A stretch of DNA of 64,000 bases, from the NCBI RefSeq assembly GCF_021134715.1, contig NC_060022.1:1183001-1247000 (forward strand), read 5' to 3'. Under the pieces are notes generated by a model. It saw only the letters and a program-made list of their open reading frames with translations. It did not search any database and had not been told where the DNA came from. The position numbers were made by a program, and so were the translations under genes. How positions within the stretch are numbered: position 1 is the stretch's first letter; each line of letters opens with the position of its first letter. The DNA comes from Daphnia pulex. Lineage: Eukaryota; Arthropoda; Branchiopoda; Diplostraca; Daphniidae. This document shows, piece by piece, positions 1-64,000 of this stretch.

Positions 1-2040
1 TGAAAAATTCTTTGCGCCAGTGCATAGTTTTTCTGATAATAGCACTATCCACCACACACACACACACACTACAATATACTCGTCCCGGCAGCCTAGCCAC
101 ACACAAGACACCAAGGTCGATCCTCTCCACTCTATGTAGTGCTTGTGTCTGAGCTGTCTGTAATGTTCCCGCTGCTAGAAGAGAGTCTGCCGTCACTGTG
201 CAGCTTCTTTGGCTCTCTGAGTAATTGGAAAAGAATGTCTTCGTCTATACGCAAGGAGAAGAAGAAAGACCCGATACTACTACTACAACAACAACAACAA
301 CAACCTTCCACGGGCCAGCAGAGAGCTCCTTTCAGGTTATCGCAACAGATTCTTCTTCTTCTTTCTTGTAAAAATTCCTTTTCTTTCATTGCTGCTGCTG
401 CTGCGCGCGTGTCTATTTGGCTCACAAGAGTCGCGGGAAAAAAAAATGACCAGCTTTTTGAAGGTTTTCTTAAGCTGCGTGCGGCGATATGATGATGGCC
501 GTGAAAAAAAAACAGGCGAAAAAGAAATTGAAGATCCGTGATCTCGTATTTATCGCCTCGTCAAACCAGCTCGGCGAGAGAAAATAAGAATTCTTTTTCG
601 CATGTGCCATCTTATATCTTTTCTTGTGCGCCATTATTTGAATTTTTTCTATTCTCAATTCTAGAAAAGAAAAAATACCAAAAAACGCAGCACATCATCA
701 ACTCGAGTGATGATGGGCACAGCACGTGCGTATAGATATGTGCATGAATATTATAGCCCATTAATTATTACGACATTTCATTCCCCCCCCCCCCCACCAC
801 CACCACCACCACCACCTTCTGGAGAGTGTATAGGTAATGATGATATGCACCTTCTCTTTCTCTCTCTCTCCCCCGCTTCAACTTGTTTGCTGTCCCGGGC
901 CAGCGAACGTCCTTCACTGGGCATTCCTGTATTTACTCTAGTGCTTCGTATATGCTGGACGATACGAGACGCACGTGTGCCAGCAAACACATCCTGATGA
1001 CCATTTAAGGGGGCCAACAAGCGCTGGGACTATACGACGAAGTTGATTTAGAGAGAGGCGACAACGGCTAGTCGGCTGGGCGCGTTTGCAACAGTTTTCA
1101 AATTTATCAAGTCGAAAAATGGCGGAATATACGAGACGTGTGCACAGTCGAGAAAGCCGGTGGAAGACATTCATTTTCCTGATGCGGATTTTGTTTTTTT
1201 TTACGATTCCGGTCGCGCCGGCTCTTTCTTTCTTCTTGACGGATGCTCACGCGGCTCGATCACAAATGAGCGTATCATTGGTTATTCTGGTGGCGATTTC
1301 AGTCCTCTCCCATCCGTGGAAGTTGAAACGTCCAACGCGACCTTTTACAGCCAAAATAATCAATTCTTTGGCCCCGTCAAATAATCAGATCCATTTGTCT
1401 CATCCGCCGACTGCGGCACAGATAGTCACTGATCAACGCGCCATTTCAATTCTCCAAGGTTCAAACTCGCATCTTCCCGCCAAGGCACCGAAAAAACAAA
1501 AAAAGCTTTTAGACGCATTGGAGTTATTGAAAAAAGAAAAGGGAAAAGACAAAAGAGGAATTTCTTCACTTTGCCATTTATCTCAGGTGGAGGGGGGGGG
1601 GGGCTAGACGGCGATTGATGGACGACCATATCCAACGATTTTTTGACAAAAATTTGTTGAAACTCGGCGACGCTACTTTCTCTACTGCTCACCAAGCGCG
1701 AGATCCGTTTCTTGTTTTCGAATGAGCCAACTAGAATTTACTTTAAAGGAATAAAGAAGGTGTGCGCTTTCAATTTGATTTACGGTGAAATTTGAATGAC
1801 GCGCCGTCATGATGACCGAATGCTGTACGAAATGCGTTAAGAGCTTTTCGTTTTTTTTTTAATTTTTGGTTGTTTGCTGCTGACGGCATTGCTCATTGAA
1901 CGGAACGACGTACTTCATCGCCAGCGCGGTGACGCAATTTATAATGACACAAGAGAAGACGGTCCTTCCTTTTTCTCTCCCGTCCGCTGCTGTCATTATT
2001 TAATATTACAATAGTTAAGCGCCCAATTTATAACGAGAAG
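1..2040. other. No supported gene; low-complexity DNA
   Basis: I see no protein I recognise here. The stretch holds simple repeats: a CA run near 50-68, a CAA run near 276-302, a C run followed by CAC triplets near 782-816, and a G run near 1592-1603. A 162-codon open frame from 1119 to 1607 contains hydrophobic segments but has no recognisable domain and ends in the G run. Confidence 0.6.
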
Positions 2041-3362
2041 GTGGCGGTGTGGCGCGGCAGGCCCCTCTTGGTCATACAATTGCCTAGTTGCACTTGGATT
2101 CAAGTGTTTAAAAGTTAAAAAGGTTTTTGAATTCGATTGTTTACCCACAGACAAAGTTGTGGGGGTACAAAACAAAACAAGCCTGATCTGAAGTCGTTTT
2201 ACAAATAAGCAACCAATCTTTTTGTTATTTAAAAAACAGTGACTAAGTAAACAAAAACAGCAATAACAGGGAAAACAGTTGCAGTCAAATGCCTAGCTCT
2301 GAAATAATCGTACTCCGTACTTAACTATTTATAAACAACGCCAGCAAATAGTCAAACAGGAAGAACAGAGATAATATTTTCCTACCTTTATGCCCGGGAA
2401 ATACGGCCAGGCATCCACACGTGCTCCAACCCACCAGGTAGGATAGGAAAAAGGGGAGCCCTCGTGAATACCCTCACACCCACACTCGCATGGGTGTAGC
2501 CGAGGACATTGAAAGAAAGGGGAAGATGAATTACGTAACTCGGCCGACATCGGTAATAAGTCCAATCAAATGGGAGGCTGCTTACCTAAATGAAAAATAG
2601 AAAATGGGTTACGAAAAAACATTTACAGAGACAACAATTAAGAAAAAGTTGAAAATGAGACAGTGGGTTAACCTAATAAATTGGACAAGGTTTCCCTGTT
2701 AGACACTGCATTTTTACAAGTCATGCATCATTAAAGTTTTTAGCATGGTCGTAGGAATAAAAGAACACAACTCATTAACCTAGCAATAATACTGAGATTG
2801 TTAATGACAGTTCAATATCAGGATAAGCAAAACTTATCTTGTTGTTACGATGGTTGGCTCAGGCCCCTAATCTGCACAAATGAACAGTGTTACCTACATG
2901 GTGCAAACAAACTGCCATGCATCGACAAGGGGCTTACATATGTTAAATGCTAGTCAGGAAACAGGAACTAATATTTCACAAATTAATACAGGTTTAACAC
3001 TTTAGCTCTTCCACTTAAGTTCCCAAAATGATTTCAACTGTATCCTTATCGTTATATTTACCTGCCATACAGCATGGTGCATGGAGAGTCGTACACACAC
3101 ACAACCACATTTTTGTGGTTCTAATGTTATTTGTTGCAGGTTTTATTTTTCGTGCAGCTACGCACGTTTAAAAAAAAAGAGATCGTTTCGTTTCCTTTGT
3201 AATCTAAAACTTCGTCTCTTCTTCGAAAATGATGATGATTCAAAGAGAGGTAGGTGCCTGTACCTTCTTCGAGAATCGAAACTGTGAAACAAAAGGAAGC
3301 AGACGACACTAATATTCTAATTAGCCATTGCTTTTGTTTAAGATATCGATTGTTATTAATCG
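2041..3362. repeat. Dispersed repeat, copy 1 (about 1.3 kb)
   Basis: This is the most complete uninterrupted copy of a repeat also found at 23961-29385 (inverted and split), 57050-58020 and 63629-64000. One end starts near the sequence GGCGCGGCAGG and the other ends near an AT-rich inverted motif containing ATATCGAT. Within it, about 2397-2590 is the part best conserved between copies. On the minus strand that block looks like an exon, with AG before it and GTAGG after it. No intact protein, target duplication or clear terminal repeats were found, so the class is unknown; a non-autonomous DNA element or a duplicated gene fragment are both possible. Confidence 0.75.
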
Positions 3363-4253
3363 ACCCCTTCCCCCTAAAAAACCGCGCGGTTTTCTCACCC
3401 ACACTTTGCAATTTTTGCACCTGGGATTATTTTATCATTTTTAGTATCTAATAGATCGTCTCATCAGCAGGTTCCATTGATCCCACTCCCATAGTCAAGA
3501 TAAAAGTAAATATTTTTGCACGAAACCCGCAGATATTTACTTTTGGACCGAAACCGCCACAATTAAGTCCAAATCTGATCTCTCTCGTTTTCTTGTTGTG
3601 GGCTCACTTTCTCCTCACCTTTTACAGAGCGACAGGTATATGCATATGTGCACACGTCGTTCGATTTTTACTTTGTTTTTTCTTTTCCCACCGACAACCT
3701 TTCATCGAAGGGTCAAAGTACTCGCCGGTCAACGGCACACTCGTTTCGTACCTGTTGTTGTTGTTGTTGTTGAGTGGGTTTTACCTGTTGGTAATTCGAA
3801 GGAAACATTTTCCAACGGACATTTTTTACGTAACGTGCAGATCTTGCAGAGGTGATTCATCGCGCGCTTTTTACACGTTTTATTATCGTGCACTTTATAT
3901 ATCGTTTTATCGCGGATAGATCGCGCCACCGGTAAATGAAAACGACAACAACTTGGGAAAGTTGTTTCGCTCTTCGCGTTCATTTCGATTTCTTTCGTCC
4001 AAATTTCCTTGGTCGCATATTTGCCCGAATTCCAATTGTGATTGGACTCTCCAATTAATTATTTTAGTCAATCAGTTGCCAGATAAATTACGGGAATATT
4101 ATTTTAATTAAAGATGATGATGATAACGAAGGAAAGTGAAACAACTTTCCAATCCGCTCCAGGGTCTGAACGTTTAATTATTTCTTTTTTTTTTCTCACG
4201 TGAAGGTTTTTTTTTCGAAGTTATTGACGTGAACTTTTTTGATTGTTCGGTAG
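3363..4253. other. No supported gene; upstream of or intronic to the CPR gene at 4254
   Basis: There is a GTT repeat near 3752-3770. The exon beginning at 4254 is preceded by TAG, so at least one earlier exon with the signal peptide must lie upstream. I could not identify it here or further left. Confidence 0.5.
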
Positions 4254-5304
4254 ATGGTGTGGGATGGCGTTGGAGCTGGACAACTCACGCCGTTCGACTG
4301 GATGGAAACGGGCGGAGACAGCGGAATCAGCAGCGTCGGCGACAGTTTCTACGAAGGCCGTCTGCCCGTTCACTCCAACGACGCCTCCTTCACCACGTTC
4401 ACCATGGACGCAGAAACGGGCGCCTACACTTTCGGTTACGACACCGGTAATGAAATTAATTATTAACCAAAAACCAAAAAAAAAAAAATCATAATTTGAA
4501 TAAATCAAATGAAACTATACGGCGTCGGCGGTGGGTAAACCAAAAAATAAAAATTGTATTTCACATTTTTGCTTATTCAACAAAGCGAATAATCACGGCG
4601 AGGGGAAATGAGTGATGAATGAGACATCACACGAACTTATTTGTGTGTGCATCCTTGTGACGGGATAGAGACTGTATAGCGCATCTGATTACATATAGCG
4701 GAGCCCTCTTATGTTTCTCCCTCTTACAAAACCCAAAAGAATGTACTTGTTTGGTGTTGTTGTTGTTGTTTGCGCCTGTTTCTTTCACGTGAACAAATTT
4801 TCGTGCTGTCCATTTAAGGAGGTGGCGAGCATCAGTCATACCGCGTGGAAACGCGCTCACCTGACGGAACTGTTACGGGTCGCTACGGCTACGTGGATCC
4901 GCAGGGAGTCTTGCGCATCGTCGATTACGTGGCCGACCGTCGCGGATATCGGTGCGTATTGGAATCCAAATCCCGAGAAAAGCGCGCCAAATTTGAATTG
5001 CAAATTTTTGTATTTATTCCATTTTTTCAAATTCAATTTATAATAAAAAAACAGGCCGAAAATAACGACGAGATATCCGGTTTCGCGGACGACGTCCTTC
5101 ATCGGCCCCATCCCGTCGCCGATCCTTCAAGAGGAATCGCGTTTGAAAACGCGCAAGATCCCGTTCGCCACCCCGCTGGTCACCGCTTCATTATTCACGA
5201 ACCAGATCGTCAGCATTGGCGACGTCGATCTCGCCAGCATCAGCAGCAGCATCAGCGGCAGCAGGGCAGACACCTTGCCGCCTTTCCCTTTATTTGGCCT
5301 CTGA
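4254..5304 (+). CDS. Cuticle protein with an RR chitin-binding domain, 5' end missing
   Basis: Three exons can be placed: 4254-4446, 4819-4951 and 5055-5304. Joined, they keep one frame and end in TGA. The first exon is acidic and Gly-rich and ends in YTFGYDTG. The second gives the rest of an RR domain: GGEHQSYRVE, then VTGRYGYVDPQG and VDYVADRRGYR. The third encodes a Ser/Pro-rich tail of about 83 residues ending PPFPLFGL. The exon at 4254 begins with ATG, but there is no signal peptide and a splice-acceptor TAG sits directly before it, so the true start is upstream. The protein should be secreted into cuticle and bind chitin. It differs from the 19 RR-1 genes in intron positions and in the VDP core, so it belongs to another CPR subfamily. 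It could be a relative of insect RR proteins with short tails. Confidence 0.75.
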
Positions 5305-8300
5305 TGAATTCCAGTTAATCGCATCAGAAAATTCAATTTAAAAAAGAGGAAAAAAAAATCCAACCAATTTCGGAACGCAGTGATGATGAAAAATGACAAA
5401 GTAACGTCATGCTTATGTGTCTGTGCTCAGTAAGAAAGAAAAAAAGGCAACCCAAAAAAAAAATGTAATGAATTTAGTCTTTTTTATAAAAGAACCAGCG
5501 GGGTTATTGGTATACCTGCGCCAGTTGGTATAGTGAAATCGAGAGCTGAGAATTCTTAATTCATTCCCCCCCCCTCCTTTATGTGTGTGTGTGTGTACGT
5601 TGGTGTGTGTGTGAATCCCCTTTCTTTCTTGTAGAAAGTTGTTGTTTGTTTGTTTGTTGTGTTTGTATTCTCTCCGTTTCCACACCGACAGTCCCCCACT
5701 CTTTTTCTTGTGTGTGTTTCTCATCAGAATAAAACAAGAAGAAGTAGAAAGAAACTGAAAGAAAAGAGGCAGAAAGATACAGAAACGACGTGAAAATGAG
5801 GTAAAAACGTCAATTAAGAATATTCCAGAACGGCGAACGGGTTCCCATGCCAACAGAGTGGCTCTAGGCTGATATGGTCGTGTACCAAATTGTTGACAAT
5901 CAACAAGAGTTACCATACACCTGCGGTATAGCCCATGGTGTATGTAAATGAAAAAAAAAAAAAAATTCGGGACAAAAAACCTGAAATCACGAAAATGGAA
6001 AAAAAACTTTTGTTGATGGTCTAGCCGGAGGGGTAATAAGCGGTCCGCCGCAAAAATTCAATTTTGCCAGTTTTGTTTTGTGAAAATGCCTTTGGAGCTA
6101 GACGGTTTTTGATTCAACGCAATTCTCTCACCTCTTCCCGCACGCGTGACATACCCCCGTCGAGTAGAAAGCCCTGCCTTCGCCATTTTCTGGCATTGTT
6201 ACCGATTTTTTTATTATTATTATGTTCGATTTTGGTTTGATTGCTAAAATAATGAACGCTCGATGACGCCCGATTGCGCAATCCTCGGCAGCCTGAACAT
6301 TTTTGCGATGACTGCCGGTCAATGCGAGAAAGTCTTTTTTGAGATTTCATATCGTCATTTTGGCGATGAATTGGCGGGAGAGGAGAACAATTTTTGAATT
6401 TAAAAAATATGAAAACTGATACGAAAAAAAGGGAAAGGAGAATTACATTCGGGTCAGCTGTGTGATGCTTATCGCTATTCCATCGCTTCGGATTGTCAGG
6501 AGAGAAACAAAAATAAAATCGAACGCATTCGACAAGGATGACGGGCCCCCATATCAAGGCGAAGCACTCTCGGTTACTGGGCGGTTTTTGTATTATTTCC
6601 TTTTTTCTTCGTGCAATTATAGTTCAAGCTATAGGACTTTTTACAAAACAATTCTACAGAGTCATTCGCGACTCTGATGGAGGCTACCAAATAGTTATGC
6701 AAATCTAAAATTGGGCGGTGTCTCCTGTATACTGTAGATTTGTCTCTAGTAGTTTTCCAACTGACTAAATAAAATGGACTTTCAATTCGACCTATCGAAC
6801 GATATACGACGTCCAACTGCTTTGATATTTCATTGAAATTTTCCGTTTGAAATTAGACCGACTAGAAAACAGGTGCCGTAGTTTGGGTGCCAACAGCAGC
6901 AGCATTAGATAATCGTTTGAAATTACAAAAAGGACAAATTACGCACAAGGAAAACAACTTTAAAAGGACAGCAAGAAAAATAATATACCAGGCACTAGAC
7001 GAGTGTTCTAGAAGGAATTAATAAGCCGCACATAGAGACGGATAGAAACAGTAGCTGGATCAATTAAGGTTTCTCGTCATGATTCGCTGTCTGCTGTTGG
7101 CTGCCCTGCTGGCCCTATATAGTTTATTACCTAACGACAGAGGCCATGGCAAACGGGGCCCAGTAACCCATTCTCTCCGTGATTTTATTCCACTCACGCA
7201 GCGAAGTATAACGTACACCGTGACCCTCTGCAATCTAGGAGTTGATGAACGATCGTCACCTTGGTACCATTTGAAACGATCGTCGCCTTGCCAATTGTTT
7301 GATTTAAATCTGAATATTTAGGACAAGTGAAAATTGGGTAATCTAGACACTCACGCGAAAAATTCAAATGCCCATATAAGGCGGGAATTTGTTTTGGCGC
7401 TGATTTCAAATCGATTCTCCGGATTGAACGATTTGAAACGCTCAGATTTTTCAGCGTGCTCACCATGCGTGATGTACTATGTGTAAGTGAAAGTGGTGGT
7501 TCTGATGATGCAATCAATTTCCCCGACGAAAACGGGCTCGATGTAAACGTTTTTTCGTTCTAGGTATTTGGACGACGACGTGATCCATTTCATATTTTAA
7601 AAACTTGATTGGTGATTTCGTTCGGATTAGATTCGGATGTGGGGTTGACGATGCAACACATGGCTGACACCGCTATTACTTTATCGGACAGACGCGCCGT
7701 TAACTGGAAACGGAGAAACGTGAAATGTCTGTACATTTAACAAAGAGGTGGGATATAATAACCTATCATTTTTTTCCCAAAATGCAATATAAGGAATTAT
7801 TTATTAGTCTCCATAGGAGAGCGGTTGCGCTGCGAATATTTAGGGCGCCACCCTCCAACCCATCCAGAAAACCGGAATAACTCGTTACTGTGAAAAAATC
7901 AATCAGCCGCTAGCTAACGAGATAAGATTTAAAAAAAGTTCGTTTGATGTATGCGCAGCGAGAGTGAAAACGGACCGTTATAACCCCATCGCACCAAAAC
8001 AAAAATAAAAGTTTGCAAAAAAAAAATAATAGTATAAATGGGTGGGGTTCATACACACTCCCGATGAGTTGAGAGAGTGGCGATATGTCGTAACGCTGGG
8101 CCAGAAAAGGATATAGCTAGACAGACATTTTGTATTGTTCACTTTCCGTTCAGACGCCGAAAATATGAAAATGTGAAACCTAAATTTGCCGGAGTTGGAC
8201 GGATATTCGAATAAGTCAAATTTGATGTTTCATCGTTACGTCAGTGATTATAATAGCGCTATAGAATAACAGGGCAGACCGTCTTGACATTTTCCCACTG

Positions 8301-9094
8301 TAAGCTGCGCAAAAAAAGAAAAAACAACAATCAGGTCAAGGAACTGTAATACACCGCATCATTCACTTTTTTCCCTTTTCTCATATTCTCAAATCATTTC
8401 GCGGGAATTGGGAAATGGTGAGGCAGGAAAATTCGTCGTCGTGAATTGTGATGATGATTATAAGGCCCATTTTTTTTTTCTCGTGTTCGGAGAGTAATCG
8501 AGGAGGAGGCCAGCAGCAAACAAAAGGCCTGCCTCTATTATATACTACACACACACGCCGGCGTGATTTCTATTTATTGATGTCACGGAAAAGAACGAAC
8601 GCGGCGAACGCGCTCGCGCTCCCTTTTGTTTTAGATTTTTTTTCGCAACTTCGACGTATGGGAAAAAAAGTAAAAAAAAAAGAGAAATGGACGTGAATTT
8701 TTATTTTATTTTATTTTTTTGTAGAAAAGAAAAAAACAATAATGCGCTGTGGCTGTGCAGCCATTGTTGGCGTTTGAATTACATACTGCGGAAATTACAG
8801 AGTTAAAAAAAATGTGTCTGGCGTGAGTCACGAGACAGCCATCAGAACCGCAAACAACTCTTCGTCATTTTGTCTTCTACGTAAAGCCTCAAACGATCAT
8901 GTCGAAAAAGAAGATGCAGCTAGATAGCTAGCTAGCGCTATAATGTCCCAATTCTCCTCTATAATCAACCGTTCCATCTAGACAGTCTCGATGGTTATCA
9001 GACGAAGGTTTGAGCACTCCGTGTCCCCTATACCTAGGTATATATCTATCGTCGCCGCAGTATATACTATATAGGTCGCCATTTTCACTTTCAG
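5305..9094. other. Long stretch without a supported gene
   Basis: Seen here are a GT microsatellite near 5580-5615, GTTT repeats near 5640-5660, and several A- or T-runs. An 80-codon frame at 7079-7321 begins with ATG and a leucine-rich segment that resembles a signal peptide. No domain follows and it is listed separately as weak. No RR motif, RNA gene or transposon protein was recognised. Confidence 0.5.
7079..7321 (+). CDS. Possible small secreted peptide, unrecognised
   Basis: The frame starts with ATG at 7079 and encodes 80 residues. Residues 1 to about 17 (MIRCLLLAALLALYSLL) form a good hydrophobic leader. The remainder is unremarkable, contains two cysteines and matches no family I know. 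It may be only the first exon of a longer gene, or chance. No TATA box and initiator pair like those of the cuticle genes lies just upstream. Confidence 0.2.
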   Translation: MIRCLLLAALLALYSLLPNDRGHGKRGPVTHSLRDFIPLTQRSITYTVTLCNLGVDERSSPWYHLKRSSPCQLFDLNLNI

Positions 9095-9124
9095 GTGTTG
9101 ATTGCTGCCGTGCTGGCGGTTTGA
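9095..9124 (+). pseudogene. Possible remnant of a cuticle-gene signal-peptide exon
   Basis: Directly after a pyrimidine-rich TTTCAG the sequence reads VLIAAVLAV and then a stop. This closely resembles the start of exon 2 in the cuticle genes (FVIAAVLAVA) and has the same acceptor context. Nothing downstream continues the match. It is very short, so chance is a real alternative. Confidence 0.3.
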
Positions 9125-10717
9125 TCAAATAAATGGATAGAGATATAGTCAGCATGTCTCCAGCACCAGAGAGACCGATAATCATCTAATAATAATAACC
9201 CATCAGGTGAAGAGGAACTCGTTCGTCTACTCAAAGCTCAGCGAGTGAAAGAAATAATAATAAGTAATTATGAGTTTCAGCCTCGTTGAATTCGGTTGTA
9301 TCTAATTCGATGGGGGTATAGTATTCACAGTATGGTATCTATCCTATAGATTTTCCAATGGCGGTCGACGGACGACCTTCTGGCTTCACTGGAGATCCGC
9401 GCATGATTTGGGCGAGATGGGAATTTATTGGCAAGATGGGGATATGAAAAGCTGAGTAGTGGCAAGGACAAGTGATTCCAACGGGCTGGATGCTTATGTT
9501 GTGCCGCAATAAATAATATCCAGCGCTCCTGCTGCTCCTGCCCTGCCCGTATGGCCTTTACGCAATAAGCATGCTGTTGCTGAAGTTGTGGAATAATATC
9601 GCGCGAGGGGCATTCAGTTTTCTCTTCGCTGCTGTCAATTCTCTGTAAAGATGATTTCACCCGACAAGGTTATACACAATGCTCTATCTACGTGTATACC
9701 TACTATGGGATCACAGCAGCACACGCAAAAGAATCATAGGCTGGCTATATATTTAGCTTTCTCTTTCGAAAGAAAAGAAATAACCAAGTCTCCTATTTCC
9801 CGCCCGTTTTTTTTTCAAACTAAATAACAGTCGAAATTTCTTTGGCAGCCCTCTGACCCAGACACACTGACTGCTGGGACACTTATTGCCTGCGCGGCGT
9901 ATATTTTAAGCTAGCGCAGTTAGGTGCGATTTCCTTTTTTTTCTTATTCGATGGCAGCAGCACAAAAGCTGCGCTGCAAGATATAATAATCGTCAATAAT
10001 GGCGCTTAACCTTAGAGGCGAAAAACGGTTTCTTTTTGTCGCTTTCACGAAGGTCTTTTTCTTCTATAGACAGACGTCACGCCATGAAATTCAAGGTTGA
10101 AATGGATGACGTTTGAGGGGAGAAAATATAGTTATTCTTTCGGGGTCAAAACCTACATTCTGTCCCTCCTATTAGGGTCCCCCCAATCAGATTTCTCATG
10201 CGAGTCGCACGGCAATGTAGACGTACAAGTCTTTCACGGCCGACAGTGCCATTAAAGTGGCGGCTGCATAGTAGGTACATAGACGCGTGATTAGATCCTC
10301 CAAGTGCCAGCCAACCATCCTAAAACTGTTTTTCGGTTTATATAGTTTGATGATTGTCCTGTCCTACTTCCTTACTCGATATTGTTGTATCAAAACCTTG
10401 CGGCATACTATTTGTGTGTAAAGTGAAAGCCCAAATAACAACAAACCCCACACACAACAAAATTCAGCTGAAGAAGAAATGAAGAGTCTGAAAGTCAAGT
10501 GGGCGCGGCCGATAACAATCAGCCGAAAACTAAAGAAAACTGCGAACCGAGCAATACCTACTATACTCCGTATGGTCGCGTAACATTGGAGAAAAATGCA
10601 GACGGCACGGCACACCACATGGGGCGTTTAACGACGCTTGGGCTGGTCTGGTCTGGCCGAGCTTATTGGCGCTAAGAGGCGTCGTCCGCCCTGCTGCTGG
10701 TGGTGGGTATTCGGCTG
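9125..10717. other. No supported gene; upstream of cp1
   Basis: No protein or RNA gene was recognised. The stretch leads into the cp1 promoter. Confidence 0.5.
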
Positions 10718-10920
10718 GAAGTGGGTCACTCTGGGCACAAAACAAAAATGAACAAGGAAAGAAGAAGAAGAAGAAGAAGAAGAAGAAGAAGAAGAAGAGG
10801 AATAGAAAATAGTTTTATGTACTATTATTATTATAGTCACTCTCTCGTTCCTTTTCGTTCGTTCTCTGGTGAAAAGCGCTGCGGTATATAAGCCCGGGTG
10901 TCATCCGACCACTGGCATCA
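10718..10920 (+). promoter_or_regulatory. cp1 core promoter with GGGTCA element
   Basis: GAAGTGGGTCA lies at 10718-10728, TATATAAG at 10885-10892 and the initiator TCAGT at 10918-10922 (predicted start A10920). A GAA/AGA microsatellite at about 10758-10800 sits between the element and the TATA box. It stretches the spacing to about 195 bp, against 70-95 bp in most other genes. Confidence 0.75.
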
Positions 10921-10948
10921 GTTCTTCCACAAACCAACTTCAGTCAAC

Positions 10949-11533
10949 ATGAAACTGGTAAGTCAATTTCAGTTAAACACAATTCCCTCCGATGCTTATA
11001 TACTAAGAGGATATTTTTTTTTTATCAAATTAAAGTTCATCGTCGCCGCTCTCTTGGCCGTCGCCGCCGCCGCTCCGTCCGGCTACAAACCCGAGTACAA
11101 AGCCCCTGAGATCGCCATCGTGGCCCAGTCCGATGTTCGCAACGTCGACGGCAGCGGCGCATGGAGGTGAGTTTGAAAATTCAAATTCACTTTCAATTGT
11201 ATTTAACCTTTCTTTCTCCCATTCAATAATAGCTACGCCGGATCTGACGGCACCACTCGTGACGAGTCTTACGCCCAGAAGCAGTTGGCCGCCCAGCCCA
11301 GCTACGGCAAAGACGCTTACGGAAAAGAATCGTACGAATCCGGAGCTGGAAACACCAACAAGGGAGCTTCCTATTACATTTCCCCTGAAGGCCAGAAGAT
11401 CACTTTGACCTGGGTCGCTGACGAGGGCGGATTCCAACCCAAGGGTGACCACTTGCCAGTTGCTCCCGTTCACGAATACGAGCTCCCAGTGGCTCCCGCT
11501 CTCCCCTACTCCCGCACCGGAGCTGGATTCTAA
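10949..11533 (+). CDS. cp1, RR-1 cuticle protein
   Basis: Coding exons are 10949-10957, 11036-11166 and 11233-11533, giving 146 residues. Residues 1-16 are a signal peptide (MKLFIVAALLAVAAAA). Residues 27-56 hold the stretch shared by the cluster, ending SDVRNVDGSGAWSYAG. The RR-1 core is at 91-122: GASYYISPEG, then a WVADEGGF segment and QPKGDHLP. One PVAPVHEYEL repeat and the tail ALPYSRTGAGF follow. RR-1 proteins bind chitin in flexible cuticle; the usual core aromatic before the AD pair is Trp here instead of Tyr. The start is fixed by the 9-nt exon and conserved leader. From about residue 75 to the end the DNA is almost identical to cp5, although the rest differs, which suggests gene conversion. 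Confidence 0.93.
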
Positions 11534-11539
11534 ATAAAA

Positions 11540-12878
11540 GAAGAGAAAAGAATCAAACAGCAAAGCAAAAATGCCAGTCCTATAAATCTTCCCCTTATTC
11601 ACACACACACCCACCCCAGTTAAATCGATGTGGTTTAATATATTTCCTCCCGGTGTAAATATTTATACACGGTGCATGAACAACAACGTAAATACAAATT
11701 GAACTTCAATCTTGAATTGACCCAAAAGCTTTCCATTTCTCCTTATTATTCCAACATCGAAATTAACCGTGCATGTACATTAGAAAGAGAAAAGCATCTC
11801 ATTAAAAAAAAAGGACTTATCATTTCAACATAATTGTAAGCAATATGCAAAAATGTATAACTGCATTCAAGTCTCCTAGTTATTTCTGCTAGGCTCTAGT
11901 TATTTTCTAGTCCGCGCAACTCGCCAGGAGAAAAGTAAAAACCCCGAATTATACAGTTGTTATCTTTGATTTGCTGGTTTTTTTCCTTTTCGTGATCCAC
12001 ACACATGACAGAGTTGCTGATGTAATAGCTAGCGCGCACACAATACGTAATGCATCATGATCTCATAATAAATCATGCGCTGTGCGAAAAATCTGAAAAG
12101 ACCCAAAAGAAATTTTTTTTTCGCCAGAGCTTTTTGAATTGCTGATGATATCAACCATCAAACAGGTAAAAGCTGAAATGTGTAATGCATAGACTTCCGT
12201 CCGTGATGCCTTTAGGCTCTGGTTGAAAGTAGCCTGTCTTTTCGCACGAAATCACTTGTTTAAAAAAAACGAAATCTCTTTTGTTTACAAATGTTCCTTC
12301 ATCTCCCGCAGACTTTTATATGCTCAGTGAATAATACAGTAGTCTATTTGATTATTTGCCTTCGTTTGTAAATATAGCAAGGTGGACAAGATCTTCTTTT
12401 GTATACAAACGGTGACCTTCTCTCTGCTGCCTATCGAAACCAAGAGTACCGAAATGGTTTGGAGACAAATAATAAATCATGCGCAACGATTTGAGATACC
12501 AATCTGCTCACGAAACCGTATCCCCCTGTGTCTGTGTACGGCCAAAGATGACCAAGAAGATATTACCACAAACCATAACAGACATAGCGATGGCATTGAA
12601 AATTTAAAAAAAAAAATAGACAAGATCGCTGGCTGCTGCTTTCAGTTTTCTCCCCTTTGGCTGTAGTGAAATTTGAATGGAAAATAACGGAGTCGTAAAA
12701 ACAAAACAAAAAAAGTTTCCTCCGACGACAGAAGGGGGGGGGGGGAGAAGAGACCGCCCCCAACGGGAGGTGCGACGTCAGACGACGCTGAGCCAGCGAC
12801 GCTTGCCATTGGGTGTAGTATATACTATACAGGCCAAAAATGACCGAGTGCCCAGAGTTGTGCGCATTGTGTGTTGCA
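11540..12878. other. No supported gene; cp1 3' flank and cp2 upstream region
   Basis: The motif TAGTGAAATTTGA at about 12665 recurs upstream of cp6 and cp7. A G-run lies near 12735-12745. No coding region was recognised. Confidence 0.5.
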
Positions 12879-12981
12879 TAATTGGGTCAACTGAAGAAAG
12901 AAAGAGTTGAAACGGCGATAGACCTCCTCCAGCACCTTCACCGACTATATAAGCCCGAGTCGGTCGGATCCAAAGTCATCA
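12879..12981 (+). promoter_or_regulatory. cp2 core promoter
   Basis: TAATTGGGTCA at 12879-12889 matches all 11 positions of the WAWNTRGGTCA nuclear-receptor monomer consensus. TATATAAG is at 12946-12953 and the initiator TCAGT has its A at 12981. The element is about 97 bp upstream of the start. Confidence 0.8.
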
Positions 12982-13009
12982 GTTGTTCAACTCATCAACA
13001 CAAGTCAAC

Positions 13010-13626
13010 ATGAAATTGGTAACTTGGCAAAACATTTTTCTTGTTCTTCTTCTTCTTCTCTTATATAAATTCACGAGCTTATAACTGAGTGAACAATTTG
13101 AAATTTTTCAAATTAGTTCGTCATCGCCGCTCTCTTGGCCGTCGCTGCCGCCGCTCCTTCCGGCTACAAGCCGGAATACAAAGCTCCCGAGATCACCATC
13201 GTCAGCCAGTCCGACGTCCGCAACGTCGACGGCAGCGGCCAATGGAGGTATAAGCAATCTTTGTCCAGCATTTGTTTTCTTTCAATTGATTCGATTCTAA
13301 TAATTCGATTGATTTCTTTATATTCTAGCTACGCTGGATCTGACGGCACCACCCGCGATGAAGCTTACGAGCAGAAGACCTTCAAGGGAGTCACCTACGA
13401 CTCTTACGGCAAAGAGTCCTACGGTGATGTCCAGGGAAACACCAACAAGGGATCTTCCTACTGGGTCTCCCCCGAAGGCCAGCGCCTCACTTTGACCTGG
13501 GTCGCCGATGATGCCGGATTCCAGCCCAAGGGTGACCACTTGCCCGTTGCTCCCGTCCACGAATTCGAACTCCCCGTCGCCCCAGTCCACATCCCCTTCG
13601 ACGGCAAGGGCTTCAAGATCTACTAA
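13010..13626 (+). CDS. cp2, RR-1 cuticle protein
   Basis: Exons 13010-13018, 13117-13247 and 13329-13626 encode 145 residues. The leader is MKLFVIAALLAVAAAA and the mature N-terminus is PSGYKPEYKAPEITIVSQS. Between the conserved SYAGSDGTTRDEAYEQK and the core is FKGVTYDSYGKESYGDVQG, a different linker from cp1. The core reads GSSYWVSPEGQRLTLTWVAD and continues to QPKGDHLP. One PVAPVHEFEL repeat precedes the second tail type, PVHIPFDGKGFKIY, also seen in cp6. The 5' UTR is about 29 nt and resembles that of its neighbours. Secreted chitin-binding structural protein by family. Confidence 0.93.
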
Positions 13627-13639
13627 ATTCATCTCTGAT

Positions 13640-14814
13640 TGATCTCCAATCAATCGCCTCCATGTTTCTCTCTCCTTTTATCTTCTTTTTTTATTTTACC
13701 ACCTGCATCGCTCCTGGTTTCTCTTCGATTCTCTGTCAATGTGGGAACCATGATATCTTTTGCAGATAGTATTTATTCGTATCGCAAATATATCTGTTCA
13801 AATTCGATTCCAATTATTCTTTTTCGTTCTCATTTCTTTGTTTTTCGTGTCGCGCTACGTTGCGCAATCGTGTGCACACCCTTGACAGGACAATTCGCCA
13901 AATGGGGACAGCTGCTGTGAATGTGCTGTCCATTTTCGTCATCATTCACTGACATTTGTCAAAATTGCTTTTCTCACGGTGCGGCTAACAACACGGTATG
14001 ATTAAAATAAATAGATACAAGACAAACTAAACGTTATTTACACGAAAGGTAACTTTCCCCGCATGAATTACCGTAAGACCTGCTGTAGTTTTCATCATCA
14101 ACATTATTAGATTTTAAAAAGGAGGAAAGAAAAGCAAATATGATTGGTGAATGAAAGCACAGCTGACGCAATATTGCGTCAAATGAGACCACACACATAA
14201 CTTAAAGTCTCAGCAAGAAATTGCGAATAAGCCAAAACGTTGAAATTGCATGTACAGGTGTAGGCCAGCAGACTTAAATATTTTAGTGCCATACTCGCGT
14301 TGTTTATCGCCAATTTATGTCTCTGATTACACACCCACGTTTTTCTTGCAATATTGCCTCTGTTAAAGGGTTATATTTATATACAGGCGGTCGTAAAAGA
14401 AAGCCAAATGGAACAAGAAAAGCGAAAGAAAAAAATCTTTTAGTAGTTTTTACGATTATATCAGCACTATTATATCGCTATAGATAGGAATGTTTGGTAC
14501 GTGAAAGCGTGTGACGTATCTCCCCCCCCCCTGAAATTGATGGCCCGTGTTATTTCGATATCTAGAAATCCGGAAAAGATTACGGCACGTTCAGATCTCC
14601 CTGGACAATAATAACTCAGGCATATAACAACAATTAAAGTTTGGAATTTATTTTTCATTTGTTTTCTGAAATTGCAGTTTTATCATCAGTTGCTGTTGTT
14701 GGCCACCTTTTTCAGTGGGTCACAAAAAGATATAGATAACATATATCCAATTAATACGGTGGAATGCAGCACAAATAGAGGTGCGCAATAAAATATGAAA
14801 GAATAAGTCCCGGG
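13640..14814. other. No supported gene between cp2 and cp3
   Basis: A short C-run lies near 14521-14531. No open frame with a recognisable domain and no repeat shared with the rest of the window was found. Confidence 0.5.
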
Positions 14815-14940
14815 AGAAAGTCATTGACATTTGAAGGACACCACCAGCAGCAAGCGTGAGCGGCTGCTTTTTTAATACAAGAAAACAAAATAACAGACAT
14901 GTTTGTAGACTCGGTGTCTGACGGAATAAAAAAAAAGTGT
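14815..14940 (+). promoter_or_regulatory. Distal upstream module of cp3
   Basis: A block containing GAAAGTCATTGACATTTGA and, about 90 bp later, TTTGTAGACTCGGTGTCTGA recurs in similar order at 29857-30000, 55638-55765 and 61640-61790. Only the copy here stands before an intact gene of matching type. Order and spacing are conserved more than the DNA between, as expected of a control region, but function is inferred. Confidence 0.5.
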
Positions 14941-14958
14941 CGAGGGAATCTGATTATG

Positions 14959-15097
14959 GAAATGGGTCAGGAGAGGAGAGAGAGAGCGTCAAACAAATCG
15001 GTGACCGCCACGGCCATACACGTACGTCTGCCGACAGCACCTCTTATAGCGGTCTAGTAGTCTATAAAATGGGCTCTGACGGATCTTACTGGTGTCA
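14959..15097 (+). promoter_or_regulatory. cp3 core promoter
   Basis: GAAATGGGTCA is at 14959-14969, TATAAAA at 15063-15069 and an initiator-like TCACT has its A at 15097. Purine-rich GAGAG repeats separate the element from the TATA box, giving about 133 bp of spacing. Confidence 0.65.
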
Positions 15098-15122
15098 CTT
15101 GGACTCAAGAATTCCATCCACC

Positions 15123-15648
15123 ATGAAAGTGGTAAGTGAAATGATAGACTTTAGATGTTCACTTTGTGAATATTTGAATTTGAATTGCAGTTCATTTTTG
15201 GCGTCCTCATTTCCATCGTTGCTGCTGGATCCATTCCGGCGTACGGAGACAAACATCCGGCCATCGTCAGCCAATCAGACGTCCGTAACATCGACGGCAG
15301 CAGCCAGTGGAGGTAATGATAAACAGTTTCCTATCCTTTGCTCGCATATAATCAATTTGAAAACGATTCAGTTTCGCTGGATCTGACGGAACTACTCGCG
15401 AGGAATCTCAAATTCAAAAGCAGTTGACTTCCGGATATGACAAAGAGACGGCGTCTGGCAACACCAACAAGGGATCGACTTACTACATTTCGCCGGAAGG
15501 CCAGAAAATCACGCTGACTTGGATTTCCGACGAGAACGGATTCCAGCCCAAAGGCGACCACTTGCCAACTCCTCCTCCCGTTCCGGAAGAGATCGCTCGT
15601 ATGCTGTCCACTTTGCCCAAATTGGCCGAGCCTTACAAATCTGTTTAA
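15123..15648 (+). CDS. cp3, divergent RR-1 cuticle protein with insect-like tail
   Basis: Exons 15123-15131, 15191-15312 and 15372-15648 encode 135 residues. The first residues are MKV rather than MKL, and the leader (FIFGVLISIVAAGS) differs from all other members. The mature N-terminus is short and lacks the KPEYKAPE motif. The core is GSTYYISPEGQKITLTWISD followed by ENGFQPKGDHLP. The tail TPPPVPEEIARML replaces the PVAPVH repeats. This LPTPPPxPEEI ending is known from insect RR-1 proteins, so cp3 may keep the ancestral form. The second-intron junction reads SFAGSDGTTREES. It has its own distal upstream module, and decayed relatives may exist elsewhere in the cluster. Confidence 0.92.
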
Positions 15649-15659
15649 ACCCATCAAAT

Positions 15660-16339
15660 CCTTCAAGTCATTTTAATTCTTGCATATTTAAAGATGTGAA
15701 ACATATGTTGACGTTGCGTCATTTCGGTCAAAACAAATATATATAGAAATCAAGTATGTGGTCATACTAAATGGAAACCTTGCTCTTTGAAAGAATAAGG
15801 AAAGTACTTGAACTCGTTAGTGGTCAAACAACTGGATCCCGGAGCGTGTAGACTGTGTCACTGTGCCAAATTGCATTTCGACTTTCGCCAAATCGTTGCG
15901 AATGCTGTAAGGAAATGAAGGTGGGCGCTATATATTTTAAATTCACGTTGAACCAATTGTTATTTGCAAGGGCGAATTGCTTGGGATATCCCGATAACAA
16001 TTGTTCGTGAAGCCATACTAACTATATAGCTATATAGAGGACAAATAAAGCCTCCAACTTTATACATTGCAATTGAATTGGAAGAAAGTTGGGCTGAAGC
16101 GAGGACGATTTCACGCATTGAGCACAGCCCTGCAATGGGATACGACTATACTACAGACGAGGATATAGCCGGCTAAATAGCTGCCTGCTGGGCTCTGCTA
16201 TATACAGCTGGTGAGGAAAATAAAGTGGAAGAAAACAAAAAAACGTTTATCGAACAGAAGTAGGACAGAACGTTACGAGTATTATTATACTACATCTTAT
16301 TACACCTCCCTTGAATTTCTTCTGCTGCCGAGCTGTTGG
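15660..16339. other. cp3 3' flank and cp4 upstream block
   Basis: About 16078-16165 resembles 18222-18315 upstream of cp5: AAGTTGGGCTGAA, GCGAGGACGATTTCAC and ACGAGGATAT occur in the same order. No GGTCA half-site of the type found in the other promoters lies near. No coding region was seen. Confidence 0.55.
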
Positions 16340-16376
16340 TATATAAAGGTGCGTGGGAGGACCGTAGAAATTATCA
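16340..16376 (+). promoter_or_regulatory. cp4 core promoter
   Basis: TATATAAAG is at 16340-16348 and TCAGT has its A at 16376. No AATTRGGTCA-like element was found in the preceding 250 bp, unlike most of the cluster. Confidence 0.7.
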
Positions 16377-16404
16377 GTTGCTCATTTGTTCTACCGGACT
16401 CAAC

Positions 16405-16912
16405 ATGAAATTGGTAAGATTTGATCCTATAAAGTCGATTTCTTTTAAATGAACATCATTTCTTCTGTGAACAGTTCGTTATCGCTGCTCTCTTGGCTTT
16501 GGCTTCCGCCGCACCATCCGGCAGCACTTACGGTGGATACAAACCCGCCATCAGCATCGTAAGCCAATCTGATGTCCGCAACGGTGACGGAAGTAGCCAG
16601 TGGAGGTAAACTCCTGTACATTTGTTCAATTCTGATTGGATTAATTCATTCAAATTGAATACTTATGTACTCAGCTACGGCGGATCTGACGGTACCACAC
16701 GCGAGGAGGCTCAGTCTCAGCTACCTGGAAGCGGCGGCGACTACGGTTATGGCGGTGGAAACACCAACAGAGGAGCAACCTACTGGATTTCACCGGAAGG
16801 CCAGAAAATCTCTTTGACATGGACAGCCGATCAGAACGGTTATCTGCCGAAAGGTGACCACTTGCCAGTCGCCCCTGCTCTCCCTTACTTCCGCACTGGG
16901 CTCGGCATTTAA
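16405..16912 (+). CDS. cp4, short Gly-rich RR-1 cuticle protein
   Basis: Exons 16405-16413, 16475-16605 and 16675-16912 encode 125 residues, the shortest of the set. The leader is MKLFVIAALLALASAA and the mature start is PSGSTYGGYKPAISIVSQS. The linker before the core is LPGSGGDYGYGGG instead of the Lys/Tyr-rich linkers of its relatives. The core is GATYWISPEGQKISLTWTAD followed by QNGYLPKGDHLP. No complete PVAPVH repeat is present; PVAP runs straight into ALPYFRTGLGI. The joint lack of the GGTCA element and the shared upstream block pair it with cp5. Confidence 0.92.
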
Positions 16913-16919
16913 ATCACCT

Positions 16920-18221
16920 CGTCTGACGCAACTATTCCAGGCTGACAAAGTCAATCTTATGCATGCCCACCTCTTAATATATTGTTGCAAATATAATCAG
17001 TCAGAGAACAAAAAGAGAAAACGGAGTTGATTTTTTGTTTCACTTTTCGCATCGGCGCGCGGACACATTTTGGACATTCACGTCAATTTGTTTGTCAGTT
17101 GTTGAGATTCGGTTGATCTCCTCGTAAATAAAAGGGAAAAAAATTTATTTCCATATAAGAAAATAAGTGGTCAAAATCTCAGAAGCGGAAACCAGTTATT
17201 ATGGCCGAGTGAAAGTCAACGACATTTGATGGATTAACACTTGCAAAAGTGTTGACACTACACGAAATTAATTTTGTATGCAGATTCAATATGATCCCAT
17301 GTAAAATTGCATCATTTTCTCATTTTAAAATATCGGATAGACATAATGTGGATATTTAGAATTTTACTTTAACTTGAGATTTTCTCATGTTTTTTTTCCA
17401 CTAAGAACGCAGTCCAACGCAGTTTCAACATGTGCATAGTTAAGGATGAACACACAAAATCGTTTTACTATCCGAGCAGGAGAAAACGGTTTAAAAAGTG
17501 TGGGGTTCGCAAAAGTCGGAGGACTAACGGCAAGGAAACTTTCACCGATACTTAACGTTTGTATACGTAGTACATATTTAGCCATATATGCGTCTAGCTC
17601 GAGTGGATCTGAAATTATTGGTTGCATCTTCACGATGAATGACATTTTCATGTGGTGGCCAGTCAGAAGTACAAAAACCTCACGCAAAAGGCAACATTTA
17701 ATCCAAGCTATTATATAAGTTGCATAAACAATAATCATCAACATTACCGCTAATAGTATTACGTAAGAATTCTCTCCGATTCTAGACTCAGGAGAGAACA
17801 CCCATGTTTTTTTTCCTTGACAAACTTTTCCTCCAATGCAGCATAGTAGCTTAACTAAAAGCCATTTGCAGGTACCCACTTACCTTTTTATGTGCTTTGT
17901 ATTATTGCCTTTTGTCAGGATTATTGCTCCAGAGATTTTCTTTCTCTAATTTCTTTTTCGATAATTTCCTTTCCTTTTTTTTCACCATTTCATTGGCCAT
18001 ACATTTTGCTAATTAACCAGTCCCCCCCCCCAAAAAAAAAAATGCAAATACTTTTAATTTAAAAAATAAGTAACTATTACGCAAAAAATCAAATAAAACA
18101 ATTCATTTTATTTCGGCGTAGTTTTCTTTGGGAGTTATAGGGCATTGCAGGAGATTCCAACACCAATACAAACAATTAAACCCATGCAATTAATGAAGCG
18201 CCCAATTTTTTTTTATCGAGT
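16920..18221. other. No supported gene between cp4 and cp5
   Basis: GTGAAAGTCAACGACATTTGA near 17211 (quoted over its conserved part) resembles the distal motif of cp3. The rest is AT-rich without a recognisable reading frame. Confidence 0.45.
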
Positions 18222-18468
18222 TTCGAAGAAAGTTGGGCTGAATAAGCGAGGACGATTTCACACATTGAAAACGTATGGCCAATGCAATGGGCGCGGTCTC
18301 GTACGAGGATATGGGGGACTGCCGGCCGGGATGGTGACAAATAAACAGGTGCGAAAAGCTCTTAAATCGAACAACTAAGTAGACCAAAACGTCGGGTATT
18401 ACACCTTTCGGTTTCATCGTCTATCGCGGAGGTATATAAAGCTGGGCGAAAGGCCCAAGAAAACATCA
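18222..18468 (+). promoter_or_regulatory. cp5 promoter and block shared with cp4
   Basis: 18222-18315 matches the cp4 upstream block at 16078-16165. TATATAAAG is at 18433-18441 and TCAGT has its A at 18468. As in cp4, no AATTRGGTCA-like site was found. Confidence 0.65.
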
Positions 18469-18507
18469 GTTCTTGTTCAATTGTTCTACCAACCCACCAG
18501 ACCCACC

Positions 18508-19346
18508 ATGAAACTGGTAAGATTTTATCCGACAAATTCATTCGCATTAAGATATAATTCTGTGATTTCATTTCGCTTACTTATAAACTAACTAAAGTGC
18601 ATTTCCGGTAAGTGTTTTATCTCAAAATAGGAAGCGTAGTAGAATTCAAATATTCGAAAACCAGTTATAATGCTACCAAACTTCCTATATAGAGACAAGA
18701 AACGGGTTTTACCTAAAGAACTCACAGGTGGTTTCGAATTCGAGTTTCGAGAAAACAATGCTTTATGCTCTTTGCCAATAATCGCAGTCAGTTACCAAAA
18801 AAAAAAGAAATAGTATAACCTGTTTGTTCGTAAAACCGACAGTTTGTGATCGCTGCCCTTTTGGCCGTGGCCGCCGCTGCCCCAGCCGGCACACCTTACG
18901 CCGGATACAAAGCCCCTGAAATCGCCATCGTCGCCCAGTCGGATGTCCGTAACGGAGACGGAAGCGGAGCGTGGAGGTGAGTGATGCGGTCATCTCCTTC
19001 ATAAATTTGTATCAACAGGATTTAATTTTGTGGGAATTATCTATTATTCATTTGCAGCTACGCCGGATCGGATGGAACCACTCGCGACGAGTCTTATGCC
19101 CAGAAAGCCCTTCCAGGCTACAAGGACGCTTACGGAAAAGAATCTTACGAATCCGGAGCTGGAAACACCAACAAGGGAGCTTCCTATTACATTTCCCCTG
19201 AAGGCCAGAAGATCACTTTGACCTGGGTCGCTGACGAGGGCGGATTCCAACCCAAGGGTGACCACTTGCCAGTTGCTCCCGTTCACGTTTACGAGCTCCC
19301 AGTGGCTCCCGCTCTCCCCTACTCCCGCACTGGACCTGGATACTAA
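18508..19346 (+). CDS. cp5, RR-1 cuticle protein
   Basis: Exons 18508-18516, 18843-18976 and 19058-19346 encode 143 residues. Intron 1, at 326 nt, is the longest first intron of the cluster. The mature N-terminus is PAGTPYAGYKAPEIAIVAQS, followed by RNGDGSGAWSYAG. The linker ALPGYKDAYGKESYESGAG and the core, with its paired YY and WVADEGGF, match cp1 almost base for base. One PVAPVHVYEL repeat leads to ALPYSRTGPGY. Its promoter is like cp4, but its 3' half is like cp1. The gene is therefore a mosaic, best explained by gene conversion of exon 3. Confidence 0.92.
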
Positions 19347-19349
19347 ATA

Positions 19350-20092
19350 TTCGAAAATACTCTTTCTGATATCTAATTGCATAATCCGTCGGTGATGAGT
19401 ATTCGACGAGCTCGAGTCCAAATCGTGCCGAGATAATATATTTTTCGGGTGTTTGTAATTTTAGCTAAATACTACGTGCTGCTCATTAATTGATACTCTC
19501 CCTTTTGGCAGTTCACATAGTCGTAATCCATCAATTTCTCCTACTAACCTTCACGCCCCCCCCTTCCCTTCACCCTCAATCCCAATGATGAGAAACTATT
19601 AGCTCCAAAATTATCGTTGGAATTTTAGAAAAAACAAAATAATAATTATTGAAATACATCATGTCAGTTTGATGCTAACCTTATAGTACGAGCCGATTTC
19701 CTGTTATTATTTGGTTGCAGATATCCGCTGATTTATTAGACAAGCGTCTGCCTCTTAATTAATCATAAGCCAAAAAAGAAATGTTTGTCTTTCTTGACAA
19801 TCGCCTCCAGCGAGGAAAATATATAGCGAGAAACCTATATAATACAAAAAACATAGAGTCGGTTAAATCGCATAACGTATTGCCGAAGTCTAAATTTCCC
19901 CTCTGGCTATAGTGAAATTTAACTGGAAACTGTAAATAATAATAACAGTTTGGCTATATGGGACGCGACTGACACACACCAGCTAGGCAACAAGGCAAAT
20001 AAAGGAGCAAGCGATTGGATAACAAAGAGAATCTAGCGAAGCGCATGCGGCCATAGCGACTGCTGCTGCTGTGCATGTGTGTGTGTGTTGCG
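19350..20092. other. cp5 3' flank and cp6 upstream region
   Basis: CTATAGTGAAATTTAACTGG at about 19905 is the cp6 version of the TAGTGAAATTTGA motif. A GT run lies at about 20076-20089. No gene was recognised. Confidence 0.5.
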
Positions 20093-20197
20093 CAATTAGG
20101 CCAATTGGAGGCGGCAGACAACATGAAAAGGCGCCGGTGGGAGAGATAGTGCTTTCGCCGACTATATAAGACCGCCTACACCGGCTCTAAGGCATCA
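20093..20197 (+). promoter_or_regulatory. cp6 core promoter with variant element
   Basis: CAATTAGGCCA at 20093-20103 is one base off the GGTCA half-site. TATATAAG is at 20163-20170 and TCAGT has its A at 20197. Confidence 0.65.
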
Positions 20198-20225
20198 GTT
20201 GTTCAACCCGTCAACTAGAGTCAAC

Positions 20226-20855
20226 ATGAAGCTGGTAAAACAGGAATTTTTTTAAATAATACACCTGCGCTGGCTGCTGCTGGATTTCCCCCATCTTTTC
20301 TCGCTTTCCACCAAGCATTTCCATATGTTTAGACAACTGAATTTCGCTTTTCTTTTCCAGTTCGTCATCGCCGCTCTCTTGGCCGTCGCTGCCGCCGCTC
20401 CTTCCAGCTACAAACCGGAATACAAAGCTCCTGAAATTACCATCGTCAGCCAATCCGACGTCCGCAACGTCGACGGCAGCGGAGCATGGAGGTATAACTA
20501 TTTTTCTAAAAAACCTAATAGTATAACGATGCCAATAATGAATGTTTTGTTTGTTATTTTGAAAATTAGCTACGCTGGATCTGACGGCACCACCCGTGAT
20601 GAATCTTACGCCCAGAAGCAGATCTCCGCTCCGGCCAGCAGCTACGGCAAAGACGCTTACGGAAAGGACACTTACGAGAAGGAGTCTGGAGCCGGCCACA
20701 CCAACAAGGGCAACTCTTACTGGGTCTCGCCCGAAGGCCAGCGTCTCACATTGACCTGGGCCGCCGATGAGGCCGGTTTCCAGCCCAAAGGCGAGCACTT
20801 GCCAGTCGCTCCCGTCCACATCCCCTTCGACGGCAAGGGCTTCAAGATCTACTAA
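20226..20855 (+). CDS. cp6, RR-1 cuticle protein
   Basis: Exons 20226-20234, 20361-20491 and 20570-20855 encode 141 residues. The leader and N-terminus (PSSYKPEYKAPEITIVSQS) are close to cp2. The linker (ISAPASSYGKDAYGKDTYE, then KESGAGH) is closer to cp1 and cp5. The core is GNSYWVSPEGQRLTLTWAAD followed by EAGFQPKGEHLP, where GEH replaces the usual GDH. There is no internal PVAPVHxYEL unit; PVAPVH runs directly into IPFDGKGFKIY. The final 14 codons match cp2. N-terminal and C-terminal affinity to cp2, with a cp1-like middle, is another mosaic sign. Confidence 0.93.
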
Positions 20856-20859
20856 ATGC

Positions 20860-22340
20860 ATTTCCAATCTCACCCAAAATCTCTAGTGACCGCGTCAAAG
20901 ACCAATTTTCTCTTTTGTACAATGCTATAATATATTGATGTCAAAATACATCCAACAAGAAAAACTAAGATTGAAATAGCTATATCCTTCGGAGTATCAT
21001 AATGACACACATAAATGTAGGCTACAGCATACATTTATATGAAACAAATTTAGCTGCAAGCGCGATATCTTTTATTCTTTTAAGTTACAAAAAAGAAAAA
21101 TGGAAAACGAAAGTGTCGGTCGAGTGAAAGAGACGACATAAGAACTGAACTACTAGAATGGACTCAATGGAGGCACCTATTACGTTCAAGGAATCAAGTC
21201 CGGCCACATCACAAGTCCTCGTTTCTCTATAGTAGCTAGTCTCTTTTTTCACCTACATCTGTCCATGGACTGGATGGGTTGCTCTCATGTGTGTGTTCAT
21301 ACTCCCTGCCGACTATAGCCGTGCCCAGTTTTTTTTTTTTTCTTTAACTTTTACCCACGTCCGCAGCAGCATGTGGATGAGGAAAGTGAAAGCACACGTA
21401 ATAAGGAATCCTTATATGGACTGATTCATTACAGCCGAAAGTCATTTACTCCTCGCTCAAAGGCAAAATAAGCGCCGAATGTTTTACGACTGCCAATTGA
21501 TGTCACCAATTTGAAGGTTTCTTATCTTCTCTCCGGCTATGGCTGTTCTACGCCTTTTGATCGAGGCAGTAAAATCCGAAAGCCTTTAGTTGCGCAGCAC
21601 AAATCAGACTGAACATTTTCTTCTTTCAGGCGTTTATTAAACACATGCAACGTCTAGTTGATCTCGTTGATCGCTCGTCCAATCCGGACTCGATCGTCCT
21701 TCGGGATTATTCCATATTTTTTTACCTCCGCCCCGGTTGATGGAATCAGTTGACTTTCGAAGCGCCTTTTCTTTATTAGGTGATAAACTGTATGTAATAC
21801 TATGATGCCGTTGTTTTATACAAACGGAGTTGAAGGCTACATCATTCCATTTTCTCGCGGTTGGGGATCTCCTTCAAAAGCGTTTATCTATAATAATTGG
21901 CCTTGTCCGTGTTTCACAATGAACCTTCACGGTCTTGTAATATAATATTCCTACCTACATCAAAGATGACTTGAATATTTCGGGTTTCTGTGTAGGGCTT
22001 ATCAGTTATTTTGCTTGATTAAAAATAAATCCTGAAATATTGGTTTTCAATCACAATCAGTTTGTGTGCGTGGCCTTAATTGGATCATTAGCTAAACCGC
22101 AATTCCGGAAGTTATGTTATGTCGAGTAAAATAGCGGTCGTAGGAAAACAGTGCCAATGCTATTACGACGACTAGTTTTTGTTTTCTTTCTTTCTTATCG
22201 AGCAATGGTATATGTACAAAACGTGGGCGATGAGGATAGTGAAATTTGATGAATCAAGGGGCGTTGTCTGGATCACGAATGACTTACGGAAAAGAGTGAA
22301 ATGGCAATCGCCGTTCGGTGCATGTGGAAAAACTTGGGAA
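20860..22340. other. No supported gene between cp6 and cp7
   Basis: GATAGTGAAATTTGATGAAT near 22235 is the distal motif shared with cp2 and cp6. No domain-bearing frame was seen. Confidence 0.5.
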
Positions 22341-22437
22341 AAACTGGGTCAGCCAAGCCAGCAAGGAAAGTGTTGAAGCCCAACACACTCCTTTCGCTGA
22401 CTATATAAACTCGTCTGCAGCCGATTGTAAGACATCA
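22341..22437 (+). promoter_or_regulatory. cp7 core promoter
   Basis: AAACTGGGTCA at 22341-22351 is a full match to WAWNTRGGTCA. TATATAAA is at 22402-22409 and TCAGT has its A at 22437. Confidence 0.8.
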
Positions 22438-22468
22438 GTTGTTCAACTCATCATCCCAAGACAACATC

Positions 22469-23174
22469 ATGCAATTGGTAAAAAAAAAACAGCTTTTTGG
22501 CAGTCCAGTCCAGTTTATTTGCCGAGGCGATAGTCGCTAAAGTTTAAAGTTTCGGCTTTTTTTTCTCTATCAAATTTTACAGTTCGTCGTCGCCGCTCTC
22601 TTGGCCGTTGCCGCCGCCGCTCCTTCCAGCTACGAGCCGGCCTACAAAGCTCCCGCTAGCTACGCTGCTCCTAGCTACAAGGATAACAAGTACGCCGATA
22701 TCACCGTCACCAGCCAATCCGATGTCCGCAACCTCGACGGAAGCGGAGCATGGAGGTACTTATATCTAAATTATTTTGACTATTCACGCACTGTTAGTGC
22801 TGCAAAAAAGGATGATTAACTTAAAGAGCGCCTTCGTTATTTGTTTTCGCAGCTACGCCCAGTCCGACTACACCACCCGTGACGAATCCTACGCCCAGAA
22901 GAAATTCCAAGGCAAAACCTACGACTCTTACGGCAAAGAATCTTACGGAGAAGTCCAGGGACACACCAACAAGGGATCCTCCTACTGGGTTTCTCCTGAA
23001 GGCCAGAAATTCACTTTGACCTGGGTTGCTGATGATGCTGGATTCCAGCCCAAGGGCGACCACTTGCCCGTTGCTCCCGTCCACGTCTACGAGCTCCCAG
23101 TTGCCCCAGTCCATGAATACGAACTCCCCGTTGCCCCCGCTCTCCCCTACAAACGCACCGGACCCGGCTATTAA
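22469..23174 (+). CDS. cp7, RR-1 cuticle protein, intermediate form
   Basis: Exons 22469-22477, 22583-22755 and 22853-23174 encode 167 residues. The protein starts MQL rather than MKL. The mature N-terminus (PSSYEPAYKAPASYAAPSYK) contains a short forerunner of the YSAPAY repeats of cp8-cp15. DNKYADITVTSQSDVRNLDG follows, as in that group. The second-exon junction gives WSYAQSDYTTRDES, with AQSDY replacing AGSDG. The core is GSSYWVSPEGQKFTLTWVAD and then QPKGDHLP. Two PVAPVHxYEL repeats precede ALPYKRTGPGY. By sequence it bridges the cp1-cp6 and cp8-cp15 groups. Confidence 0.93.
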
Positions 23175-23179
23175 ATTTT

Positions 23180-23960
23180 GAATCAAACCTTTACAGTTTG
23201 AGAATGGCACACCAGATATCGTGTCAACTATCCTAATTATACCAATCTAATTTATTGGTGTACAAATATATTACCGAAATTTTTGTTTAAAATTATCTCG
23301 TATTTCTTTCGTTTCAAACTGAGCGCTCTACTTTGGCAATTGCGAATAACATAATCGCTCAAGGCTTATTACTATGCAAAACTGAGATTTCTCAACAAAA
23401 AACTGTGTTTCAAGTGACTCCACCAAAGGCTATAGCTTCTCAAGTTCTTAAAACATCAAACTGGTACTTATTTTGAAATGGCATGGTGAACTGATGGTGA
23501 TTTCCCCAGTGAAAGTAAAAATAACTATACCACTCTCCTTCAGGTGAAGTCTAATTTCTTTAGGGTCAACACTTTTGAAAACGAAACCCGGGAAAGTCCT
23601 GTCTTTATATGGGGTTCCACGTTGAATAACCTCACAGCAGCGATATCTCGTCAAACCAGTTACTGGATTCCGTTTCGAATGCAGTAGGTCTTTATTATTC
23701 ATGAAACACACGATTTCTCTAGACACCTCGATGGAATGTAAACACAAATCACAGCTCTAGGTGACTGTGGTAAATATTCATTCACCGGCAAACCACACAA
23801 TCCACAAATGTTACGACTGGTAAACAACGAATAATAAAAATGTTGATCTTAAGAATTGTACAGCGAAATTGTTTTTGTTCAATCCTTGAAGGTGATGATT
23901 GATGGGCACTTTCATTTAATTTATTTAGGGAAGTTCCTGGATCGCATCGAGATATAAAAA
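23180..23960. other. No supported gene; cp7 3' flank to repeat copy 2
   Basis: No recognised coding sequence. CAGTGAAAGTAAAAATAACT near 23509 weakly recalls the upstream motifs and could be a remnant. Confidence 0.45.
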
Positions 23961-24368
23961 ATATCGATTTTTAATACATCGATATCTTAAAAAAATGGCT
24001 AATTAGAATATTAGTGTCGTCTGCTTTGTGCTTTCCCTACAGCTTTTTTAGTTGCGAAAAAGAAACGAATTTTATAAGATTTCAAAGGAAACGGAACGAT
24101 AACTTTTTGGGAAACGTACGTGAATGCACGAAAAGTAGCACAATGAATGAAAAAAATGACAAAAATGTGGTGTGTGGAGTGTTGTGTGAACTCTGGTTTC
24201 GCGGCTCTCCAGCATGCTCTCCATTCCAGGCAAAGGCAGGTTAATAAAACAACTAAGAATACATTTGGAGTGATTATGGAAGGTTAAATAGAGTTAAACC
24301 TGTTCAAAATTTTTGAGATGTTAGTTCCTGACTAGCATTTACCATGTAAGCCCCCTGTCGAGACTTGG

Positions 24369-24655
24369 TGTTGGAAATGGAACTCTTGTTGGCGGTGTCG
24401 ACCGTTCAACTTCCAAGATTGAGATAAGAGATGACACCTTTGTTGTTGCTAGTTCGTCCTTATATTTCACACTGCCGTATAATACAGCATTTTGGTATTT
24501 CAATAGTTGGTTTAGGGTTGAGTAGGGTAGGGAACAATAGATTGAATGGGAAGAGAGGGTAAAATCGGGGCCCTCTGTTGAGGTCCCTACAAATTACACA
24601 GAATTAACAGTAGCAATAATGTCGATCACTGTTGGGATGCAATAAATTCCCAACA
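24369..24655 (-). repeat. LTR (3' LTR in element orientation)
   Basis: It matches 28257-28543 base for base as far as I can read, starts TGTTGG and ends CCAACA. Confidence 0.93.
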
Positions 24656-24798
24656 CACTCCCCAGTAGAGCCCGTTCAATTGGCTCGACATCCTGATCGA
24701 CTTGATATCCGTTGGATTAGAGATCTGAGAATGCGGTTGAAGAAGGATGGCCGGATGGCCTGGATTACGAGGAGCTGTTTCGTTGACTGGCTACGGAT

Positions 24799-26790
24799 TC
24801 AGTTAATTGTCCATTCCATTTGATTCCGATTGAGAGTTGGCTGACTCTTTGGAAGTTTGCCACCAGGATCCCATACCGATTGGTGTGTGTTGGAATCTTC
24901 TTCAATGTCCTTTAACACAAGAATATTTTTTAGTAGATGTGAAACGATTTTGTTTGGTACCTGGGTTAACGAATAAGAGAACAGCAACTGGTTGATGAGA
25001 TGTTCTTCTATACTTGGTAACCTTGAGATGCGTTTAGGAGCTGGTTTTACTGGCTCCAAGCGCTTCCGTTTCATTGAGTTTTGTTGATTGGCCAATTCCG
25101 GAAGAATTGCTGCTTGACTGCACGGCGATCTGAACTTCGGAATGATTTCTTGGTTGCTTTCTACGTTTGTTGAATTGACAAATGCAGCGGCTTCTTGAGG
25201 ATTTTCTTTCGAAGCTTCCTGGATTTCTGGCGACGATGATAAATTTCCAGAAGAAGAGAAGTTGGTTTGTTTAAGTTGACTCGGAAAAGAGTTAAGTGTT
25301 TCCAGCGATGCAGCTGGCCTTCCCGAGGGGAAAAAAAGAAAGGTAGGAATATCCTTTTCTTTGGAGCCGGCTGGCGGAATCCTAATAATTGAATCTTTAG
25401 TTTTTAGACAATTGAATGTGTCAGGAACTTCTGCTTGATAAGTAGGAGTTTCTTGATGACTAAGAGAGTGAGGAGCTTCTGCCGGATTGGCTGGAGCTTT
25501 TTGAAGATTGAGAGTACCAGGAGCTTCTGCCGGAGTAGCTGGAGCTTCTAGAATAATGAGAGGACGAGGAGCTTCTGCCGGAGTAGCTGGAGCTTCTTGA
25601 ATAATGAGTGTGCAAGCAGTTTTTTCGTTGCTAGAGGAGCTCAAGAGATTTTTGGACTCCACTGCATCTACACCATCTAAGTTTGCAAATTTGAGGTTAG
25701 TTGCTTTCAGCTCGTCTTCAAACCTTTTTTCGTCTTTGTTTCCACTGGATTTGACCGGAATATCTGAGATTGATAGCCCTTTTTTTGGTCGTTGTTGGAG
25801 ACTGGCTGTTCCAGGCTCCTTTTCCATCGGGACTTCTTTTGACTGGGCTGATTTGACGTTTTGGTCGCTGTAGCAACTTTTCGCGTTCGATGATGGGATT
25901 TTTTCTGCTCCTTCCAGATTTGCTGAGTTTTCTAACTTTGAAACAAAGGAATTATTTTCTTTTATTTCGTTCCTTTCAAACCTTTTTTTGTCGGGATATC
26001 CGTCTGGCCCATCCGGAGAATCCGAGAGTGAGTCTCCTTTTTTCGGTGGGTGAGGGAGACTGGCCGTTCCAGTCTCTTTTTCTTCCGTCTGGATATTTTC
26101 TTTTGACTGGTATGAAGGGGTGTTTTGAAAACTACAGCTTGTTGTCGTAAGCGACGACACTTCTAGTGGAGTTGGGTTTGGCACTAATACTGCTGCAAAT
26201 TGAGATGTTGAGAGGGTTTTGAGAATTGACTCTATTACTGGATTTGTTTGAGAAGCTGGCTCCTGAGAAGCTGTTGGTGATAAGTTGACATCTCCTGGAG
26301 CGACGGGCACTGAAAAGGCTGTTGAGATGGCTGCGATCACCTGACTGATTATGTCCCGATTGAGTTGTGCTTGGGTTGCTGCCTGGTTTGCTGCCTGGGT
26401 TGCTGCCTGATGTTGGAGAATTTGGAGCATTCTTTCTCTGTCCTTCTCCCATTCTTCGTCATCTGCTTCCTTTTCGAGTTTGTCTAACCATTCTCTTCGT
26501 TTTTTCTTTAAGATGTGAATTTTGGCGACAATAACATCGTCCATTGTTTGGTACATGGTGTCGATGTCTGCATTGATCTCTTCTTGGTCTTCGCCTTCTT
26601 TGTACATTTCAGCCTGGACCCTTTTTGAGAATATCTCATAAGTTTTGTAGAATCCATCTAGCTTTTTTTCTAATTTTTCGACTTCGATAAACGCTTCCAA
26701 CGTCATTTCTGTTGATTTGTACGTTTCGACGAGGTTAATGATACGGGTGATATGCTTTTTAATTAAAGTTCTTGCGTAATTTGGAGCCAT
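24799..26790 (-). CDS. gag-like open frame of the LTR element
   Basis: One 663-codon frame opens inside the element. Its first ~135 residues are charged and coiled-coil-like, similar in character to the N-terminal region of BEL/Pao gag proteins. It is followed by an Ala/Gln-rich stretch, a long Ser/Pro-rich low-complexity region, and PAEAP-type tandem repeats around residues 400-450. No zinc knuckle or protease motif was noted. The frame looks whole. Confidence 0.7.
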   Translation of the reverse strand: MAPNYARTLIKKHITRIINLVETYKSTEMTLEAFIEVEKLEKKLDGFYKTYEIFSKRVQAEMYKEGEDQEEINADIDTMYQTMDDVIVAKIHILKKKRREWLDKLEKEADDEEWEKDRERMLQILQHQAATQAANQAATQAQLNRDIISQVIAAISTAFSVPVAPGDVNLSPTASQEPASQTNPVIESILKTLSTSQFAAVLVPNPTPLEVSSLTTTSCSFQNTPSYQSKENIQTEEKETGTASLPHPPKKGDSLSDSPDGPDGYPDKKRFERNEIKENNSFVSKLENSANLEGAEKIPSSNAKSCYSDQNVKSAQSKEVPMEKEPGTASLQQRPKKGLSISDIPVKSSGNKDEKRFEDELKATNLKFANLDGVDAVESKNLLSSSSNEKTACTLIIQEAPATPAEAPRPLIILEAPATPAEAPGTLNLQKAPANPAEAPHSLSHQETPTYQAEVPDTFNCLKTKDSIIRIPPAGSKEKDIPTFLFFPSGRPAASLETLNSFPSQLKQTNFSSSGNLSSSPEIQEASKENPQEAAAFVNSTNVESNQEIIPKFRSPCSQAAILPELANQQNSMKRKRLEPVKPAPKRISRLPSIEEHLINQLLFSYSLTQVPNKIVSHLLKNILVLKDIEEDSNTHQSVWDPGGKLPKSQPTLNRNQMEWTIN

Positions 26791-27229
26791 TGTGAGTTGG
26801 AGGTGGCTCCTAAGGAGCTGCTGAGAGTACGAAAAGAAGATAATTAGTTTAAATTAATGTTTTGATTAAGTTGATTAGCCTTTTTGTTTGTTGTTCTGCT
26901 CGGTCTTCGGAGATTCGTGGTGCCGAATTAAATTCTGCTGTCTTTTCCACTTTCTTTGAATTCCTTTATGTGAAGATATCTGCAAAAACTGAATGATTTT
27001 GGAGCTAGGGTAATTTTCTAGCTCCTTACAATCCCACAAACGGCATAATAACAATTTTTAGGAAAGAGAATTTAAAGAGTTTTTGCCGCAAGACGGCGGT
27101 TTCTAATTCCCAATTTTGTGCTCAGAGGGCGCTTTGTGCCTTCTCAGAAAAAGAGAAAGATTTCCCTTTAAGCAAACAAAAAATGCAAGAGCGTAAGAGC
27201 GCGAGATTTGTTTCGAAATGGCGGAAGGC

Positions 27230-27880
27230 CTTTGTAAATAGAGAGAGAGAAAAAAAATTCAAGTTTTAATCACCCTAAGGCGCACACGAGGCGAACGCGT
27301 TGAAAGGGTAGAGAATTTTCCCGCGTTTTTTCCAGTTTAAAGGGGAAACCGGCCTAGCCCCCCAAAAAAGAGAATATTTTTCTGTCGTATTTAGAGAGAT
27401 CGTTGTGCCTTCTGAGACAGAGAGAGATTTACCCAAATGATTGAATAACAAACAATGCAAATTAATTCAAAAAATGAGAGAGATTTGTTTTCGGGAAATG
27501 GTCTAAGGCCATAGCAAAGAGAGCGATAATTTATTTAAGTCTTTTCACCCTGGGGCTCACACGAGGCGAACTCATTGAAGGGTTAGAGAAGTTCCCGCGT
27601 TTTCCCAATCTAAGAGGTAGGGAAGCAAGCCCCCCCAAAAAAAAATTCTTGAAAGGAAAGAGATTCCCGTGTTATCCCATTTTTAAAGAACGGGCAGTGA
27701 ACCCAATCAGCTGAGATTCGTTTTTACAATGCCGGGAGGCGTATCAAGAGATAGAGAGGGAATTTAACCTAAGGCTCACACGAGGTGAACACGTTAAAGA
27801 GGTAGGGAAGTTCCCAAGTTTGCCCAATCTTAGATATTGGAAAGCAATATCCCCCCAAAAAAAAAAAATTTGTTGAAAGG
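27230..27880. repeat. Imperfect triplicate in the LTR element leader
   Basis: A segment containing CACACGAGGCGAAC, then GGGTAGAGAA-like sequence and a run of C followed by A occurs three times, near 27285, 27560 and 27780, spaced about 220-275 bp. It lies in the untranslated leader between the 5' LTR and the gag-like frame. Confidence 0.7.
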
Positions 27881-28256
27881 GAAGAGAGAATAATCAACTT
27901 AGGCGATGATAATTTACGTGACAAAAAAAGAAATCCCCCTTCAAAAATGATTTAGGAATCCTATTTTAATTTTAAGAAACTTTGAGGAAATATTTTAGCT
28001 TTAATTCAAGAGAGAGAAGAAAAATAATTTACTGTTTAGAGGGATCTATTTGCTTACTAGACCCCTGAGAACAAGTTAAACTCAGAGAGAGAGAAAAAGA
28101 TTCTAATAAATGACTGACCTGCCATAATTAAACACAATTTTCTTTGATAAATGGCGGCAATGATTAAGCAAAAGGAGATAACGAGAGAAAGATTTGAGTG
28201 TGATAGAGCGAAACTAACTTAACACTGGTTGGAGAAAACTCCGGTTCGAAGGACCA

Positions 28257-28543
28257 TGTTGGAAATGGAACTCTTGTTGGCGGTGTCGACCGTTCAACTT
28301 CCAAGATTGAGATAAGAGATGACACCTTTGTTGTTGCTAGTTCGTCCTTATATTTCACACTGCCGTATAATACAGCATTTTGGTATTTCAATAGTTGGTT
28401 TAGGGTTGAGTAGGGTAGGGAACAATAGATTGAATGGGAAGAGAGGGTAAAATCGGGGCCCTCTGTTGAGGTCCCTACAAATTACACAGAATTAACAGTA
28501 GCAATAATGTCGATCACTGTTGGGATGCAATAAATTCCCAACA
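28257..28543 (-). repeat. LTR (5' LTR in element orientation)
   Basis: Partner of 24369-24655. The target-site duplication CTTGG follows immediately at 28544-28548. Confidence 0.93.
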
Positions 28544-29385
28544 CTTGGTAGTTTGTTGCCACTTTATAACTTTTTCCTTTGTACAGATTTGAGGTCTGAG
28601 CCAGTCATCATGACCACAAGATATGGAAGTTTTGCTTGTGCTGGACCTGGTGTTGACCTGTCATCAGCAGCAATATTAGTATAACATCGCTTGGGTAATA
28701 ATAATTTTCGTTACTTTTATTCCTGAGACCTGCTACATATTTTAATGATGCCTGTACTTATGCAGTATTCTCCCATTTATTAACAATTATTAGGGTAGTT
28801 TACCCACTGTCTCATTTTCAACATCTCCTTAATACTTTTTGTTTCTTTCAAAATTTTTCGTAACCCATTGTCTATTTTTCATTTAGATACACAGCATCCC
28901 ATTTGATTGGAGTAATTACCGATGTCGGCCTTGTTACGGATCTCTCATCTTCCCCATTCTTTAAATGCCCTCGTGTACACCCATGCGAGTGTGGGAGTAT
29001 TCACGAGGACCTCCTTTTTCTTATTCCGCCTGGGCTGGATTCGACTCATCCACGGATGGAGCACTTTTAGACGCCTGGCTGTGTTTCCCAGGCTTAAAGG
29101 TAGGACAAAATTAATCTCTATTCTTACTTTTTGACTATCTGGTAGCGTTGATGATTATAAATCGTAAAGTACGGAGTACGATTATTCGTGAGCTAGGCAG
29201 TTGACTGGAACTGTTTTCTCTTGCCGTTTTTATTGACTCAGTTAGGGTTCATTAAATAACTCGTTTGTAGAACGACTGCAGATCAGGCCCAGTTTTGTTA
29301 CCTTACAACGTTGTCCGTGGGTAAAAAAAATATTTGAACGTTAAGCTCTTCAAGCAAAGTGCCAAGATGGACCTGCCGCCACACC

Positions 29386-30600
29386 GGTACCTCCTCGTTG
29401 AATATTGGCATTCATAACACACAAACAGCCATCGCCAACCTGTAATTTGCAACCTCTGTAGCCATAGTGAAATTTGATGATTCAACGACCCTGGCCTCAA
29501 AGTCTGGGGCACTGTAATGAATTTTCCGATATAACAGCAACGGCATGTGGGGACTGTGGGGACCGGCGTTGTAAAACGCGCGCTTTCCAATGTGTTCACC
29601 ATCAGTTGGCTGTTAAATATTACACGATGACTTATGATGAAGCATCGGCTACTTTCTACTTACCTTCATCGTACACAGCCAACGAATCGCTATGTGGCAT
29701 GGCTCAGTTTGACACTGAGATGTTTATCACCGCAGAGCGCCGTGCACCATCGCGTGAATTTAAAAATAGAATAATTTAGATTTCCTCAATGAAATCACTG
29801 TCGGCGTATAAGGGAAGGCCAGCAGCAATGTGATTTTGCGAAAGCGAGTCACGGGTGAAAGTCATGGACGTTCGAGGGGGGGGGGCACCTTTTATGGAGT
29901 TCCTTTTATGCGATTTTAAACAGCAGAAAACACAGACGATTTTGTAGACTGGCTGTCTGACGCAACAAATCGACTGCTGTCGGGGAAATTTGAAGGTGCA
30001 ATTCGGCAATAGAGAGAGTCAGACGTTTCTATCTTGCTGCCATAGCAGGCTACAATAGTTTTTGCGGTAGGCCGTGTCGCTCAATTTGGTAGCAAATCCA
30101 GACATTTAAAGAACAACAGGTGAATCTCATGCGAACCAGTTACGCACAACAGGCGTAAGACATTTCATCAATTCCCGCAATCCACTCATTTATTATTCCA
30201 TAAAATGCCTCTTGAAAATTAGATCAGATAGGAACAGTTTTCAAGGTGAAAATTGCAAGTTTCTTAAATATGCGGTCAGACTAAAGAAATCAAGATTCGG
30301 ATTTCTTCCTTGTCCAAAATTTCCATTCTGTTCTCCTCTTCCATTGCTCATCAAAGTCCAAATTTTCCAGTTTAAAAAGGTTTCCTTAAAACTCACTGCG
30401 CTGTAATCGTTTTTTACATAATTGTGGAAAAGCGATAGCTCGCACTTCCGCAAAGTTCCAAAATGAGCAGTGAATAAGTCGAACAAAAATTAATTGATCT
30501 TAGATAACTCGCATTTATTTACACCATCATACTCTGTTTTCACATCAACAACATCAATATGATCGATGACATTCATACATCATTTTAATAATTTAATAAT
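29386..30600. other. Orphan promoter-like modules, probable site of a decayed cuticle gene
   Basis: CATAGTGAAATTTGATGATT near 29464 matches the distal motif of cp7. 29857-30000 matches the cp3 distal module (GTGAAAGTCATGGACGTTCG, then TTGTAGACTGGCTGTCTGAC). A degraded AATTCGGCA follows near 29999, where a GGGTCA element would be expected. No intact cuticle exon follows before the 3' end of cp8, so the control region seems to have outlived its gene. Confidence 0.5.
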
Positions 30601-31415
30601 TTAATATCCAGCTCCAGTGCGCTTGTAGGGGAGGGCGGGGGCAACGGGGAGTTCGTATTCATGAACGGGGGCAACTGGGAGTTCGTATTCGTGGACGGGA
30701 GCAACTGGGAGCTCGTAGACATGGACGGGAGCAACTGGCAAGTGGTCACCCTTGGGCTGGAATCCGGCATCATCGGCGACCCAGGTCAAAGTGAATTTCT
30801 CGCCTTCGGGGGAAACCCAGTAGGAAGATCCCTTGTTGGTGTTGCCCATAACATCCTCGTAGGTGGCTTTGCCGTAAGAGTCGTACTTGACTCCTTGCAT
30901 CTTCTTTTGGACCTGAGATTCCTCGCGGGTGGTGTAGTCAGACTGGGCGTAGCTGTTTGACACAATCAAATTTCTCTTTAGTAAATAGCAAGACTCTTTA
31001 AACAACAAGATGTGGTTTTTACCTCCATTGGCTGCTGCCATCGAGGTTGCGCTCATCAGATTGGCTGGTGATGGTGATGTCGGCGTATTTGTTATCCTTG
31101 TATGCTGGGGCAGAGTAGGCGGGTGCGGGGTAAGTTGGGGCAGAGTAAGCTGGGGCAGAGTAGGCCGGGGCAGAGTAGGCCGGGGCAGAGTAGGCTGGTT
31201 TGGAATAGGCCGGTGCGGAGTAGGTAGGTGGCTTGTATGCAGGCTTGTAGCTGGACGGAGCAGCTACAGCAACAGCCAAGACAGCGGCGATAACGAACTT
31301 TGAAATAATATGGCACATCATCAATTTGAAGTTGATACAATTTTGTGACTGTTGCAATTTTGCTACTCCATCGCATTTTTCGATACATTACTATGATGTT
31401 ACTTACCAGCTTCAT
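30601..31415 (-). CDS. cp8, RR-1 cuticle protein with long YSAPAY repeat
   Basis: Coding exons, in transcript order, are 31407-31415, 31023-31297 and 30601-30952, giving 211 residues, the longest of the set. After the leader MKLFVIAAVLAVAVAA comes a run of about nine YSAPA/YSKPA/YPAPA pentapeptides, then KDNKYADITITSQSDERNLD. The junction is SSQWSYAQSDYTTREES. The linker MQGVKYDSYGKATYEDVMG is shared by cp8-cp15. Three PVAPVHxYEL repeats precede ALPYKRTGAGY. Its 70-nt second intron is identical to that of cp12, which lies on the other strand. The repeats should make an extended flexible segment; the chitin-binding role is by family. Confidence 0.93.
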
Positions 31416-31443
31416 GTTGAATTCGGTTGATTTGTTGAACAAC

Positions 31444-31542
31444 TGATACTTTTCATTATCCATGTCTGAGTTTATATAGTCAGGTGAAAGAGTGAAGAGC
31501 CTGATATGTTCCCTTCCCCGCCCTTCTTTGCCAATTAGGTCA
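31444..31542 (-). promoter_or_regulatory. cp8 core promoter
   Basis: The initiator A is at 31444 and the TATA box (TATATAAA on minus) at 31471-31478. CAATTAGGTCA lies on the + strand at 31532-31542, about 93 bp upstream and in the opposite orientation to the element in most other genes. Confidence 0.75.
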
Positions 31543-31545
31543 CTG

Positions 31546-32401
31546 CCAAATTTCCAAGATTACTAGATTTTTGGGGGTGATATAATAAACCATTCACTTT
31601 ATCAGATATAGGCTATCTAATCGAGATAGTCCTTCGGTAAACAAAATGAACTTTTTCACTCGTTCCAAGTTTATCAAAGTAGCGAAGTAATATTTTAGCG
31701 CACCCACATTATTGGTTATCAATTAATGTTCTCAATTAATGGTTTCGCGCACCCACATTATTCGTTATCAATTAATGTTCATTTCATTTTCAAATTCTTT
31801 TTGACTTAAAATATTGATTCAAGAATAGAATATGAGCTTGACTGATTAATTGATTTCAAACATTTAAACATGCCAAAATGTTCACGTCTTTAAAAATTGA
31901 ATAATGAAAGTATTTTAATCTCAAACGTTTTTCAAGAACCTGAATCTTTCTAGCGCATCATGATAAATGCGACTTCTATTATTCTCAATGTAAAATTATT
32001 TGAGATACAAAGTAATGGCAGAATTTTTGCAGAATTGAAGGCAGAATATGAAAATAGAATTTTGCATCATAAAGGTAGAGAACGCATTTTAGCACCGTAT
32101 TATTATGGATAAGATCTGGTACGAAACTGTTCAAATTTCGATAACGTATTTGTGTTACAATCACATCCTTCAACCCTTGCTAAAAAATTCTCTGGTTCAT
32201 TTAATAGGCCTGTAACGTTCATTTCTCTTAAATTTCCTAGTCCTTCAAGTTATTTGCAGTATAACTATTCAACTAAAATGGTTAAAATGATAATTTGTTT
32301 TTGTATTTACACGTATTTATCGACACCAAACACATAATAATGTCGATGGCAGAGAATACATGAGAATAAATTAATTTTGCAATCAGGTCAATATCAATAA
32401 C
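31546..32401. other. Intergenic half of a tandem duplication (cp8 side)
   Basis: About 31620-32401 resembles 33350-34065 in order and sequence, for example AAAGTAGCGAAGTAATATTT and GAGAACGCATTTTAGCACCG occur in both. With the genes, this gives a repeated unit of about 1.67 kb. No other gene was seen. Confidence 0.65.
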
Positions 32402-33174
32402 TTAATAGATCTTGTAGCCCTTTCCGTTGAAGGGAATGTGGACGGGGGCAACGGGGAGTTCGTATTCATGGACGGGAGCAACTGGGAGCTCGTATTCATG
32501 GACGGGAGCGACGGGCAAATGGTCACCCTTTGGCTGGAAACCGGCATCATCGGCAGACCAGGTCAAAGTGAATTTCTGGCCTTCAGGGGAAACCCAGTAA
32601 GAAGATCCCTTGTTGGTGTTGCCCATAACGTCCTCGTAGGTGGCTTTGCCGTAAGAGTCATACTTGACTCCTTGCATCTTCTTCTGGACCTGAGATTCCT
32701 CGCGGGTGGTGTAGTCAGACTGGGCGGAGCTGTTGAACACAATCAAATTTCTCTTTAGTAAATTCCGATACTGTTTAAACAGCTATTGAAAGTAAATACC
32801 TCCATTGGCTGCTGCCATCGAGATTGCGCTCATCAGATTGGCTGGTGATGGTGATGTCAGCGTATTTGTTATCCTTGTATGCTGGGGCAGAGTAGGCAGG
32901 TGCTGGGTAAGCTGGGGCAGAGTAAGCTGGGGCAGAGTAGGCTGGGGCAGAGTAGGCTGGTTTGGAGTAGGCCGGTGCGGAGTAGGTGGGTGGCTTGTAT
33001 GCCGGCTTGTAGCTGGCAGCGGTAGCAACGGCTAAGACAGCGGCGATAATGAACTATGAAATAACATTGCACATAATTAATTTGAAGTTGATAAAATTTT
33101 GTGACTCTTATTCACTGATTAATACTCCATCGTATTTTTCAATTTATTATTACGTTGTTACTTACCAGCTTCAT
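32402..33174 (-). CDS. cp9, RR-1 cuticle protein
   Basis: Exons in transcript order are 33166-33174, 32800-33053 and 32402-32729, giving 196 residues. The leader MKLFIIAAVLAVATAA is followed by SYKPAYKPPT without the usual PS, a 6-nt difference shared with cp11 and cp14. The Tyr/Pro/Ala repeat region is mid-length. The junction reads SSAQSDY instead of SYAQSDY, as in cp12. The core contains TWSADDAGF. Two PVAPVHEYEL repeats lead to PVHIPFNGKGYKIY. Intron 2 is a mosaic: its exon-3 side matches cp8 and its exon-2 side matches cp14. Confidence 0.93.
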
Positions 33175-33202
33175 GTTGAATTCGGTTGATTTGTTGAACA
33201 AC

Positions 33203-33303
33203 TGACGCTTTTCTTTTTCTATGTCTTACTTTATATAGTCAGGTGAACGGGAGAAGAGCCTGATGTATGTTCCCTTCCCTGCCCTTCTTTGCCAATTAGG
33301 TCA
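33203..33303 (-). promoter_or_regulatory. cp9 core promoter
   Basis: The initiator A is at 33203 and the TATA box at 33230-33237. CAATTAGGTCA lies on the + strand at 33293-33303, reversed relative to the gene as in cp8. The whole region parallels the cp8 promoter. Confidence 0.75.
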
Positions 33304-34065
33304 CTGCCAAGTTTTCAAGAATGCCAGATTTTTTAGGGTGAAACAATGAACCATTCACTTTATCAGATATTTCTAATCGAGATAGTCCTTCGGTTAACAA
33401 AATGAACTTTTTCACTTGTTCCAAGTATATCAAAGTAGCGAAGTAATATTTTCATGCATCAACATTATACGATATCAATTGATGTTCATTTCAAATACTA
33501 TTTGACTTAAAATATCAATTCAAGAATGGAATGTAGTCTCTTCGGATTAATTGATTTCAAACATTTAAACGTGCCGAAAAAATGTTCACGTCCATACAAA
33601 TTGAATAATGAAAGTATTTTAATCTCAAACGTTCGTCAAGAATCTGAATATCTGTAGCGCATGATAAATGCGATTTCAGTTATTCTTACTGTAAAATAAT
33701 TTGAGATACAAAATAAATGGGCTAGACGGAATTTTGCATCTTAAAGGTAGAGAACGCATTTTAGCACCGTATTATGGACGTCTGATACGAAACTGTTAAA
33801 TTTCGATTTCACGCATTTGTGTTACACATACATCCTTAAACCATTTCTTTAAAAATCTCTAGTTGATTTAATAGGCCTGTAACGTTCATTTCTCTTAAAT
33901 TTCATTGTTCTTCAAGTTTGCAGTATAACGGTTTAACTAAAACGGTTAAAATGATAATTTGTTTTTGTATTTACACGTATTTATCGAAACCAAACACATA
34001 ATAATGTCGATGGCAGAGAATACATGAGAATAAATTAAATTTGCAATCAGGTCAATATCAATAAC
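33304..34065. other. Intergenic half of a tandem duplication (cp9 side)
   Basis: This is the partner of 31546-32401. It has accumulated substitutions and small indels, so the duplication is not brand-new. Confidence 0.65.
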
Positions 34066-34808
34066 TTAATAGATCTTGTAGCCCTTTCCGTTGAAGGGAA
34101 TGTGGACGGGGGCAACGGGGAGTTCGTATTCATGGACTGGGGCAACTGGGAGCTCGTACTCATGGACGGGAGCGACGGGCAAATGGGCACCCTTGGGCTG
34201 GAAACCGGCATCATCGGCAGACCAGGTCAAAGTGAATTTCTCGCCTTCAGGGGAAACCCAGTAGGAAGATCCCTTGTTGGTGTTGCCCATAACATCCTCG
34301 TAGGTGGCTTTACCGTACGAGTCGTATGCGACTCCTTGCATCTTCTTCTGGACTTGGGATTCTTCGCGGGTGGTGTAGTCAGATCCAGCGTAGCTAAAGA
34401 ACAACAAGATAATGGTTAACAGAAAGCAAATTTTAATAATGCGTAAAACTGAACAGAATTTGCTATTGTAATGACGCAAAAAACAGAATAATAAATACCT
34501 CCATTGGCTGCTGCCATCGAGGTTGCGCTCATCAGATTGGCTGGTGATGGTGATGTCGGCGTATTTGTTATCTTTGTACGCTGGTGCAGAGTAGGCAGGT
34601 GCGGGGTAAGCCGGGGCAGAGTAGGCTGGTTTGGAGTAGGCCGGTGCGGAGTAGGTGGGTGGCTTGTATGCCGGTTTGTAGCTGGACGGAGCAGCGACAG
34701 CAACGGCCAAGACAGCGGCGATAACGAACTAGTCGAAAAATTGGGCAAAAAATATTTAGTTAATAAAAATTTTGTAAAATAAGTTCTGCTGTTGCTTACC
34801 AATTTCAT
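34066..34808 (-). CDS. cp10, RR-1 cuticle protein
   Basis: Exons in transcript order are 34800-34808, 34499-34728 and 34066-34393, giving 188 residues. The Tyr/Pro/Ala repeat region is the shortest form, equal in exon length to cp13. The junction reads SYAGSDYTTR, mixing the AGSD of the cp1 group with the DYTTR of this group. The linker has VAYDSYG where relatives have VKYDSYG. KGAHLP replaces KGDHLP in the core, an unusual loss of Asp next to the conserved His. Two PVAPVHEYEL repeats precede PVHIPFNGKGYKIY. Intron 2 is of the class shared with cp13 only. Confidence 0.93.
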
Positions 34809-34843
34809 GTTGTATTCGGTTGATTTTGCTATTGCTGTGCAAC

Positions 34844-34922
34844 TGATACTTTCGATCTGTGAGTTTGGGTCTTATATAGTCAAGAGAATGTAAATTTCAG
34901 GTGTTTCAGAATGACCTCATTT
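34844..34922 (-). promoter_or_regulatory. cp10 core promoter
   Basis: The initiator A is at 34844, TATATAAG on minus at 34871-34878, and AAATGAGGTCA on minus at 34912-34922, about 73 bp upstream. The region aligns with the cp13 promoter. Confidence 0.75.
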
Positions 34923-35727
34923 TTTTAGCACATCGCGTCTGCCCAAGGTGGCTTCATTTCGCTAGTTATAAGATATTCTCCGGATTAACAATGCATTCTC
35001 TTTGTACGTTTACTAGTTTGCTATATTTAGATCGAACTAAGGGCATTTTGCACTATGGAGTATCAGGAATTGAGATTAGTTCATTTCTGTACTTGAGATT
35101 TCCAGGAATGCTATTCATTAATTAACATACATCAGTTTAGGGAAACATTTCCGCCCCATGCAAGAATTAACATTATCCTAGAGCATAAAGAGCTTTCTAA
35201 TCGTCTGTGTTGTTCACGTGTAATAGAAGAAAACTTATAGCGATATAATCACATATTTATCTGAGCCTCATTTGCTGCCAAAACCCAGATGGACAAAAAA
35301 ATTTCGGAATTAGAAATCTGAAAACGTATAACGTAGATTACTCGCAAGATTCAACAAATAAAAGATTTTAATCCGAAATAAAATCCGATCCGTGATAAAT
35401 CATCATCAACTATACGTATGTAAGTGTGTAACATCGTTAACTACACGTACACATAAAGAAATAGCTTGTCGGGCACTGATTCATTCTTGCTCCAATCATT
35501 CTGTTCGTTTCAGCATGGAATCAACTGATTTGGTTAATAATTATGACAAGAATATTTCTTTTATTCCCTTTGAATTAAAGTATTTCATCAGAACCCATGA
35601 AATGAAAGCGCTTTTTCAATTAATTTAGACGTTCTGCAATTTTATTTACACCAACACATACAATGTCAAGAGGGAAGACAAAGGATACATTGGACATAAT
35701 TTATATCTTCATTCATGTATCAATAAT
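34923..35727. other. No supported gene between cp10 and cp11
   Basis: The right end, just beyond the cp11 stop, resembles the flank of cp14 near 52340-52436 (ACACATACAATGTCAAGA is shared). This is part of a duplicated three-gene block. Confidence 0.55.
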
Positions 35728-36450
35728 TTAATAGATCTTGTAGCCCTTTCCGTTGAAGGGAATGTGGACGGGGGCAACGGGGAGTTCGTATTCGTGGACG
35801 GGAGCAACTGGGAGCTCGTAGACATGGACGGGGGCAACGGGCAAGTGGTCACCCTTGGGCTGGAATCCGGCATCATCGGCGACCCAGGTCAAAGTGAATT
35901 TCTCGCCTTCGGGGGAAACCCAGTAGGAAGATCCCTTGTTGGTGTTGCCCATAACATCCTCGTAGGTGGCTTTGCCGTAAGAATCGTATTTGACTCCTTG
36001 CATCTTCTTTTGGACCTGAGATTCCTCGCGGGTGGTGTAGTCAGACTGGGCGTAGCTGTTTGACACAATCAAATTTATTTTTAGTAAATAGCAAGACTCT
36101 TTAAACAACAAGATGTGGTTTTTACCTCCATTGGCTGCTGCCATCGAGGTTGCGCTCATCAGATTGGCTGGTGATGGTGATGTCGGCGTATTTGTTATCC
36201 TTGTATGCTGGGGCAGAGTAGGCAGGTGCGGGGTAAGCTGGGGCAGAGTAGGCCGGGGCAGAGTAGGCTGGTTTGGAGTAGGCCGGTGCGGAGTAAGTGG
36301 GTGGTTTGTACTCCGGCTTGTAGCTGGCAGCGGCAGCAACGGCCAAGACAGCGGCGATAACGAACTGCAATATCGAAATTTTGCTTTTAGTTTCATTAAT
36401 TTTTTGTTATTACCAATGGTCGACATTGTTTAGTCCCTTACCAGCTTCAT
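35728..36450 (-). CDS. cp11, RR-1 cuticle protein
   Basis: Exons in transcript order are 36442-36450, 36126-36364 and 35728-36055, giving 191 residues. The leader ends AAAASYKPEY, lacking the PS dipeptide. KPEYKPPT replaces the KPAYKPPT of its relatives and matches cp12. Two PVAPVHxYEL repeats lead to PVHIPFNGKGYKIY. Intron 2 differs at only a few bases from cp8 and cp12. Overall length and exon sizes equal cp14, its counterpart in the duplicated triplet. Confidence 0.93.
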
Positions 36451-36478
36451 GTTGTATTCGGTTGGCTTGGGAAACAAC

Positions 36479-36554
36479 TGATACTTTTGATGTTTCATTT
36501 CTTCACTTATATATCGTTGAGTGAAGGGTAGATAACATTCATGTGACCCAATTG
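36479..36554 (-). promoter_or_regulatory. cp11 core promoter
   Basis: The initiator A is at 36479, the TATA box at 36506-36513, and CAATTGGGTCA on minus at 36544-36554, about 70 bp upstream. A GAAAGTGAGAGTGAGAGTC tract on minus lies near 36600. Confidence 0.75.
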
Positions 36555-37080
36555 TAAAGTGACCGATAGTCTCATTTTTGGGCGTAGTACAAATAAGACT
36601 CTCACTCTCACTTTCAACCCTATCCCCTTAAGAAAACAATTTTTTCCTGTTTGGTAATGAGGATGTCTATTATCTTTTTTCCGTCAGTACGTGATGTTAC
36701 ATATAAGTAGCGATTGCTAATATCTTATACTGTTTTTTAAAACTGAAAGATTAGTAAAAATTTGCAGGGATAGAAATTTCCGAATAACTTTGACAGCTTT
36801 TAAAAGCAATTTATTGTTTAATATTTAATTGTTATACCATTAGATGTAACGAACACTAACATTAATTTCTTTGTTCTGTCTAGTTAAACAAATCATTAAT
36901 ATCAGTCATGATGATTAAACATTGAAAGTAAAAGCACATATCTCATCATTTCTTTTGATACGATGAGCCAAGAAATCACAGATTGATTTTATCGAAAAGC
37001 AAAAGCCTAACCAACCATGGCCTAGAATAATATTGGTTAACCAATGAAGGAGAGAAATGGCCATCGCAAACACGCATGAA
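36555..37080. other. Head-to-head intergenic region between cp11 and cp12
   Basis: cp11 and cp12 are divergent, so this is shared upstream DNA. It resembles the cp14/cp15 intergenic region, notably just before cp12. No gene was seen. Confidence 0.55.
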
Positions 37081-37168
37081 AAATTGGGACAACAGAGTAA
37101 ACGAAACCGTACGTGGCACTCCCTTCTCCGGGTATATAAACTAGTCTAAAACCGATTTTAAGCCGTCA
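37081..37168 (+). promoter_or_regulatory. cp12 core promoter with variant element
   Basis: AAATTGGGACA at 37081-37091 has one change in the half-site. TATATAAA is at 37133-37140 and TCAGT has its A at 37168. Confidence 0.7.
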
Positions 37169-37199
37169 GTTGTTCAACTTATCAACTTCAACTATCATC

Positions 37200-37964
37200 A
37201 TGAAGCTAGTAAAAAAAAAATAAGTTTTTATAAGCATAATGTGATGTGAATTTTAATCTTTTTGTGGAAACCTTGTTTTTAGTTTATCATCGCCGCTGTC
37301 TTGGCCGTTGCTGCCGCTGCTACATCCAGCTACAAGCCGGAGTACAAGCCACCCACCTACTCGGCACCGGCCTATTCCAAACCAGCCTACTCTGCCCCAA
37401 CCTACTCTGCCCCAACCTACTCTGCCCCAGCCTACTCTGCCCCAGCCTACTCTGCCCCAGCTTACCCCGCACCTGCCTACTCTGCCCCAGCATACAAGGA
37501 TAACAAATACGCCGACATCACCATCACCAGTCAATCTGATGAGCGCAACCTCGATGGCAGCAGCCAATGGAGGTAAAAACCACATCTTGTTGTTTAAAGA
37601 GTCTTGCTATTTACTAAAGAGAAATTTGATTGTGTCAAACAGCTCCGCCCAGTCTGACTACACCACCCGCGAGGAATCCCAAGTCCAGAAGAAGATGCAA
37701 GGAGTCAAGTACGACTCTTACGGTAAAGCCACATACGAGGATGTTATGGGCAACACCAACAAGGGATCTTCCTACTGGGTTTCCCCCGAAGGCCAGAAAT
37801 TCACTTTGACCTGGGTTGCCGATGATGCCGGATTCCAGCCCAAGGGTGACCACTTGCCCGTTGCCCCCGTCCATGTCTACGAACTTCCAGTTGCCCCTGT
37901 CCATGAGTACGAACTCCCCGTTGCCCCCGCTCTTCCCTACAAACGCACTGGAGCTGGATATTAA
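37200..37964 (+). CDS. cp12, RR-1 cuticle protein with the longest N-terminal repeat
   Basis: Exons 37200-37208, 37283-37572 and 37643-37964 encode 206 residues. Exon 2 (290 nt) is the longest of the cluster because of extra YSAPT/YSAPA units. The leader is MKLFIIAAVLAVAAAA and the mature start is TSSYKPEYKPPT, with Thr for Pro. The junction is SSAQSDY. Two PVAPVHxYEL repeats precede ALPYKRTGAGY. The second intron is base-identical to that of cp8 in the opposite orientation, which points to exchange between inverted paralogs. Confidence 0.93.
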
Positions 37965-38636
37965 GTGCAGTCGCATATTTATTAATAGCAGATAGTTTAA
38001 GTGTTTCATGTCAATGACTATTAGAACAATGTAAAAATTTATTGATTGAGAAAACGATAAACGCAAATTTTCTTTTTCTTAATTCAATTTTGCTGCCATT
38101 GATAATTAATATTCATCCTTGATACCGACAGAGTGATGTAAAATATTCTCTTTTTTCATTCGTTGAATGGTTTTTTCGCTTTGGGGGTTTACAATGGATT
38201 CATTTATATTTATCGATGGCAAAGGAATTCAAGAAATTTTTGCAGATATGAATTAAGCGCTTTAAGAACGACTTCACAGTTTTTTGTTTCAATTAATAAA
38301 ACAAAATTCAGTTGTATATAAAAAGCCAATAAATTAAAAATTCCATTAGCTTTCTTCTACTGTAATGCGTAAAGGTCACGTGTGAAAGTGTTTGTTTACG
38401 CGAAGCCCTACTACTTTGGCACATCATAAAGTTCTGTGAATTTTGAGAAATTTGAACAATCATTATATTTCTGGTGATAGGCAGAATCTGATCAAAAGAA
38501 TTTCAAAATAAAATTACGTTCAATGTTCTCAGTTCATATTTACAAGTACATCAACAGGTATAACGCCGTTGCAAAGAATGCACGGATATAATATAATGAT
38601 AAAGAGAAAATCAGGAGTTAATGGCTTTATTCAGGA
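37965..38636. other. cp12 3' flank, no supported gene
   Basis: TCACGTGTGAAAGTGTTTG near 38380 recalls the distal motif of the cluster. No coding region was seen. Confidence 0.45.
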
Positions 38637-38710
38637 AAATATCAATAACTTAATAGATCTTGTAGCCCTTTCCGTTGAAGGGAATGTGGACGTTACCAAC
38701 GGGAGATCGT
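38637..38710 (-). pseudogene. Truncated cuticle-gene 3' end
   Basis: On the minus strand this reads the tail PVHIPFNGKGYKIY and stop, with the same ATATCAATAAC flank as cp9, cp10 and cp13. The similarity ends abruptly after about 60 bp; the core and all upstream exons are missing. It sits about 340 bp outside the left border of the giant inverted repeat and is probably the stump of a paralog lost during that rearrangement. Confidence 0.8.
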
Positions 38711-39051
38711 AGTATAATATTATCAAATGGTATACCATGTTTACTTTTTTTTATCAAGAGACTATTATTTTATATTAGACTTTATATGATAAATGCTAAT
38801 CCAGTAACATTTAGATAACATCACTTGGAATAATACGTGATGCGTGGTTATTTCAATGTCGAATTAATAATTATTTAGATTTGGTGCAATGCATCACTAA
38901 AGATGGCTCATTTAATCATAATTTTGTAATGTCCTATTTTTATTTTTTAATTGTTGAATAAATAGAAGCTCGACGAATTATAAGAGAGGTATTCGAGGAA
39001 AAAAAATGTTAACTTTTTAAAAACGTTATGGATAGACTACAGCTACACTAG
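38711..39051. other. No supported gene; left flank of inverted repeat
   Basis: AT-rich sequence with no recognised frame. Confidence 0.5.
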
Positions 39052-40350
39052 TGTGTCCGTTAATTAAACCGTTAACGGTTTAGTAAAATATAAACTTTTT
39101 CTCAAATGCCCCACACTAGATGGCGAAGTCGTCGAGCTATGCCCATCTGGCCATCTCGCGGCAGTCATGGAAGTTGTTGCATGGGGTGGTTGTCTGATGT
39201 TTCTTTCTTTAACCACATTAAAAAAATATGGCGACCACGTCGACCACGTTGCGAGATGCCGGCTGCCGGGATTTATTTTTCGCCATTAATAAAATAATAA
39301 TTACCGCCTACTTCAACAATTGGTGTCGTACGAAAACAGCAGTGCAATGTACACCATAGAGAGTGTGGGTTGTGGTCGTGGAGAAAATCAGTTTCAACTA
39401 GTTAAATTAATAAGAATAGTAGAACTTCAGTGAAGGGTGTAGTAAAAGTTGAGTTCAGAATTTAAAATCTTTCAATAATTCTGAATGTGCTAAAAATCGA
39501 ATTTTTTATTCTTTTTAAGTTCCAGACCTACAACATTTTCTTGTTTTAGTTGCAAGTGGTTGCAATGATGGTGTACCAATGGTGAAGGCAGAATGAGAAA
39601 CAGGTATTGCTTTCATCTTCTCATGTCTCTTTCACACGCTAAAGTTCTGGATTTTTTGTCAAGCTTACATATGCTCTGAAAGTGAATAACCAATAATGCC
39701 TTATTGGCTCTTAACTAGCATCTGATCGTGTGTAATGCTTTTTTACAAATTATGTCATTTTTGAAAGAATAAGGGTAAGAAATATAGGTAAGAATAAGCT
39801 AGATGAACATAAAGAGAAGAAAGTAAAATTCAAGTAAAGATATTAAGTAGAACTGTGCTTTATTTGTCCCACCTCCACCAGGTTTTAGGACAAGAAAAAT
39901 CACAGTGACACAAGAAATAGTCATCCTGTTAGGTTGTGTGTATTTTTTGTTTTTAAATAATGACTGAATATTTTAATGAAATTCCTCATTTATTTTCTCA
40001 GACTCTGGAATATTTTGCATTTCAACCGATATTGGTGCAAATACTGATTCTATAAGTCACATCTTTGCAGAAGAAACTGGCAGCCTGGAAGAAATTGGCG
40101 GTGGTGATTGGTGTGAATTTAGAAATTGAGGCAGGTGTTTCCCACAATGTACTTGACGAAAGAACTTGAAGGTGCATACAATAAAACTTAGTTTTTGTCA
40201 TAAAAGATGCTCATAGTTCTTTATATTTTAGGCACTGTAAGCCAATGCTATCTGGAATTTTGCTAGAAATGTCTTTCAGACAGTCATAAACGTTGAGAAA
40301 AAAGAAGAACCTGAACTCAAAATAGAACCAGAAGAACCATATAGCATATA

Positions 40351-40584
40351 CTACCGGTTGAACTCTCCAAGACCCACGTGCTCAAAGACTACATGTATTA
40401 TTATGGCATGCTCTTGTTCATTTACGACTAATGGTTTTGGTGGAGTCATCAAATTGGGCATTGGAAAGCTAGCTGCAAAGATTTGTAAACTAGTACACGA
40501 GCAATCCACTTCCGGTCGGTAAGAACCAGGCGTCCTAGAAGAGACACTATAAATGTAAATGTCGTTCAAGTTTTCCATTACCAA
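40351..40584 (-). CDS. Unrecognised frame, left arm copy
   Basis: A 77-codon frame starting with ATG, containing VSSRTPGSYRPEVDCSC and ending in an acidic/hydrophobic segment. The right-arm copy at 48973-49206 differs by a single residue near the C-terminus (GEFNR here, GELNR there). I do not recognise it. Conservation is no proof of coding, because the whole arm is this similar. Confidence 0.25.
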   Translation of the reverse strand: MVMENLNDIYIYSVSSRTPGSYRPEVDCSCTSLQIFAASFPMPNLMTPPKPLVVNEQEHAIIIHVVFEHVGLGEFNR

Positions 40585-42599
40585 ACCTTTATCGGCTTCA
40601 TTATCTCAAAGGACAAAGGCATAGAGGAATAGGAAACATTTTCATTTCTTTCCCAATCCAAAGCTAATGAGCAAATTTTTCTTTCTAACTAATCCGGAAA
40701 CACAAAATGATGAAATTCGTCTTTACGGTCAACTAGTTCGACCGTATCATGAGTGAACCATCTAGCCTGATGTCATTCAAGATTTCCATCACGGTCCCAA
40801 GAATAATTCCCCGGCTTGGATTTTCTCATTGGCCTGACCTCTCTTAAAGAGTCTCTCGTTTTTCCGCACAAACGGCTTTGTGTTGCTACAGAAAGGGTGT
40901 TGTTTCTCCGTAATGAAAGTTAAAAGGTAATTCTTGTTTTGGATCCCTTAAGCTTACTGAATCTAAAATATTTGTGTATGAATTTACAGGGAGACTAGCC
41001 TATAATTTCCACATCGCCTGAAACTGCTGTCCATTTTGCTAGTCTTCGTTATAGAAGAAATTCTGCCATCTCTTCATCGATGAGAGACTTGCTGTAACGT
41101 TTTGTCAGAAACACTACAGTTAAAGTAATAATGAATGCTAGGTTTTAGCGAACTTAAATGCGTTGTTCAAGTTTTGTGAGTAGACCAGTCCTGCAATCAA
41201 ATACTGAGTTTTGAGACGTGTCAAATAGATGGCGTGTTGATTGTATCAGTAATCGGCTATGGCGGTTTGCTGTCAAAAGTTAAGCTTTCTTTTCTTCGAA
41301 AATTAATAATGAATTCATAGGTAAATTCGAATTTTTCGTCCGTAACTTGTCGGTGATGTGTTCTATTCCGTGTATATGTTAAACTCTAATGTTTCTCATC
41401 AACTTACAGTAGGAAACGTGTAAGGGTCGTGCAGCCTATTGTCAAAGTTCTATTTTGTTCAAAATAATTGTATTCTACTGAATGTGCCATCGAAATTATG
41501 CAGGTATCAACCAATTACACTAGTTTTATTACAGTATTGCTGAAACATATATTCTTCTCGTCTTTTTTATGAGGTGTCATCATAATTATCTGCTGTTTGT
41601 ATTGGACTTGCTAGATCAACAACCTCAGCATAGACCAATCTCTCATTCCATCATTCTAGATAAACTTGGATAACTGATGGGTGGTTTCATGTGTAAGTTC
41701 ACTTATCATGTCCCTGAACTTTTTTGTTGCAGTTCAATATGTATTTAAATTATTGATCTGCACTTATGTTTATCTAATAACGTTTAAGAGAGGATTTCGA
41801 GTGTATAGTGTATACTGATAAGTGTGTGTTTGTGTCTGTTTAATTATTCTTTTAGATCATAGATGACAAGCACATTGATGACACAAATTATAAACAAGTT
41901 GACTTATATATTTTTTTTTTTAATTTTATTTACAGGTTCTAAATTAGAGGTTTCTAAATTGGCATGACCAACTTTATGAGAAGTCATGTCCTTTCAAGAA
42001 AAGGACAAGGACTATACAGTCCTTCCTTGTTTGCTAACCTGTTGGCTGCAACCCTTGAATCTCCCTTATTTACTTCCTTACACGGGCCCTCATGATTTGA
42101 GGTAATACTTACTGTCGCTACAATCTTGTTTGAATATTATTTTCATCTAAATAAATGTTCATTCTCCTTACAGAATAATCCTTCACTACTGATCATGGAC
42201 TTCATCCATTGGTGAAAACGGACGAGAGAATGCTGTAATCCAAGACTGATAAATTGTGTAGTTAGATTCAATTACAAGTGCATATCTGGGCTCCCTTCTT
42301 TTCTGTGGCCCCGTTTCCCTAACTAACCACTAACCAACGCCCGCCGGTGGTCACTCACCCGCTGTGAAACCAGGAGGAGGGGAGGGCTCTGGTCGAACGG
42401 GGACTTGGAAGGCGCATGATCCGATGAAAACTTTTGGAGGGTCATGAGTCTAACCCGGAAGCCTAGTATGACTACATCTCCCCGGAAAAACTTGCCTCGT
42501 ACTTCTCTCTTCTTCTCGGTCCAGATAAATATCTCTGGGGGCCGTAGACATATCCTATAACAGCATGTGCGAGTTAAACAATGCAACCCACTACCCAAT

Positions 42600-42957
42600 G
42601 AAACAAAAAGCCATGGTTTATTATTTGCGCAAATCTCCGTCAGTCAAGTTACAAATTTTTCTAATTCAACAACTCGCGTAGAATTTTGCATCTAGTCTAT
42701 TAGTGCAAATCGCGATTCCATGTGTTTGGTAGTTAAGAAAATGGTTGTTTAAAAAACAAACAATGGGGTGTTCTGAATAGCCAAAAAAACTCACCATTGT
42801 ATGTTTTTTAAACAACCATCTTCATACCAAACACATAGGATCGCTATTTGCACCAGTAGACTAGATGCAAAATTCGACAGAAGTTGATGAGTTTGAAAAA
42901 CTTGTAACTTGACTGACCCAGATTTCCGCAAAACTAAACCATCGCTTTTTGTCTCAT
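42600..42957. repeat. Nested imperfect palindrome, left arm
   Basis: The two halves (about 42608-42770 and 42795-42955) are inverted copies of each other: AGTCAAGTTACAAATTTTTC and TGGTTGTTTAAAAAACA in one match the reverse complements in the other. The hairpin stem is about 160 bp with a short loop. It looks like a foldback miniature element and is present in both arms. Confidence 0.75.
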
Positions 42958-43254
42958 TGCCGCAGCGGTGGTGGCGGGTTGCGTTTAACTCGTACAGAAG
43001 AAAAACGTGTTGTACCGGACGCTCTGTTTATTGAATTTTTTTAACATTTTAAAAAGAAAATAAAACAAATTGGTTCATATAACATAATTATTTTTATTTA
43101 TTACAGATATTACATGGATAAGGTTTAGCATTGGTTTTTAGGGTTGAGGGTATAAATTTAGGGGTTAGTAGGTGTATGTTTTCGGGGTTTGAAGGATTGG
43201 AAGGTATATGTTTGTGGGGTTTGGAGATTAATTGGTAGGGCAATATTTGTAGGG

Positions 43255-43569
43255 TTATAGATTAACTGAATTTTTATCCAAACTTGAAATATCCTCCCTA
43301 CCTCCTCCACTTTCCTTTCGCAATCCCGGAAACATGTTTATTATTTGTTGACATACACATCCCATATTTGTTTTTGTTGCTTCTGAACTTATAAACGGTA
43401 AACTGCAATAGTCACGATGACAATTTAACAAAATATGATGCAACTTCGGTAACACAACATCAGCACCAGGGAACGGCCAATTGAACTTGATGTAGAAAGA
43501 TCTTTCACCAACATAGGCTGCAACAACGTGCCACATCGGACAGCAACTACGCGAACATACACGATAAAC
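43255..43569 (-). CDS. Exon-like cysteine-rich fragment, left arm
   Basis: After a splice-like TATAG the minus strand reads VYRVCSRSCCPMWHVVAAYV and continues with a Trp/Phe-rich stretch, KFNWPFPGADVV, and further cysteines to a stop at 43255. A copy in the right arm near 46000-46150 has a similar start but has drifted. It may be a later exon of the divergent gene that starts at 44513. I do not recognise the family. Confidence 0.3.
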   Translation of the reverse strand, partial: VYRVCSRSCCPMWHVVAAYVGERSFYIKFNWPFPGADVVLPKLHHILLNCHRDYCSLPFISSEATKTNMGCVCQQIINMFPGLRKESGGGREDISSLDKNSVNL

Positions 43570-44291
43570 CTATAACCGAAATTAAAAGAATCAATCTTCA
43601 GCATCATGGAAATTCTGTCTGAAAGGACGAATTAATGACACTTTGTGGTTTTAGATAAACCAAATATTCTGAAAACAAATATTCTGAAAACAATATCTTA
43701 TAGCTATTGTTGGAACAAACAAAAATGTGTGATTTAGACTGCAACAAAGAAGAAAGTGAAGCTAAGACTGTAACTGGATGTTAATCCTGCTTTTAAAAAA
43801 ATCAATTACTATCAAGCAGTGAATTCTCATGTGACGATTAAAAAAAATTACACAACTATAGCTAAACTATGAAATCTCTCAGTATCAGTTAGCAAGCTTT
43901 TTGAATGAGACAGACAATTAGAAAGTTGATTGAAATTTAATTACTTCAGTTGTTTGTGTTTCTTCATTTGACGAAAACACAGCAGTAGGAACACCCTTTA
44001 CCAGCTGGCTGCATCAAATCCATGTGTACATTGGGTAGCAACAAAGAAGCTTAGACTTTACCAAACTGTTTATCACAAAAAAAAACCAATACTATCAAGG
44101 AAACAGCGTCTCAAATGACAAAAACAAAAATGGCAGAAATTAAAGTAAACTGCACAATCCTTCAGAAAATGTTGCCAAAGGAACAGCTAGAAAGCTTTTC
44201 CAAGGTAGACAAATAAAGTTCTACAGCTAGGCAAGTTAAGAAATAGTCACCGACTAACTAAGTCTCACATTAGAAAGTTGAACATATTTAC

Positions 44292-44513
44292 CTGATTTGT
44301 TCTTAAGTGTTTCTTACAAAACGTACAGCCAGTACAGGAAAAAGAGATGACATCTTGGCAAAATGTACAGATGCTCAGGTTCTGCTCAGGCCACATGATC
44401 AGCTGAAATTTCCAAGTAGAAATTATTGGCTAGGTTATCACGCAACCATCTAAATTCACACAAAAAATAATTAAGATTCAGTAACATCTAACAATCCAAA
44501 CGGGAAATACCAT
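44292..44513 (-). CDS. First exons of an unrecognised cysteine-rich gene, divergent from mS35
   Basis: A clean 37-codon phase-0 exon lies at 44402 to 44292 with AG before and GTAAAT after. It reads LIMWPEQNLSICTFC and then SCTGCTFCKK, giving C-x2-C and C-x2-C-x2-C spacing that suggests metal binding. An ATG at 44513-44511 followed by GTATTT would supply a one-codon start exon in the right phase; that is inference. The start is about 215 bp from the mS35 start on the other strand, so the two would share a bidirectional promoter. Downstream exons may include 43255-43569. Family unknown. Confidence 0.4.
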
Positions 44514-44728
44514 TTTTATGAAGAAAAATGTGAGGAAGGAAAATACGCCGTACGGATTGTCTAACGATACGCCATACGCTTTCAATCAGTGCTCGAAAAC
44601 AAATGGCGGCGGTCTTGCGTAACGAAGACTTAGATCCATATCAGTAGTTGTAAATGTGAATCATAGATGGCGACGAAACTTGTATTTTAGTCTGCTAAAA
44701 AAGAGGAAAAAAAAAAAAGTCGAATAAA

Positions 44729-45530
44729 ATGTCTGCAATTGTCAACCTACGTGTTTTCCGTAATTTTCAGCAGTTTGTGCCAATTAATAGACCCATTTCT
44801 AATTATCCCACATCATTTCGCAAAAATGAAGAAATTCAAAAAGTGGATGGTAACTTTCATCTGTTCAAACTTAGTATCATAAGATTATTTACACGTGAAT
44901 GGCATGTGCTGTAACCGTTCGCTGGATCTGTGCCCCAACAAGTCGTTAAATATGAGATCATACGGTCGCAAAGTATACAATAGAGCAGCAGTTCATCCTC
45001 CACGTTCCAACAAAATGCCAACTGATCAAGACTGGTCCTCAGTTTGGCCAGTTGCAAGATCTTTCCATCCAGCTAGTGTCCCGCTGCCCTTGCATCAGGG
45101 CTGGGTTGTCCTTGGTGCAACACCACCCGGCAAATTTGCCAATGCAGAGTTGATGAAGATCCCCAACTTTCTTCACTTGACACCACCCGCTATTGAGAGA
45201 CAATGCCAAGCATTGAAAAGTGAGAACCCTGCAGTGTAATAGATATTTTATTAACAATTTAACCATTATTTGTTTGTAGAATTCTCAATTCTGCACAGAG
45301 TGCCGTAAGAGTTGGATCTCAACAAAAAGGTTGAAAATCATTTACCCATTACAATCACAACTAGTGATTACCTCAATTCTTTCCCCTCATTGAGTGATGC
45401 CCGAGCCAGAATTGTAACACTCCAGGTCTGAAAAAAAGAAAAAAAACTGCATTTGATATCCTGTTATAAGTAACTCTTTTCTTCCCTAATGTAGGTGAAA
45501 TTGAGCTCTTTGAATTGGACAGCCATGCCA
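44729..45530 (+). pseudogene. MRPS35: Mitochondrial ribosomal protein mS35, truncated pseudogene
   Basis: Recognisable blocks are: an N-terminal Arg-rich targeting-like sequence from ATG 44729 to about 44849; a second exon ending at 45219 with PTDQDWSSVWPVARSF, VPLPLHQGW and KIPNFLHLTP; an exon at 45280-45425 with ELDLNKKVENHLP and DARARIVTLQ; and the start of the next at 45495 (VKLSSLN). These match the conserved core of mS35, a small-subunit protein of the mitochondrial ribosome. The spliced frame has an in-frame TAA at 45306-45308. The register is lost one base after SSLN, and the rest of the gene is replaced by the right arm of the inverted repeat. Introns are retained, so it is not a processed copy. 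A functional copy presumably lies elsewhere. Confidence 0.85.
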
Positions 45531-46599
45531 AGGATAAATTCTTCTTTTTCCTGTACCGGCTTTACGTTTTGTAAGAAACCCTTCAGAACTATTCAGGTAA
45601 ATATGTTCAACTTTCTAACTGTGAGACTACAGACTTAGTTAGTCGGTGACTATCTCTTAACTTATTTGTTGTAGAATTTTCAGTTGTCTACCTTGTAAAT
45701 GCTTGCTAGCTTTAGGTTCTTTTGCAACTTTTATTCTGAAGAATTGTGTTTGCATAGTTTACTTTAACTTATGTATTTTCTGTTTTTGTAATTTAAGACA
45801 TTGTTTTCTTGATAGTTGATAGTAATTGAGTTTTTTTTTTATAAATTGGATTACTAGTCTGGTAAAAGTATGAGCTTCTTTGTTGCCGCCCAACGTACAC
45901 ATGGATTTGATGCAGCCAGCTGAGGGCTTTAACTCTTGTAAATAACATAAAGTGACATTTATTCATCTTGATTAATTCATTTCATTTTGTTTATAGGTTT
46001 AGTGTTTTATGTTCGCGTAGTTGCTGTCCGATGTGGCACGTTGTTGAAGCCTATGCTGGTAAAAGATCTTTCTACATCAAGTTCAATTGGCCGTTCCTTG
46101 GTGCTGGTGTCGTGTTACCGAAGTTGCATCATTATCTTGTTAAATTGTCATCGTGACTATTGCAGTTTACCGTTTATAAGTGAAGAAGCAACAGAAACAA
46201 ATACGGGATGTTTATGTCAAACAAATAATATACATGTTTTTTGGGGGAAAGTGGTGGATGTTGGAGGGAGGATATTTCAAGTTTGGATAAAAATTCAGTT
46301 AATCTATAACCCTACAAATGTTGCCCTACCAATTAATCTCCAAACCCCACAAACATATACCTTCCAATCCTTCAAACCCCGGAAACATCCACCTACCAAC
46401 CCTTAAATCTACACCCTTAACCCTAAAAACCAATGCTAAACCTTATCCATGTAATATCTGTAATAAATAAAATAAAACATTATATGAACTAATTTATTTT
46501 TTATTTTTAAAATGTTAAAAAAAATCAATAAACAGAGCGTCCGGTTCAAGACGGTTTACTACTGCACGAGTTTAAACGCAACCCGCCACCACCGCTGCG

Positions 46600-46960
46600 G
46601 CAATGAGACAAAAAGCGATGGTTTAGTTTTGCGGAAATCTGGGTCAGTCAAGTTACAAATTTTTCAAACTCAACAACTTCTGTCGAATTTTGCATCTAAT
46701 TTACTGGTGCAAATAGCGATCCTATGTGATTGGTAGTTAAGAAGATGGTTGTTTAAAAAACAAACAATGGTGAGTTTTTTTGGCTACACAGAACATCCCA
46801 TTGTTTGTTTTTTAAACAACCATTTTCTTAACTACCAAACACATGGAATCGCGATTTGCACTAATAGACTAGATGCAAAATTCTACGCGAGTTGTTGAAT
46901 TAGAAAAATTTGTAACTTGACTGACGGAGATTTGCGCAAATAATAAACCATGGCTTTTTG
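46600..46960. repeat. Nested imperfect palindrome, right arm
   Basis: Right-arm counterpart of 42600-42957. It has the same inverted halves around AAACAACCAT and its complement, and the loop carries small differences from the left copy. Confidence 0.75.
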
Positions 46961-48972
46961 TTTCATTGGGTAGTGGGTTGCTTTGTTTAACTCGCACATG
47001 CTGTTATAGGACATGTCTACGGCCCCCAGAGATATTTATCTGGACCGAGAAGAAGAGAGAAGTATGAGGCAAGTTTTACTGGGGAGATGTAGTCATACTA
47101 GGCTTCCGGGTTAGACTCATGACCCTCCAAAAGTTTTCATCGGATCATGCGCCTTCCAAGTCCCCGTTCGACCAGAGCCCTCCCCTCCTCCTGGTTTCAC
47201 AGCGGGTGAGTGACCACCGGCGGGCGTTGGTTAGTGGTTAGTTAGGGAAACGGGGCCACAGAAAAGAAGGGAGCCCAGATATACACTTGTAATTGAATCT
47301 AACTACACAATTTATCAGTCTTGGATTACAGCATTCTCTCGTCCGTTTTCACCAATGGATGAAGTCCATGATCAGTAGTGAAGGATTATTCTGTAAGGAG
47401 AATGAACATTTATTTAGATGAAAATAATATTCAAACAAGATTGTAGCGACAGTAAGTATTACCTCAAATCATGAGGGCCCGTGTAAGGAAGTAAATAAGG
47501 GAGATTCAAGGGTTGCAGCCAACAGGTTAGCAAACAAGGAAGGACTGTATAGTCCTTGTCCTTTTCTTGAAAGGACATGACTTCTCATAAAGTTGGTCAT
47601 GCCAATTTAGAAACCTCTAATTTAGAACCTGTAAATAAAATTAAAAAAAAAAATATATAAGTCAACTTGTTTATAATTTGTGTCATCAATGTGCTTGTCA
47701 TCTATGATCTAAAAGAATAATTAAACAGACACAAACACACACTTATCAGTATACACTCGAAATCCTCTCTTAAACGTTATTAGATAAACATAAGTGCAGA
47801 TCAATAATTTAAATACATATTGAACTGCAACAAAAAAGTTCAGGGACATGATAAGTGAACTTACACATGAAACCACCCATCAGTTATCCAAGTTTATCTA
47901 GAATGATGGAATGAGAGATTGGTCTATGCTGAGGTTGTTGATCTAGCAAGTCCAATACAAACAGCAGATAATTATGATGACACCTCATAAAAAAGACGAG
48001 AAGAATATATGTTTCAGCAATACTGTAATAAAACTAGTGTAATTGGTTGATACCTGCATAATTTCGATGGCACATTCAGTAGAATACAATTATTTTGAAC
48101 AAAATAGAACTTTGACAATAGGCTGCACGACCCTTACACGTTTCCTACTGTAAGTTGATGAGAAACATTAGAGTTTAACATATACACGGAATAGAACACA
48201 TCACCGACAAGTTACGGACGAAAAATTCGAATTTACCTATGAATTCATTATTAATTTTCGAAGAAAAGAAAGCTTAACTTTTGACAGCAAACCGCCATAG
48301 CCGATTACTGATACAATCAACACGCCATCTATTTGACACGTCTCAAAACTCAGTATTTGATTGCAGGACTGGTCTACTCACAAAACTTGAACAACGCATT
48401 TAAGTTCGCTAAAACCTAGCATTCATTATTACTTTAACTGTAGTGTTTCTGACAAAACGTTACAGCAAGTCTCTCATCGATGAAGAGATGGCAGAATTTC
48501 TTCTATAACGAAGACTAGCAAAATGGACAGCAGTTTCAGGCGATGTGGAAATTATAGGCTAGTCTCCCTGTAAATTCATACACAAATATTTTAGATTCAG
48601 TAAGCTTAAGGGATCCAAAACAAGAATTACCTTTTAACTTTCATTACGGAGAAACAACACCCTTTCTGTAGCAACACAAAGCCGTTTGTGCGGAAAAACG
48701 AGAGACTCTTTAAGAGAGGTCAGGCCAATGAGAAAATCCAAGCCGGGGAATTATTCTTGGGACCGTGATGGAAATCTTGAATGACATCAGGCTAGATGGT
48801 TCACTCATGATACGGTCGAACTAGTTGACCGTAAAGACGAATTTCATCATTTTGTGTTTCCGGATTAGTTAGAAAGAAAAATTTGCTCATTAGCTTTGGA
48901 TTGGGAAAGAAATGAAAATGTTTCCTATTCCTCTATGCCTTTGTCCTTTGAGATAATGAAGCCGATAAAGGT

Positions 48973-49206
48973 TTGGTAATGGAAAACTTGAACGACATTT
49001 ACATTTATAGTGTCTCTTCTAGGACGCCTGGTTCTTACCGACCGGAAGTGGATTGCTCGTGTACTAGTTTACAAATCTTTGCAGCTAGCTTTCCAATGCC
49101 CAATTTGATGACTCCACCAAAACCATTAGTCGTAAATGAACAAGAGCATGCCATAATAATACATGTAGTCTTTGAGCACGTGGGTCTTGGAGAGTTAAAC
49201 CGGTAG
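48973..49206 (+). CDS. Unrecognised frame, right arm copy
   Basis: A 77-codon frame, mirror of 40351-40584. See that entry; only one residue differs. Confidence 0.25.
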   Translation: MVMENLNDIYIYSVSSRTPGSYRPEVDCSCTSLQIFAASFPMPNLMTPPKPLVVNEQEHAIIIHVVFEHVGLGELNR

Positions 49207-50481
49207 TATATGCTATATGGTTCTTCTGGTTCTATTTTGAGTTCAGGTTCTTCTTTTTTCTCAACGTTTATGACTGTCTGAAAGACATTTCTAGCAAAAT
49301 TCCAGATAGCATTGGCTTACAGTGCCTAAAATATAAAGAACTATGAGCATCTTTTATGACAAAAACTAAGTTTTATTGTATGCACCTTCAAGTTCTTTCG
49401 TCAAGTACATTGTGGGAAACACCTGCCTCAATTTCTAAATTCACACCAATCACCACCGCCAATTTCTTCCAGGCTGCCAGTTTCTTCTGCAAAGATGTGA
49501 CTTATAGAATCAGTATTTGCACCAATATCGGTTGAAATGCAAATATTCCAGAGTCTGAGAAAATAAATGAGGAATTTCATTAAAATATTCAGTCATTATT
49601 TAAAAACAAAAAATACACACAACCTAACAGGATGACTATTTCTTGTGTCACTGTGATTTTTCTTGTCCTAAAACCTGGTGGAGGTGGGACAAATAAAGCA
49701 CAGTTCTACTTAATATCTTTACTTGAATTTTACTTTCTTCTCTTTATGTTCATCTAGCTTATTCTTACCTATATTTCTTACTCTTATTCTTTCAAAAATG
49801 ACATAATTTGTAAAAAAGCATTACACACGATCAGATGCTAGTTAAGAGCCAATAAGGCATTATTGGTTATTCAATTTCAGAGCATATGTAAGCTTGACAA
49901 AAAATCCAGAACTTTAGCGTGTGAAAGAGACATGAGAAGATGAAAGCAATACCTGTTTCTCATTCTGCCTTCACCATTGGTACACCATCATTGCAACCAC
50001 TTGCAACTAAAACAAGAAAATGTTGTAGGTCTGGAACTTAAAAAGAATAAAAAATTCGATTTTTAGCACATTCAGAATTATTGAAAGATTTTAAATTCTG
50101 AACTCAACTTTTACTACACCCTTCACTGAAGTTCTACTATTCTTATTAATTTAACTAGTTGAAACTGATTTTCTCCACGACCACAACCCACACTCTCTAT
50201 GGTACATTGCACTGCTGTTTTCGTACGACACCAATTGTTGAAGTAGGCGGTAATTATTATTTTATTAATGGCGAAAAATAAATCCCGGCAGCCGGCATCT
50301 CGCAACGTGGTCGACGTCGTCGCCATATTTTTTTAATGTGGTTAAAGAAAGAAACATCAGACAACCACCCCATGCAACAACTTCCATGACTGCCGCGAGA
50401 TGGCCAGATGGGCATAGCTCGACGACTTCGCCATCTAGAGTGGGGCGTTTGAGAAAAAGTTTGCCAACGGTTTAACGGACT

Positions 50482-50854
50482 AAAATAAAAATAAAAAAAA
50501 TTAAATAATGATTAATTTCTGTAATAAAACCTATAGTAAACGAAATTTTATTCCTACCTTTTTAGTGCAGTGCAGTGCTTTTAATGCATTTATCTACAAG
50601 CCCTTTTTAATGTACAGTTTCCGTGCAGGATACTGTACGCATTACTTAGTTTTATAAGCCATTCGTTACAACTACCGCTTTATTTTATATTCTTAAGTTT
50701 ACATTGCCACCATTTAATAAAATGTTTGACTATGATATTTGTTTTTCATCGTATATTTATTTACATGTATTTATCGATACCAACACCATAAAAGTACTAT
50801 GGCATACAATAAATCGGAATAAATTACAATTGCAATAACGTCAATATCAATAAC
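50482..50854. other. No supported gene; right flank of inverted repeat
   Basis: AT-rich DNA leading to the 3' end of cp13. The last 100 bp resemble the 3' flanks of cp9 and cp10 (TATTTATCGATACCAA is close to theirs). Confidence 0.5.
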
Positions 50855-51611
50855 TTAATAGATCTTGTAGCCTTTTCCGTTGAAGGGAATGTGGACGGGG
50901 GCAACGGGAAGTTCGTATTCGTGGACGGGGGCAATGGGGAGAACGTACTCATGGACGGGAGCAACTGGGAGCTCGTAGACGTGGACGGGAGCGACGGGCA
51001 AATGGTCACCCTTTGGCTGGAAACCGGCCTCATCGGCAGCCCAGGTCAAAGTGAATTTCTCGCCTTCAGGGGAAACCCAGTAGGAAGATCCCTTGTTGGT
51101 GTTGCCCATAACATCCTCGTAGGTGGCTTTGCCGTAAGAATCGTATTTGACTCCTTGCATCTTCTTCTGGACCTGAAATTCCTCGCGGGTGGTGTAGTCA
51201 GACTGGGCGTAGCTATAAAACAACAAGATAATGGTTAACAGAGAACAAATTTTAGAAATACACAAAACCAAACAGAATTCGCTATTGTAATGACGCGAAA
51301 AACAGAATAGTTTTTACCTCCACTGGCTGCTGCCATCGAGGTTGCGCTCATCAGATTGGCTGGTGATGGTGATGTCGGCGTATTTGTTATCCTTGTACGC
51401 TGGGGCAGAGTAAGCTGGGGCAGAGTAGGCTGGGGCAGAGTAGGCTGGTTTGGAATAGGCCGGTGTGGAGTAGGTGGGTGGCTTGTATGCAGGCTTGTAG
51501 CTGGATGGAGCAGCCACAGCAACGGCCAAGACAGCGGCGATAACGAACTATTTGAAAAAGATTTAGTTAAAGAATTTGAGCTAAAGTTCTGTTTTTGCTT
51601 ACCAATTTCAT
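50855..51611 (-). CDS. cp13, RR-1 cuticle protein
   Basis: Exons in transcript order are 51603-51611, 51318-51547 and 50855-51212, giving 198 residues. Exons 1 and 2 are equal in length to cp10, but exon 3 is 30 nt longer because of one extra 10-residue repeat (PVAPVHEYVL, then PIAPVHEYEL with Ile for Val). REEFQ replaces REESQ in the linker, and YSTPAY occurs once in the N-terminal repeat. The core has TWAADEAGF. The tail is PVHIPFNGKGYKIY. Intron 2 is of the cp10 class. It is the first gene of the second triplet copy. Confidence 0.93.
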
Positions 51612-51645
51612 GTTGTATTCGATTTGTTTACTGTTGTTGAACAAC

Positions 51646-51724
51646 TGATACTTTTCATCTGTGAGTCTGGGTCTTATATAGTCGAGAGAATGGAAATTTC
51701 AGGTCTTTCGGGGTGACCTAATTT
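51646..51724 (-). promoter_or_regulatory. cp13 core promoter
   Basis: The initiator A is at 51646, the TATA box at 51673-51680, and AAATTAGGTCA on minus at 51714-51724, a full consensus match about 73 bp upstream. Confidence 0.8.
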
Positions 51725-52436
51725 GTTAGTACATCATGGCTTCCAAGGTGGCATTATTATTCTATCTATAGATAGTTTTATGCGTAACAACGCATTCTCT
51801 TTGCAACTATTACCAGTTCTGATTTATCAAATCCAACTGATTGTTACAGAGAAACAAGTATTTGAAATAAATTCATCTATTGACTTTAAGTACCAAGTGA
51901 TACAATTTCTCTATTAGCATTGATCCCTTTTTATGAAAACATTTGCGCCCCAAATGAAAATTATAAAAGCTAATCTAATATTGCGCTTCAGAATAGTTTT
52001 GTCATTTCATGGAAAAACACTTCATAGCGTTCACCGAGTTTCTTTTTTACTGAACCGAGATAGAAAGCAAACTTTGCATCGTTTTGCTGAAGCTACCAAC
52101 ACTTTTACGCAGATTTCACCAATACACATACATACAAAATTTTATTTTCCTGAAACAATTGCAGTTGTAATATTTTGATCACGGAATTCTTTTGCGCGTT
52201 GATTATATTCATTTCTGGGTTTAATTAGTTTAGATGTCTTATAATAATGACAAGCGCATTTTGTTCGTGATTCCTTTTGTAAGGTAACATATGAAAATTG
52301 AAAATGAAGCAGCTTACGCTGTAACACTAACGTTTCGATGTTCTGCATTTATATTTACGCCAACACATACAATGTCAAGAATGTTGACAAAGAACACATT
52401 GGAAATAATTTATATCTTCAATCACGTATCAATAAT
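51725..52436. other. No supported gene between cp13 and cp14
   Basis: It is related to 34923-35727 at both ends, the middle being diverged. No domain-bearing frame was seen. Confidence 0.55.
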
Positions 52437-53146
52437 TTAATAGATCTTGTAGCCCTTTCCGTTGAAGGGAATGTGGACGGGGGCAACGGGGAGTTCGTAT
52501 TCGTGGACGGGAGCAACTGGGAGCTCGTAGACATGGACGGGAGCGACGGGCAAGTGGTCACCCTTGGGCTGGAAACCGGCATCATCGGCAGCCCAGGTCA
52601 AAGTGAATTTCTGGCCTTCAGGGGAAACCCAGTAGGAAGATCCCTTGTTGGTGTTGCCCATAACATCCTCGTAGGTGGCTTTACCGTACGAGTCGTACTT
52701 GACTCCTTGCATTTTCTTCTGGACCTGAGATTCCTCGCGGGTGGTGTAGTCAGACTGGGCGTAGCTGTTTTACACAATCAAGCAGTTGCTAAGTAAATTC
52801 CGATACTGTTTAAACAGCTATTGAAAGTAAATACCTCCATTGGCTGCTGCCATCGAGATTGCGCTCATCAGATTGGCTGGTGATGGTGATGTCAGCGTAT
52901 TTGTTATCCTTGTATGCTGGGGCAGAGTAGGCAGGTGCTGGGTAAGCTGGGGCAGAGTAAGCTGGGGCAGAGTAGGCTGGTTTGGAGTAGGCCGGTGCGG
53001 AGTAGGTGGGTGGCTTGTATGCCGGCTTGTAGCTGGCAGCGGTAGCAACGGCCAAGACAGCGGCGATAATGAACTGCATTGGCAGAATTTTGTGGTTAAC
53101 TTTAATTTTAAAATATGAACCTAAGGTAGTTCCTTACCAGCTTCAT
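52437..53146 (-). CDS. cp14, RR-1 cuticle protein
   Basis: Exons in transcript order are 53138-53146, 52835-53073 and 52437-52764, giving 191 residues. It matches cp11 in exon sizes and flanks, but its leader (MKLFIIAAVLAVATAA) and intron-2 half match cp9. The N-terminal repeat region is the same as cp11. The core reads EGQKFTLTWAADDAGF. Two PVAPVHxYEL units lead to PVHIPFNGKGYKIY. Affinities to two different paralogs over different segments indicate exchange after duplication. Confidence 0.93.
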
Positions 53147-53174
53147 GTTGTAGTCGGTTGATTTGTGGAACAAC

Positions 53175-53260
53175 TGATATCTTTGATCGTTCTTACCTGA
53201 GCTTATATAGTCAGGTGAAGGGCAAACGCTAGACATAGAAGCGTTCATGTGACCTACATG
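53175..53260 (-). promoter_or_regulatory. cp14 core promoter
   Basis: The initiator A is at 53175, the TATA box at 53202-53209, and CATGTAGGTCA on minus at 53250-53260, about 80 bp upstream. GAGAGTGCAGTG on minus lies near 53310. Confidence 0.75.
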
Positions 53261-53949
53261 TTCAAGCTAGACAGTTTATGTTTGGGCGTAAGCAAACCAA
53301 GGAAACACTGCACTCTCACTTTTGTCATTAGCCTCTTTAGAAACACTGAGCATTCATATTTTTAGATGTTAGATTTCTTACGTACACTTTTTTAACACGC
53401 AAAGTTTTTTCGAATAAAATTTCTTGTGTTTTTTTCTCTATCACGAATAAAGATATTATTATAAGTAGGCTAGCGAATAATAATTGCTCACACTGCCGTT
53501 TTCTACTATAAAAATGTAGTGATTCCATCTTTGATATAGCATGTAATGGATGAACAGATTCACCAAAAGTAACGAAAACATTTTGTTTCGTGAATCACAT
53601 CGGTTTCTTTTTACATGAGTTACAATCTCAAAACGTATTGCAAAAGAAAACATTCGTATACCCAGAGGGAATAATGAAGAATATATTGACTTAAATGGCA
53701 TATAATAAAGTTGCCTAATTGAGTTGATTATTGAGCTAGAATAAGTTCATAGCAAGTACTATAAATTTAAGATTGATAATAGTAAAAGGATTGGAAAGTA
53801 GCCAACCAAATATTTACTTTCAATATGATTTCGCCGATAGCAAAGTTGGAATCAAGAAATAATAGTATCATAGCCTTGTTCTTAAAGAAATATTATGGTT
53901 AGCTATTGAGAGATAGTGAAATGGTCATCGCTAGCTGTCATGAGCGAAG
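53261..53949. other. Head-to-head intergenic region between cp14 and cp15
   Basis: Counterpart of the cp11/cp12 region. GATAGTGAAATGGTCATCGC near 53920 corresponds to sequence before cp12 and to the TAGTGAAAT motif of cp2, cp6 and cp7. Confidence 0.55.
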
Positions 53950-54028
53950 AATCTGGGTCAACAATAACGAAATAGACACACCCCTTCTCTAGGTATAAAA
54001 CCCCCGCGAGATTAGGTCTTAGACATCA
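53950..54028 (+). promoter_or_regulatory. cp15 core promoter
   Basis: AATCTGGGTCA is at 53950-53960 (full consensus), TATAAAA at 53994-54000 and TCAGT has its A at 54028. Confidence 0.8.
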
Positions 54029-54056
54029 GTTGTTCAATTCATCAACCGAAGTCAAC

Positions 54057-54823
54057 ATGAAGCTGGTAAAGAGTGAAAGATTTCAGCGTAGTCATTTGGA
54101 TTTTTCCGTCATCGTTCCTACATTTTACTGAAAAGTTTCGGTTTCATTTGTTATAGTTCGTTATCGCCGCTCTCTTGGCCGTTGCTGCCGCTGCTCCGTC
54201 CAGCTACAAACCGGCATACAAGCCACCCACCTACTCCGCACCGGCCTACTCTGCCCCAGCTTACCCCGCACCTGCCTACTCTGCCCCAGCATACCCCGCA
54301 CCTGCCTACTCTGCCCCAGCGTACAAGGATAACAAATACGCCGACATCACCATCACCAGCCAATCTGATGAACGCAACCTCGATGGCAGCAGCCAATGGA
54401 GGTAAAAACCACATCTTGTTGTTTAAAGGGTCTTGCTATTTACTAAAGATAAATTTGATTGTGTCAAACAGCTACGCACAGTCTGACTACACCACCCGCG
54501 AGGAATCTCAGGTCCAGAAGAAGATGCAAGGAGTCAAGTACGACTCTTACGGCAAAGCCACCTACGAGGATGTTATGGGCAACACCAACAAGGGATCTTC
54601 TTACTGGGTTTCCCCCGAAGGCGAGAAATTCACTTTGACCTGGGCTGCCGATGAGGAAGGATTCAAACCCAAAGGTGACCACTTGCCCGTTGCCCCCGTC
54701 CACGTCTACGAGCTCCCAGTTGCTCCCGTCCATGAGTACGTTCTCCCTGTTGCTCCCGTCCACGAATACGAACTCCCCGTTGCCCCCGCTCTCCCCTACA
54801 AGCGCACTGGAGCTGGATACTAA
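54057..54823 (+). CDS. cp15, RR-1 cuticle protein
   Basis: Exons 54057-54065, 54157-54401 and 54472-54823 encode 201 residues. The N-terminal repeat alternates YSAPA and YPAPA and lacks the YSKPA unit of its relatives. The core is altered to ADEEGFKPKGDHLP, with Glu for Ala and Lys for the near-invariant Gln before PKG. Three repeats follow (PVAPVHVYEL, PVAPVHEYVL, PVAPVHEYEL), then ALPYKRTGAGY. Intron 2 differs from cp12 at two or so bases. Third gene of the second triplet, counterpart of cp12. Confidence 0.93.
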
Positions 54824-54829
54824 TTTATA

Positions 54830-56177
54830 GAAACGCGATAATTGGATAAGACCTCAAAAATCATGTGGTGTGAGCCGTGATTATAACTTATTGATGTCGA
54901 AATAAACAGAAATATCTTTTCAGACTGTTGCAACTCTCACATCTTCTTTCAGCTTGATCAACAATCACATAAACACAATTCGTTCACATGAAACGCTATC
55001 AGTATACACCACAAAGCACCAAGTCAACCACAATAGTCATGAGTTTTTGTGTGTGATCAGAAACCCTTTACACGAAGGAAACCTGGAAAAAGTGGAAAAG
55101 GTAGGAAAATAACATGACTTGGGAGAAAGGGTAGGAGAAGTCAAAGGTAAAGTTAAGACAATGGAAAAGGATGATTTTTCAAATTTCCACGGAGTCCTTG
55201 AAAATGCGCAGAAGAAAGACTGGGGCGATGGGTAATAACCAAAGGAAAAGTCTATAGCCAACCTAGCGAAAAGAGAGATCGAAAGAGACAGACTCCTAAA
55301 CCTAATATGAGCTGATATTTTTTGAATGAATAAAGAGCGGGTTAGAAAAGTTGTTATGCGAGAAAAAAATGGTTCAAATCCACGAAATGTGTCGTAATAT
55401 CTACTACACAATTTAAAAAACGACAGAAATGTTTTTGGACCAAAAACAAAATCGTATTTCATTTTGGCGTAATTAGGAAAAAAATGCTTTGTGTTATTGA
55501 CTTTGACCGCAATTGACCTTCGTGAGATATTGAACGCCAACAGGAAATGAATTTCCACGTCGATTAACATATATTTCCTGTATAGAAAACGCTGGTGGGC
55601 AATTGAGCTAAGCCGAAGTGGTTTTACAAAGCAAGGCTGTGAGTGAAAGTCAAAGTCAGGGTCGTTCGAAAGTCCTTGTGTGTACGCATTTCAGGAGAAA
55701 AAATAGACTGGTTTGCAGACTTGACTATATGACGTAACGAATGTCGTTGACTGTCTAGGAATTCGGCGAGAACTGGGTCAGTAAGCGACTGTGGGCAAGG
55801 ATCTCTATCATTCCAAAAGAGGGAATCTTTTTACTACCCAGTTGATAACGCCTCCAAACAAACCCAAAAGCTTTCCCCTGAATATAGCACAGGAATTTGC
55901 TGCCCTTTCCTTTTTACTTTGCGGTTTGCCAATTTTGTTGCCTAACATTTTTTTTCTTTAGTTTGATTTTTCTAAATAAAATCATTCAGGGTGGACCGAA
56001 TTTTGGAACCTGAGTCGCTGATGTTGCCAAATAAGATAAGAAAATCATTCCATTTCTAGTTTTAAAACGGAATGAACAGGTAGAATATTCTAGAATTAAA
56101 AGGGCGTGGACAGCGACAACACACAGGTGTTAGCGCGAAGGAATGAAAAAAAAAATCGTTATAAATGTTTGTTTGAG
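54830..56177. other. cp15/cp16 intergenic region with an orphan upstream module
   Basis: 55638-55780 resembles the cp3 upstream module: AGTGAAAGTCAAAGTCAGG, then GCAGACTTGACTATATGAC, then GAACTGGGTCA at 55770-55780. No TATA box, initiator or cuticle exon follows at the usual distance, and cp16 has its own element at 56178. It probably marks a decayed gene or a distal enhancer of cp16. Confidence 0.5.
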
Positions 56178-56263
56178 AAACTAGGTCAACCAACAGAAAG
56201 GTGTCGAAGTTGCGCTCCTTTCTCCGGCTATATAAACCCGCTCGGTATCGATCCTCGACATCA
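56178..56263 (+). promoter_or_regulatory. cp16 core promoter
   Basis: AAACTAGGTCA is at 56178-56188 (full consensus), TATATAAA at 56229-56236 and TCAGT has its A at 56263. Confidence 0.8.
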
Positions 56264-56291
56264 GTTCTCCAACTTTTCACCAACACTCAAC

Positions 56292-56924
56292 ATGAAGCTG
56301 GTAACTTGTGATCCTTAGGATTCTCTTCGCCTGCACAATTTCGAATTCTTACTGAAAGCTTCCGGTTTTGTTTGTCTCTATCTAGTTTGTCATCGCTGCT
56401 CTCTTGGCCGTCGCTGCCGCCGCTACTTCCAGCTACGACAAGGAATACAAAGCTCCGGAGATCACCATCGTGAGCCAATCCGATGTCCGCAACCTAGACG
56501 GCAGCGGCGCATGGAGGTAAAAATGACTTTTTGAAATGAGCGGGATTTTTAAGTTTCCTAAAATTATCGTAAAGTGAATGATTTGGTATAAATAAGCTAT
56601 GCTGGATCTGATGGCACCACTCGCGATGAGTCTTACGCCCAGAAGAAGTTTATCGTCACTAAATATGATGACTACGGCAAGGAATACAAAGAGGAGGTCT
56701 TTGGTCACACCAGCAAGGGATCTTCTTACTGGATCTCTCCCGAAGGCGAGCGCCTCACTTTGACCTGGATTGCTGATGATGCCGGATTCCAGCCCAAGGG
56801 TGACCACTTGCCCGTTGCCCCCGTCCACGTCTACGAGCTCCCAGTTGCCCCCGTTCACGAATACGAACTCCCAGTTGCCCCAGTACACATCCCCTTCAAC
56901 GGCAAGGGCTACAAGATCTTCTAA
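56292..56924 (+). CDS. cp16, RR-1 cuticle protein
   Basis: Exons 56292-56300, 56386-56516 and 56597-56924 encode 155 residues. There is no YSAPAY repeat; the mature start TSSYDKEYKAPEITIVSQS returns to the cp1-cp6 style. The linker FIVTKYDDYGKEYKEEVFG is shared with cp17. GHTSKG replaces GNTNKG. The core is GSSYWISPEGERLTLTWIAD followed by QPKGDHLP. Two PVAPVHxYEL repeats precede PVHIPFNGKGYKIF, ending in Phe instead of Tyr. Confidence 0.93.
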
Positions 56925-57049
56925 GTGATTCAATTTTAAGGCCTGAATGAACGTTTAAATTATTTTGCTATTTCCAATTTAACGGATTTTGAACTGAATG
57001 AATGTGGACATGTGGTACTATGTGTAAATACAAACAGCAGATATGAATT

Positions 57050-58020
57050 GAATTTGTCCTACCTTTAATCCTGGGAAATCCAATATGGCTCCATCCGTAG
57101 AATAGTGAATCCATCAGGCGGGATAGGGAAAAAAGGGGTCCTCGTGAATACCCCCACACTCGCATGGGTGTACACGAGGACATTAAAAGAAAAGGGAAGA
57201 AGAAAGACGTAAATCGGACCGACATCGGTAGTTTGTCCAATCAAACGGGACGTTGTTTATCTAAATAAAAATTTGAAAATGGGTTACAAAAAAATTGACA
57301 GAAGCAAAAAATAAGGAAAAGTTGAAAATGAGACAGTGGGTAAACCATATTTTATGATGAATGGGAGAATCTAAGGTTTACATGTAACATACTGCATTCA
57401 TGTCATGTATCATCATTAAAATATCTAGTAGATCGCAGAAATAAAAGTAACACAAATCATTATCCTGGTGATGATACTGAGATTGTTGACGACAGGTCAA
57501 TACCAAACTTACATATCCAGTTGTTACGATCACTAGCTCAAGCCTCAAATTTGCACCAAGGAGAAGGTTACAGTGCAAACAAACTTCCATGTATCGACAG
57601 GTGGCTTACATGATAAATTTTAGTCAAGAACTAAACATAACAAATTTAACTCTTCTATTTAACCCACCATAATCATTCAACTTGTATTCCAAGTTTTATT
57701 TATCTGCCAAACGGCATCGAGAGCCGCGACACCAGAGTTCACATGACGATCACTTTTTTGTTTTCCTATTTGTCGTGCAGTTACGTACGCTAAAAAAAAG
57801 ACCGTTCAGTTTTCTCTGAAATCTGAACTTCGTCTCTTACTCTCTTTATCGAAACTTCGGTGATACTAATATTGTACTAATGGCACGAACGCACGTTAAT
57901 ACCATTTCGTTTCTTTTTCGAACAACTAGTCAACTAGAACGAAAAGCACAAGCAGACGACAAAAATCTTCTATTAGCGTGCTTTGTTTAATATCGATACC
58001 ATTAACAATCGATATCAACC
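57050..58020. repeat. Dispersed repeat, copy 3
   Basis: Same orientation as copy 1 and truncated at its left end, starting near the conserved exon-like block (57055-57260). GGTACC-free flanking DNA shows no target duplication. It begins only about 125 bp after the cp16 stop and ends near the ATCGAT-rich terminal motif. Confidence 0.75.
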
Positions 58021-58257
58021 TACTAAATTCAAACCGCTTTTTTTATGACGTTCTATGAAAAATGAATAATGTCTTTCTCCTAGAAAACCACCAAATACGA
58101 AGGGAAAATTTTTTCCAGCTCACTTTCCAAACAATACGAAACAACATACACACTATATAGATGATCATGCGTTTATTAACAGCAGCGCATTCAATGTCAT
58201 GCTGGCATAAGTTACACGGAAATAATTTATATATTTTACCACTAAAAATGAAGTAAT

Positions 58258-58939
58258 CTAATAAATCTTGAAACCCTTTCCGTTGAAGGGAATGTGGACG
58301 GGGGCAACGGGGAGTTCGTATTCATGGACTGGGGCAACTGGGAGCTCGTAGACATGGACGGGAGCGACGGGCAAATGGTCACCCTTGGGCTGGAAACCAG
58401 CATCATCGGCGACCCAGGTCAAAGTGAATCGCTGGCCTTCGGGAGAGATCCAGTAAGATTTTCCCTTGTTGGTGTTGCCGAAGACTTCCTCTTTGTATTC
58501 CTTGCCGTAGTCGTCGACTTTGGTCACGATGAACTTCTTCTGTTCCTGGGCCTCTTCGCGGGTGGTACCGTCAGATCCAGCGTTGCTATACCGAAATCAA
58601 ACGGACAATTATTTATTTTATCACACACGCCTCATCACGATTTAAACCGTAACTCAAAAGAATTAAATTCAGTTTGAAATTTAGGACTCAGGACTGTACC
58701 TCCATTGGCTACTGCCATCGAGATTGCGTTCATCAGACTGGCTCACGATAACAATCTCCTTGTACTCATCTTCCTTGGTCTTGTAGCTGGAAGGAGCAGC
58801 AGCAGCAACTGCCAAGATAGCGGCGATGACGAACTGCAATAAAAATAAAAATCGTTATTATTTTACTCGACTGAATGTATTTGTATTCATTCGTGTTTGA
58901 CCGAAAGAGAATCTTATAGTTGTCCCTTACCAGTTTCAT
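58258..58939 (-). CDS. cp17, RR-1 cuticle protein
   Basis: Exons in transcript order are 58931-58939, 58700-58833 and 58258-58585, giving 156 residues. The stop is TAG, where most members use TAA. The N-terminus (PSSYKTKEDEYKEIVIVSQS) is Lys/Glu-rich, like cp18 and cp19. The junction reads WSNAGSDGTTREEA, with Asn for the conserved Tyr. The linker FIVTKVDDYGKEYKEEVFG is close to cp16. GKSYWISPEG carries Lys for Ser in the core. Two repeats precede PVHIPFNGKGFKIY. Confidence 0.92.
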
Positions 58940-58969
58940 GTTGAATATGTGAGATTCCTTTTGAAGAAC

Positions 58970-59048
58970 TGATGCTTCTTGTCAGTGAGATGCGAGCTTT
59001 TATAGCCGTCGAGGTGAAGGGCGCACTATAGTTGGGATGACCTAATTG
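58970..59048 (-). promoter_or_regulatory. cp17 core promoter
   Basis: The initiator A is at 58970, TATAAAAG on minus at 58997-59004, and CAATTAGGTCA on minus at 59038-59048, about 73 bp upstream. GAAAGTGAGAGCG on minus is near 59105. Confidence 0.78.
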
Positions 59049-60064
59049 TTTCTTATAAGGCGTAGTTTTAAAGAAACGGTGCCGTGTTCTGGGAGAGAAA
59101 CACGCTCTCACTTTCTTCGCCTTTTGGAAGTCGGCTCTAGACATACGTGCTGTATGCAAATATCTGTATCTGGTCTATCGCAGTTCTCAGTAGTTACTAC
59201 AGGCTAGAGGGCAATAAATTTCCACTTTACCCAAGGTCTCAACTTTAGTCCAAAAATGATACAATACCATACCAAACATAATTGATCGCAAATACTTAGA
59301 AATAGGAAATCATACGTAACGGACATTGCGTGCTGCATTTGCTTACATTTGTTCTGGCATTTCCTTACATGCAAAACGGGTTGTAAAATTGCATCAGTCA
59401 ATGAATAAGGTTGGCTGATTTAACACTGTACTTAGTTGTTTTACGTTCAGGGTGAGGTCTGTTATTCACGAATAAAACGGCACGGCATTGACTACTGACT
59501 TGCGGCATGACATTGAATTATTTGTTCTTTTACTGCTACTACTATTTTTTTTTAATCAGACAAAAAGCGCATTTTTTAAATTTCGCAGTAAATATACATT
59601 TCGTCCTTGGTTTCTTTTCTTGACAGCTTTTCTGCCACACACATCAAGCAGTAAAATATTACCAAATTCCCACTTTTACGCAATGTCAAAAATTCCGATT
59701 ACAGGTCATTCTGAAAATCCGAATTGATCAACTTGGCAGCAATTTCTCTTTTGGTGTTTAACATAATGGTTTAGTCGCGACTGAATTCCAGACGAACACC
59801 CATTAATTGTTTTTAAGAGACATATTGTTGTATTTAACCAGAAACTTTTACCAACAAAATTCCTGGATTTTTTTTTATTCACATATTCTTGTATGGCATT
59901 GGCATATATGTCCTTCATTCCATGGGTCAGATCGCAAGCAGCGTTAACATTGACGTGGACACTAAGTGAAATTTGGATTAACAATAAAGACAGTGTTCGT
60001 GTCACGAAACCACACACGCAGAATTCACCGAACGGAGCGAGACACCGTGTTCGGTTGTTGTCCG
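59049..60064. other. Head-to-head intergenic region between cp17 and cp18
   Basis: No protein or repeat was recognised apart from short T-runs. It contains the upstream regions of both divergent genes. Confidence 0.5.
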
Positions 60065-60148
60065 AAATTGGGTCAAACAACGAAAGTGTCGAAAGAGCCC
60101 CCCTTTCTCTGAGTATAAAAACTCAACTGTGCCCGATTCCAGTCATCA
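60065..60148 (+). promoter_or_regulatory. cp18 core promoter
   Basis: AAATTGGGTCA is at 60065-60075 (full consensus), TATAAAA at 60114-60120 and TCAGT has its A at 60148. Confidence 0.8.
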
Positions 60149-60176
60149 GTTCTACAACTCATCACACAAAGTCAAC

Positions 60177-60844
60177 ATGAAGCTGGTAAAACAATATCCT
60201 CGTCAAGTTAAATTTCATATCATTGTTTTTACTAAACATTTCTTTTTCCTCCTATGCAGTTCGTCATTGCCGCTATCTTGGCCGTAGCCGTCGCCGCTCC
60301 TTCCAGTTACAAAACTGAGGAGAAGAAATACGAGAAGGACTACAAATACCCCGAGATCACCGTCACTGGCCAATCTGATGAGCGCAACCTCGATGGCAGC
60401 AGCCAGTGGAAGTAAGTCGATCCTATTTGATTGTTACGCAAATGTTTTAGCAAATTGCCACAGGCTAACAAACATTCTTTTAAATATTATAGCTACGCCC
60501 AATCCGACTACGCCACCCGTGCCGAATCCCAGGCCCAGAAGAAATTCACCGTCACCACCGTCGATGATTACGGCAAAGAAACCAAAGAGGAAGTCTACGG
60601 AAACACCAACCAAGGATCCTCCTACTGGGTTTCCCCTGAAGGCGAGAAATTCACTTTGACCTGGGTCGCCGATGATGCCGGATTCCAGCCAAAGGGTGAC
60701 CACTTGCCCGTCGCTCCCGTCCACGTCTACGAGCTCCCAGTTGCCCCAGTCCATGAATACGAACTCCCAGTTGCTCCCGTCCACGAATACGAACTCCCCG
60801 TTGCCCCCGCCCTCCCCTACAGACGCACCGGACTCGGTTATTAA
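60177..60844 (+). CDS. cp18, RR-1 cuticle protein
   Basis: Exons 60177-60185, 60260-60411 and 60493-60844 encode 170 residues. The N-terminus is charged (KTEEKKYEKDYKYPEITVTG). Exon 2 ends TGGAA instead of TGGAG, so the residue across the intron is Asn: SSQWNYAQSDYATRAES. The linker is FTVTTVDDYGKETKEEVYG, then NTNQG, with Gln for Lys. Three PVAPVHxYEL repeats precede ALPYRRTGLGY. From the end of exon 2 to the first repeats it is nearly identical to cp19, including the intron, but the two genes end in different tail types. Confidence 0.93.
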
Positions 60845-60849
60845 ATTTG

Positions 60850-62030
60850 GTTAATTTGTGTAATGGGACACTTACATCGTGTCATAATTCCTAACCAGGT
60901 AAATTTATTTATTGAAGGAGTTCAATATATTGAAATATCTCAAACCCAAGTTGGCGCGTTGAATGTGTTATTTTCTACTTTCAAAACGATCGCAGATTTA
61001 ATATAGCAGATAGATACTGTTGGATGAACTCAAGTATGCCAGAAAACAGTTGGGAAATCCGGTATCAGGAAGAAAGTTGCACCGAGCAATTAAAACTATT
61101 CGCAAATAACGGTGGATGCGGTTCAGCGAGGAGAATTTGCGGGAATTAGAAATTTGACTTTGATCAATTAGTTTTCTACTCATTTTTTTTTTTTACAAAC
61201 GGTAGCCCAGATCTGTTGGATAATTTCCAATTAAATTCCAATTAAATTAATCCTCTAGTTCAGGTCAATTGAATTGTGTGCAATTTAATACAATCGTTGG
61301 ACGATGGATTAATCAAATTTGATCAACAGTAACAATAAGAATGCGGTAAGCGCATACCTTCTGGTGAGAGAGACTGGAGCGTAGGTAATTAAAGAAAAAT
61401 GCTGAGATTGCGGGCTACTCATTACCGGAACAAATCAAATTAAAAATGACGCTCCCCATAATCAAATAATCAAGCCCATATCGTATACCACATAATTACG
61501 GTATACTTGACAGTGACCTTCATTTTTTGCGCTTTATAGCGAGATAATTTGAAGAAAAAAAAACTGGACACATATTTTTCTTGATTAGAAATCGCTGTTG
61601 GCATTGAGGGAAGTGGTCAATACGTTTTTTGCTAATGTAAGTCACGTGTGAAAGTCACGGACGTATGAAGGACGTTGAAGTCAGTACGGCAAAAAATGTG
61701 CAAGTGATTTGCAACAGCAAAAACTAGTTGTCTGTCGAAACTTGCGGTTTATGACGCAATTGACGATCGTGAAGGAATTCCAACGGACAATTGGGTCAAT
61801 AGAGGTGGGAGCCACATATTATTTGACCGTAGGCTTTGACACAAAGGTTTCAAGGTATCTTAACATTCAAAAGCAAAATGTTTTTGTAAGCTCAAATTAA
61901 AAAAACAAACAAAAAAACATGACTACGCTCAACTTTTAAAAAGTATTTCGATTACATTTTCTCCTTATATTGCTTTACTCATATTAGGAGACAATTTCAT
62001 CAGCACTTTTACTTTCCATTTCATGCGGGT
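60850..62030. other. cp18 3' flank and orphan upstream module
   Basis: 61640-61798 carries a cp3-type module (GTGAAAGTCACGGACGTATG, then TGACGCAATTGACGATCG) ending in CAATTGGGTCA at 61788-61798. A cuticle-exon remnant lies about 250 bp further on. No intact gene was seen. Confidence 0.55.
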
Positions 62031-62049
62031 CTGCAACGAACGAACATCT

Positions 62050-62196
62050 ATGGTCTACACAATTGTAATTCTCATCGTTGTAGCGGCGATTTCATCCATT
62101 CCGGCTTAACCTGCCTTCCGTGAAAGTCGAATGGCTAAAATCACCAATAGCAGTTTACAATCCTGAGATCTCGATAGCAACAGCTGGCGATTGAGG
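62050..62196 (+). pseudogene. Decayed cuticle-gene exon 2, cp3-like
   Basis: The segment ATTCTCATCGTTGTAGCGGC, followed by ATTTCATCCATTCCGGC, resembles the cp3 leader exon. About 90 bp later AATCCTGAGATCTCGATAGC and CAACAGCTGGCGATTGAGG follow the order of the exon-2 end, where intact genes read SDERNLDGSSQW. Stops and indels have destroyed the frame. Together with the module at 61640-61798 it marks a dead paralog between cp18 and cp19. Confidence 0.6.
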
Positions 62197-62411
62197 GTGC
62201 ATATGGACTAGTCTAGCAAGAACAAGTGCTGTAAAAAAAGAAAACGGAGTGAAAGCTCAGAGGTGTGTAAAAAAAAAAACTAGTCGATTATAAGAAAATG
62301 CAACAGAGAAAATTGGAGAGTTATAGCCAATAGGAAACACCCAAATCTTAAGACCAAGCGAGCAGTAATTAACGAATAACGCGGAGAGGGCAAACAATTT
62401 CTCCATACAAA

Positions 62412-62487
62412 ATTTTAGGTCAAGAGCAGATTGCTCCTTGTCTTTCTCAACGTATAAATAAGAGAGTGATACATACAGAAGTCATCA
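62412..62487 (+). promoter_or_regulatory. cp19 core promoter
   Basis: ATTTTAGGTCA is at 62412-62422, TATAAATA at 62453-62460 and TCAGT has its A at 62487; spacing is about 70 bp. Confidence 0.75.
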
Positions 62488-62521
62488 GTTACATTCAGCT
62501 AACCGACCAATAACCAGCATC

Positions 62522-63235
62522 ATGAAATTGGTGAGTTCCCTTAGTAGTTATTTTTTTAATCAATAACTTAAAATACAGTTAGATTAAAATCTAGAAATAA
62601 TAAAAACCTAACTAATTCAGATATTCCTGCATTTTTTAAAATAGTTCGTCCTCGCCGCTATCTTGGCCGTCGCCGCCGCCGCTCCTTCCAGTTACAAAAC
62701 CGAAGAAGAGAAGTACGGAAAGGACTACAAATACCCCGAGATCACCGTCACTGGCCAATCTGATGAGCGCAACCTCGATGGCAGCAGCCAGTGGAAGTAA
62801 GTCGATCCTATTTGATTGTTACGCAAATTTTTTAGCAAATTGCCACACGCTAACAAACATTCTTTTAAATATTATAGCTACGCCCAATCCGACTACGCCA
62901 CCCGTGCCGAATCCCAGGCCCAGAAGAAATTCACCGTCACCACCGTCGATGATTACGGCAAAGAAACCAAAGAGGAAGTCTACGGAAACACCAACCAAGG
63001 ATCCTCCTACTGGGTTTCCCCTGAAGGCGAGAAATTCACTTTGACCTGGGTCGCCGATGATGCCGGATTCCAGCCAAAGGGTGACCACTTGCCCGTCGCT
63101 CCCGTCCACGTCTACGAGCTCCCAGTTGCCCCAGTCCATGAGTACGTTCTCCCCGTTGCCCCCGTCCACGAATACGAACTCCCCGTTGCTCCAGTCCACA
63201 TTCCATTCAACGGAAAGGGCTACAAGATCTATTAA
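62522..63235 (+). CDS. cp19, RR-1 cuticle protein
   Basis: Exons 62522-62530, 62645-62796 and 62878-63235 encode 172 residues. The leader is MKLFVLAAILAVAAAA. The N-terminus KTEEEKYGKDYKYPEITVTG and the TGGAA exon end match cp18, and the second introns differ at about two positions. Three repeats (PVAPVHVYEL, PVAPVHEYVL, PVAPVHEYEL) precede PVHIPFNGKGYKIY. Its first intron, promoter and 3' UTR are unlike cp18. The shared block is therefore limited to roughly 62690-63130. Confidence 0.93.
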
Positions 63236-63239
63236 GTTA

Positions 63240-63628
63240 TTGTTCCTTGAAGCAAGAAAAGTTATACGATTCGAATTTATATGGCAATGTAAATAAATGC
63301 CGACGCTCACCACCAAATTTTTTTTTCAGTTTCATTACTTTTTCAAAGACTTTTGCTGCAAAATGTTTTAACAAAAATTAGGTTGAATGTTACATTTGCT
63401 TGTAGCTCCTTCATGCTTGTAGAAGATGATGAGCTAAGCTCACGACAGGTTTATGGCGTCATTTTCTGTTAAGTAATCTATCTCTGTGTGGAACTGTTTT
63501 CGATGGACAAGTTTGTTTTCTTAACATCCCATGTCTTGAGTTAATGCTCTTTAAAAAATGGCCTTTTTGACTTCAGAAGACAAAGGGGGGAAATAGGGGA
63601 TCGGCACCGTTGTGAAAACGAACGAGGG
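63240..63628. other. cp19 3' flank, no supported gene
   Basis: Contains GTAAATAAATGCC near 63290 as a possible polyadenylation region. No coding sequence was recognised. Confidence 0.5.
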
Positions 63629-64000
63629 GGTGGCGGCAGGTCCCTCTTGGTAAAAAAAATGGCCTTGCTGCACTTTGCTTCAATTGTTTCAAGTTCAAAT
63701 ATCTTCAAATGTGATGGTTTACTCAACAGAAAAAGTTGTAAGGTACCAAAACAGGCCTGATCAGCTGATCTGCGCAGTCGTTCGGCAAATGAGATTTTTA
63801 ATGCTGAGAAAAAAAAAATCAGAGAGAAAAAACAGTTGCAGTCAACCGCCTAGCTCACGAATAAACGTAGTCTGTACTAACGATCGATTTATAATGAGCG
63901 CCATCCAAAATTGTCAAAAAGAAAAAATAGAGATCAATTTTGTCCTACCTTTATGCCTGGGAAATACAGCTAGGCGGGATAGGGTAAAGGGTGTCCTCGT
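63629..64000. repeat. Dispersed repeat, copy 4, cut by the window end
   Basis: It starts with GGTGGCGGCAGGTCCCTCTT, matching copy 1 from 2041 in the same orientation. It shares CAGTTGCAGTCAA and CCTACCTTTATGCC with copy 1 and runs off the window inside the conserved exon-like block. Confidence 0.75.

Follow-up and report, generated by a model that had tools for sequence, protein, structure and literature searches.

In the middle of a cluster of cuticle genes of Daphnia pulex lies a giant inverted repeat, and the question that this locus raises is whether the structure is genuine, what kind of element it represents, and whether it has shaped the genes around it. We addressed this question in a window of 64,000 nucleotides (C6:1183001–1247000), taken from an assembly of 133,188,837 bases in 13 contigs; coordinates given without a prefix are window positions.

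Anatomy and genomic site of the inverted repeat

Self-BLAST of the window aligned the left arm (39092–43596, forward strand) to the inverted right arm (50462–45970, reverse strand) with 97.76% identity over 4513 columns (73 mismatches, 28 gap positions, 7749 bits), whereas inverted matches in Markov-shuffled versions of 36000–54000 (20 shuffles) reached at most 45.4 bits. The giant inverted repeat is therefore real. A decayed inner pair (44002–44345 on the forward strand and 45922–45543 on the reverse strand, 79.6% identical) is nested inside the main one. The original prediction described arms of about 5 kb around a spacer of about 1.1 kb, which is correct when the decayed inner arms are included, leaving a centre of 1.2 kb (44346–45542), but not for the well-matched arms, which are 4.5 kb long and lie 2.4 kb apart. 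Inverted repeats thus form the bulk of the element, as in foldback-type elements. Within each arm we distinguish a core (41132–43628, forward strand; right-arm counterpart at about 45971–48425), which recurs at 40 or more further genomic places, and a short palindrome (42596–42959; right-arm counterpart 46601–46968), which matches its own inverted sequence at about 84%.

The element reaches further out than the well-matched arms. On the left, homology with five other copies starts at 38860/38861, outside the end at 39052 that had been proposed, and a terminus at 39052 is thereby ruled out. The diverged outer left edge (38712–39091, forward strand) is common to other copies from 38861 onward and contains a perfect 16-bp palindrome (AAACCGTTAACGGTTT, 39066–39081), which recurs in other copies; we infer that 38712–38860 is also part of the element. 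The outer right edge (50463–50681, reverse strand) is shared outward to 50613 with one other place, its segment 50526–50613 matching C6:4264422–4264516 at 76%. From 38861 outward, this homology fades. Another candidate terminus was 41132, where most matches to the core begin. Other copies go on outward from there, and an abundant, unrelated-looking repeat also shares the sequence to either side of this position, so that 41132 only marks where the window copy departs from the others.

The genes that flank the element encode cuticle proteins (PF00379). To its left, 38597–38711 (reverse strand) is the 3′ end of a cuticle gene cut at 38711: its matches (32351–32464, 34047–34128, 52385–52499, and others) all stop at the equivalent of 38711 or close by. 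Cuticle homology resumes at 50682, within the region downstream of another gene copy; a flanking piece of a cuticle gene with a Chitin_bind_4 domain (PF00379, E-value 2.7e-10) lies at 50855–51313 (reverse strand). Because it ends in the 3′ part of one gene and resumes downstream of a different one, the site is not that of a clean insertion; the element would have broken a cuticle gene, with loss of some cuticle sequence there. It also follows that the element is younger than the gene that it breaks. The proposal that the repeat drove the duplication of the cuticle genes and conversion between them finds no support in this arrangement, since the element interrupts a pre-existing gene copy, nor in the comparison of the genes themselves, since same-side pairs match each other as well as, or better than, inverted pairs or pairs across the element: in self-BLAST, 30662–31192 and 35765–36295, on the same side and in direct orientation, are 96.4% identical, and genes in inverted orientation or on opposite sides 92–94%. 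We take these identities as exchange throughout the cuticle cluster; there is no sign of the repeat as its cause, although it may still contribute.

A dispersed family with a near-invariant internal block

The window repeat belongs to a large family whose copies are dispersed through the genome. A search of the genome for other copies of an arm, as had been suggested, with 41000–45000 as query, found the core above 2000 bits at no fewer than 41 places, 31 of them on C6, and at least 11 facing pairs including that of the window; as scoring covered 39 of the 660 candidates from the first look, these numbers are lower bounds and biased toward copies that resemble the query. A 47-bp tag from the arm (42385–42431) occurs 254 times in the genome with at most three mismatches (137 forward, 117 reverse), against no occurrence of the reversed control. 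Among the 100 tag places listed, all exact, 45 lie on C6; this contig makes up 5.4% of the assembly, and at least 45 of the 254 tags compare with about 14 expected there. Such dispersal of many copies of the same structure is again a foldback-type feature. The copies also have a polarity. Among the same 100 places, 25 pairs of neighboring tags are less than 12 kb apart, of which 23 face each other (forward then reverse), two are arranged head to tail (forward–forward), and none face away from each other (reverse–forward), with 2.1–9.8 kb between facing blocks. The structure consequently has an inside and an outside, a fixed polarity that suits one kind of element better than random local inverted duplications.

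Conservation along the core is uneven. When one arm per pair was compared among 21 elements, mean pairwise identity per 75 bp was 85–93% across most of the core, but 95–99.6% over 42257–43007 and 99.5–99.6% over 42332–42482. We therefore delimit a conserved block at 42300–43007 (forward strand), whose right-arm equivalent, projected from the repeat alignment, is 46553–47264 (reverse strand), with the tag at 47133–47179. A 311-bp query from the block (42290–42600) was at least 99% identical at all 40 places scored, the best 40 of 432 candidates. A structural RNA does not explain this block: no Rfam family reached its gathering score in the window, ARAGORN predicted no tRNA in the block, and on neither strand did the block fold better than shuffled sequence (z 0.52 and 0.84). 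Sub-threshold miRNA models matched only the short palindrome inside the arm.

As the block is near-invariant in copies that have otherwise diverged, decay after insertion is not a sufficient account of the block. Copying between loci, selection on each copy, or a block younger than its surroundings could each be responsible. Selection for transposition alone would not hold old inserted copies alike, which led us to consider that the block is the motor of the family, that is, a site repeatedly cut or copied and homogenized genome-wide, making the family a selfish conversion drive rather than an element moved by a transposase. In such a case, the block would drive conversion between arms, outward growth of palindromes into host DNA, and spread. 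Compatible observations are the 99.5% identity of 42332–42482 among the 21 elements next to a flanking core at 85–93%, the 254 tag copies, and a neighboring palindrome that reaches into coding sequence (see below). We regard this explanation as improbable.

Sequence evidence for gene conversion between paired arms

If copies had merely moved as units, left arms should be closest to left arms across copies. We assembled 30 arm cores (the two of the window and 28 fetched), with both arms at hand for nine pairs. In all nine, the partner arm is the mutual best match and the two arms are sisters in the IQ-TREE tree (bootstrap 98–100), the opposite of what mere movement as a unit would give. Arms of one locus are thus closer to each other than to the arms of different loci, and in the window repeat the likeness has tract edges, as in palindromes maintained by conversion. 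In the window, arm-to-arm identity is 99–100% per 200-bp bin over 39200–42400 (forward strand), the inferred conversion tract, with 97.5% at its inner edge; the bins at 42400, 42600, and 42800 show 97.5, 98.5, and 95.5%; identity then falls to 90–92% over 43000–43600 and 69–84% over 44000–44400, and it is 89% at the outer edge.

Over 41132–42300, a single mismatch separates the two arms in 1107 compared columns, and at 52 positions both arms share a state absent from the 28 other cores. Over 42850–43590, we counted 52 mismatches in 727 columns and one shared private state; there, the left window arm resembles the element at C6:1145434 (96.3%) more closely than it does its partner (92.8%). Even divergence would place 71% of the 53 mismatches in 41132–42300, where one of the 53 was observed (binomial P = 2.7e-27). 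We read this pattern of mismatches and private states as gene conversion between the two window arms. On the evidence of such sequence patterns, the arms of each copy, once it was in place, were homogenized against each other by intrachromosomal conversion. Two exceptions were found, C6:1864196/1869586 and C6:3280714/3286109, in which one arm is partly nearer to another element. All copies are alike over 42400–42850, and for that reason an arm often has its best match there in an arm other than its partner. The outermost ends range from only 76% alike in C6:4247800/4264700 to 95% across 452 columns in C6:3524000/3539900.

The same data bear on the possibility that the repeat is a fold-back join made by the assembly. 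A neighboring palindrome, described below, is 99.78% identical over 9.35 kb and, taken alone, could be such a join. However, the 73 mismatches between the window arms lie in a mosaic pattern that itself argues against mis-assembly, the flanks differ, and no fewer than ten other facing pairs each have their own sequence. Mis-assembly of the window repeat hence seems unlikely from its sequence pattern, and an artefact as the explanation of these structures extremely so.

Captured host sequence and the nature of the family

The centre of the window element (44346–45542, forward strand; 54 matches elsewhere in the genome) is a piece of the host gene for the mitochondrial ribosomal protein mS35. 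Its 118-residue open frame (44883–45239, forward strand) matches mS35 chains in phmmer (E-value 2.2e-24, residues 32–128 of 323), and a short upstream exon might begin at the ATG at 44729, although this is a guess. The genome has 61 stretches that match this piece, with several at a single locus, and by our own count 38 of them contain stop codons. Host sequence of another kind occurs in the neighboring palindrome (C6:1133825–1152886), whose 9.35-kb arms surround 0.37 kb and both contain exons of an M1 aminopeptidase, aminopeptidase N (PF01433, PF11838), into which the palindrome extends for 5 kb on both sides. Its left edge, C6:1133825, falls within an open reading frame carrying PF17900 (C6:1133384–1133974). 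Beyond this frame lies an intact-looking phospholipase C gene.

The same aminopeptidase segment also occurs at C3:11747502–11752084 (91%), C11:4030024–4033031, C6:708787–711226, C6:1008430–1011212, and other places. In the C3 copy, the aminopeptidase segment, the mS35 piece (11755017), and an inverted arm piece (11758835) lie within 13 kb. The only other centre sampled is that of the copy at C6:697–707 kb: a 0.9-kb stretch of it (C6:702000–702900) matches its own inverted copy, C6:724337–725326, and a repeated stretch of C10, and a Pfam search of its open frames yielded no hit above cut-off, so that to call it a gene piece is no more than a guess.

These observations can be explained in more than one way. 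We consider it probable that the family consists of non-autonomous foldback-like elements whose arms are homogenized by conversion and which carry pieces of host genes. An element would comprise a pair of long arms that face each other across a short stretch of captured host DNA, and its movement, if any, would depend on something other than a transposase of its own. DNA taken up by one arm, whether neighboring or inserted, could be copied into the other, and the anatomy of the neighboring palindrome suggests that aminopeptidase N came to lie in both of its arms in this way. The existence of the family, the pairing and polarity of its arms, their sister relationship, the conversion tract, and the host gene pieces are shown by the data, and transposition, the order in which host pieces were captured, and the enzyme involved are what we infer from such patterns. 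Foldback-like serves here as a provisional, working class.

The edge of the neighboring palindrome inside host coding sequence is unlike any classical transposon end and counts against the foldback-like reading, as do the pairs whose arms are not uniformly homogenized and the negative results for a transposase and a clear target-site duplication (see below). This edge points instead to palindromes made in place without any transposon, in which a site within the arm, prone to recombination or replication, gives rise to inverted duplications nearby that carry copies of the adjoining host DNA outward, with conversion maintaining the likeness of the arms. Such an origin would fit the 5-kb extension of this palindrome into aminopeptidase N on both sides and the presence of the C6:697–707 kb centre sequence about 14–20 kb away at C6:724337–725326. 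It would also suit two negative results: a comparison of a single pair of edges, C6:3524262 and 3539711, revealed no clear target-site duplication, the sole shared word of at least five letters, TTATT, lying in AT-rich sequence, and no transposase was found. By contrast, homologous cores of fixed polarity around the same mS35 centre on many contigs are difficult to reconcile with origins in place, and the joint presence of the aminopeptidase segment and mS35 on a separate contig, C3, requires some movement. We thus consider this origin rather unlikely.

The family might also belong to an ordinary superfamily with autonomous members, of Mutator or P type like known foldback elements, whose transposase had merely escaped sampling; MULE domains are present in the genome. 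A Pfam scan of five open reading frames from the repeat and its edge revealed no transposase-like protein, in agreement with the original prediction, which had recognized no transposon protein. None of the 55 genome matches to the MULE transposase (PF10551) and none of the five to the P-element transposase (PF12017) lies on C6, the contig richest in the family; about 3 of the 55 MULE matches would be expected there by length, so their absence is by itself weak evidence. Judged by eye, neither kind of match came closer than 20 kb to any of the 100 listed tag places, out of 254. We consider such a source very unlikely.

We compare the preferred foldback-like family with systems already known. 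Pack-MULEs and other gene-capturing transposons carry host gene fragments with introns between terminal repeats. The captured fragments of mS35 and, in a related copy, of aminopeptidase N resemble these, except that host DNA here also lies within both arms and that no link to Mutator was found, the PF10551 matches all being on other contigs. Drosophila foldback elements (Galileo, of the P superfamily; FB; Tetris) share with our family long repeats that face each other and vary in length and structure, centres that are short or non-coding, and the lack of a transposase from many copies. Insertions in one terminal repeat may pass to the other (PMC4168063), and the repeats of one Tetris copy group together in two of three complete copies (PMC4079207). 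The differences are that the arms here measure 4.5–9.35 kb, whereas the second-longest terminal repeats described for Galileo are about 1.6 kb, and that conservation peaks in an internal block here, the ends being reported as the more conserved part of Galileo (PMC4168063). Moreover, the centre here is host gene sequence, and neither a target-site duplication nor a transposase was found. Sex-chromosome palindromes likewise have large arms that face each other and stay alike through conversion; unlike them, the family described here has homologous arms at many places on many contigs.

Foldback elements and palindromes maintained by conversion are thus already known. What is distinct here is the length of the arms, the host genes in both centre and arms, the copy number, and a conserved block that is internal rather than terminal; we found no report of a comparable family in Daphnia in the open-licence literature. 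The two known kinds are combined in a single high-copy family, with arms of up to 9 kb, host genes, occurrence on many contigs, and a measurable conversion tract. The near-invariant internal block in otherwise decayed copies calls for an explanation of its own. One genome offers many replicate palindromes of differing age, from which the rates of arm-to-arm conversion, palindrome growth, and gene capture could be measured directly.

Conserved block, outer edge and distribution of the family

Within the arms of the foldback family of dispersed giant inverted repeats, a block corresponding to positions 42257-43007 of the window copy is almost constant across elements, the adjoining sequence being 7-15% diverged, and a 47-bp tag taken from this block (matched at up to three mismatches) has 254 copies across the genome. 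Among the tag matches listed, the family is richest on C6, the contig of the window; none of the 55 MULE-domain matches found in the genome lies on C6. Close to the outer edge of the window element, a 16-bp perfect palindrome, AAACCGTTAACGGTTT (39066-39081), is followed by a CTAGATGGCG-type sequence and is found again in many further family copies.

Sequences adjoining family and mS35 copies

A 600-bp repeat at C6:1138187-1138792 (L049:4188-4793) adjoins the arm core; among the 40 scored of 700 first-look candidates, it has many other copies at 77-79%, several of which form outward-facing pairs about 3 kb apart (e.g., C7:266175/269223). Close to one copy of the mitochondrial ribosomal protein gene mS35 on contig C5, a 284-amino-acid frame (L048:3-854) looks, by eye, like a putative non-LTR retrotransposon reverse transcriptase.

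A neighboring palindrome and the cuticle gene cluster

About 30 kb outside the window, a palindrome larger than the window copy (C6:1133825-1152886; L051, L049, L050, and L052) has 9.35-kb arms, 99.78% alike, around a 0.37-kb spacer; each arm carries aminopeptidase N exons, and its left edge lies within coding sequence. In the window itself, the cuticle genes at 30.6-54.8 kb, which occur in both orientations, are 86-96% alike as a patchwork, a pattern of sequence likeness suggesting that exchange has taken place throughout the cluster.
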